Source: Actinomycetota bacterium
Lineage (GTDB): Bacteria; Actinomycetota; Acidimicrobiia; Acidimicrobiales; MedAcidi-G1
Reading direction: 5' to 3'
DNA: 39,035 bases
NCBI GenBank assembly: GCA_014381945.1
Contig: JACNKQ010000045.1
Location: forward strand, 1-39,035
The position numbers and the translations under genes were made by a program. The notes below the pieces were generated by a model. It was not told where the DNA came from. It ran no database searches and saw nothing but the letters and a program-made list of their open reading frames with translations. Every line of letters starts with the position of its first letter. The stretch's first letter is position 1. This document shows, piece after piece, positions 1-39,035 of this stretch.

Positions 1-56
1 GTGACAGGGCCCCGGTGACAGGGCCCCGGTGACAGGGCCCCGGTGACAGGGCCCGG
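1..56. repeat. 14-bp tandem repeat at window edge
   Basis: About four head-to-tail copies of the 14-mer GTGACAGGGCCCCG, the last one imperfect. The array ends just before the stop codon of the DUF1028 gene. Its left limit is cut by the window edge, so the copy number is a minimum. The unit holds the palindrome GGGCCC. No function is evident. Confidence 0.85.
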
Positions 57-935
57 TCAGCCCCCGGTCGATTCAGCCGGGCCTTCCCCGGCATCTGCCC
101 TGAGCCGTTCCCACAGCAGCCGCCAGCGGGGGTCGTCGCCGACGGCCTCGTAGAGGAGCGCCTCGGCCGTGTCGGGCTCGCCTGCCGCCAGGTGGGCGAA
201 CGCCTCCCAGAAACCTGCCTGGGCGTTGCCGAGGTCGTGCTCGACCGCCGTATGCAGGGCAGCGATGGCGTCGTCGTGCCTGCCGGCGTATGAGGCGTTG
301 ATCCCCTTGCCCAGGAGGTCGTACATCCCGCTCAGGCGCAGCAGGCGCGCCAACTCTGCGACGGGCTCGGCGTGATCGTCGGTACGCAGGTCCACGAGCC
401 GGGACCAGGGAGGGTCGTCGACGTTCCCGGTGACCGTCAGGACGGCCGCCGAGGTCGATCCCCGGAGGTCGCCGCCTGCACGATGGCCTGCCGTGATCGC
501 ACCGCAGAGCCTCTCGGCCAGGTTGCCCGAACCCGACTCGTACGCCTCGAGCATCGTCACCCAGACGTCGTCGGCCTCGACCATGTTGGCGAGGGCGACG
601 ACGCCGTCGCCGACCGCATGGCCCGACTCGGGAATGCACCTGTCTCCGGTGTGGACGGCCACCCGTCCGCCGACGTCCACCACGGCCACCTGGCGGGCTT
701 CCCGGAGCGGGTCACGGCCCAGGAGGGTGTCGAGCGCCCGTCCGGGATCGTTCCCGGCGCGCAGCATTCCGAGTGCGCCGGGGCCGTAGGAGGCCTCGGT
801 GATGGCCTGGGTGGCGACTGCTCCGACACCCGGTTCGGCCCAGGGGACCAACTGGCCGACGGCTAGGTAGCCCGTGTGGACGGCAACGCCCAGGTGACCC
901 GTGTCGGGGTCGCAGGCGACGATCGAGAGCGTCAT
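57..935 (-). CDS. DUF1028 family Ntn-hydrolase-like protein
   Basis: 292 aa. The N-terminal ~200 residues match the DUF1028 family: start MTLSIVACDPDTG, then 'GVAVHTGYLAVGQ', 'GVGAVATQA' and a 'YGPGAL' turn. The family is predicted to have an Ntn-hydrolase fold with unknown substrate. The C-terminal ~80 residues are alpha-helical and TPR-like (paired Ala-rich helices, 'AGRHDDAIAALHTAVEHDLGNAQAGF'-type spacing), a common add-on in this family. The open frame continues far upstream, but the ATG at 935 is preferred. It is preceded by a good ribosome-binding site (AAAGGA, 7 nt away) and begins exactly where family similarity begins. The upstream part is only the antisense of the Gly-rich repeat next door. 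It is divergent from the TPR gene. Catalytic activity is not demonstrated for most members. Confidence 0.85.
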   Translation of the reverse strand: MTLSIVACDPDTGHLGVAVHTGYLAVGQLVPWAEPGVGAVATQAITEASYGPGALGMLRAGNDPGRALDTLLGRDPLREARQVAVVDVGGRVAVHTGDRCIPESGHAVGDGVVALANMVEADDVWVTMLEAYESGSGNLAERLCGAITAGHRAGGDLRGSTSAAVLTVTGNVDDPPWSRLVDLRTDDHAEPVAELARLLRLSGMYDLLGKGINASYAGRHDDAIAALHTAVEHDLGNAQAGFWEAFAHLAAGEPDTAEALLYEAVGDDPRWRLLWERLRADAGEGPAESTGG

Positions 936-1031
936 CGGGATCCTTTCCAACGAACAGGCAGGGGACGGCAGGCGGGCGACGTGAGACGCTAGCGGTGGGG
1001 ATCGGCCGGTTCCTGCCACGGGTGGTCCCGG

Positions 1032-1037
1032 TAGTGT
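1032..1037 (+). promoter_or_regulatory. -10 box (TAGTGT) of a leaderless promoter
   Basis: TAGTGT ends 8 nt before the ATG at 1046, so transcription would start at or next to the start codon. There is no ribosome-binding site before that ATG. The same arrangement recurs before several other genes in the window. Confidence 0.5.
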
Positions 1038-1045
1038 CCTGACCC

Positions 1046-2248
1046 ATGGGCCGCCCACAGGATCGACGCTCGACCGGCCGGAGTGGAGGCTCCGGCCAGG
1101 CCGACAGGGGACGCGGTGGCCCCGGTCCCAAGGGCCGCGGCGGACAGGACTCCGGCGGGCGTGGCACGGGTGGCACGGGTGGCACGGGTGGCACGGGTGG
1201 CAGGGGTGGCAGGGGTGGCAGGGGTGGCAGGGGTGGCAAGGGTGGCAAGGGTGGCAAGGGTGGCTACGAGTCGAAGGGCAGCGGTGGCCGTCGATCCGAC
1301 CGAACCGGCCGTCCACCGGACCGCCGACGCCGTCAGGATGGGGGGCCCGACCAGCGACGCCGGCAGCCGGACGATTCCGGGCCCAGGAACTGGGGTGGGG
1401 TGGCCAGGCGTGCCGCAGGCCGCCTCGAGCGTGAAGAGTCCGAGGATCAGGCGGGCCGCAATGAGAGAACGGCCGAGCGGTCGACCCGTGCCCGGTCACC
1501 CGAGACCGGCGACGACCGCCTCCGCCGCGAGGCGCAGGCGGCCGTCGAACGTGCCGGCACCACGGGGCGCCGGTCCCGTGCGAAGCCTCCCGTCGAACGG
1601 CCCCCGCTGTCCGAGGCGCCGGCACGGCTGCCCGAGCCCGCTGCAATGCTTGTTCGGGCGCTCGGTGAACGGGCAGGCCGACGGGCGGCCACGCGCCTGG
1701 ACGAAGCGGCACGGGAGTTCGACCGGGAGAACTTCGACGAGGCCCGTCGCATCCTGGCGTCGATCGACCAGAGGGCGCCGGACGTCGCCGAGGTGGTCGA
1801 GCTCATGGGCCTGTCCCAGTACCGCCTCGGCCGGTGGCACGCGGCGGCCAAGACGCTGGAGCGGTTCCGGAGCCTGACCGGTGGCACCGAGCAGCATCCC
1901 GTGCTGGCCGACTGCTACCGCGCCCAGGAACGGTGGACGGATGTCGAGGCACTGTGGGAGGAGTTGCGGGAACGCTCTCCCAGCGCTGCGCTGGTCACCG
2001 AGGGCCGCCTCGTCGCCGCCGGTGCGCTGGCAGACCAGAACCGGATCGCAGAGGCCGTGCACCTCCTCGAACGGGGATGGGTGGTTCCCAAGCGTCCTCG
2101 CCCGCACCACCTCAGGCGCGCCTACTCCCTGGCCGACCTCTACGAGCGTTCCGGTGCGACCCCCCGGGCACGGGAACTGTTCGACTGGTTGCGTCGCCAT
2201 GCACCCGACCTGGCCGACGTCGTCCAGCGTGCCGAGGCGCTCGGCTGA
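1046..2248 (+). CDS. Gly/Arg/Lys-rich repeat and TPR-domain protein
   Basis: 400 aa in two parts. Residues 1-~200 are low-complexity, very basic and Gly/Arg-rich, including a run of GGT, GGR and GGK triplets (about residues 39-73). This resembles RGG-type disordered nucleic-acid-binding tails. Residues ~210-400 are helical with TPR character: 'AAREFDRENFDEARRILASIDQRAP', then a second unit around 'GLSQYRLGRWHAAAKTLERF' and further repeats to the C-terminus. No signal peptide or membrane segment is seen, so it is probably cytoplasmic. The start lies 8 nt after a TAGTGT box, suggesting a leaderless mRNA. TPR proteins mediate protein contacts. A role at RNA or DNA through the basic tail is inference only. 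I do not recognise a named family. Confidence 0.75.
   Translation: MGRPQDRRSTGRSGGSGQADRGRGGPGPKGRGGQDSGGRGTGGTGGTGGTGGRGGRGGRGGRGGKGGKGGKGGYESKGSGGRRSDRTGRPPDRRRRQDGGPDQRRRQPDDSGPRNWGGVARRAAGRLEREESEDQAGRNERTAERSTRARSPETGDDRLRREAQAAVERAGTTGRRSRAKPPVERPPLSEAPARLPEPAAMLVRALGERAGRRAATRLDEAAREFDRENFDEARRILASIDQRAPDVAEVVELMGLSQYRLGRWHAAAKTLERFRSLTGGTEQHPVLADCYRAQERWTDVEALWEELRERSPSAALVTEGRLVAAGALADQNRIAEAVHLLERGWVVPKRPRPHHLRRAYSLADLYERSGATPRARELFDWLRRHAPDLADVVQRAEALG
1161..1265 (+). repeat. 9-bp coding minisatellite (GGT/GGR/GGK)
   Basis: Eleven or more 9-bp units in frame, arranged in blocks: about four ending in ACG (Thr), four in AGG (Arg) and three in AAG (Lys), each preceded by GGTGGC. Unit-length changes keep the reading frame, so the array can lengthen or shorten without breaking the gene. 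The block order suggests successive local duplications. Confidence 0.9.
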
Positions 2249-2256
2249 GCAGCACT

Positions 2257-2319
2257 CTTCATCATCTTCATCCTCTTCATCCTCTTCATCCTCTTCATCC
2301 TCTTCATCATCTTCATCAT
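2257..2319. repeat. Intergenic 9-bp minisatellite (CTTCATCCT)
   Basis: Seven 9-bp units, CTTCATCCT or CTTCATCAT, begin 8 bp after the TPR gene stop. One strand is nearly all pyrimidine apart from the A of each unit. Long open frames across it encode only poly-Ser or poly-acidic runs and are not believable genes. It has the same 9-bp period as the array inside the TPR gene but an unrelated sequence. Confidence 0.9.
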
Positions 2320-2432
2320 CAGCGCCCCAACCCGTCGCTACGATTCCAGCCGAAGCTTCCCCCTTCGACTGCTTCCCCCTTCGACAACCGTGCCGCCCGT
2401 AGGGCGCCACACCCACCGAAGGGAGCCCGACC

Positions 2433-2900
2433 ATGGGCACCACCACCGAACAACCCGATACCGCTACACCAACCGGATCAGGTGCCTCCGACGACGGTGT
2501 GCAACACCTCCCGGCCAACCTCGTCGTCCTGGCCGGAGTCCTGAGCAGCGACCCGCGGCCCCTCGAACTGGCCTCGGGCGACACCCTGCTCCGCTACGAG
2601 GTAACGGTCCGCAACGACGGCGACCGGGCCGAGACCGTGCCGGTCGTCCGCTTCGATCCGATGGCCTCTGAGCGGGGCCTGACCGCCGGTGCACCGGTCG
2701 TGGTCGTGGGAAGGATCCGGCGGCGCTACTTCCAGGCCGGAGGATCCACCGTCAGCCGCACCGAGGTCGTCGCCGACAGGGTCGTGTCGGCCCGCCGGAG
2801 GGTGCAGGCCCGCCGGGCGGTCGAAAGGGCCCTGGCCCGCCTGCCCTGGTCCGCCCAGGGACGGCAATCGGGGCCCGCAGACCCGACCCGGGCGGCGTAG
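2433..2900 (+). CDS. OB-fold protein, single-strand-DNA-binding-like
   Basis: 155 aa. Residues ~25-120 resemble the SSB/PriB OB fold: 'NLVVLAGVLSSDP' strand 1, 'LLRYEVTVRN' strands 2-3, 'VPVVRFDP', then 'LTAGAPVVVVGRIRRRYFQAGG', the usual 'G..V.V.G.L..R.w' SSB signature. The C-terminus is basic and lacks the acidic tail used by housekeeping SSB for partner binding. It is therefore more like the accessory SSB-like proteins of actinobacteria than the main SSB. A ribosome-binding site (AAGGGAG) precedes the ATG. It stands alone, 65 bp ahead of the aldolase gene. The fold assignment is fairly secure; the biological role (replication, repair or RNA) is not. Confidence 0.7.
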   Translation: MGTTTEQPDTATPTGSGASDDGVQHLPANLVVLAGVLSSDPRPLELASGDTLLRYEVTVRNDGDRAETVPVVRFDPMASERGLTAGAPVVVVGRIRRRYFQAGGSTVSRTEVVADRVVSARRRVQARRAVERALARLPWSAQGRQSGPADPTRAA

Positions 2901-2965
2901 GGTGAAAGGAGCCGGCTTCGGACCGGCAACTACCACCCAGCCCTGACCGCTCGAGGAGTTTCCAC

Positions 2966-4018
<1,053 letters not shown>

Positions 4019-4052
4019 ACCGTCGGCCACCTCGGAACCGCAGGAGCACCAA

Positions 4053-4973
4053 GTGTCGTACGACGACGGACCAGGGGAATCTCCGACAGCGGTTCCCGAG
4101 GACCTGATCCTCGTAGACGAACCGTCTCCGGGAATTCGGCGAATCACGATGAACCGGCCGGAGAAGCGCAATGCGCTCTTCCACCCCCTCCGGGGAGCAA
4201 TCCTCGACGCCCTGGTCGCCCACGACCGGGACGTGGACGTCCGGGTCACGATAATCCGGGGAGCGGGTCCTTCGTTTTCGGCCGGCTACGACCTCGGTGG
4301 CGGAAACGCCGGACACGACTACCCGTACTACACGCCCGCTGGCGAAGGGCAGTGGCCACGCCACGTGACCGAGGGATGGATGTCGATCTGGGACCTGGCC
4401 AAGCCGGTCATCGCCCAGGTGCACGGCTACTGCCTTGCCGGTGGCAGCGAGTTGGCCACCGGCTGCGACCTTGTCTACGTGGCCGAGGACGCCAGCATGG
4501 GCTATCCGGCGGTCCGCTTCGGGGTCCCCGACATGCACTTCCACGCATGGTTCCTCGGCATGCGCCGGGCCATGCAGATGATGCTGACCGGCGACTCCAT
4601 CACCGGCCTCGAGGCAGTGGAGCTGGGATGGGCCAATGCGGCGTTTCCGGCAGAGGACCTCGACGCAGCCGTCATCGACGTGGCGCGCCGCATCTGCGAG
4701 ATCCCGGCCGAGATCGTCCAGCTCAACAAGCGGGTGGTCCACCGGCAGATGGAACATATGGGGCTCCGGACGGGGCTCCGGGCCGGCACCGAACTCTGCG
4801 CCCTCGGCGTCCACACCGACGCCATGGCGGAGTTCCTCTCAGCCATCCGGAGCGACGGCCTGACCGGGGCACTCCAGCAGCGGGACGAACCCTTCGGCGA
4901 CTACCGCACGGGCCACGAACTCTCTGCCGACCGGGATGCCTCGGACGACCAGGACGCCCCGGCGACAGCGTGA
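4053..4973 (+). CDS. Enoyl-CoA hydratase/isomerase (crotonase) family protein
   Basis: 306 aa. The crotonase core is clear: '[12 protein letters not shown]' (strand and first helix), '[19 protein letters not shown]' forming the CoA-binding oxyanion segment, and '[25 protein letters not shown]' giving the second oxyanion-hole glycines. A later helix pair is '[23 protein letters not shown]'. Such enzymes hydrate or isomerise acyl-CoA thioesters, usually in fatty acid or amino acid breakdown. The substrate cannot be told from sequence. The GTG start is supported by a CAGGAG site 7 nt upstream and by the start of family similarity; the open frame extends far upstream only as a shadow of the aldolase gene. 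The C-terminal ~40 residues are acidic and variable. Confidence 0.88.
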
Positions 4974-5007
4974 CCCATTGCACATCAAGAACCTTCTGTC
5001 GGTCACC

Positions 5008-5034
5008 TTGTCAGCGGCCACACACGATTAGGGT
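5008..5034 (+). promoter_or_regulatory. Putative sigma-A-like promoter of korAB
   Basis: TTGTCA (5008-5013), 15-bp spacer, TAGGGT (5029-5034), leaving an untranslated leader of about 45 nt before the korA ribosome-binding site. The tRNA-Pro promoter farther right has nearly the same boxes and spacing. Confidence 0.45.
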
Positions 5035-5085
5035 CGGGGGTCAGACGATGGATCCGGCAACGGCGCCGGCTCGGAGGTGGAGCAA

Positions 5086-6954
5086 GTGACGGAGACGTCC
5101 GCGGGGTCGCTGGTCCCTGAAGTCGGTCGTCTGGTCATCCGGTTCGCCGGCGACTCCGGCGACGGCATGCAGCTGACCGGAGACCGGTTCACCTCGGCGA
5201 GCGCCCTGTTCGGAAACGACCTCGCCACGCTTCCCGAGTATCCCGCCGAGATCCGGGCACCGGCAGGCTCGCTCGCCGGCGTCTCGGCCTTCCAGGTTCA
5301 CATCTCGGACCACGACATCTTCACGCCGGGCGATGCCCCTCACGTGCTGGTCGCCATGAACCCCGCTGCCCTCAAGACCGAGCTGGGCACCCTGGTCGAC
5401 GGAGGAACGGTGATAGTCAACGCCGACACCTTCAACGACCGAAACCTGGCCAAGGCCGGCTACGACCACGATCCCCTGGAGGGCGACGACCTGTCCGCCT
5501 ATCGGCTGATCAGCGCGCCGATGACCTCACTCACCAAGGAGGCCTGCAAGGACCTGGGAGTCAAGCCCCGGGACGCCGAGCGTTCCAAGAACTTCTTCGC
5601 ACTCGGCCTGCTCTCGTGGATGTACAGCCGACCCGTCGAGCCCACCCTCGAATGGATCGACGCCAAGTTCAAGGGCCGCGACCTGATAGTCGCCGCCAAC
5701 AGGACCGCTTTCAATGCCGGCCACGCCTACGGTGAGACCGCCGAGTTGTCCGACCACAAGGTGATCGTGCGCCCCGCCGAGATGCCGGCCGGGACCTACA
5801 CCAACATCAACGGCAACACGGCGCTGGCCTGGGGCCTGGTGGCGGCCGGTCAGCTCTCGGGCCTGCCCCTGTTCCTGGGCTCCTATCCGATAACGCCGGC
5901 GTCGGACATCCTCCACGAGCTCTCCAGGCACAAGCAGTTCAACGTGGCGACCTTCCAGGCCGAAGACGAGATAGCGGCCATCGGCTCTGCGCTGGGGGCG
6001 GCCTACGGCGGGCACCTGGGGATCACCACGACGAGCGGCCCGGGCGTAGCCCTCAAGGGCGAGACCATGGGCCTCGCCGTCAGCCTCGAACTGCCGCTCA
6101 TCATCGTCAACATCCAGCGCGGCGGTCCATCGACGGGCTTGCCGACCAAGACCGAGGCGGCCGACCTGCTGATGTCGATGTACGGACGCCACGGCGAGTC
6201 GCCCATGCCGGTCATCGCCGCCCGGACACCGGCCGACTGCTTCGACCAGGCCATCGAGGCGGCCCGCATCGCCATCAAATACCGCACCCCGGTGATGCTG
6301 CTCTCCGACGGCTACCTGGCCAACAGCTCCGAACCCTGGCTCCTCCCGGATGTCGAGGATCTCGAGCCGATCCCGATCGAGTTCGCCAGTGGCTTCAACC
6401 AGGTCGACGAGAACGGAGACGAGGTCTTCTGGCCGTACCTGCGTGACGACAACTTGGCCCGACCGTGGGCCATTCCCGGCACTCCTGAGATCATGCACCG
6501 CATCGGCGGCCTCGAGAAGCAGGACGGCTCGGGCAACGTCTCCTACGACGGCGCCAACCACGCACACATGATCGCCCTGCGTGCCGAGCGGATCGCCCGC
6601 ATCCCGGTTCCCGACGTGGAGGTCAGCGGCGACGCCGACGCAGAACTGCTCCTCGTCGGCTGGGGTTCGACCTGGGGCGCGATCGCCGCTGCCGTCCGTC
6701 GGGTCCGCGACTCCGGTCGCAAGGTAGCCCATGTACACCTGACGCACCTCAACCCGATGCCGGCGAACCTGGGCGAGGTCCTGTCGGGTTTCCCGAAGGT
6801 CCTGGTCCCGGAGATGAACCTGGGTCAACTCGTTCGGATCCTGCGAGACGAGTTCCTGGTCGACGCCCGGCCCGTGAGCAAGGTCTCGGGCCAGCCCTTC
6901 ACGCCGGGCGAACTCCAGCAGGTGATCCTGACCGAGACAGGGGACGACTCCTGA
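5086..6954 (+). CDS. korA: 2-oxoglutarate:ferredoxin oxidoreductase, alpha subunit (gamma-alpha fusion)
   Basis: 622 aa. Residues ~10-190 are the gamma domain ('FAGDSGDGMQLTG', 'APAGSLAGVSAFQVHISD'). The rest is the alpha part: 'ALAWGLVAAGQLSGLPLFLGSYPITPASDILHEL' with the conserved 'YPITPAS', 'EDEIAAIGSALGAAYGG', 'TSGPGVALKGE' and 'NIQRGGPSTGLPTKTEA'. With KorB it decarboxylates a 2-oxoacid, most likely 2-oxoglutarate, to acyl-CoA while reducing ferredoxin. This layout matches actinobacterial KorAB. Start: a GTG at 5077 is also in frame, but GTG 5086 has GGAGG (5073-5077) at the right distance, so it is preferred. It overlaps korB by one base (TGATG). Pyruvate or branched-chain oxoacid use cannot be excluded. 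Confidence 0.92.
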   Translation: MTETSAGSLVPEVGRLVIRFAGDSGDGMQLTGDRFTSASALFGNDLATLPEYPAEIRAPAGSLAGVSAFQVHISDHDIFTPGDAPHVLVAMNPAALKTELGTLVDGGTVIVNADTFNDRNLAKAGYDHDPLEGDDLSAYRLISAPMTSLTKEACKDLGVKPRDAERSKNFFALGLLSWMYSRPVEPTLEWIDAKFKGRDLIVAANRTAFNAGHAYGETAELSDHKVIVRPAEMPAGTYTNINGNTALAWGLVAAGQLSGLPLFLGSYPITPASDILHELSRHKQFNVATFQAEDEIAAIGSALGAAYGGHLGITTTSGPGVALKGETMGLAVSLELPLIIVNIQRGGPSTGLPTKTEAADLLMSMYGRHGESPMPVIAARTPADCFDQAIEAARIAIKYRTPVMLLSDGYLANSSEPWLLPDVEDLEPIPIEFASGFNQVDENGDEVFWPYLRDDNLARPWAIPGTPEIMHRIGGLEKQDGSGNVSYDGANHAHMIALRAERIARIPVPDVEVSGDADAELLLVGWGSTWGAIAAAVRRVRDSGRKVAHVHLTHLNPMPANLGEVLSGFPKVLVPEMNLGQLVRILRDEFLVDARPVSKVSGQPFTPGELQQVILTETGDDS

Positions 6955-7994
6955 TGACCGACACGCTGCTACCCGACGGAGGCACCGAGGACGTGCCTGT
7001 CACCAAGCGGGCCGACTGGCAGAGCGACCAGGAGGTCCGGTGGTGCCCGGGATGTGGCGACTACTCGATCCTGACGGCCCTCCAGCTCCTCATGCCCGAC
7101 CTCGGCGTCCGCCGCGAAAAGACCGTGTTCGTGTCGGGTATCGGTTGCGCCGCCCGGTTCCCCTACTACATGAACACCTATGGCATGCACTCGATCCACG
7201 GTCGTGCTCCGGCGATTGCCACGGGCCTGGCCCTGGCGCGCCCGGACCTCGATGTCTGGGTGGTGGGCGGCGACGGCGACATGCTCTCGATCGGCGGCAA
7301 CCACCTCATCCATGCCCTGCGACGCAACATCGACATCAACATCCTTTTGTTCAACAACCAGATCTACGGCCTGACCAAGGGCCAGTTCTCGCCGACCAGC
7401 GAGCGGGGCAAGGTCACCAAGTCGTCTCCGATCGGGTCATGCGCAACGCCTTTCAATCCGGTGAGCCTGGCGATCGGTGCCGAGGCCAGCTTTGTCGCAC
7501 GTACCCACGACATGGACCGGCACCACATGCAGGAGATGTTCCGACGTGCCTACGAGCACCCGGGCGCATCCATCGTCGAGGTGTACCAGAACTGCAACGT
7601 GTTCAACGACGGAGCCTTCGAGACCATCACAAAAAAGGACGTCCGGGACGACATGCTGATCCCGTTGCGCCACGGCGAGCCGATCCGGTTCGGAACCGAG
7701 GGCCAGTTCGGCGTGGCCCGCCACGACGGCGGGGTCGAGATAGTCGAGGTGGCCGACGTGGGCGTCGATGCACTGTTGGTGCACGACGAGGCCCGGACCG
7801 ATCCGTCGACCGCCTTCGCACTGTCCCGCCTGGCCGAAGGCCCCGATCGGCCGACGCCGGTCGGCGTGTTCCGTGCAGTCGACCGTGGCGAGTACGGCGA
7901 GGCCATGCGCGGTCAGGTCGATCAGATGGAGAGCGATCGCGGCAATGGCGACCTCAGGGCGCTGCTGCACTCGTTGCCCACCTGGACCGTCTGA
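6954..7994 (+). CDS. korB: 2-oxoglutarate:ferredoxin oxidoreductase, beta subunit
   Basis: 346 aa, the thiamine-diphosphate subunit. 'WCPGCGD' at residues 30-36 supplies two cluster cysteines, and 'GIGCAARFPYY' follows. The ThDP/Mg motif is 'GDGD' at 106-109 with 'NNQIYGLTKGQ' ~30 residues later, the standard GDG-X(~27)-NN spacing. 'KSSPIGSCATPFNPVSLAIGAEA' is typical of KorB. It forms the catalytic complex with KorA and is translationally coupled to it (stop and start share one base). A 10-bp perfect inverted repeat covers its stop codon. Confidence 0.93.
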   Translation: MTDTLLPDGGTEDVPVTKRADWQSDQEVRWCPGCGDYSILTALQLLMPDLGVRREKTVFVSGIGCAARFPYYMNTYGMHSIHGRAPAIATGLALARPDLDVWVVGGDGDMLSIGGNHLIHALRRNIDINILLFNNQIYGLTKGQFSPTSERGKVTKSSPIGSCATPFNPVSLAIGAEASFVARTHDMDRHHMQEMFRRAYEHPGASIVEVYQNCNVFNDGAFETITKKDVRDDMLIPLRHGEPIRFGTEGQFGVARHDGGVEIVEVADVGVDALLVHDEARTDPSTAFALSRLAEGPDRPTPVGVFRAVDRGEYGEAMRGQVDQMESDRGNGDLRALLHSLPTWTV

Positions 7995-8023
7995 CGCCGC
8001 TTTCCGCTCACCGGGCGTCAGAC
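7989..8023 (+). terminator. 10-bp inverted repeat over korB stop
   Basis: GTCTGACGCC (7989-7998) pairs perfectly with GGCGTCAGAC (8014-8023) across a 15-nt loop. The korB TGA lies inside the left arm. No T-run follows, so it may be a Rho-independent-like hairpin of the kind seen in GC-rich actinobacteria, or an mRNA-stabilising end. The next ATG is 7 bp away. Confidence 0.5.
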
Positions 8024-8030
8024 TGCAGGC

Positions 8031-8804
8031 ATGGCCTGGGCACTCGACCTCGACGGCGTGGTGTGGCTCGGCACCGAGGACATTCCCGGTGCTGCCGACG
8101 CCGTGGCCGCTCTCCAGGACGCCGGCGAGACGGTGCTCTTCGTCACCAACAACTCCGGCCGCCGGGTGGTCGACGTCGAGGCCAAGCTGGCCGGCCACGG
8201 CATCGACGCCCGTGGCGGTGTCATCACCTCGGGCATGGCCGCTGCGGCCATGGTGCAGCCGGGCGAGGTGGTCCTCGGAATGTGCGGTCCCGGCGCCCGC
8301 GAGGAACTGGAGGCGGTCGGGGCGATCGTGGTCGGCGAAGGACCGGCCGACACCGTCGTCGTCGGCTTCCACGAGGACTTCGACTACCGGGGGCTCACCG
8401 CCGGCGTTCAGGCGATCCTCGGTGGTGCACGGCTCCTGGCCACAAATGAGGATGTCACCTATCCGGCGCACGACGGCATCCGGCCGGGCGCCGGATCGAT
8501 CGTGGCGGCTCTCGTTGCGGCGACGGGGGCGACGCCGGAGGTGGCCGGCAAGCCGCACCGGCCCATGTGCGATGTGGTGCTCGGCCGGGCCGGCGAGGGG
8601 GGCGGAGTCGCGGGGGGCGGAGTCGCGGAGGGAATCGTCGTGGGGGACAGGCCGGACACGGACGGCCTGCTGGCGCGGGCCCTGGGATGGGAGTTCGCCC
8701 TGGTCCTGACCGGTGTCACGTCCGAAGCCGACCTTCCGACAGATCCGGAACCCGACCGGGTTGCGGCCGACCTGGCATCGTTGGTGAAGGCGCACCTGGG
8801 GTGA
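8031..8804 (+). CDS. HAD-superfamily phosphatase, NagD-like
   Basis: 257 aa. HAD motif I is at the N-terminus, 'ALDLDGVVW' with Asp6 and Asp8, followed by 'VLFVTNNSGR' (motif II, Ser/Thr) and the C2-cap region. 'AGKPHRPMCDVVL' gives the motif III lysine and 'IVVGDRPDTDGLLA' the motif IV acidic pair. Members of this branch hydrolyse phosphoglycolate, nucleotides or sugar phosphates; the substrate is not predictable. Cytosolic. A 15-bp tandem duplication (8597-8626) inserts a Gly/Val-rich repeat between motifs III and IV, where the family normally has a short loop. The tlyA gene starts 7 bp after the stop, and the same pairing is seen in other actinobacteria. Confidence 0.85.
   Translation: MAWALDLDGVVWLGTEDIPGAADAVAALQDAGETVLFVTNNSGRRVVDVEAKLAGHGIDARGGVITSGMAAAAMVQPGEVVLGMCGPGAREELEAVGAIVVGEGPADTVVVGFHEDFDYRGLTAGVQAILGGARLLATNEDVTYPAHDGIRPGAGSIVAALVAATGATPEVAGKPHRPMCDVVLGRAGEGGGVAGGGVAEGIVVGDRPDTDGLLARALGWEFALVLTGVTSEADLPTDPEPDRVAADLASLVKAHLG
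8597..8626 (+). repeat. 15-bp tandem duplication in HAD gene
   Basis: Two perfect adjacent copies of GGGGGGCGGAGTCGC, in frame, encode a repeated GGGVA motif inside the phosphatase. Confidence 0.85.
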
Positions 8805-8811
8805 ACCGACT

Positions 8812-9621
8812 GTGAGCGCCCGCCGCCGGCTCGACCGGGAGATGGTGCGCAGGGGTCTGGTGGACAGTCATGACCTGGCGCAGGACCTGATCCTTGCTGG
8901 GCGCGTCACCGTCGATGGGGCGACCGCCGACAAGGCGACGCGCCAGGTCGGCGCCGGGCAGGCTGTAGTGGTCTCGGGGCCGCCGCCGAGGTTCGTGGGC
9001 CGCGGCGGCGAGAAGTTGGATGCGGCGTTGTCCAGGTTCCCGGTCGAGGTCGCCGGTCGCCGGACGGTCGACGTCGGCTCCAGCACGGGTGGCTTCACCG
9101 ACTGCCTGCTTCAGCGGGGTGCTGCGACCGTCGTTGCGGTCGACGTGGGTCGGGGCCAGCTCCACCAGGGCTTGCGTGGCGACGACCGGGTCACCGTCCA
9201 CGAGCGGACCGATGTCCGGGGCATCGATCCTGCCGAGATCGGGGCGCCCTTCGACCTGCTCGTCGCCGACGTGTCGTTCATCTCGTTGGCCACGGTGATG
9301 CCGAACCTGCTTTCCCTCGTTGATGCGGGGTCGCCGATGGTGCTCCTGGTCAAGCCCCAGTTCGAGGCGAGCCGGCACGAGGCGGACCTCGGGCGGGGGG
9401 TCATCCGGGACCCCGAAGTCTGGCAAAGGGCGCTCGCCGGGGTCCAACTGTCGGTTTGCGACGCCGGAGCCGCCATCATGGACGCCATGGTGTCGCCGAT
9501 CACGGGTGCCGGGGGGAACGTCGAGTTCTTCGTCCACGTGATCGTCGGCGGCGTCTCGACACCGTTGGACTTCACCGCACTTGTTGCATCGGCTGTTCCG
9601 CCAGACGGGGGCCGCGGCTGA
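8812..9621 (+). CDS. tlyA: TlyA family rRNA 2'-O-methyltransferase
   Basis: 269 aa. Residues ~1-60 are an S4 RNA-binding domain ('RRRLDREMVRRGLVDS', 'AGRVTVDG', 'VGRGGEKLDAAL'). The rest is an FtsJ/RrmJ-like SAM methyltransferase: SAM motif 'TVDVGSSTGGFTDCLLQRGA', 'VVAVDVGRGQL', 'DLLVADVSFISLATVMPNLL' and 'MVLLVKPQFEA', which carries the catalytic lysine. TlyA methylates 16S and 23S rRNA riboses; in mycobacteria loss gives capreomycin resistance, and an older literature calls it hemolysin. The GTG start begins the S4 domain directly. The stop overlaps nadK by one base, and tlyA-nadK-recN is a conserved actinobacterial operon. Confidence 0.93.
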   Translation: MSARRRLDREMVRRGLVDSHDLAQDLILAGRVTVDGATADKATRQVGAGQAVVVSGPPPRFVGRGGEKLDAALSRFPVEVAGRRTVDVGSSTGGFTDCLLQRGAATVVAVDVGRGQLHQGLRGDDRVTVHERTDVRGIDPAEIGAPFDLLVADVSFISLATVMPNLLSLVDAGSPMVLLVKPQFEASRHEADLGRGVIRDPEVWQRALAGVQLSVCDAGAAIMDAMVSPITGAGGNVEFFVHVIVGGVSTPLDFTALVASAVPPDGGRG

Positions 9622-10430
9622 TGGCGACGCTCGGGTTGGTGGTCCACGAGGGACGTGAGGCGGCGGTCGTGCAGGCCGATGCCCTCGGCACACGCCTCTC
9701 CTCCGAGGGGCACGAGGTCCGGAGGCTGACCGAACGTGGCGGGGCAGACGACCTGGACCTGGTTGTGAGCCTCGGCGGCGATGGCTCGATCCTGCGGGCC
9801 GTGAACCTCCTCGACGGCCGCCCGGTGCCGGTGCTGGGCGTCAACTTCGGCCAACTCGGCTACCTCACCGCCTGCGAACCTGAAGACGTCGAGGCCTCGG
9901 TCGGCCGCATGCTGCGTGGCGAACACGGGATCGAGGAACGCATGATGCTGAGCGTCGAGGTCAGGAGGGCCGACGGCACGGTCGTCGGCAGCGACCACGG
10001 CCTGAACGAACTGGTGGTCGAACGGACCGGACCCACCATCCACCTGGGTGTGTCGTTCGACGGCTCCTTCTTCACCTCATACGCCGCAGACGGGCTGATA
10101 GTGGCCACGCCCACCGGCTCGACCGCCTATGCCTTCTCCGTGCGTGGCCCGATCGTCGATGCCCTGCACCGGTCGCTCCAGCTCACGCCGGTTTCAGCCC
10201 ACATGCTGTTCGACCGGACGCTGGTGCTCGGCCCGGAGACCGAGATCACCCTCGAGGTCCTCGGCGACCGGCCGGCGACGTGCACGGTCGACGGGCGTGA
10301 GGTGTCGCCGCTGGGCGAGGGCGACATGGTGGTGTGCACCGCCAGCGACCGGACGGCGAGGCTCGTGACCTTCGTCGAGCGACAGTTCGAACGGGTCCTG
10401 AAGACCAAGTTCGGGCTCGAGGACCGCTAG
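9621..10430 (+). CDS. nadK: NAD kinase
   Basis: 269 aa. It phosphorylates NAD+ to NADP+ using ATP or polyphosphate. The family signatures are all present: 'GGDGS' at residues 52-56, 'VLGVNFGQLGYLT', 'NELVVERTG' and 'ADGLIVATPTGSTAYAFS', followed by 'DGREV' near the C-terminus. The ATG shares a base with the tlyA stop. The open frame continues upstream of it only in the shadow of tlyA. The start matches family N-termini ('LGLVVHEGR'). Confidence 0.95.
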   Translation: MATLGLVVHEGREAAVVQADALGTRLSSEGHEVRRLTERGGADDLDLVVSLGGDGSILRAVNLLDGRPVPVLGVNFGQLGYLTACEPEDVEASVGRMLRGEHGIEERMMLSVEVRRADGTVVGSDHGLNELVVERTGPTIHLGVSFDGSFFTSYAADGLIVATPTGSTAYAFSVRGPIVDALHRSLQLTPVSAHMLFDRTLVLGPETEITLEVLGDRPATCTVDGREVSPLGEGDMVVCTASDRTARLVTFVERQFERVLKTKFGLEDR

Positions 10431-10447
10431 CGAAGCCGCCTGTCCAA

Positions 10448-10468
10448 CACGGGTGTCACACCCCCGTG
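10448..10468 (+). terminator. Short hairpin between nadK and recN
   Basis: CACGGG (10448-10453) and CCCGTG (10463-10468) can pair over a 9-nt loop, 17 bp after nadK. There is no T-run. It may attenuate read-through into recN. Support is weak. Confidence 0.25.
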
Positions 10469-10520
10469 GGAGGATGTCGACGAGGCCGACGGCCAAAGAG
10501 CGATCCAGGAGGCGATCAAC

Positions 10521-14377
<3,857 letters not shown>

Positions 14378-14378
<1 letters not shown>

Positions 14379-14896
14379 TGCCCGGGCGGTCGCTCCACCT
14401 GGCCCGGCGGTTCGTCGGTTCGCTGCGGCGCGGTGGACCGGCCCCACCGGACGCCGAGTGGGCGAGCCGGCACCTGCTCGAGGGTGAGGCCTACCTCTGG
14501 CAGCGGATGTCGGACGCCGACCGTAGACACGCCGTAGGTGTCGCCCGCAGGGTCGACGAGCAGATCCCCGGGACGCAGCGCCCGGTGCTGGCGGCAGCCC
14601 TCCTGCACGACGTGGGCAAGGTCACCAGCGGGCTCGGCACGTGGGCACGGGTGGTGGCCACCCTGGTCGGTGCCGTCACGTCGTCGGAACGGCACGAACG
14701 CTGGGCGGTCCGGAACGGGGTGCGGGGGCGCCTGGGCCGCTACCTGCGGCATCCGTCGGAAGGTGCGGCGCTGCTGGCGGCCGCCGGGAGCGATCCGCTC
14801 ACCGTCGCCTGGGCCGCAGAGCACCACCTCCAGCGCGAGCGCTGGACGGTTGACCTGAAGGTCGCCGAGGCCCTCTGGAACTCCGACGACGACTGA
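14378..14896 (+). CDS. HD-domain protein, putative phosphohydrolase
   Basis: 172 aa. A metal-dependent HD motif is seen as 'AALLHDVGK' (His77-Asp78), with an upstream His in 'RRHAVGVARRV' and a later 'WAAEHH' as possible further ligands. That is the minimal HD phosphohydrolase pattern. The fold would bind a divalent metal and act on a nucleotide or phosphate ester; the substrate is unknown. No transmembrane segment. It is the last gene of the pyrG-NUDIX-HD unit (starts coupled by TGATG) and converges on trpS 10 bp away. Confidence 0.75.
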
Positions 14897-14906
14897 CGGC
14901 CCGGTG

Positions 14907-15887
14907 CTAGACGCCGAGCAGGCCTATGTTGCCTCGGGCGCGTTCCAGGGTCGCCGATGCCACCTCGGCTGCCTTGTCGGCACCGACGGCCAGCAGCCTG
15001 GAGGTCTCGGCGGGATCGGCGGCCAGCTCGTGGTAGCGGGCCTGGATCGGTCGGAGCATCTCGATGACCGCCTCGGCGGTGGCGGCCTTGAGGTCGCCGT
15101 AGCGGTCGATGCCCCCGGCGGCCTCGTCCGGCCTTCGACCGGTGGCAGCGCCGAGGATCGACAGCAGGTTCGAGACGCCGGGCTTGACCGCAACGTCGAA
15201 GCGAACCTCGCCGTCGCTGTCGGTGACGGCCCGTTTTACCTTCTTTTCGATGGCTGCGGGCTCGTCGAGCAGTGAGATCGATCCCTGGGGGCTGTCCTCG
15301 GACTTCGACATCTTGTTCCCGGGCTGCTGGAGGTCCATGACCCTGGCGCCGGCCGGTGGCACGACCGCCTCGGGAACCACGAAGGTGTCGCCGTAGCGCG
15401 AGTTGAAGCGTTCGGCGATGTCGCGGGTGAGCTCGATGTGCTGTCGCTGGTCCTCGCCGACAGGGACCTCGTCGGTGTCGTAGAGGAGGATGTCAGCGGC
15501 CTGGAGTGCGGGGTAGGTGAACAGGCCACCCGACACGAAGCCGGCCTGGTCCGACTTGTCCTTGAACTGGGTCATGCGGCGCAGCTCACCGAAGGCGGCG
15601 GTGCACTCCATGAGCCAGGCGCATTCTGAGTGCTCGTGGACATGGCTCTGCACGAACAGGGTGCAGCGTTCGGGGTCCAGCCCCACGGCTATGAGCATCT
15701 GGGCAAGCGACAGCGTGGAGGCCCGAAGCTCGGCGGGGTCCTGCGGGGTGGTGAGGGCGTGGAGGTCGACGACGCAATAGACGGCATCGGCCCGTTCCTG
15801 GAGGGCCACCCAGTTACGGAGCGCCCCCAGGAGGTTTCCGAGGTGTACAGAACCGGACGGCTTGATGCCGGAAAAGACGCGTGACAT
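14907..15887 (-). CDS. trpS: Tryptophanyl-tRNA synthetase
   Basis: 326 aa, class I synthetase charging tRNA-Trp. The HIGH-like motif is 'GSVHLGN' (about residues 12-18), preceded by 'FSGIKPSG' as usual in bacterial TrpRS. 'VGEDQRQHIELTRDIAERFN' is a signature and 'KMSKS' lies at 192-196. The open frame continues upstream through repeat DNA, but ATG 15887 is preferred. Homology starts exactly there and a TACCCT box lies 7 nt upstream, indicating a leaderless start. It is divergent from scpA. The region between carries two copies of a 28-bp repeat, one next to this promoter. Confidence 0.95.
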   Translation of the reverse strand: MSRVFSGIKPSGSVHLGNLLGALRNWVALQERADAVYCVVDLHALTTPQDPAELRASTLSLAQMLIAVGLDPERCTLFVQSHVHEHSECAWLMECTAAFGELRRMTQFKDKSDQAGFVSGGLFTYPALQAADILLYDTDEVPVGEDQRQHIELTRDIAERFNSRYGDTFVVPEAVVPPAGARVMDLQQPGNKMSKSEDSPQGSISLLDEPAAIEKKVKRAVTDSDGEVRFDVAVKPGVSNLLSILGAATGRRPDEAAGGIDRYGDLKAATAEAVIEMLRPIQARYHELAADPAETSRLLAVGADKAAEVASATLERARGNIGLLGV

Positions 15888-15894
15888 GGCGGGC

Positions 15895-15900
15895 AGGGTA
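15895..15900 (-). promoter_or_regulatory. -10 box (TACCCT) of leaderless trpS promoter
   Basis: Read on the minus strand, TACCCT ends 7 nt before the trpS ATG. A 28-bp direct repeat copy begins 3 bp farther upstream, over the -35 region. Confidence 0.45.
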
Positions 15901-15902
15901 GC

Positions 15903-15991
15903 GGGAGGCCCGTGGCCGGGTGGGGAGAAGGTCGTCGACCGTTGCCGGTTCCTGAAGGAAGTGGGGAGGCCCGTGGCCGGGTGGGGAAAAG
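15903..15991. repeat. Two 28-bp direct repeats in trpS-scpA gap
   Basis: 15903-15930 and 15964-15991 are near-identical (one mismatch, ...GGGGAGAAG versus ...GGGGAAAAG), 61 bp apart. The left copy would overlap the -35 region of trpS. Between them lies the palindrome TTCCTGAAGGAA (15949-15960). They could be operator sites for trpS and/or scpA, or a small dispersed repeat. Confidence 0.8.
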
Positions 15992-16050
15992 GGTGCGATC
16001 CGGTCCACGGCGGGCTCCGTCCCATACACCGCGGCCTGTCGCCGACTCCC

Positions 16051-16056
16051 TAGTGT
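16051..16056 (+). promoter_or_regulatory. -10 box (TAGTGT) of leaderless scpA promoter
   Basis: TAGTGT ends 8 nt before the GTG of scpA and no ribosome-binding site is present. It is the same box and spacing as at 1032 and on the minus strand at 28692. Confidence 0.5.
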
Positions 16057-16064
16057 CCTGTGTC

Positions 16065-16838
16065 GTGAGCGTCAAGGTTTCCACGTCCGTCTACGAAGGC
16101 CCCTTCGACCTGTTGCTGCACCTGATCCTGAAGGAGGAGGTGGAGCTCTACGAGGTCCGGTTGTCGACGATCGTCGACGAGTTCATCGACGAGCTGGGCC
16201 GCCTCGAGGGCCTCGACCTGGAGGTGGCCACCGAGTTCCTGCTGATCGCAGCGATCCTCGTCGAGCTCAAGACCCGACGGCTGCTTCCCGGCAACAACGA
16301 CCTCGACCTCGACGAGGAGCTTGCCGCCTGGGAGGAACGGGACCTCCTGCTGGCCCGGCTGCTCGAGTGCAAGACGTTCAAAGATGCTGCGATCGTGCTG
16401 CGCCGCCTGTCCGCCGCGGCGTGCCTCTCGAGGCCACGGCGGATGGGGCCCGACAACCACTTCATCGACATGACCCCGGACCTGCTCGAGGGTGTGACGC
16501 CCGACGACCTGCACAGGGCCTTCCTGCGGGCATTCGAACCCAGGACCGTCGAACGCATCGACACGTTCCACATCGCTCCGATCCGGGTCAGCGTCGCCGA
16601 CGCCGTCACTGAGCTGGTTGCGACGTTGCCGACCTCGGGGCCGACGACCTTCCGCCGCATGACCGGCCACCTCGACGAACAGTTGGAGGTGGTGGTCCGG
16701 TTCCTCGCTGTCCTCGAGCTCTACAAGCAGGGCGTTATCGACATCGACCAGGTCGACACCTTCGGCGACATCCACGTCCGGTGGAAGCCCGGAGCCGAAC
16801 CCGCCGACGTCGAGCTCGTCGACGCCTACGAGGGCTGA
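16065..16838 (+). CDS. scpA: Segregation and condensation protein A
   Basis: 257 aa, the kleisin subunit of the SMC-ScpAB condensin that compacts and segregates the chromosome. The N-terminal SMC-neck-binding region is typical: 'YEGPFDLLLHLILKEEVELYEV', then 'ATEFLLIAAILVELKTRRLLP'. The C-terminal winged helix carries 'VVRFLAVLELYKQGVIDIDQ'. The GTG start gives the family N-terminus, whereas the frame upstream of it is repeat DNA. scpB follows after 3 bp. Confidence 0.94.
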   Translation: MSVKVSTSVYEGPFDLLLHLILKEEVELYEVRLSTIVDEFIDELGRLEGLDLEVATEFLLIAAILVELKTRRLLPGNNDLDLDEELAAWEERDLLLARLLECKTFKDAAIVLRRLSAAACLSRPRRMGPDNHFIDMTPDLLEGVTPDDLHRAFLRAFEPRTVERIDTFHIAPIRVSVADAVTELVATLPTSGPTTFRRMTGHLDEQLEVVVRFLAVLELYKQGVIDIDQVDTFGDIHVRWKPGAEPADVELVDAYEG

Positions 16839-16841
16839 CCG

Positions 16842-17534
16842 GTGGGTGGTTCGTCGGGAGAGAATCAGGCTGATGGCGACGCCGAGGTGCGTCGGGCCAT
16901 CGAGGCAATGCTCATGGTCGCCCTCGAACCGGTCCCCTCCAACCTCCTGGCGCAACTCCTCGAGGTCCCGACCGACGAGGTCGAGCGGGTATGTGGAGAC
17001 CTGGCCGGGGCCTACGAGGAAGATGGACGCGGGTTCGCCCTGGTCCGGGTGGCCGGCGGCTTCCGCTTCCAGAGCCACCCCGACCAGGCGCAATGGGTCG
17101 AGCGGTTCGTGCTCGAGGGCCAGAGCTCGCGGCTCACCAGCGCAGCGCTCGAGACGCTGGCGATCGTCGCCTACAAGCAGCCGGTGTCCAGGGCCCAGGT
17201 GTCGGCCATACGGGGCGTCGACGTCGACGGCGTGATGCGCACGCTCCAGCACCGTGGCTACATCGTCGAGTTGTCCCGCGACCCCGGCCCCGGCAATGCG
17301 GTGCTGTTCGGCACCACCTCGTTCTTCCTCGAGCACCTCGGCCTCGATTCGGTGCACGACCTGCCGCCGCTGGGCGAGTTCGTGCCGGGTGCCGAGGTCG
17401 TCGAGGCCCTTGAACGGGGCCTGCGGGGCGGCACGGACCTGGGCATCGACGGGGAACCGATCGAGGAGCCCGTCGATGACGACGAACCGTCGGTTGCCGA
17501 AGTGCTGGGCGTCGACGGCTCCGTCGAGGCCTGA
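16842..17534 (+). CDS. scpB: Segregation and condensation protein B
   Basis: 230 aa, the tandem winged-helix partner that dimerises and binds ScpA in the condensin. Recognisable are 'RRAIEAMLMVALEPVP' at the start of WHD1, 'FALVRVAGGFRFQSHPD', and WHD2 with 'SSRLTSAALETLAIVAYKQPVSRAQVSAIRGVDVDGVM'. The last ~50 residues are an acidic variable tail. The GTG start lies 3 bp after the scpA stop, so translation is coupled. Confidence 0.94.
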   Translation: MGGSSGENQADGDAEVRRAIEAMLMVALEPVPSNLLAQLLEVPTDEVERVCGDLAGAYEEDGRGFALVRVAGGFRFQSHPDQAQWVERFVLEGQSSRLTSAALETLAIVAYKQPVSRAQVSAIRGVDVDGVMRTLQHRGYIVELSRDPGPGNAVLFGTTSFFLEHLGLDSVHDLPPLGEFVPGAEVVEALERGLRGGTDLGIDGEPIEEPVDDDEPSVAEVLGVDGSVEA

Positions 17535-17547
17535 TCGGCCGCATGGG

Positions 17548-18273
17548 GTGACCGAACCGGTCGAAGGGGTGCGCCTCCAGAAGGTGCTGGCGCTGGCCGG
17601 ATTCGGGAGCCGCCGGGTGTGCGACGACTTCATCGCCGCCGGTCGGGTGCTGGTCGACGGCGAGGTGGCCCAACTCGGTCGACGCGTCGATCCCGAGACG
17701 GCCAGGATCCTGGTCGACGGCGCCCCTGTCGGGGTCCGGCCGGGGCTGGTCTATTACCTTCTCAACAAGCCCGCCGGCGTCGTGACCACGGCTGACGACC
17801 CTCAGGGACGTCCGATCGTCGTAGACCTCGTGCCCGACGAGCCGCGGGTGTTCCCCGTCGGGCGCCTCGACCTCGACACCGAGGGCCTGTTGCTGCTGAC
17901 CAACGACGGTGAACTCGCCAACCGCATCACCCACCCCTCGTACGGTGTCGAGAAGGAGTACGTGGCGCACGTGGAGGGTGAGCCCAGCCGGTCCGCCCTA
18001 CGGCTGCTGCGCGAGGGCATCGAACTCGACGACGGCATCACCGCCCCGGCGCGGGTGACCCCGGTCGAGCCGAACGTCCTGCGCCTGGTGATCCACGAGG
18101 GCCGCAACAGACAGGTGCGGCGCATGTGCGAAGCCATCGGACATCCGGTCATCCGGTTGGTCCGGACCCGTATCGGACCCCTGGCCGACCGTTCGATCCG
18201 GCCCGGCACCTGGCGCCACCTCGAAACCGACGAGCTGAGGGCGATCGAACGGGCGGTCGCCGAAAGTACCTGA
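17548..18273 (+). CDS. rluB: Ribosomal large subunit pseudouridine synthase B
   Basis: 241 aa. An S4 domain (residues ~8-60, 'VRLQKVLALAGFGSRRVCDDFI') precedes the RsuA/RluB catalytic domain with 'YYLLNKPAGVVTT' and the active Asp in 'PVGRLDLDTEGLLLLTNDGEL'. 'IHEGRNRQVRRMCEAIGHPV' follows, the family signature. It modifies a uridine in helix 89 of 23S rRNA. The GTG is chosen as first plausible start after scpB; a second GTG eight codons in (MRLQKVL) is equally compatible. The scpA-scpB-rluB order is conserved in many Gram-positive genomes. Confidence 0.92.
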   Translation: MTEPVEGVRLQKVLALAGFGSRRVCDDFIAAGRVLVDGEVAQLGRRVDPETARILVDGAPVGVRPGLVYYLLNKPAGVVTTADDPQGRPIVVDLVPDEPRVFPVGRLDLDTEGLLLLTNDGELANRITHPSYGVEKEYVAHVEGEPSRSALRLLREGIELDDGITAPARVTPVEPNVLRLVIHEGRNRQVRRMCEAIGHPVIRLVRTRIGPLADRSIRPGTWRHLETDELRAIERAVAEST

Positions 18274-18278
18274 GGGAT

Positions 18279-18317
18279 GGCCCTTCGGTCCGGAAACCAT
18301 CGGTCCGCAGAAGGGCC
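18279..18317 (+). terminator. Hairpin after rluB
   Basis: GGCCCTTC (18279-18286) pairs with GAAGGGCC (18310-18317) across a 23-nt loop. It lies just after rluB and just before the next promoter box. It lacks a T-run. Confidence 0.4.
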
Positions 18318-18323
18318 GGCCGG

Positions 18324-18329
18324 TAGCAT
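18324..18329 (+). promoter_or_regulatory. -10 box (TAGCAT) ahead of the tyrA leader ORF
   Basis: TAGCAT ends 7 nt before an ATG at 18337, not before tyrA itself. By the spacing rule seen elsewhere in the window it points to a leaderless start at the short ORF. Confidence 0.4.
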
Positions 18330-18336
18330 CGGTGTC

Positions 18337-18396
18337 ATGGCACGCCCTTCTCCTTCCCTTCGGGCACCGGCGCGTCCCGGGTGGGCCGTCCGATGA
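18337..18396 (+). CDS. 19-codon ORF upstream of and overlapping tyrA
   Basis: It encodes MARPSPSLRAPARPGWAVR and ends in TGA at 18394-18396, overlapping the tyrA ATG by 4 bp (ATGA). It is placed 7 nt after a TAGCAT box. It contains one Trp but no Tyr or Phe, so it is not a classical Tyr/Phe attenuator. It may serve only to bring ribosomes to tyrA, which has no ribosome-binding site of its own. Whether the peptide has a function is unknown. Confidence 0.35.
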   Translation: MARPSPSLRAPARPGWAVR

Positions 18397-19460
18397 GCCG
18401 GCGGGCCACTGTCGTGGGCGTCGGCCTGATCGGCGGTTCGATCGGGATGGCGTTGCGGGAGGCGGGCTGGCACGTCAGCGGCGTCGATGTCGACGAGGCA
18501 TGTTGCGCCCGCGGGCTCGAGTTGGGTGCCCTCGACGCCATCGGCTGGGATCCGGCAGCCGAGGTCACCTTCGTGGCGGCCCCGGTGGGCATGGTCACCG
18601 GTCTGGTCGGTGAGGCGCTGGACGCCTCTCCCGCCGGGTTCGTGACCGACGTGGGCAGCGTCAAGGCGGCGATCGTCGCCGCCGTCGACGACCCCCGGTT
18701 CGTCGGTGGCCACCCGATGGCCGGATCGGAACAGGACGGGGTAGAGGGAGCCGATGCGTCGATGTTCCAAGGGGCCAACTGGGTGCTCACCCCGGGGGCG
18801 GCGACGGCGGACGGTGCCTTCGCGGGGGTGCGATCGATCGTGCGGTCGCTCGGCGCCGAGGTGGTCACCCTCGCTCCCGAGCGCCACGACGCCCTCGTGG
18901 CCATCGTCTCCCACGTTCCCCATCTCACAGCGGCGTCGTTGGTCGGCCTCGCCGCACGGAGGTCCGAGGAGCACTCTGCGGTGCTGCGCCTGGCGGCAGG
19001 CGGCTTCCGTGACATGACCAGGATCGCCGCCGGACACCCCGGGATCTGGCCCGACATCTGCGCCGAGAACCGGACTGCCATCACCGAGGCCCTCGACGAC
19101 CTGATAGGGGCGCTGGGGGAGGTGCGACGCGAGGTGGTCGAGTCCGACGACGCATGCCTGCTCACCCGCCTTGAATCTGCACGTGCGGCCCGCATGAGCC
19201 TGCCCACCGGTGCGCCACAGCCGTCCGACCTGCTCGAGGTCCGGGTTCCTGTGCTCGACCGCAAGGGCGAGATCGCCTCGATCGCCGCCCTCGCCACGGA
19301 CCTCGACGTCAACATCTACGACCTCGAGATCGCCCACTCCGCCGAGGGCGACAGGGGTGTCATCGTGCTGATCGTGGATGCTCATCTGGCGGACCGGCTC
19401 ACAGAGGGCCTCGAGGGGCTGGACTACCGGCCCACCTCGCGTCCGTTGATGCAGGGCTGA
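18393..19460 (+). CDS. tyrA: Prephenate dehydrogenase with C-terminal ACT domain
   Basis: 355 aa. It converts prephenate to 4-hydroxyphenylpyruvate with NAD(P)+, on the way to tyrosine. The Rossmann motif 'VVGVGLIGGSIGMAL' is at the N-terminus. 'VGGHPMAGSEQDGVEGADASMF' carries the catalytic His and the family 'HPMaG' signature, and 'HDALVAIVSHVPHL' follows. Residues ~285-345 form an ACT-like regulatory domain ('VRVPVLDRKGEIASIAALATDLDVNIYDLEI'), implying amino-acid feedback. ATG 18393 is preferred to an in-frame GTG at 18381 because it couples to the short upstream ORF (ATGA) and starts at the Rossmann strand. It heads tyrA-aroA-cmk-plsC. Confidence 0.92.
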   Translation: MSRRATVVGVGLIGGSIGMALREAGWHVSGVDVDEACCARGLELGALDAIGWDPAAEVTFVAAPVGMVTGLVGEALDASPAGFVTDVGSVKAAIVAAVDDPRFVGGHPMAGSEQDGVEGADASMFQGANWVLTPGAATADGAFAGVRSIVRSLGAEVVTLAPERHDALVAIVSHVPHLTAASLVGLAARRSEEHSAVLRLAAGGFRDMTRIAAGHPGIWPDICAENRTAITEALDDLIGALGEVRREVVESDDACLLTRLESARAARMSLPTGAPQPSDLLEVRVPVLDRKGEIASIAALATDLDVNIYDLEIAHSAEGDRGVIVLIVDAHLADRLTEGLEGLDYRPTSRPLMQG

Positions 19461-19463
19461 GCC

Positions 19464-20726
19464 GTGTCGGTGCTCGTGGTCGATCCGGGCGGTCCTCTCC
19501 GGGGAAGCGTGCGCGTACCGGGCGACAAGTCGATCTCCCACCGTGTGCTGATGCTGGCGGCCCTTGCGGACGGCACTTCGGTGATCCGGGGGCTGAGCGA
19601 CGGCCAGGACGTCCGCTGCACGCTGTCGATCGTCGGGCAGCTCGGCGCCGAAGTTGACGAAGGTGCCGACGGGACCCTTCGGATCAGGGGCGGACGGCTG
19701 CACGGGCCCGACGCCGTGCTCGATGTCGGAAACTCGGGCACCGCCATCCGCCTGCTGGCGGGGATGCTCGCAGGGTTGCCGTTCCGGTCGGTCCTCGACG
19801 GCGATGCCTCGATCCGGCGGCGCCCCATGGACCGGGTGCTGGTCCCGCTGGCGCAGATGGGTGCCCGGGTGTCGGGGGTCGACGGATCGACGACGGCGCC
19901 GTTGACGATCGAGGGTGGCGGACTGTCCGGCATCGACTACGAGCCGCCGGTGGCCAGCGCCCAGGTGAAGGGGTGCGTGCTGTTGGCCGGGTTGTCCGCC
20001 GACGGGCCCACGACGGTGGTCGAGCCGGTTCCGACCCGGGCCCACACCGAGGAACTCTTCGTCGCCACGGGTCTCGAGGTCGTGGCAGAACCCGGGCGGG
20101 TCACGGTTGCGCCGGGAATGCCACGGCCGTTCGAACACGATGTCGAGGGCGATCCCTCACAGGCCGCCTTCTGGGCGGTGGCGGCGTCGATAGTCCCCGA
20201 CTCCGAGATCATCGTCCGGAACGTCTACCGGGGTCAGGGCCGCAACGGCTTCGTGGACGTCCTGCAGCGGATGGGCGCCGACGTGGTCCACGATCCGGTG
20301 ACCGGTGACCTGACGGTGCGCGCCGCCACCCTCGACGGCACGGTCGTGGGCGCCGACGAGGTGCCGGGGCTGGTCGACGAGATTCCGGTCCTCGCCGTTG
20401 CGGCGGCGTGCGCCGGGGGAGAGACCCGCTTCGAGGGCGTGGCGGAGCTCCGGGTCAAGGAGAGCGACCGGCTGGCCACCGTCGAGGAGTTCCTGGGGGT
20501 TATGGGGATAGCGGCCCGGACCGGGGGCGATGTCCTGGTGGTCGAGGGGGGGCGCCTGCGCGGCGGCTCCGCCGACTCGCACCAAGACCACCGGATCGCG
20601 ATGGCTGCAGCCGTGGCGGCGCTGGTGGCCGACGGCCCCACCACCATCGACGGTTGGGAGTCGGTGGCGACGAGCTATCCGGGTTTCGCCGACGACCTGT
20701 CCTCCCTGCGCCTCGGGGGAGGCTGA
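19464..20726 (+). CDS. aroA: 5-enolpyruvylshikimate-3-phosphate synthase
   Basis: 420 aa. It catalyses the sixth shikimate step, joining shikimate 3-phosphate and PEP. Signatures are 'VPGDKSISHRVLMLAALADG', 'VGNSGTAIRLLAGML' (the glyphosate-contact glycine is present), 'DGDASIRRRPMDRV', 'ASAQVKGCVLLAGL', 'DPSQAAFWAVAA', 'DEIPVLAVAAA', 'ELRVKESDRL' and 'HQDHRIAMAAAVAAL'. The GTG start is 3 bp after tyrA and begins at the family N-terminus. It sits next to tyrA, so chorismate and tyrosine synthesis are encoded together. Confidence 0.95.
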   Translation: MSVLVVDPGGPLRGSVRVPGDKSISHRVLMLAALADGTSVIRGLSDGQDVRCTLSIVGQLGAEVDEGADGTLRIRGGRLHGPDAVLDVGNSGTAIRLLAGMLAGLPFRSVLDGDASIRRRPMDRVLVPLAQMGARVSGVDGSTTAPLTIEGGGLSGIDYEPPVASAQVKGCVLLAGLSADGPTTVVEPVPTRAHTEELFVATGLEVVAEPGRVTVAPGMPRPFEHDVEGDPSQAAFWAVAASIVPDSEIIVRNVYRGQGRNGFVDVLQRMGADVVHDPVTGDLTVRAATLDGTVVGADEVPGLVDEIPVLAVAAACAGGETRFEGVAELRVKESDRLATVEEFLGVMGIAARTGGDVLVVEGGRLRGGSADSHQDHRIAMAAAVAALVADGPTTIDGWESVATSYPGFADDLSSLRLGGG

Positions 20727-20730
20727 ACGC

Positions 20731-21372
20731 ATGCCCGGCCCAGACGTGATCGCCATCGACGGCCCGGCCGGCTCTGGCAAGACGACCATCGCCCGGGCGC
20801 TGGCCGACAGGCTGGGGCTGGCGTACCTCGACACCGGCGCCATGTACCGCGCCGTCGCCTTCGCGGCCCTGCAGGCCGGAATCGACCTCCAGGACGAGGT
20901 GGCGCTGGCCCGGACCGCCAGGGCCATGGACCTGCAACTCGACCGGACCTCCTGCCTCGTCGACGGGGTCGACGCCACGCAGGCGATCCGGGGTCCCGAG
21001 GTGACCTCGGCGGTGAGCGTCGTGGCTGCGGTCGCCGACGTGCGCATCGACCTGGTGGAGCGCCAGCGGGACTGGGTGGGGGAACGTGGAGGAGGGGTTG
21101 TAGAGGGCCGTGACATCGGCTCGGTCGTGTTCCCCGATGCCCGCCTCAAGGTGTACCTGACGGCCTCGCCGGAGGTTCGTGCACGACGTAGGGCCGGCGA
21201 GACGGGAGACATCGACATCGAGGTTGTCGCCGCCGACATCCGTCGCCGCGACGCAGCCGACAGCGGCCGCGAGGTCAGCCCCCTGGTCGAGGCGGACGGG
21301 TCGGTCACCCTCGACACATCCCACCTCACCGTCGACGAGGTGGTGGAGGCGATCGTGGCGCTGCTCACATGA
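20731..21372 (+). CDS. cmk: Cytidylate kinase
   Basis: 213 aa. It phosphorylates CMP and dCMP with ATP. The P-loop is 'IDGPAGSGKTTIARAL' near residue 8. 'YLDTGAMYRAVAFAAL' is the CMK substrate-binding stretch, 'VVEGRDIGSVVFPDA' the second signature, and 'KVYLTASPEVRARRR' the lid start. The ATG is 4 bp after aroA, where homology begins; the longer open frame runs back into aroA in another frame. It overlaps plsC by 4 bp (ATGA). The aroA-cmk adjacency is very common in bacteria. Confidence 0.95.
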   Translation: MPGPDVIAIDGPAGSGKTTIARALADRLGLAYLDTGAMYRAVAFAALQAGIDLQDEVALARTARAMDLQLDRTSCLVDGVDATQAIRGPEVTSAVSVVAAVADVRIDLVERQRDWVGERGGGVVEGRDIGSVVFPDARLKVYLTASPEVRARRRAGETGDIDIEVVAADIRRRDAADSGREVSPLVEADGSVTLDTSHLTVDEVVEAIVALLT

Positions 21373-22091
21373 GCGACTCGGATCTCGGACGGGAGATGGG
21401 CCGGGTCGACCGGTTCGCCTACCGCTTCTTCTGGTCGCTGCTGTGGCTGGTGCTCAAGGCATGCTTCCGCTTCCGGGTGGTCGGCGGAGAGCACCTGCCG
21501 AAGGAGGAGCCGTACATCCTCGCTCCGGTCCACCGGTCGTACCTCGACACGCCCGTGGGTGGCATGGTCACGGCCCGGCGCCTGAGGTTCCTCGGCAAGG
21601 AGTCACTCTGGAGGTCGAGGCTCGGTGGCCGCTTCCTCACGATCGTCGGCGGCTTCCCGGTCGAGCGGGGGACAGCCGACCGGGCGGCGCTGAGGGCCTG
21701 TCAGGAGGTTCTCGAGCGTGGCGAGCCGATGGTGATGTTCCCCGAGGGCACCCGGCGCTACGGCCCGGTCGTGCTGGCAGAGGAGATGCACGCCGGTCCT
21801 GCCTTCGTCGCCACCCGGGCGGGCGTGCCGATCGTGCCGTTGGGCATTGCGGGCACCGACCACGCCATGCCGGGCGGGTCGCCGTTCATCCGGCCCACCA
21901 GGGTGTTCATGGTGGTCGGCGAGCCGCTGAGGCCCCCGGTGGTGGCGGGACGGGTGCCGCGTCGTGTCGTAGACGAGCTCACCGTGGAACTGCGTCAACG
22001 GATGCAGGCGGTGTTCGACGAGGCGCAGAGGCTGGCGGGACGACCGGCTCTACCACGGCCCCTGCCTCCGGATCAGGCCGAGGGGGGCTGA
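21369..22091 (+). CDS. plsC: 1-acyl-sn-glycerol-3-phosphate acyltransferase family
   Basis: 240 aa. The acyltransferase motifs are in order: block I 'HRSYLD' (HX4D, catalytic His), block II 'LGGRFLTIVGGFPVERG', block III 'MVMFPEGTRRYG' and block IV 'GVPIVPLGIAG'. Such enzymes acylate lysophosphatidate at the membrane for phospholipid synthesis. Residues ~18-36 are hydrophobic and would anchor the protein. Between cmk and the ispH/der region a PlsC homologue is usual in actinobacteria. It is coupled to cmk by a 4-bp overlap and converges on ispH. Confidence 0.9.
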   Translation: MSDSDLGREMGRVDRFAYRFFWSLLWLVLKACFRFRVVGGEHLPKEEPYILAPVHRSYLDTPVGGMVTARRLRFLGKESLWRSRLGGRFLTIVGGFPVERGTADRAALRACQEVLERGEPMVMFPEGTRRYGPVVLAEEMHAGPAFVATRAGVPIVPLGIAGTDHAMPGGSPFIRPTRVFMVVGEPLRPPVVAGRVPRRVVDELTVELRQRMQAVFDEAQRLAGRPALPRPLPPDQAEGG

Positions 22092-22095
22092 GCCC

Positions 22096-23130
22096 TCAGA
22101 TCCGGTCCAGGGCGGCCAACGCCACAGACGCTCCGACGGAGCGGTCGTCGAAGTGGGTCACGCTGGGTGGGGCCCCGAATCCGAAGCCGGCGAACCCGCG
22201 GATTGCGGCCAACAGGTCGCGGAGGTTGCGGGGAGGGGGGAAGTACTCGTCTTCCTCGGTGTGGCGGACCACCTCGATCCCGTTGGCCGGGTCGAGCGTG
22301 GCCAGCACCGCCTGGACGACCTCGTCGGGGGCCGAAGCGCCCGCGGTGACACCGACCGTGCCGGAGAGGTCGTCGGGCAGTTCGTCGGCTCGGTTGATCC
22401 AGACGACCTGTTCGCAGCCGGCCTCTTCTGCAAGCTTGACGAGGGCCCTTGTGTTGGAACTGTTGGTAGAGCCGATGACGACGACGGCGTCGCAGCGGTC
22501 GACCAGGTCGAGCAGTGCCCCCTGGCGGTTGGTGGTGGCGAAGCAGAGGTCGCTGCGGCCCGGCGACCACAGGGTCGGCCAGCGTTCGTGGGCGGCATCG
22601 AGGACACCGGACCAGTCCCGATGGCTGAGCGTGGTCTGGGCGAGGACCGCCACGTCGTCGCCGAGGTCCGGGAGCGTGTCGATCTCGTCCGGATGCTCGA
22701 CGCGGTGCATGGCCTCGGGCGCGACGGCGATGGTGCCGACCGCCTCCTCGTGGCCCTCGTGGCCCACGTAGACAACCTGAAAGCCCATGCGGGCACGGGT
22801 CTTGACCTCGTGGTGGACCTTGGTGACGAGCGGGCACACGGCATCGACCGTGTAGCTGCCGAGGTCGTGCGCCCGCCGGACGACGTCGGGGGCCGATCCG
22901 TGGGCGGAGAGCATGACCGGGGCACCGTGCGGGACGTCGTCGATGTCCTCGACGAACACCACGCCCAGCGCCTCGAAGCGTTCGACCACGAGCTTGTTGT
23001 GGACGATCTCGTGGTAGCAGTAGACGGGCTCGTCGAAGGCCCGTACCAGCCAGGTGAGGGCCTTGATCGCCATCTCGACGCCTGCACAGAATCCCCGGGG
23101 TTCGGCGAGCAGCACACGGGCGACCTTCAC
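22096..23130 (-). CDS. ispH: 4-hydroxy-3-methylbut-2-enyl diphosphate reductase
   Basis: 344 aa, the last enzyme of the MEP isoprenoid pathway, yielding IPP and DMAPP. The three cluster cysteines are in place: Cys15 in 'PRGFCAGVEMA', Cys99 in 'DAVCPLVTKVHHEV' and Cys196 in 'DLCFATTNRQ'. 'IVHNKLVVERFEALG' and 'STNSSNT' are also conserved. The open frame extends far upstream in the shadow of the divergent gene. GTG 23130 is chosen because homology begins there and a TAGGGT box lies 7 nt upstream (leaderless). Confidence 0.96.
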   Translation of the reverse strand: MKVARVLLAEPRGFCAGVEMAIKALTWLVRAFDEPVYCYHEIVHNKLVVERFEALGVVFVEDIDDVPHGAPVMLSAHGSAPDVVRRAHDLGSYTVDAVCPLVTKVHHEVKTRARMGFQVVYVGHEGHEEAVGTIAVAPEAMHRVEHPDEIDTLPDLGDDVAVLAQTTLSHRDWSGVLDAAHERWPTLWSPGRSDLCFATTNRQGALLDLVDRCDAVVVIGSTNSSNTRALVKLAEEAGCEQVVWINRADELPDDLSGTVGVTAGASAPDEVVQAVLATLDPANGIEVVRHTEEDEYFPPPRNLRDLLAAIRGFAGFGFGAPPSVTHFDDRSVGASVALAALDRI

Positions 23131-23137
23131 GGTTCGG

Positions 23138-23143
23138 ACCCTA
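23138..23143 (-). promoter_or_regulatory. -10 box (TAGGGT) of leaderless ispH promoter
   Basis: On the minus strand TAGGGT ends 7 nt before the ispH GTG. It lies back to back with the promoter of the DUF512 gene within a 54-bp divergent gap. Confidence 0.5.
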
Positions 23144-23171
23144 GCCCTCGGGTGGTGGCGCACCCCTTCGG

Positions 23172-23177
23172 TAGCCT
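23172..23177 (+). promoter_or_regulatory. -10 box (TAGCCT) of leaderless DUF512-gene promoter
   Basis: TAGCCT ends 7 nt before the ATG at 23185; no ribosome-binding site is seen. The gap to ispH is too short for two independent -35 regions without overlap. Confidence 0.5.
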
Positions 23178-23184
23178 TGGGGCC

Positions 23185-24540
23185 ATGTCGGCCCCCGTGG
23201 TGGTCGCCGTCGCCCCCGATTCGCCTGCACAGCGGGCCGGGGTCGCGCCCGGTGACCGCATCCTCGCAATCAACGAGCAGGTCCCCCGCGACGTCATCCA
23301 GTACCAGCTGCTGGTCGACGAGCCTTCGCTGCTGCTCGACATCGACCGCGGAGGGCTGAGTCGGGAGGTCGAGGTCGAGAAGGCGGCCGGCGCTCCACTG
23401 GGCATCGAGGTCGACAGCCCGCTGTTCGACCGGGTCCAGACCTGCGACAACCACTGCGAGTTCTGCTTCATCTACCAGTTGCCGCCGGGGATGCGCCGCA
23501 GCCTCTACCTCAAAGACGACGACTACCGCCTGTCGTTCCTGTACGGCAACTTCACGACGCTGACCCGGTTCACCGAGGCCGACCTCGAGCGGGTCGTCAC
23601 CGAGCGGCTCAGCCCGCTCTACGTGAGCATCCACGCCACCGATCCGGGCAAGCGCTCCGAGATGCTGCGCAACCGACGGGGTGGCACCAGCCTGCGTTGG
23701 CTGCGGGTGCTCCTCGACCACGGCATCGAGGTCCACGGCCAGGTGGTGGTGTGCCCCGGCGTGAACGACGGCCTCTGGCTCGAGGACACGCTCGCCGGCG
23801 TCTGCGAGCGGTTCAGCGACCTCGCCAGCCTGTGTGTGGTGCCGCTCGGTGTGAGCCGCCACACCAACGAGGAGCGGATGCGGCCGCACACGGCCGCTGA
23901 GGCGGCGTTTGTGGTCGACACGGTCGAGGCCTGGCAGGGGATCTTCCTCGCCGCCGACGGTCGCCGGATGGTCTTCGCCGCCGACGAGTACTACCTGCTG
24001 GCCGGCCGCGGTTTTCCGCTCGCCGAGGCCTACGAGGGCTTCCCGATGCACGAGGACGGGATCGGCATGGCCCGCTGTTTCGAGATGGACTTCCTGGGTG
24101 GGGGATCCGATGGTCCCGGGCCCCGGGCATCGGGTTTCTTCCAGGCTGTCGACGGGGCTCCGGCTGTGGGCTTCCGGGCGCCCCGCACCGACGGCCGTGT
24201 TCACCTGAGGCCCCGGCGAGACGCCCCGGTCGCAGTGCTGACCGGCGAGCTGGGTGCACCGGTGCTCGGGCCGCTCGTGGACGGCCTGGACCGGCCGGAC
24301 GTGCGCGTGCTGCCGGTGGGGAACAGCTTCTTCGGGGGCAACGTCGGCGTAACCGGGCTTCTCGTCGGCGAGGACCTCGCCCGGGTGCTCGGCGGCGAGC
24401 CGGAGGGCCACCGGTACCTGCTCCCGGATGTCTGCCTCAGCGGAGGCCGGTTCCTCGACGGCCTCACGCCCGACGACCTCCCACGTCCCGTCGAGGTCGT
24501 GGCTACCGACGGGGCTGCGCTCCGGGAGGCGCTGGCATGA
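23185..24540 (+). CDS. PDZ and DUF512 protein, radical-SAM-like
   Basis: 451 aa. Residues ~1-70 are a PDZ-like domain ('APDSPAQRAGVAPGDRILAINEQ'). A cysteine triad 'CDNHCEFCFIYQLP' (CX3CX2C) then begins a radical-SAM-like barrel with 'GNFTTLTRF', 'PLYVSIHATDPGKRSEMLRN' and 'HGQVVVCPGVNDG'. The C-terminal DUF512 part includes 'LVGEDLARVL'. The family is found beside der in many Gram-positive genomes and its reaction is unknown. ATG 23185 starts at the PDZ and follows a TAGCCT box by 7 nt. The long upstream frame is the antisense of ispH. The stop overlaps der by 4 bp. Confidence 0.9.
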   Translation: MSAPVVVAVAPDSPAQRAGVAPGDRILAINEQVPRDVIQYQLLVDEPSLLLDIDRGGLSREVEVEKAAGAPLGIEVDSPLFDRVQTCDNHCEFCFIYQLPPGMRRSLYLKDDDYRLSFLYGNFTTLTRFTEADLERVVTERLSPLYVSIHATDPGKRSEMLRNRRGGTSLRWLRVLLDHGIEVHGQVVVCPGVNDGLWLEDTLAGVCERFSDLASLCVVPLGVSRHTNEERMRPHTAAEAAFVVDTVEAWQGIFLAADGRRMVFAADEYYLLAGRGFPLAEAYEGFPMHEDGIGMARCFEMDFLGGGSDGPGPRASGFFQAVDGAPAVGFRAPRTDGRVHLRPRRDAPVAVLTGELGAPVLGPLVDGLDRPDVRVLPVGNSFFGGNVGVTGLLVGEDLARVLGGEPEGHRYLLPDVCLSGGRFLDGLTPDDLPRPVEVVATDGAALREALA

Positions 24541-25853
24541 GCCCCGTCGTTGCGATCGTCGGGCGGCCCAACGTCGGCAAGTCGACGCTGCTGAACCGGA
24601 TCATCGGCCGGCGCGAGGCGATCGTCGAGGAGCGCCCCGGCGTGACCAGGGACCGCAAGCAGGTCGATGCCTCTTGGCAGGGCCGTCCCTTCACGCTCGT
24701 CGACACCGGTGGCTGGCTGACCGGCGGCGACTCGCTCGACGAGCAGGTCAGCCGGCAGAGCGAGAAGGCGATCGCCGATGCCGATGTCGTGCTGTTCGTG
24801 GTCGATGCGACCGTCGGGGTCACCGAGGACGATGACCGGGTGGCTGCGCTGCTGCGTGGCCGTGCCGATTCCGTGATCGTCGTCGCCAACAAGGTCGACG
24901 ACCGGGTTCACGAGGCGGCCAGCTGGGAGCTGCTCTCACTGGGCCTGGGCGATCCGGTACCGGTCAGCGCCCTGCACGGGCGGGGGACCGGCGACCTGCT
25001 CGACCGCCTGCTCGACATGCTTCCCGAGGAGGCAGCGGCGGGGGACGGGGAACTGTCCGGGAAAGACGAGGAAATCGCGCCGCGGGTGATGGGCGTTTCC
25101 ATCGTCGGGCGTCCGAACGTCGGCAAGTCGACGCTGTTCAACCGCCTCATCGGCGAGGAGCGGGCCGTCGTGCACGACCGCCCCGGCACCACACGCGACT
25201 CGGTCGACACCATCGTCGAGACGGAGCACGGCCCGGTCCGGTTCATCGACACAGCCGGAATGCGTCGCAGGGCGAGGATCGACGAGGACACCGAGTACTA
25301 CTCGCTGGTCCGTGCGCTCAGGTCGGTAGACACATCGGATGTGGCGCTGCTGGTGATCGATGCCACGATCGGCGTCACGCACCAGGACCAGCGCCTCGCA
25401 GAACGGGTCGATGCTGCCGGGTGCCCGATCGTGGTTCTGCTCAACAAGTGGGACCTGTGCGACACCGATCAGCGGGCGGACGTCACCGAACAGGTGGGGC
25501 AGCGCCTCCACTTCGTCGGCGACGCTCCGGTCCTGCGGATCAGCGCCCTGACGGGCAGGAACGTGGGGCGCCTCTGGCCGGCGCTGGCCGAATCGATCGA
25601 GGACTACCGCACTCGGATCCCCACCCGCCGGGTCAACGACGTGGTCCGGGCGGCACAGTCCGAGCACCCGGCGCCCGGGGGTGCACGGGTCCTGTACGCC
25701 ACCCAGGGCGCCACCGACCCGCCGACGTTCACGCTGTTCACCAACCGGGAGCTGCCCAGGACGTGGATGCGCTATCTCGAGCGCCGTCTGCGCGACGACC
25801 TGGGCCTGGGCTCGACGCCCATCAAGCTACGGGTACGTCGCCGTTCGGAATAG
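24537..25853 (+). CDS. der: Ribosome-assembly GTPase Der (EngA)
   Basis: 438 aa with two tandem GTPase domains and a C-terminal KH-like domain, the unique Der layout. P-loops 'GRPNVGKST' are at residues 9-17 and 191-199. G3 motifs are 'DTGGW' and 'DTAGM', and G4 motifs 'NKVD' and 'NKWD'. The KH-like region ends in 'ELPRTWMRYLERRLRDDLGL'. Der acts in 50S subunit maturation in the cytosol. It overlaps the DUF512 gene by 4 bp. The tail after the KH domain is short and basic. Confidence 0.97.
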   Translation: MSPVVAIVGRPNVGKSTLLNRIIGRREAIVEERPGVTRDRKQVDASWQGRPFTLVDTGGWLTGGDSLDEQVSRQSEKAIADADVVLFVVDATVGVTEDDDRVAALLRGRADSVIVVANKVDDRVHEAASWELLSLGLGDPVPVSALHGRGTGDLLDRLLDMLPEEAAAGDGELSGKDEEIAPRVMGVSIVGRPNVGKSTLFNRLIGEERAVVHDRPGTTRDSVDTIVETEHGPVRFIDTAGMRRRARIDEDTEYYSLVRALRSVDTSDVALLVIDATIGVTHQDQRLAERVDAAGCPIVVLLNKWDLCDTDQRADVTEQVGQRLHFVGDAPVLRISALTGRNVGRLWPALAESIEDYRTRIPTRRVNDVVRAAQSEHPAPGGARVLYATQGATDPPTFTLFTNRELPRTWMRYLERRLRDDLGLGSTPIKLRVRRRSE

Positions 25854-25927
25854 GCGGTTTCGGGGGACCTGATCCCGCTGACGGCACGGATTCGACTGCC
25901 CTTCTGGTGGCGGTCCCGGACAGGGGT

Positions 25928-25933
25928 TACGAT
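25928..25933 (+). promoter_or_regulatory. -10 box (TACGAT) of leaderless phosphatase promoter
   Basis: TACGAT ends 8 nt before the ATG at 25942. It is the closest to a sigma-A consensus of the leaderless boxes in the window. Confidence 0.5.
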
Positions 25934-25941
25934 GGGCGCGA

Positions 25942-27015
25942 ATGCGCACTCCGGTACTCACCATCGTGGGCCTCGTGTGCCTGGCAGCCACGTTCAGCTG
26001 GGCACGTTCGGCGCGCCACCGCTATCGGCTGATCCACCGGATCGACGCCGAGGTCTCGCCTGACGCCTACACGCTGGCATGGTCGAACTTCCGCAAGGAG
26101 TCCCACGCAGCGATCCTCTACGGGTTGTTGGCGGTCGCGTCGTTCGTAAACGCCTACTTCGACCCGGCCAGCGTGTCGATCGTGTTCGCCCTCGTCGGCC
26201 TGCCTGCTCTGGTCTCCACGGTCTGGGCGCGCAACGCCGTGCGCGAGGCACGTATGGCACGTCAGAGGATCGACATCGAGCGACGTGCCCAGGAAGCGCT
26301 CGACCAGGAGGACCTGGCCCCCAAGGCGTGGGCGGCCCGCCTCGCCCCCGAGGACCTCCCCGAGTTCTCCGGGTTCGACGTGGGGCGTGTCTACCAGGCG
26401 GGCACCGGCCTCATGGCAGGCGACTTCTTCGACGTGTTCAAGGCGTCGCCGACCCGACTGGCTGCAGTGATCGGCGATGTGTCGGGCCACGATATCGAGG
26501 CGTCCATCACCGCCTTCCAGGCCAAGTACCTGCTGCGGTCGTTCCTCGCCCAGTTCCGCGACCCGGCACAGGCGCTGGAGGAACTCAACCGGCAGATGGC
26601 TTCGGTCGAGCGGGGCGAGGAGTTCATCTCGCTGGTCGTGCTGGTCTTCGACACCGAGGCCGAGACGCTGCGGTATGCATCGGCGGGCCACCCGGCCACG
26701 TTCCTGTTCCACGAGCGTGAGGTGCGCCCGTTGAAGTCGACTGGCCCGTTGCTGATGCTTGATCCGGCCGGCACCTACTTCAGCCGCGAGATCCCGCTCG
26801 AGCGCGACGACATGGCGCTGCTCTACACCGACGGGCTGGCAGAGGCCCGGACCGGAGACGAGCAGTTCGGCGAGCAGCGGATCGGCGATGCCCTGCGTCG
26901 CAACCCTGGCATCGCTCCCGACGTGCTCTGCAAGCAACTTCTCGACTCGGTCAACGACTTCAGCCACGGAATCGTCGAGGACGACATCGCCATCCTGGCG
27001 ATCCGCAAGACCTGA
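25942..27015 (+). CDS. Membrane-anchored PP2C/SpoIIE-type Ser/Thr phosphatase
   Basis: 357 aa. Two or three hydrophobic segments sit in the first ~100 residues ('VLTIVGLVCLAATFSWA', then about residues 55-95), followed by a charged linker helix. The C-terminal ~230 residues are a PPM/SpoIIE phosphatase: 'GDFFDVFKASPTRLAAVIGDVSGHDIEAS' gives two metal-binding Asp sites, 'LRYASAGHPATFLF' and 'DDMALLYTDGLAEARTG' a third, and 'VEDDIAILAIRK' the last. RsbU-like enzymes of this class dephosphorylate anti-sigma-factor antagonists in partner-switching stress responses. No anti-sigma antagonist or kinase gene is adjacent, so the target is unknown. Confidence 0.88.
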   Translation: MRTPVLTIVGLVCLAATFSWARSARHRYRLIHRIDAEVSPDAYTLAWSNFRKESHAAILYGLLAVASFVNAYFDPASVSIVFALVGLPALVSTVWARNAVREARMARQRIDIERRAQEALDQEDLAPKAWAARLAPEDLPEFSGFDVGRVYQAGTGLMAGDFFDVFKASPTRLAAVIGDVSGHDIEASITAFQAKYLLRSFLAQFRDPAQALEELNRQMASVERGEEFISLVVLVFDTEAETLRYASAGHPATFLFHEREVRPLKSTGPLLMLDPAGTYFSREIPLERDDMALLYTDGLAEARTGDEQFGEQRIGDALRRNPGIAPDVLCKQLLDSVNDFSHGIVEDDIAILAIRKT

Positions 27016-27040
27016 CCATTTCGTCGGGAACCCCACTGCC

Positions 27041-27253
27041 ATGCCCTGGTGCGCCTCGTGCGACAAGTACCTCAGCCCGAACGCCGTGTCGGTGGTCGGC
27101 ACCTGTCCCACGTGCGGTGACCGGGTCGAGGACTCGGACGGCAGCCCGGCGAGGTCGCAGAAGATCCCGTGGCACTTCTGGGTGTTCGCCTCTGCTGCGG
27201 CGATCTACCTGGCATGGCGCCTCGTCGAGGGCCTCGTCAAGCTGGTGACCTGA
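27041..27253 (+). CDS. Small zinc-ribbon membrane protein; island integration target
   Basis: 70 aa. Two CXXC knuckles, 'CASCDKYL' and 'CPTCGD', form a zinc ribbon in the first ~30 residues. One transmembrane helix follows ('HFWVFASAAAIYLAWRLV'), then a short tail. The function is unknown. It starts 25 bp after the phosphatase gene, in the same direction, and no clear ribosome-binding site is seen. Its last 12 codons plus stop are repeated, almost unchanged, at 34180-34220 on the far side of a ~7-kb island. The gene therefore seems to be the attachment gene, whose 3' end is now supplied by the inserted element. Confidence 0.75.
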   Translation: MPWCASCDKYLSPNAVSVVGTCPTCGDRVEDSDGSPARSQKIPWHFWVFASAAAIYLAWRLVEGLVKLVT

Positions 27254-27255
27254 GG
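27215..27255 (+). repeat. Left copy of 41-bp direct repeat (putative attL)
   Basis: It begins TGGCGCCTCGTCGAGG and covers the last 12 codons and stop of the zinc-ribbon gene, ending TGAGG. It differs from the right copy at three positions: one synonymous change, and two in one codon that switch Lys to Glu. Similarity trails on weakly through TTCAG (27260-27264). Presumed site of integration of the island. Confidence 0.75.
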
Positions 27256-27260
27256 ACCGT

Positions 27261-28028
27261 TCAGCCGAGATCCTCTACCCAGACAAGGACCAGTCGGTCC
27301 GTCAGGGGAGTCGCACCAACGACCAAGTAATCCTCGTGGACGGCGGTGTCAGACAGAGTGACCGACCGTTTGTCGATCACAGTCCGCCACTCAATGGTGA
27401 TTCCTCGTTCTGCAGCAACGACTCGGGTTTCATTCGCTGGATGACCGAGGAGTCGTAGGCCATCAAACGCTTCGCCGGGATCGAATGCGTTTCCCGTAGA
27501 AACGTATGCTTCGCCGTCTCGGGCCGGACGCCCGAGGGTCACCGATGTCGAGCCGCGGTAGTCGAGCGGAATCCGAAGCCCGATCGGGCAATCGGGAGCG
27601 TCGAGGCACGGCCCATCGATCAGGGTGAACAGGCTCGACGTTCCATCATCGACGATCGTGACGATCGTCCCGATCCTGGAAGGTGAAACCGGAACGAGCC
27701 GCAGGCTGATGTCGAGACCGTGTTTCTCGAAGGTGGCGGACAGGCGTGCCCAATCGACGAACGGGTCGGTCACGGTTGCCGTAAGTGAGCCGTTGACTCG
27801 GGCGATCTCGACTCCGGCCGCCGCTGGTGGCTCGTCGAGGACGAGTGTGCTCAGTGCCAGAGCGACGGCGGCGGCGGCGACCAGCATGATGAAACGCTTC
27901 GGTGAACGCCGCTGCGCCGCTCCGTCCGCGATTTCCGAGAGCAACTCCTGCCGCATGCGGCGTTGGCTCTCCGGACTCAGTTCCCTGTCTGGCGGAAGCG
28001 ACCTCGAGAGACAGTTCCAATCGTTCAT
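27261..28028 (-). CDS. Putative anti-sigma factor / single-pass membrane protein
   Basis: 255 aa. The N-terminal ~40 residues are charged and presumably cytoplasmic. One transmembrane helix lies at about residues 46-63 ('FIMLVAAAAVALALSTLVL'), and the remaining ~190 residues would be outside, with a Cys pair in 'GPCLDAPDCPIG'. That is the topology of an ECF anti-sigma factor, but no zinc HXXXCXXC motif is visible, so the role is inferred from its place 70 bp downstream of the sigma gene in the same direction. A GAGGA site precedes the ATG. Its stop lies 8 bp from the left island repeat. Confidence 0.5.
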   Translation of the reverse strand: MNDWNCLSRSLPPDRELSPESQRRMRQELLSEIADGAAQRRSPKRFIMLVAAAAVALALSTLVLDEPPAAAGVEIARVNGSLTATVTDPFVDWARLSATFEKHGLDISLRLVPVSPSRIGTIVTIVDDGTSSLFTLIDGPCLDAPDCPIGLRIPLDYRGSTSVTLGRPARDGEAYVSTGNAFDPGEAFDGLRLLGHPANETRVVAAERGITIEWRTVIDKRSVTLSDTAVHEDYLVVGATPLTDRLVLVWVEDLG

Positions 28029-28098
28029 GCGACGGGGTCCTCAGACGTTCGGCTCGCTTCGACCGGTGATTCGAGCGGCTTGCAGCTCCATACACACG

Positions 28099-28683
28099 CT
28101 ATGTCCACTCCGTGGCTCCAGTTCGATTGCTTCCATAATCCTGCGTACGGAGCCGTTCTCGTGCTCTGGCCAGTCGTGAGCGAACCGTCCCGAGAGGTAT
28201 TCCAAGCACGTCCGCCGCATCCTGGTATGACAGGTCACCAAGGACTACCAGTGCGACCGTGTCGCGTTCGGCGCGGGGCAGTGCCCTGATCTCGGAGAGC
28301 ACCTGCGCCATTTGCCGCTCATCATCGAGGAGCGCTACAAGGTCGTCGGAGGCGTCTACCGGTGGGTTGTAGTGGACTCGGGCGATAGCCGCCTTGAGTC
28401 GTCGCGCGGAGCGCCAATGGTTCCGGGCGTGATTGTGGACGATGCTGAACAGCCAGGGCCGCAGCCTGTCCCCGGCCGGATCAAGTGTTGCGCGGCGGTG
28501 CCAGGCGGTCAGAAATGTCGCTGCGACCAGATCCTCGGCATCCGCCCACGAACCGGTGAGGCGGAACGCGTAGTTGTACACGGCGCCGTTGTATCGATTG
28601 AACAGGACACCGAAGGCGTGTTCATCTCCCAATCGGACACCCGCCCAGATGTCGCTGTCGTGACCTGGGTTCCCGCTAGGCAT
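28099..28683 (-). CDS. ECF-type RNA polymerase sigma factor
   Basis: 194 aa. Region 2 is seen as 'AFGVLFNRYNGAVYNYAFRLTGSWADAEDLVAATFLTAW' spacing with 'LRPWLFSIVHNHARNHWR'. Region 4 has 'ALPRAERDTVALVVLGDLSYQDAADVLGIPLGTVRSRLARARERLR', the HTH that reads the -35 box. An in-frame GTG at 28686 is possible, but ATG 28683 lies 8 nt after a TAGTGT box and is preferred. No extracytoplasmic-stress ligand is evident. It is transcribed away from the lipoprotein-transport operon, and the two may share control. Confidence 0.9.
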   Translation of the reverse strand: MPSGNPGHDSDIWAGVRLGDEHAFGVLFNRYNGAVYNYAFRLTGSWADAEDLVAATFLTAWHRRATLDPAGDRLRPWLFSIVHNHARNHWRSARRLKAAIARVHYNPPVDASDDLVALLDDERQMAQVLSEIRALPRAERDTVALVVLGDLSYQDAADVLGIPLGTVRSRLARARERLRTQDYGSNRTGATEWT

Positions 28684-28691
28684 CACCGGTC

Positions 28692-28697
28692 ACACTA
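28692..28697 (-). promoter_or_regulatory. -10 box (TAGTGT) of leaderless sigma-gene promoter
   Basis: On the minus strand TAGTGT ends 8 nt before ATG 28683. The identical hexamer and spacing occur before scpA and the TPR gene, so the sigma gene appears to be read by the host's main sigma factor. Confidence 0.45.
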
Positions 28698-28914
28698 GGG
28701 CTGGCCCGTTCAAACCGACTAGATGCATCCCGGACCGGCATTCAGCACGTCCAGACCACGGCGAAGTCGGCTTGCGGGATCCCGACGAACCGTCCAAGGA
28801 GATGCGCCCGAGTTCGAAGAATGGACTGGACGGATTGCTCGGCCATTCTGCCACTTTCGCAGATTCACGAACTCACATCGCCAACCGGACATGAGAGAGG
28901 CAGACGGGCCACAG

Positions 28915-29880
28915 ATGCGTACGGGGGTCAGCGAGGTGTCATCGAGGTTGAGGATCTGGTGGGTCTTGGGTTTCGTGTTGGCCGTCGCGGTCGTAGCGGG
29001 TGGTTGTGTCCGACACTCCTCGGGTGAGGGCGATGAGCCAGGCACGATCACGAGCGAAGAACGCACTGCTGATGATGGGTCGTTCGAACCGCTGCTGCTC
29101 CCTTGGGAGCAACAGCGGTTTCTCATCATCGCCGAGGAGACACTGATCTCTCGCTGCATGGGGGAATCCGGATTCGTCTACGAAGTCATCGAACCTCCCC
29201 TGGTGATGCCGGCGCGTGACGCACGCGGGAGGGCGTTCGGATCGGACGATGTAGGAGAGCTCAAGCTTGAGGGTTATGGACTCTCGGCGGCGGCCACCGA
29301 TTCACCGGTTGATGCCAACGCCGTTTATGTGCAGGCGTTGTCGGAGTCCGACCAGGTGCGGTTCGGAAATGCCCTGTTCGGCAGCGACGCAGACGCTCAG
29401 ACGGTCGAGGTCGGTGGTGGGATGGCCCTGTCGATCAGCATGGGGGGGTGTGTCGCCGAGGCGCGGGTGTCGCTGTTCGGTGATCAGGTCGAGTGGATCC
29501 GGCTCTTCTTCAGTATCGAGAACCGTTCCGGCGAAGTGACCAGTCGAGTACTCCAAGACCCCCTCTATATGGCTGCACTGACCAAATGGCAAGCCTGTAT
29601 GGAAAGACGAGGGTTCGCTGTCCGTGACCCGGGATCTGCTCGAGATCTTGCCGCACGCCAGTACAGCCATCTGGATTCGGTCGATGCTGCCGTGGAGGAG
29701 CGACGAATAGCGGCCGCTGACGGCGAATGCGTCGGTGAATCCAAGTTGCTCGAGGCGGCTGTCGGACTTGAAATCAGCTACATGGCCGCGCTGCTCGAGG
29801 AGCGTGCTGGAGAACTGGTCGCGTACCGGGAGTTGTTGGATGGTGCTGTCGATCGCGCAACGGCGGTGCTCGGTGGCTGA
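28915..29880 (+). CDS. Putative lipoprotein of unknown family
   Basis: 321 aa. A lipoprotein signal peptide ends in the lipobox 'VAGGC' (Cys31), after the hydrophobic stretch 'WWVLGFVLAVAVVA'. The mature part has Cys in 'SRCMGESGF', 'MGGCVAEARV', 'KWQACMERRGF' and 'DGECVGE', which could form two disulfides, and a Glu-rich helical C-terminus. Start uncertain: ATG 28915 is taken, while ATG 28891 and GTG 28936 (right before the signal peptide) are also in frame. The longer frame upstream has no support. It is the first gene of the transport operon, so it may be a periplasm-side partner or substrate-binding component. I do not recognise the family. Confidence 0.7.
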   Translation: MRTGVSEVSSRLRIWWVLGFVLAVAVVAGGCVRHSSGEGDEPGTITSEERTADDGSFEPLLLPWEQQRFLIIAEETLISRCMGESGFVYEVIEPPLVMPARDARGRAFGSDDVGELKLEGYGLSAAATDSPVDANAVYVQALSESDQVRFGNALFGSDADAQTVEVGGGMALSISMGGCVAEARVSLFGDQVEWIRLFFSIENRSGEVTSRVLQDPLYMAALTKWQACMERRGFAVRDPGSARDLAARQYSHLDSVDAAVEERRIAAADGECVGESKLLEAAVGLEISYMAALLEERAGELVAYRELLDGAVDRATAVLGG

Positions 29881-31048
29881 CCGGCGCTTCGTCGCTGTCA
29901 TCGGATTGCTAGCCCTTGTCGGAGCTGTTGCGCCCAGCTGGTGGTTGGCGGCTCGAGTTCATGCACCTGCTCGGACCGCGACGGCTGCCTGGACGCCGCC
30001 ACCTGCGATCGTGACGGCAGAAGTCGTGCGCGGACCACTGACAGCGTCCATATTCACCCGCGGGATCGTTGCTGCGCCTGGAGCTGTCGAGGTCGAGGCC
30101 GACCTCCTCGCAGGCGGTTCGCAACCGGTTGTCACCGCCACCCCCTTCGGAGTCGGAGACGAGATCCGCGAAGGCATGGTGGTGCTGGAGGTCTCTGGGC
30201 GACCGCTGATCCTGCTACAGGGTGAACTGCCCATGTGGCGAGACCTGCGCCCGGGGATGCACGGACCCGACGTAGAGCAGCTCAACAAGACTCTTGCCAG
30301 GCTCGGCTTCCTGGGCGAGGTGGCCAGTGCGGATGCCTATGGGCCTGAGACGGCGGGCGCCGTCGGTGCGATGTACGCGAGCGTCGGGTACAGACCGGTA
30401 CTGATCGGGGAGATCGACTCTGCAGGGGTGGGAACCTCCCTTGATCTGCGTGGGCGATCGGGGTCGGGAGAGGCCGTCGATGACGAAGCGATGGTGCTTC
30501 TCAGGTCGGAGATTGTTGTTGTTCCCTCCCCGAGCGCCATCCTGCTCAGCCTCCGCTATTCCAGGGGTGAGTACGTCAGTGGTCACCTGCTGACCGTCGC
30601 ATCGCTGCGTCCGATCGTCGAAGTGCACGTGGCCGAGGATCTTGTGCAGGGACTCGAAGTCGGTGCCAGATCTCGGTTCTGGAGCGAAGCGGTGCCGACG
30701 GTCGTGCACACGGGACGCATCGCCGAGATCCTTCCGGCGCTGACGACCGATCAGAAGACGGGGATAATCGGTCGCCGGGTCATCCTGCAGCCCGACGAGC
30801 CGATACCGGAACATCTGTTCTCAGGGTCTGTCACCGTGTCCGTGGAGACAGCCTCAGTTCCGGAAGCCCTCGTCGTTCCGATGACGGCTGTCAGTTCGGA
30901 TGCAGCCGGCGATACGTACGTGCTTGTCGCAACGGCCGATGGTGATCTTCAGCGTCGCCCAGTCCACGTCGAACTGGTTGCAGATGGTCTGGTTGCCGTC
31001 TCCTCGCCTCAGCTCTCGGAACTGGAGCAGGTGGTGGTGAGCCGATGA
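29873..31048 (+). CDS. HlyD/MacA-like adaptor with peptidoglycan-binding domain
   Basis: 391 aa. An N-terminal transmembrane segment (residues ~7-25) is followed by a beta-rich region ('IVTAEVVRGPLTASIFTRGIV') typical of HlyD/MacA adaptors. A PG_binding_1-like domain lies at residues ~127-172 ('MHGPDVEQLNKTLARLGFLG ... YGPETAGAVGAMY'). The C-terminal barrel ('VVHTGRIAEILPAL', 'VPEALVVPMTAVSSDAAGDTYVLVA') is again adaptor-like. It would link a MacB-type transporter to the cell wall. GTG 29873 overlaps the lipoprotein stop by 8 bp, giving tight coupling, and homology begins here. The stop overlaps the ATPase gene by 4 bp. Confidence 0.8.
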   Translation: MADRRFVAVIGLLALVGAVAPSWWLAARVHAPARTATAAWTPPPAIVTAEVVRGPLTASIFTRGIVAAPGAVEVEADLLAGGSQPVVTATPFGVGDEIREGMVVLEVSGRPLILLQGELPMWRDLRPGMHGPDVEQLNKTLARLGFLGEVASADAYGPETAGAVGAMYASVGYRPVLIGEIDSAGVGTSLDLRGRSGSGEAVDDEAMVLLRSEIVVVPSPSAILLSLRYSRGEYVSGHLLTVASLRPIVEVHVAEDLVQGLEVGARSRFWSEAVPTVVHTGRIAEILPALTTDQKTGIIGRRVILQPDEPIPEHLFSGSVTVSVETASVPEALVVPMTAVSSDAAGDTYVLVATADGDLQRRPVHVELVADGLVAVSSPQLSELEQVVVSR

Positions 31049-31731
31049 CCACCGTCATCTGCCTCCACGGAGTGTCGCGAACCTTCGAGGGTGAACCGCC
31101 AGTCGAGGTACTCGTGAACTGCGATCTCGAGGTCCATGCAGGGGAATCGGTAGCAGTCGTCGGAGCGTCAGGCGCAGGGAAATCGACCCTCCTCAACGTC
31201 CTGGGTCTGCTCGACCGGCCGACGATCGGAAAATACTGGCTCATGGGAAGAGACACGACGGCACTACACGATCATGAGAGGTCACGCTTGCGAGCGCACT
31301 GTGTGAGCTTCGTCTTCCAGGACTCGATCTTGCTACCCCACCAGTCCGTGCAGGAAAACGTGGAACTTGGCCAACTTTACAAAGGCATAGGAAGGCGAGA
31401 GCGCCGCGGTAGAGCACAAGCGGCACTGGAATGGGTCGATCTCGGCCATCGAAGGACGGCGATGCCCTACACCCTTTCAGGGGGTGAACGTCAGCGTGCA
31501 GCGATTGCGAGAGCGCTCGCCACTGTGAACCCGGTGATCCTCTGTGATGAGCCGACTGGCAATCTTGATTCGGTGGCAACCGAGCGCGTTCTTGAACTCC
31601 TCGAGAAGGCCCGGGTTCATCGTGGCGTAACGGTGGTCCTGATTACCCACGACGCCGAAGTAGCAGGTCGCTGCACTCGGCGCGTACACATTCGAGATGG
31701 CCGCCTGATCAACGATGATCGCCGGGAGTGA
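31045..31731 (+). CDS. ABC transporter ATPase, MacB/LolD type
   Basis: 228 aa. Walker A 'GASGAGKST' is at residues 40-48 and the Q-loop in 'FVFQDSILL'. The signature 'LSGGERQRAAIARAL' starts near residue 144, Walker B is 'VILCDEPTGNLDS', and the switch His is in 'VTVVLITHDAEVAG'. 'DEPTGNLD' is characteristic of the LolD/MacB/FtsE class, which couples to FtsX-type permeases and usually acts by mechanotransmission rather than direct transport across the membrane. It overlaps both neighbours by 4 bp. Confidence 0.95.
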   Translation: MTTVICLHGVSRTFEGEPPVEVLVNCDLEVHAGESVAVVGASGAGKSTLLNVLGLLDRPTIGKYWLMGRDTTALHDHERSRLRAHCVSFVFQDSILLPHQSVQENVELGQLYKGIGRRERRGRAQAALEWVDLGHRRTAMPYTLSGGERQRAAIARALATVNPVILCDEPTGNLDSVATERVLELLEKARVHRGVTVVLITHDAEVAGRCTRRVHIRDGRLINDDRRE

Positions 31732-32930
31732 ACTTGGACGGATGCTCATCGACCGTGGCAATTCGCGAGTTGATTGGCGAGGCCATGGCAGGGGTCTGGC
31801 GCCGACCGATGCGATCCGCACTGACGGCAGGCGGCGTGGCGCTTGGTGTAGCCGGGGTCGTCGCGACCATTGGGCTGGCGCTCACGGCGTCAACGCAGGT
31901 CTCGTCGAGCCTTGATCGGCTGAGGGCTACTGAGGTGTCGGTCATCGACATGAGGCCAGAACTCGGTTCTCCGTTCGGTGGCGATCTCCAGAAGCGGCTG
32001 TCCATCCTGAACGGCCTCTTGGCGGGAGGAGAGTGGTGGCGGGCCGAGGATCTTTCGGGGGGCCGAGTGCGCGCGTTGGCGACTGGGCCGGTTGCGGATT
32101 TTCCGGTGGTCGCCGTCGGGCCTGGAGCGCTCGAGGCCATGAGGCCTCAAATGTTCGCAGGTGGCGTGTTCGAGACGTGGCATCACACGGCGGGAGCACC
32201 AGTGGTCCTCCTGGGCTCGGTGGCCGCGACCAAGCTGGGTATCGGCCGTCTCGACGCTCCAACGGCGATCTGGCTCATGGGAAGGCCGTTGACAGTTGTC
32301 GGTGTGATTCAAGATGTCGAGCGCCGTCCAGAAATCCTGCTGGGACTCGTCATCCCGGCATCGCTGCAACTCGTCGGGTGGTCCGGAGGTGCGCACGACA
32401 CCCGTCAACTTCTCATCGAAACCGACCTTGGAGCCGCGAATCTCGTGGGTCGGCAACTCCCGTATGCATTGCTGCCAGCTGAAACGGATCGTCTTTTCGT
32501 CACGGTCCCCCCGGACCCCGTCGGGCTTCGAGAATCCATTCAGTCTGAATTGGTCAGTGTGCTGTTGGCCCTGGCAGCAATGTCCCTGGTGGTTGGAGCC
32601 GGGAGCATCGCTGTCACGGGCCTGGTGAGCGTTGGCGAACGGGCCAGCGAGATCGGCCTCCGTCGTGCCCTCGGGGCTCGTCGTGACCACATCCTCGTTC
32701 AGTTCTTGGTCGAGTCGTCGGTCGTCGGCACTTTCGGAGGCCTCGTCGGCTGTCTCGTTGCCCTCGGCGCTGTCTCGGTGGTGTCGCTCGCTCGTTCCTG
32801 GGTCGTGGCCATCCCTGTGGCGGTCGCACTTGTCGCGCCCCTGGTTGGTACCGCTACCGGACTCGTTGCGGGGATCCAGCCAGCGGTGCGCGCATCTCGC
32901 ATCGAGCCGGTCGAGGCTCTTCGTCGATGA
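31728..32930 (+). CDS. FtsX/MacB-type ABC permease
   Basis: 400 aa. One transmembrane helix near residues 30-52 ('MRSALTAGGVALGVAGVVATIGLALT') is followed by a ~220-residue periplasmic MacB-core domain. A C-terminal three-helix FtsX block then appears, with 'SVGERASEIGLRRALGARRDHILVQFLVESSVVGTFGGLVG' and the final 'PAVRASRIEPVEALRR'. That motif order is diagnostic of MacB-like permeases. With the ATPase, adaptor and lipoprotein it would form an envelope-spanning export or sensing machine. The GTG start overlaps the ATPase stop by 4 bp; the stop overlaps the LuxR gene by 4 bp. Confidence 0.92.
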   Translation: MNLDGCSSTVAIRELIGEAMAGVWRRPMRSALTAGGVALGVAGVVATIGLALTASTQVSSSLDRLRATEVSVIDMRPELGSPFGGDLQKRLSILNGLLAGGEWWRAEDLSGGRVRALATGPVADFPVVAVGPGALEAMRPQMFAGGVFETWHHTAGAPVVLLGSVAATKLGIGRLDAPTAIWLMGRPLTVVGVIQDVERRPEILLGLVIPASLQLVGWSGGAHDTRQLLIETDLGAANLVGRQLPYALLPAETDRLFVTVPPDPVGLRESIQSELVSVLLALAAMSLVVGAGSIAVTGLVSVGERASEIGLRRALGARRDHILVQFLVESSVVGTFGGLVGCLVALGAVSVVSLARSWVVAIPVAVALVAPLVGTATGLVAGIQPAVRASRIEPVEALRR

Positions 32931-33598
32931 GCAGCCAATGGCGGCAATCGTCGGGTGGGCTTCTTGCGCGATCTGTCTCGGGTTGTCTCTTTGGACGCCG
33001 TGTCGGTGTGCTGGTCGCGGCCGATCCGAGGAGGCCCGATGAGCGGATTGCCCAGGATTTGGCAATGGCAACTCTGGCGTACTCACTCCGAGGTGCAGTC
33101 GATGAACGCTGTTCGAGTGAGGTGATGTTCGTAATCGGGATCCGAGACGCTGCGTTCGGCGCCGGTCACGGAGCAGGCATTCCGCCCATTCAGTTGGTTG
33201 GCGATTCCATCGTGGAAACCGCGCTCGCCATTGACAGGTTCGCCCGAGGAGAGGTGTCGTGTGCCCTGTGCTTCACCGATATCGCTGAGCTCCTGTTCGC
33301 TGCTCTGGGGTCGGTGAGCCTTGGCCTTCGGGTTACTTCGCCGCAGGTGACCAGATTGGCTCAGCAGGCCACAGATATCGACCGTCGCCGAATCGCGACG
33401 CTCCACCTTCTTGCCAGCGTTAGGTCCAACGCCTCAATGGCCCGAGACATGAATGTCTCAGTCTCGACGGTCAAGAGAGAGATCGCCGAGTTATTTCGAA
33501 GCTTCGGAGTTGGCTCAAGGGCAGAGCTTGTCGCATACGCGGTCTCAGCGGGACTTGTTGCTCAGACCCATCGATCGGGGGGGGGGGGTGATCAATGA
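32927..33598 (+). CDS. LuxR-type HTH regulator with 3' G-tract
   Basis: 223 aa. The C-terminal ~65 residues are a GerE/LuxR helix-turn-helix ('RRRIATLHLLASVRSNASMARDMNVSVSTVKREIAELFRSFGVGSRAELVAYAV'). Residues ~25-140 look like a receiver-type domain but no clear phospho-Asp pattern is visible, so it may be a pseudo-receiver or ligand-binding domain. It is coupled to the permease by a 4-bp overlap and probably controls the operon. The last codons lie in a run of 12 G (33577-33588). The current frame ends SGGGGDQ. Gain of one G would stop a few codons earlier; loss of one G would extend the protein by about 20 residues. Confidence 0.8.
   Translation: MSSQWRQSSGGLLARSVSGCLFGRRVGVLVAADPRRPDERIAQDLAMATLAYSLRGAVDERCSSEVMFVIGIRDAAFGAGHGAGIPPIQLVGDSIVETALAIDRFARGEVSCALCFTDIAELLFAALGSVSLGLRVTSPQVTRLAQQATDIDRRRIATLHLLASVRSNASMARDMNVSVSTVKREIAELFRSFGVGSRAELVAYAVSAGLVAQTHRSGGGGDQ
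33577..33588 (+). repeat. 12-G homopolymer inside LuxR-type gene
   Basis: Uninterrupted G run, positions 33577-33588, spanning the fifth- and fourth-last codons region of the regulator gene. It is the longest mononucleotide tract in the window, placed so that slippage alters only the C-terminal tail. Confidence 0.9.
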
Positions 33599-33623
33599 CG
33601 CCCCTCCAGAGCCTCGGCGAACC

Positions 33624-33641
33624 TGGCTCACAGTTGAGCCA
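33624..33641 (+). terminator. Hairpin after LuxR gene
   Basis: TGGCTCA (33624-33630), loop CAGT, TGAGCCA (33635-33641): a perfect 7-bp stem 26 bp after the regulator gene. No T-run follows. It may separate the operon from the I36-like gene. Confidence 0.4.
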
Positions 33642-33730
33642 CTTGGGATCTTGTGGTGAACCCATCGGCATCGTCATCCTTGCCTCAAGACAATGCGAAG
33701 GGCACAGGTGCCCGCGCATTGACGGACCAG

Positions 33731-33736
33731 AGGAGG
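33731..33736 (+). promoter_or_regulatory. Strong Shine-Dalgarno of I36-like gene
   Basis: AGGAGG ends 6 nt before the ATG at 33743. It is a perfect site, and it decides the start of the secreted protein gene over upstream in-frame codons. Confidence 0.75.
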
Positions 33737-33742
33737 ATTCAA

Positions 33743-34129
33743 ATGTGGAAGATGCGTTTCACCTGGGTTCGTGTGCTCTCTGTGGCAGCGCTCATTGGCG
33801 TACTGCCCGTCGTCGGACCGCAGGCGGCCAGTGCACATGAGGCGGGTTGGGCGTTTTGTCCATACGGTGCATTGTGCGCCTACTGGGACAGTCACTACAG
33901 CGGCAATCGCTACCAGTTCTTCGGAACCAACTCGAGTTGGCATTCGTGGGGGATCGCAGACGACGATTCATCGTCTCGGAACAATGGTACGACTGGGATG
34001 CGAGCGAGAATATGGGAGCACACGAACTACGGGGGTCGTCAGATCGTCTGTCTGCCGAAGGGCACGAGGGTCGCCCACCACTCGCCGAACGACAAGGGTT
34101 CCTCGAACGATTGGCAGTGGTTCTGCTGA
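33743..34129 (+). CDS. Secreted peptidase-inhibitor-I36 / crystallin-like protein
   Basis: 128 aa. A Sec signal peptide ends at 'QAASA|HE' (cleavage after Ala31), giving a ~97-aa mature protein. It has four cysteines (Cys39, 45, 103, 128), enough for two disulfides. Two beta/gamma-crystallin-like repeats are seen: 'CAYWDSHYSGNRYQFF' and 'RIWEHTNYGGRQIVCL', each with the Y/W...GG/GN..Y pattern, as in the I36 family named after a Streptomyces metalloprotease inhibitor. Other members are uncharacterised secreted proteins. It is not coupled to the upstream operon (144-bp gap, own strong ribosome-binding site), but shares its direction. It could be inhibitor, bacteriocin-like effector or envelope protein; the sequence does not decide. 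Confidence 0.8.
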   Translation: MWKMRFTWVRVLSVAALIGVLPVVGPQAASAHEAGWAFCPYGALCAYWDSHYSGNRYQFFGTNSSWHSWGIADDDSSSRNNGTTGMRARIWEHTNYGGRQIVCLPKGTRVAHHSPNDKGSSNDWQWFC

Positions 34130-34179
34130 GGTCCCGCTGACGTCTGCCCGGGAACAGTTCCGAGATCACAGCACCTACC

Positions 34180-34220
34180 TGGCGCCTCGTCGAGGGGCTC
34201 GTCGAACTGGTGACCTGAGG
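34180..34220 (+). repeat. Right copy of 41-bp direct repeat (putative attR)
   Basis: It matches 27215-27255 with three mismatches and reads in frame as W-R-L-V-E-G-L-V-E-L-V-T-stop, the C-terminus of the zinc-ribbon protein. Here no upstream part of that gene exists. It is probably the displaced host end of the gene. Confidence 0.75.
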
Positions 34221-34225
34221 CGGGT

Positions 34226-35104
34226 TCAGCGCCAGGGGGAGACCGCCTTTTCGGCGATCGGGAAGATCAGCTCGTCGGCGCCGACGTCTTCGGCAGCCGC
34301 CGACCGCTCGTTGTCGGAAAGCGGGGTGTAGCCGGCTGCTGCGGCGATGGCTCGTCGTGCCGTGGCGGGGTCGCTGGGGGTGCAGAAGGCGTGGACGCCG
34401 GGGGTCGACAGTGCGAACCGGACGCCGCGCCCGATGCCCTCGTCGGTGCGCTGGGGTTCGTACCAGGTCATGGCGTCGGGCCGGCGGTCGCCCCAGGGCC
34501 GCCACGCAACGGCCTTGATGGCCATGACGCCGACATCGCGGGCGGCGCATTCGGTCAGGAGCGCCTCGGCGTCGGCCCGGTAGACGGGGTCGGCCCAGAC
34601 CCGGGGATACACGGGGAACATGACCGTGTCGACGTCGTAGCGGCGGATGGCCTCGAGGTGGGCCCGGGGGGCGCCGAGGTCGTGGCCGGTGATGCCGATG
34701 AACCGGGTCAGGCCCTGGTCGCGTGCGTCGATGATCACCTCGAAGGCCTCGGCCCTGCGGTCCAATTCGTCGATCGAGGTGACCCCGTGGGCCTGGTAGA
34801 GGTCGAGGTGGTCGATCTGGAGGCGGGTGAGCGTCTTGTCGAGGCGCTGCTGCGCCCAGCTGCGCTCGGTCTCGCCGGTCTTTCCGGCGAGGAACAGCCG
34901 GTTGCGAAGCGCCGGCAGGTGGGGCCCGACGGCCCGTTCGGCGAGTCCGTAGCCGGGGGCGATGTCGAGGTGGTTGACGCCGGCGTCGATGGCCCCGGCC
35001 ATGAACGGCCCGGCGTCCTCGGGGGAGTCGGTGGCGAAGGCGGCGCCACCCAGGATGGCGACGCTGCTGTGGTGCCCGGTGCGCCCCAGCCGTCGGGTCT
35101 CCAT
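34226..35104 (-). CDS. Aldo/keto reductase
   Basis: 292 aa. The catalytic tetrad is readable: Asp and Tyr in 'NHLDIAPGYGLAE', Lys in 'LFLAGKTGE' and His in 'DLYQAHGV'. Other AKR stretches are 'LGRTGHHSSVAILGGAAF' and 'GITGHD'. Such enzymes reduce carbonyls with NADPH; the substrate is unknown. ATG 35104 is preferred and GTG 35125 is an alternative. The still longer frame runs into the antisense of tRNA-Pro and is certainly wrong. Codon use is back to the host's high-GC type. Its stop is 5 bp from the right island repeat, so it was probably the original convergent neighbour of the zinc-ribbon gene. Confidence 0.88.
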   Translation of the reverse strand: METRRLGRTGHHSSVAILGGAAFATDSPEDAGPFMAGAIDAGVNHLDIAPGYGLAERAVGPHLPALRNRLFLAGKTGETERSWAQQRLDKTLTRLQIDHLDLYQAHGVTSIDELDRRAEAFEVIIDARDQGLTRFIGITGHDLGAPRAHLEAIRRYDVDTVMFPVYPRVWADPVYRADAEALLTECAARDVGVMAIKAVAWRPWGDRRPDAMTWYEPQRTDEGIGRGVRFALSTPGVHAFCTPSDPATARRAIAAAAGYTPLSDNERSAAAEDVGADELIFPIAEKAVSPWR

Positions 35105-35156
35105 GGCGGTGCTTTGGTCGTTCACCGCTGCATGCTCGCACGGTGATCTGGAGGCG

Positions 35157-35183
35157 TTGGCAGCGGGCCGTCGCCGGTAGGGT
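35157..35183 (+). promoter_or_regulatory. Putative promoter of tRNA-Pro
   Basis: TTGGCA (35157-35162), 15-bp spacer, TAGGGT (35178-35183), followed by the mature tRNA 13 nt later. The boxes and spacer length match those before korA. Confidence 0.5.
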
Positions 35184-35196
35184 TGCGGCTCCACAG

Positions 35197-35271
35197 CGGG
35201 CTGTGGCGCAGCTTGGTTAGCGCGTCGGTCTGGGGGACCGAAGGTCGGAGGTTCAAATCCTCTCAGCCCGA
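35197..35271 (+). tRNA. tRNA-Pro (anticodon GGG)
   Basis: 75 nt without encoded CCA. The acceptor stem is CGGGCTG with CAGCCCG and discriminator A. The D arm is GCGC...GCGC-type, and the anticodon stem-loop is TCGGT-CTGGGGG-ACCGA, giving anticodon GGG (reads CCC and CCU). The T arm GGAGG-TTCAAAT-CCTCT has one G-T pair. The tRNA 3' end abuts a tyrosine recombinase gene, the usual integration arrangement. Confidence 0.93.
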
Positions 35272-35276
35272 CAAAC

Positions 35277-35301
35277 AAATACCCTGTTTGAGCAGGTGTT
35301 T
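35277..35301. terminator. Hairpin between tRNA-Pro and integrase
   Basis: AAATACCCTG and CAGGTGTTT can pair with one bulge around loop TTTGAG. It could end transcription of the tRNA and of the convergent integrase gene, or be part of the attachment region. Confidence 0.35.
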
Positions 35302-35318
35302 CATTGCCGCTGGGGTTT

Positions 35319-36449
35319 CTAGGCTGACAGCGGGAGTTCTCTCAGGCCGCGTACAGGCCGCGAGATTTCGGAAATGGCCTTCTGGTACTGCGTCTCCAGC
35401 CCGTCGGTCAACGCTTCGTCGAGAGCGGGGAACAGGTGCCCGTACGTGTCGAGGGTGACTTTGATTGATGAGTGGCCGAGGCGCTCCATGATTGCTCTCG
35501 GGTGAGCCGCATCAGAAATTAGCATCGCGGCGCAGGTGTGGCGAAGGTCATGGAATCTGAATCCGTCTAACCCGAAGTCCTCTACTGCAGGTTTGAAGTA
35601 GCGCCTGTAGAAGTTCGAATGGCGAAGCACCGAGCCATTTGGGGATGTGAACACAAGTGCCGTCTGGTCCCGTGCGGCGCCCCGTCCCTCAAGGTGGGTG
35701 GCAAGTAGGTCGCGGAGGAAGGTGGGGATCGACACTGACCTAGTTCGATGGTTCTTGGTGTCAGTGAACAGTGCTTCGCCACGAACCTCTGAGACCGACT
35801 GCCGCACCGTCAGACGGCCCCTGAGCAGGTTCAGGTCACCTACCCGCAGAGCAGCACATTCGCCCGCTCTAAGGCCCGTAAACGCCGCAAAGAGGACAAG
35901 CAGACCCGATTCCGCGTCCATGGTCTTAGCGAGAGCAGTAATAGTCTCTGCTGACTCAAACTTGGCTACAGATGACGCAGCGACCTTCGGAGACTTCACA
36001 TCCCGGGCGGGGCTGGTTACGAGTGCTCCGTCTCGGACTGCGAGATCAAGGATCGGACGCAACACGTTGAGAGCGTTCTTGACTGTCTGTGGCGACCGGC
36101 CAGCGTTCAACATCTCGGCTTTGAACCTCTCGATCGTTGACCAAGAGATCTTCTCGACAGGCCGATTACCAAATGTTGGCATAATCCATCGTTCCAGAAT
36201 CGACTCGTAACCGGCACGCGTCTTTGGCTTGCAGTCCAGCGTTGACATCCTGATCGCCGCGTACTCAGAGAATAGTTGTCGCCCACGATCTGGCGAGACC
36301 CATGTCCCTCGGGCCATATCAGTCTCAACACTGGCAGCAAACCGGTCTGCATCGTTCTTCTTCTTGAAGGTCTTTGATCGTTCCTTGTTGTCTGGGTCCC
36401 GGTACCGGACCCGGTATCTTCCGGGCGAGCGTTTTTGAACATGCGCCAT
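35319..36449 (-). CDS. int: Tyrosine recombinase (phage/ICE-type integrase)
   Basis: 376 aa. It has an N-terminal AP2-like arm-binding region ('GRYRVRYRDPDNKERSKTF') and a SAM-like core-binding domain at ~60-150. The catalytic domain carries Arg194 ('FTGLRAGE'), Lys232 ('TDTKNHRTR'), His300 and Arg303 ('FHDLRHT'), His326 ('LGHSS') and the nucleophile Tyr336 ('DTYGH'). All active-site residues are intact. Base composition is clearly lower in GC than the backbone. It ends 48 bp from the 3' end of tRNA-Pro, its likely attachment site. Its ribosome-binding site (AAGGAG) is formed right at the edge of the IS21 element, which has separated the gene from its former upstream DNA. Confidence 0.93.
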   Translation of the reverse strand: MAHVQKRSPGRYRVRYRDPDNKERSKTFKKKNDADRFAASVETDMARGTWVSPDRGRQLFSEYAAIRMSTLDCKPKTRAGYESILERWIMPTFGNRPVEKISWSTIERFKAEMLNAGRSPQTVKNALNVLRPILDLAVRDGALVTSPARDVKSPKVAASSVAKFESAETITALAKTMDAESGLLVLFAAFTGLRAGECAALRVGDLNLLRGRLTVRQSVSEVRGEALFTDTKNHRTRSVSIPTFLRDLLATHLEGRGAARDQTALVFTSPNGSVLRHSNFYRRYFKPAVEDFGLDGFRFHDLRHTCAAMLISDAAHPRAIMERLGHSSIKVTLDTYGHLFPALDEALTDGLETQYQKAISEISRPVRGLRELPLSA

Positions 36450-36459
36450 TAGTTCTCCT

Positions 36460-36476
36460 TGTGAACGCTCATCGAA
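36460..36476. repeat. Left terminal inverted repeat of the IS21 element
   Basis: TGTGAACGCTCATCGAA. Its first base completes the Shine-Dalgarno of the neighbouring integrase gene. Confidence 0.8.
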
Positions 36477-36522
36477 TCCGGTAGCGCGCGATCGTCGAAA
36501 ACGAGAGCACGTTCGTTATTGG

Positions 36523-37335
36523 TCAGTCTGGCGTAGGGGCCGTGGTGTTGGCCAGTGTTTCGGGGTGGCGCGTGCGGCGGGTGCGGGTCTTCGCGTCGTG
36601 TAGCCGGTAGGACTCGCCTTTGGTTTCGATGATCCGGCAGCGGTGGGTGAGCCGGTCGAGGGTGGCGCCGGTGAGGCGTTCGGAGCCGAGGACTTCGGTC
36701 CACGACTCGAACGGCAGGTTGGTCGTGACGATCATCGAGGTGCGCTCGTACGCGGTCGAGATCACGTCGAAGAGCAGCTCGGCGCCGACCTTGGACGCGG
36801 GCACGTAGCCCAGCTCGTCCAGCACGAGGAGGTCCAGTTTGGCGAGCTGGTTCTTGACTCGGAGGAAGGTGCGTTCGTCGCGGGCTTCGATGAGGGTGGT
36901 GATGAGTTCGGTGGCCCGGAAGAACCGCACCTTGTAGCCGCGCCCGCATGCTGCTGCGGCGAGCGCGGTGGCGAGGTGACTCTTGCCGGTGCCGGGGTTG
37001 CCGACCAGCAGCACGTTCTCGCGTTTGTCGATGAAGTCGCAGCGGGCCAGTTCGGTGATGAGCATTTTGTTGACGGAGGGTCGGGCGGTGAAGTCGAACG
37101 TGTCGAGCGACTTGAACGTCGGGAACCGGGCGGCCTTGAGCCGTCGCTCCGCGGCGCGCTTCTCCCGCTCGAGCAGCTCCAACTCGCAGAGCCGCAGGAG
37201 GTAGGTGAGGTGGTCGGCGTTGTCGGTCGCTGCTTGGGCGGCGACCTTCTCGGCCTCGGCGCCGATGGTTGGCAGGCGCAGCGCTTTGAGGTGGTGGTGC
37301 AGCAGCACCATCGATTTCGTTTCGAGGGTCTTCAT
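36523..37335 (-). CDS. istB: IS21-family helper ATPase IstB
   Basis: 270 aa, AAA+ ATPase of the DnaC-like clade that selects target DNA and stimulates the transposase. Walker A 'GNPGTGKSH' is at residues 112-120, Walker B 'LDLLVLDELGYVP', and sensor region 'MIVTTNLPFESWTEVLGS'. The N-terminal helical domain ('HLKALRLPTIG') is the family's oligomerisation part. The ATG overlaps the istA stop by 4 bp, the standard IS21 arrangement. Intact. Confidence 0.95.
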   Translation of the reverse strand: MKTLETKSMVLLHHHLKALRLPTIGAEAEKVAAQAATDNADHLTYLLRLCELELLEREKRAAERRLKAARFPTFKSLDTFDFTARPSVNKMLITELARCDFIDKRENVLLVGNPGTGKSHLATALAAAACGRGYKVRFFRATELITTLIEARDERTFLRVKNQLAKLDLLVLDELGYVPASKVGAELLFDVISTAYERTSMIVTTNLPFESWTEVLGSERLTGATLDRLTHRCRIIETKGESYRLHDAKTRTRRTRHPETLANTTAPTPD

Positions 37336-38831
37336 GCGGTGTCTCCTATGGGTGTCAGGGCGCGGTATGCGCCGAGATCGATGGCGTCAACGACGACGCT
37401 CTTGAGATGGGGGTGGCCGTCGAGGCTGAATAGTCCGACGGGGCGTTCTTGGGAGTGCGCCAGGATCAGGCCGACGGCGTCCGCGCCGGTCGCCCCGATC
37501 CTCAGCGCTTGGCCAACAGCACTGGTGAGCTCACGCAGCGACGCTCGTTCCATGAGGCGCAGCACCTTGATGAACTCGCGTGTGCCGCCCGAGGCGAGGT
37601 CGGCTTCGAGGCGTCGGCGCAACAACGCGAAACACGGGGGCAGGTCCCAGTCTTCGAGGGGCCGGGCGGCGTCGAGGGCGCCTGGCTTACGTTCCAACAG
37701 GGCCAGGTAGTGCACCGGGTTGAAGAAGACCCGTTCCCGTCCCCAGTGACGCAGGTGGGTTGCGACGATCTGGGGGCCCGCCGCGATGGTGAGGTGGTCG
37801 ACGCCACCCAGCACGGTGAGGTCGTGGTGCGCGTACGCGGTCGGCACCGAGTAGTCGTTGCGGTCGAACCGCACCAGCGACAACGTGTTCGCCCGGCGCT
37901 GCTCGACCCGGCGCGCTTCGAACGACTCGGCCGGCAACGCCAACATCGCGGCCAGGTCCTCGGCGAGACGTTCGCGTTTCGTCGTGCCCTTGCCCCGCAC
38001 CCGCCGGTCCAAGTCGGCGTCGCAACGCCGAGCAAGATGGGCGTTGAGGTCGGCGAACGTGTCGAACGCTGGGACCGGGACCAGAAAGTTCCGGCGCCCG
38101 AACCCGACGAGGTTCTCGACGTGGCCCTTCTCGTTGCCCCGAGCCACCCGGCAGAACCGATGCGTGAACAGGTAGTGCGATTCGAGGCGTAGGAACTCGC
38201 GGGTCAACTGCCGTTGCGATCCGCCCATCACCTTCGACACGGCGATCGTCGTGTTGTCATACGCGGTCTTCGTCGGGACACCACCGAAGTACTCGAAGCC
38301 CGACACGTGGCCCTGCTGGAACGTCTCGGTGCACTCACGCGGATACGCCGACACGAAGAACGCGTCGGAGTACGGCAAGCTCATCACTGCCAACGCCGCC
38401 TTCATCCGTTCGCCGGCGATCTCGACGGTCGCTTCACCGAAATCGAACTGGGCTTCGCCGGGCGGATGCGACAACGGCACGAACACCTCCGCCTGCGTCC
38501 GCCGGCGCTCGGCGATGTAACGGCGGACTTGGACCTCGCTGCCCGAATAGCCGTGCTCGTCGCGCAGCCGCTCGAAGACCCGCTTCGCCGTGTGACGTTG
38601 CTTGCGCGGTGTCGACGGGTCAGCGTCGGTCGCCAGGATCTCGTCGATCACACCGGTGAACGGACCCAGCTTCGGTCTCGGCCGCTGCCCCGTTGACCGA
38701 TAGCCCGGCGGCTCAGCGTGGGTGAGGATCTTCTCGAGCGTCTCCGACCCCAGCCCGTACTCGCGACGCGCCGCCCGTTTCGACAGGCCCTCGACGAGCA
38801 CCCTGCGCCGGACCTCTGTCCACATCTCCAT
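37332..38831 (-). CDS. istA: IS21-family transposase IstA
   Basis: 499 aa. It has an N-terminal HTH ('GLSKRAARREYGLGSETLEKIL') and an RNase-H-fold core with probable DDE residues Asp130 ('QFDFGEA'), Asp192 ('TAYDNTT') and Glu239 ('GNEKGHVEN'). A C-terminal beta-barrel-like domain follows ('VRFDRNDYSVPTAYAHHDLTV'). The frame is open back to a TTG at 38879, but ATG 38831 is taken as start because a GGGGGAAGG run lies shortly before it and the family begins near 'MWTEVRR'. A GTG at 38843 is also possible. Complete and probably functional. Confidence 0.92.
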   Translation of the reverse strand: MEMWTEVRRRVLVEGLSKRAARREYGLGSETLEKILTHAEPPGYRSTGQRPRPKLGPFTGVIDEILATDADPSTPRKQRHTAKRVFERLRDEHGYSGSEVQVRRYIAERRRTQAEVFVPLSHPPGEAQFDFGEATVEIAGERMKAALAVMSLPYSDAFFVSAYPRECTETFQQGHVSGFEYFGGVPTKTAYDNTTIAVSKVMGGSQRQLTREFLRLESHYLFTHRFCRVARGNEKGHVENLVGFGRRNFLVPVPAFDTFADLNAHLARRCDADLDRRVRGKGTTKRERLAEDLAAMLALPAESFEARRVEQRRANTLSLVRFDRNDYSVPTAYAHHDLTVLGGVDHLTIAAGPQIVATHLRHWGRERVFFNPVHYLALLERKPGALDAARPLEDWDLPPCFALLRRRLEADLASGGTREFIKVLRLMERASLRELTSAVGQALRIGATGADAVGLILAHSQERPVGLFSLDGHPHLKSVVVDAIDLGAYRALTPIGDTA

Positions 38832-38963
38832 ATCGGTGTGCACCCTTCCCCCGTCCTGCTCGCCGAACCTTCCGAGCAAGCCTCGGGCGGGGTCCGCGAA
38901 CGAACGGGGATGTCAGGTGCTCCCGCTTTCGACGATCAAGAACCGATCAGGAGTGCTCCCGTT

Positions 38964-38980
38964 TTCGATGAGCGTTTACA
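38964..38980. repeat. Right terminal inverted repeat of the IS21 element
   Basis: TTCGATGAGCGTTTACA, which inverted matches the left end with one mismatch. A second, related motif lies at about 38917-38936. Confidence 0.8.
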
Positions 38981-39035
38981 GTGCCCGAACAGCCGGGAGC
39001 GTTCCTCAATTCGCGACACCGTCGAAAAAGAAGCA
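38981..39035. other. DNA beyond the IS21 element
   Basis: 55 bp with no recognisable gene. If the IS inserted into the element, this is the former upstream side of int. The rest is off the window. Confidence 0.4.

Follow-up and report, generated by a model that had tools for sequence, protein, structure and literature searches.

A segment of about 6.9-7 kb in the analysed DNA, a 39,035-nucleotide contig of an Acidimicrobiales genome (G000; the whole contig is hereafter called the window), is foreign to its host and lies between two copies of the 3' end of a small zinc-ribbon gene (ZR). It was placed there by one insertion between ZR and an aldo/keto reductase gene (AKR), which duplicated the gene end, removed no host DNA and preserved the ZR reading frame. 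An earlier note on this DNA had read the locus as site-specific integration into the ZR 3' end with reconstitution of the C-terminus. Comparison with empty sites upheld the insertion, the duplication of the end and the intact frame. Support for the action of an integrase was only partial, as neither a recombinase nor reuse of the site was found. The explanation that we favour, at roughly even odds (about 0.5), is that a foreign island was inserted once at the ZR end by a site-specific recombinase, which has since been lost or acts in trans. The features of the locus are as follows.

27041..27253, plus strand: ZR, zinc-ribbon gene of 70 aa, the host target, intact, ending in the left repeat copy
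27215..27265, plus strand: left repeat copy, attL-like; the 3'-terminal 12 codons of ZR, its stop and a further 12 bp
27261..28028, minus strand: probable anti-sigma factor, downstream of the sigma gene; one transmembrane segment by eye
28099..28686, minus strand: ECF sigma factor; Sigma70_r2 and Sigma70_r4_2 (Pfam)
28915..29880, plus strand: lipoprotein-like gene; lipobox by eye, start picked by eye before the signal peptide
29873..31048 (start approximate), plus strand: membrane-fusion protein; PG_binding_1, HlyD_D23, RND_mfp
31045..31731, plus strand: ABC ATPase of the MacB/LolD type, from profile matches
31728..32930, plus strand: FtsX/MacB-type permease; closest relatives ~43% identical, outside the host's family
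32927..33598, plus strand: LuxR-type regulator with NarL-like HTH; GerE
33743..34129, plus strand: small secreted I36-inhibitor/crystallin-like protein; Inhibitor_I36, 1.7e-10
34180..34230, plus strand: right repeat copy, orphan ZR gene end, attR-like; its first 41 bp end 5 bp from the AKR stop
34226..35104, minus strand: AKR, aldo/keto reductase, host neighbour; Aldo_ket_red

Pairwise alignment of 27215-27265 with 34180-34230 gave a direct repeat of 51 bp with 88% identity. In agreement with the earlier note, the first 41 bp (27215-27255 and 34180-34220) differ at three positions only. This is the sole pair of 41-mers with at most three mismatches across the 39-kb window; shuffling the 8.4-kb region 20 times under a first-order Markov model produced no repeat of this kind, and the local alignment score was 72, whereas 111-bp windows paired at random reached 37 at most. 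The two copies translate as W-R-L-V-E-G-L-V-(K/E)-L-V-T-stop, the C-terminal 12 residues encoded by ZR and its stop; of the two, the left copy alone is continuous with the 70-aa gene, so that the reading of the two copies given previously was confirmed. The same holds for the differences described between them, one of which is synonymous (GGC/GGG) while the other two fall in a single Lys/Glu codon (AAG/GAA), and for the position of AKR, the stop codon of which starts 5 bp beyond the right 41-bp copy.

The similarity between the copies extends past the ZR stop and through the spacer to the motif GTTCAGC. On each side GTTCAGC/TTCAGC holds the stop codon of the convergent gene, that of the anti-sigma-like gene on the left (27261-27263) and that of AKR on the right, and hence the anti-sigma-like gene terminates within the repeat. 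Since the similarity reaches the AKR stop, the duplicated stretch seems to have been copied from a ZR-AKR junction and not just from the gene end. The longest identical run between the copies is 17 bp, which makes it unlikely that they result from k-mer assembly collapse or a mis-join. The copies have diverged by 12% over 51 bp, a distance similar to that between two species of the genus. The two inner ends of the island share no short repeats (9-12 bp) that could represent arm sites.

The state of the locus before the insertion is seen in two genomes of the same genus, in which ZR and AKR are direct neighbours, as the earlier note had predicted. In G003:C27 (JARQPW010000033.1) ZR is located at 1900-2106(-) and AKR at 1009-1884(+); in G004:C70 (DCXR01000024.1, labelled Candidatus Microthrix sp. 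UBA2131) they are located at 1126-1335(-) and 230-1105(+), respectively. Each of these empty sites contains a single gene end, and the distance from the ZR stop to the AKR stop is ~10-20 bp. In BLAST comparisons with both genomes, positions 25900-27255/27265 of the window join 34180-35104/35272, and no host DNA is missing. Together, the adjacency, the single gene end and the absence of host loss indicate that the segment entered between ZR and AKR, with duplication of the end.

Orthologues of ZR were present in 46 of the 61 genomes searched, its own genome counted; the match of ZR to HVO_2753_ZBP (Pfam) is weak and below cutoff. In several other genera of the family a tRNA-Pro gene lies within ~100 bp of the ZR stop, and AKR occupies the interval between the two in some lineages only. 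This lineage dependence indicates that the interval is a place of gene turnover. G002 displays a third state (L146, G002:C23:1-330), in which AKR is absent and a short unrelated stretch separates ZR from the tRNA-Pro region; this stretch contains a minus-strand ORF of ~38 aa.

The composition of the segment also differs from that of its surroundings. A check of GC content and codon bias, proposed earlier, gave 62.3% GC for the island versus 69.4% for the left flank and 71.8% across AKR, and a GC3 of 0.62-0.71 for the island genes versus 0.88-0.93 for SpoIIE, ZR and AKR. Within the host's family no relative of the permease exceeds ~33% identity; the best matches, of 38-43%, come from other families of the order. 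Thus, in the permease search, cargo of comparable identity was not found in the host's genus or family, and with the sites in G003 and G004 empty there is no sign of close relatives that all carry the same cargo at this place, the observation that would have spoken against an insertion. The host species is represented by one genome in the comparison.

The exporter core keeps its gene order in other families and on Streptomyces plasmids; in three of the cases from other families (G117, G123 and G052), a lipoprotein-like gene of weak similarity lies close by. No Pfam family was found for the probable anti-sigma factor; its homologues adjoin ECF sigma genes in G212 and G345. In G212 (L141, 6731-8549) relatives of the sigma, anti-sigma and LuxR genes are adjacent to each other, beside a gene for a small secreted protein. 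In G345 the sigma and anti-sigma genes are adjacent on one contig, and the LuxR gene lies beside a small secreted protein gene on another. The LuxR-type regulator had a match in only 3 other genomes out of 396. As exporter core and sigma/LuxR cluster each recur elsewhere, the island joins two recurrent modules. It probably serves to export a cell-envelope-active substrate or to respond to such a substrate or to stress from it.

The recurrence of ECF sigma, anti-sigma, LuxR and a small secreted protein without Pfam family as neighbours (L141:6073-8570 in G212:C10; L142 and L143 in G345) was an observation made in passing. The cluster in G212 has no exporter, and the neighbourhood, found in other families of the order, is a possible uncharacterised regulatory module.

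Two other views of the island's nature were rejected. A phage, plasmid or viral origin was dropped, as there was no phage DNA match and no viral contig with the gene end; permease matches on plasmids, mostly of Streptomyces, are at most ~42% identical. A defence island was also discarded, PADLOC having returned generic ATPase/permease matches only.

All sizeable ORFs between the repeats were assigned in searches against Pfam, NCBIfam and PHROGs, and none of them is a gene for an integrase, an excisionase or mobilisation. The own integrase that marks an autonomous ICE, IME or prophage is thus missing. Reuse of the site was addressed with a degenerate pattern of the ZR gene end, which was run against 47 other genomes of the family and gave 0 matches in a reversed control. 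G000 has two occurrences of the pattern, and the 32 other family genomes with a match have one apiece, so that no second gene end was present in these 32 genomes. A narrower, genus-type pattern detected no viral contig with the ZR gene end. The search for this end beside other cargo, which the earlier note had proposed, was therefore negative in the 32 matching genomes and in viral contigs, and no recombinase-bearing element for the same attachment site was found among the 47 genomes and the viral contigs. These sequence searches give no indication that elements commonly attach at the ZR gene end.

According to the favoured explanation, a foreign cargo island of ~6.97 kb entered once between ZR and AKR, with the crossover falling within the last 12 ZR codons. 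The ZR reading frame was kept whole, and an orphan gene end remained at the right border. The crossover would have been made by a site-specific recombinase, the gene for which has since been lost from the island or is supplied in trans. The present state would be that of a CIME-like, non-autonomous island, either decayed or trans-mobilised. Its cargo consists of an exporter operon (lipoprotein, membrane-fusion protein, ABC ATPase and FtsX permease) together with a module of ECF sigma factor, anti-sigma factor, LuxR-type regulator and secreted I36-like protein. We infer a recombinase because a repeat of 41-51 bp over the 3' end of a gene, with the gene restored, is the usual outcome of its action; elements that use tyrosine recombinases have direct repeats of 8-60 bp, with the end of the target gene inside one repeat (PMC5704250). 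The lack of recombinase, excisionase and mobilisation genes, the gene end that is not reused and the 12% divergence of the copies count against this explanation.

The main rival is a serious explanation that we hold possible but tentative. It supposes homology-facilitated one-sided recombination with a related donor that already carried the cargo behind ZR. The left crossover would be homologous, in or upstream of ZR, and the right one illegitimate, inside the recipient ZR, the last 41 bp of which would become the orphan copy; no integrase is needed. This would explain an island devoid of a recombinase and copies that differ like alleles of two species, as well as the closeness of the right copy to G002, with which it shares 38 of 39 positions of the gene end. 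Such recombination (HFIR) is documented (PMC3240628), and integrase-free hotspots in which the core genes on either side mediate the exchange of DNA are common (PMC5635113). However, the repeat spans the gene end and the spacer up to the AKR stop, which would require extra coincidences, the donor arrangement was not found in the relatives searched, and the flanks (26.6-27.25 kb and AKR) show ordinary relatedness versus the rest of the genome.

The relatedness of the flanks deserves closer description. The site patterns of G000, G004 and G003 change from 757/335/385 to 69/82/70 at ~26.6 kb (p=2e-8). A recombination tract bracketing the island was considered and dropped: at two control loci the three genomes are about equidistant, as they are beside the island, which places the anomaly at 17.4-26.2 kb rather than in the flanks of the island. 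Compared with these two other loci, no signal of homologous replacement was found in the immediate flanks, at 26.6-27.25 kb and in AKR. At 17400-26200, G000 is closer to G004 (~0.90) than to G003 (~0.85), probably because DNA was exchanged here between species by homologous recombination, over a tract that ends near 26.6 kb.

The polarity of the three variable sites is ambiguous, so that either copy may be the native one. By eye, the left copy is identical to the gene end of G002 at 36 of 39 positions; the variable Lys/Glu codon is AAA (Lys) in G003 and GAG (Glu) in G004. It is plausible on these alignments, as had been suggested, that the element brought the left gene end from a related host.

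Returning to site-specific recombination, a more specific possibility is that the ZR 3' end would be the dedicated attachment site of an undescribed recombinase of Acidimicrobiales elements, and the island a satellite moved in trans; this seems unlikely. We regard as improbable an insertion by replication or end joining that duplicated a target of ~50 bp, the copies of which diverged later. A perfect duplication since diverged would yield the same map, again with no recombinase required. Yet the 12% divergence equals the between-species level while the sister species are without the island, and a non-coding copy should have decayed, whereas the orphan copy is nearly identical to the G002 gene end. 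Finally, mobilisation of the island through a secondary site by the tyrosine integrase next to tRNA-Pro, the sole integrase nearby and one with relatives beside ZR-tRNA-Pro in other genera, is very improbable, because the repeat and the tRNA-Pro 3' end do not align significantly (best score 19, with 20 as the 95th percentile for random windows) and the enzyme abuts its own tRNA target.

That integrase, at 35319-36449(-), lies ~1.1 kb to the right of the island and abuts tRNA-Pro(GGG) (35197-35272). Integrases 75-94% identical to it over the matched part are located beside ZR-tRNA-Pro in G010 (L053), G063 (L124) and G069 (L119), which indicates that this is a separate, recurrent site. A distant integrase (30%) is present at the same locus in G071 (L125), and several contigs break at or near tRNA-Pro. 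The tRNA-Pro gene is an integration hotspot of the host family. Directly upstream of the integrase is an IS21-like istA/istB pair (36523-38879), which possibly separates the integrase from its own promoter; the contig ends at 39035. A third remnant of the ZR end between AKR and tRNA-Pro was also considered and rejected (score 20, 95th percentile 21; absent in G003 and G004).

Among known systems, the island is anatomically closest to a cis-mobilizable element (CIME; PMC5704250). Like a CIME, it lacks integration and transfer genes and has att-like repeats at a gene 3' end, one of them in the end of the target gene (the 51-bp repeat of 88% identity, the att function of which is putative). It differs in having no known parent ICE or IME of the same attachment site; any mobilisation in trans is hypothetical, and the target gene is unreported in the literature searched. 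It also resembles SCCmec/ECC at the rlmH 3' end (PMC6222049), where direct repeats of ~50 bp flank the element and a small conserved coding gene stays whole. These elements, however, encode serine recombinases (ccr) with a conserved core motif and are found repeatedly at their site, whereas the island has no recombinase, a single occurrence and ZR as its target, and is not a member of that group. Variable cargo between core genes is a feature that it shares with the integrase-free hotspots whose content turns over through homologous recombination in the neighbouring core genes (PMC5635113); it differs from them by its duplicated gene end and by immediate flanks that are free of a recombination signal. 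It is thus a genomic island of known kind, at a gene seen as target in no other relative searched.

The locus provides a foreign exporter/regulator island at the end of a protein-coding gene, with empty sites for comparison, in a little-studied actinobacterial lineage. It lies beside the integration hotspot at tRNA-Pro. Should there be an integrase that uses the ZR gene end, this end would be a new attachment site that is not a tRNA gene. If there is no such integrase, the island would be a clean case of gene-end duplication without an integrase, and would call for caution in taking att-like repeats as proof of integrase action.
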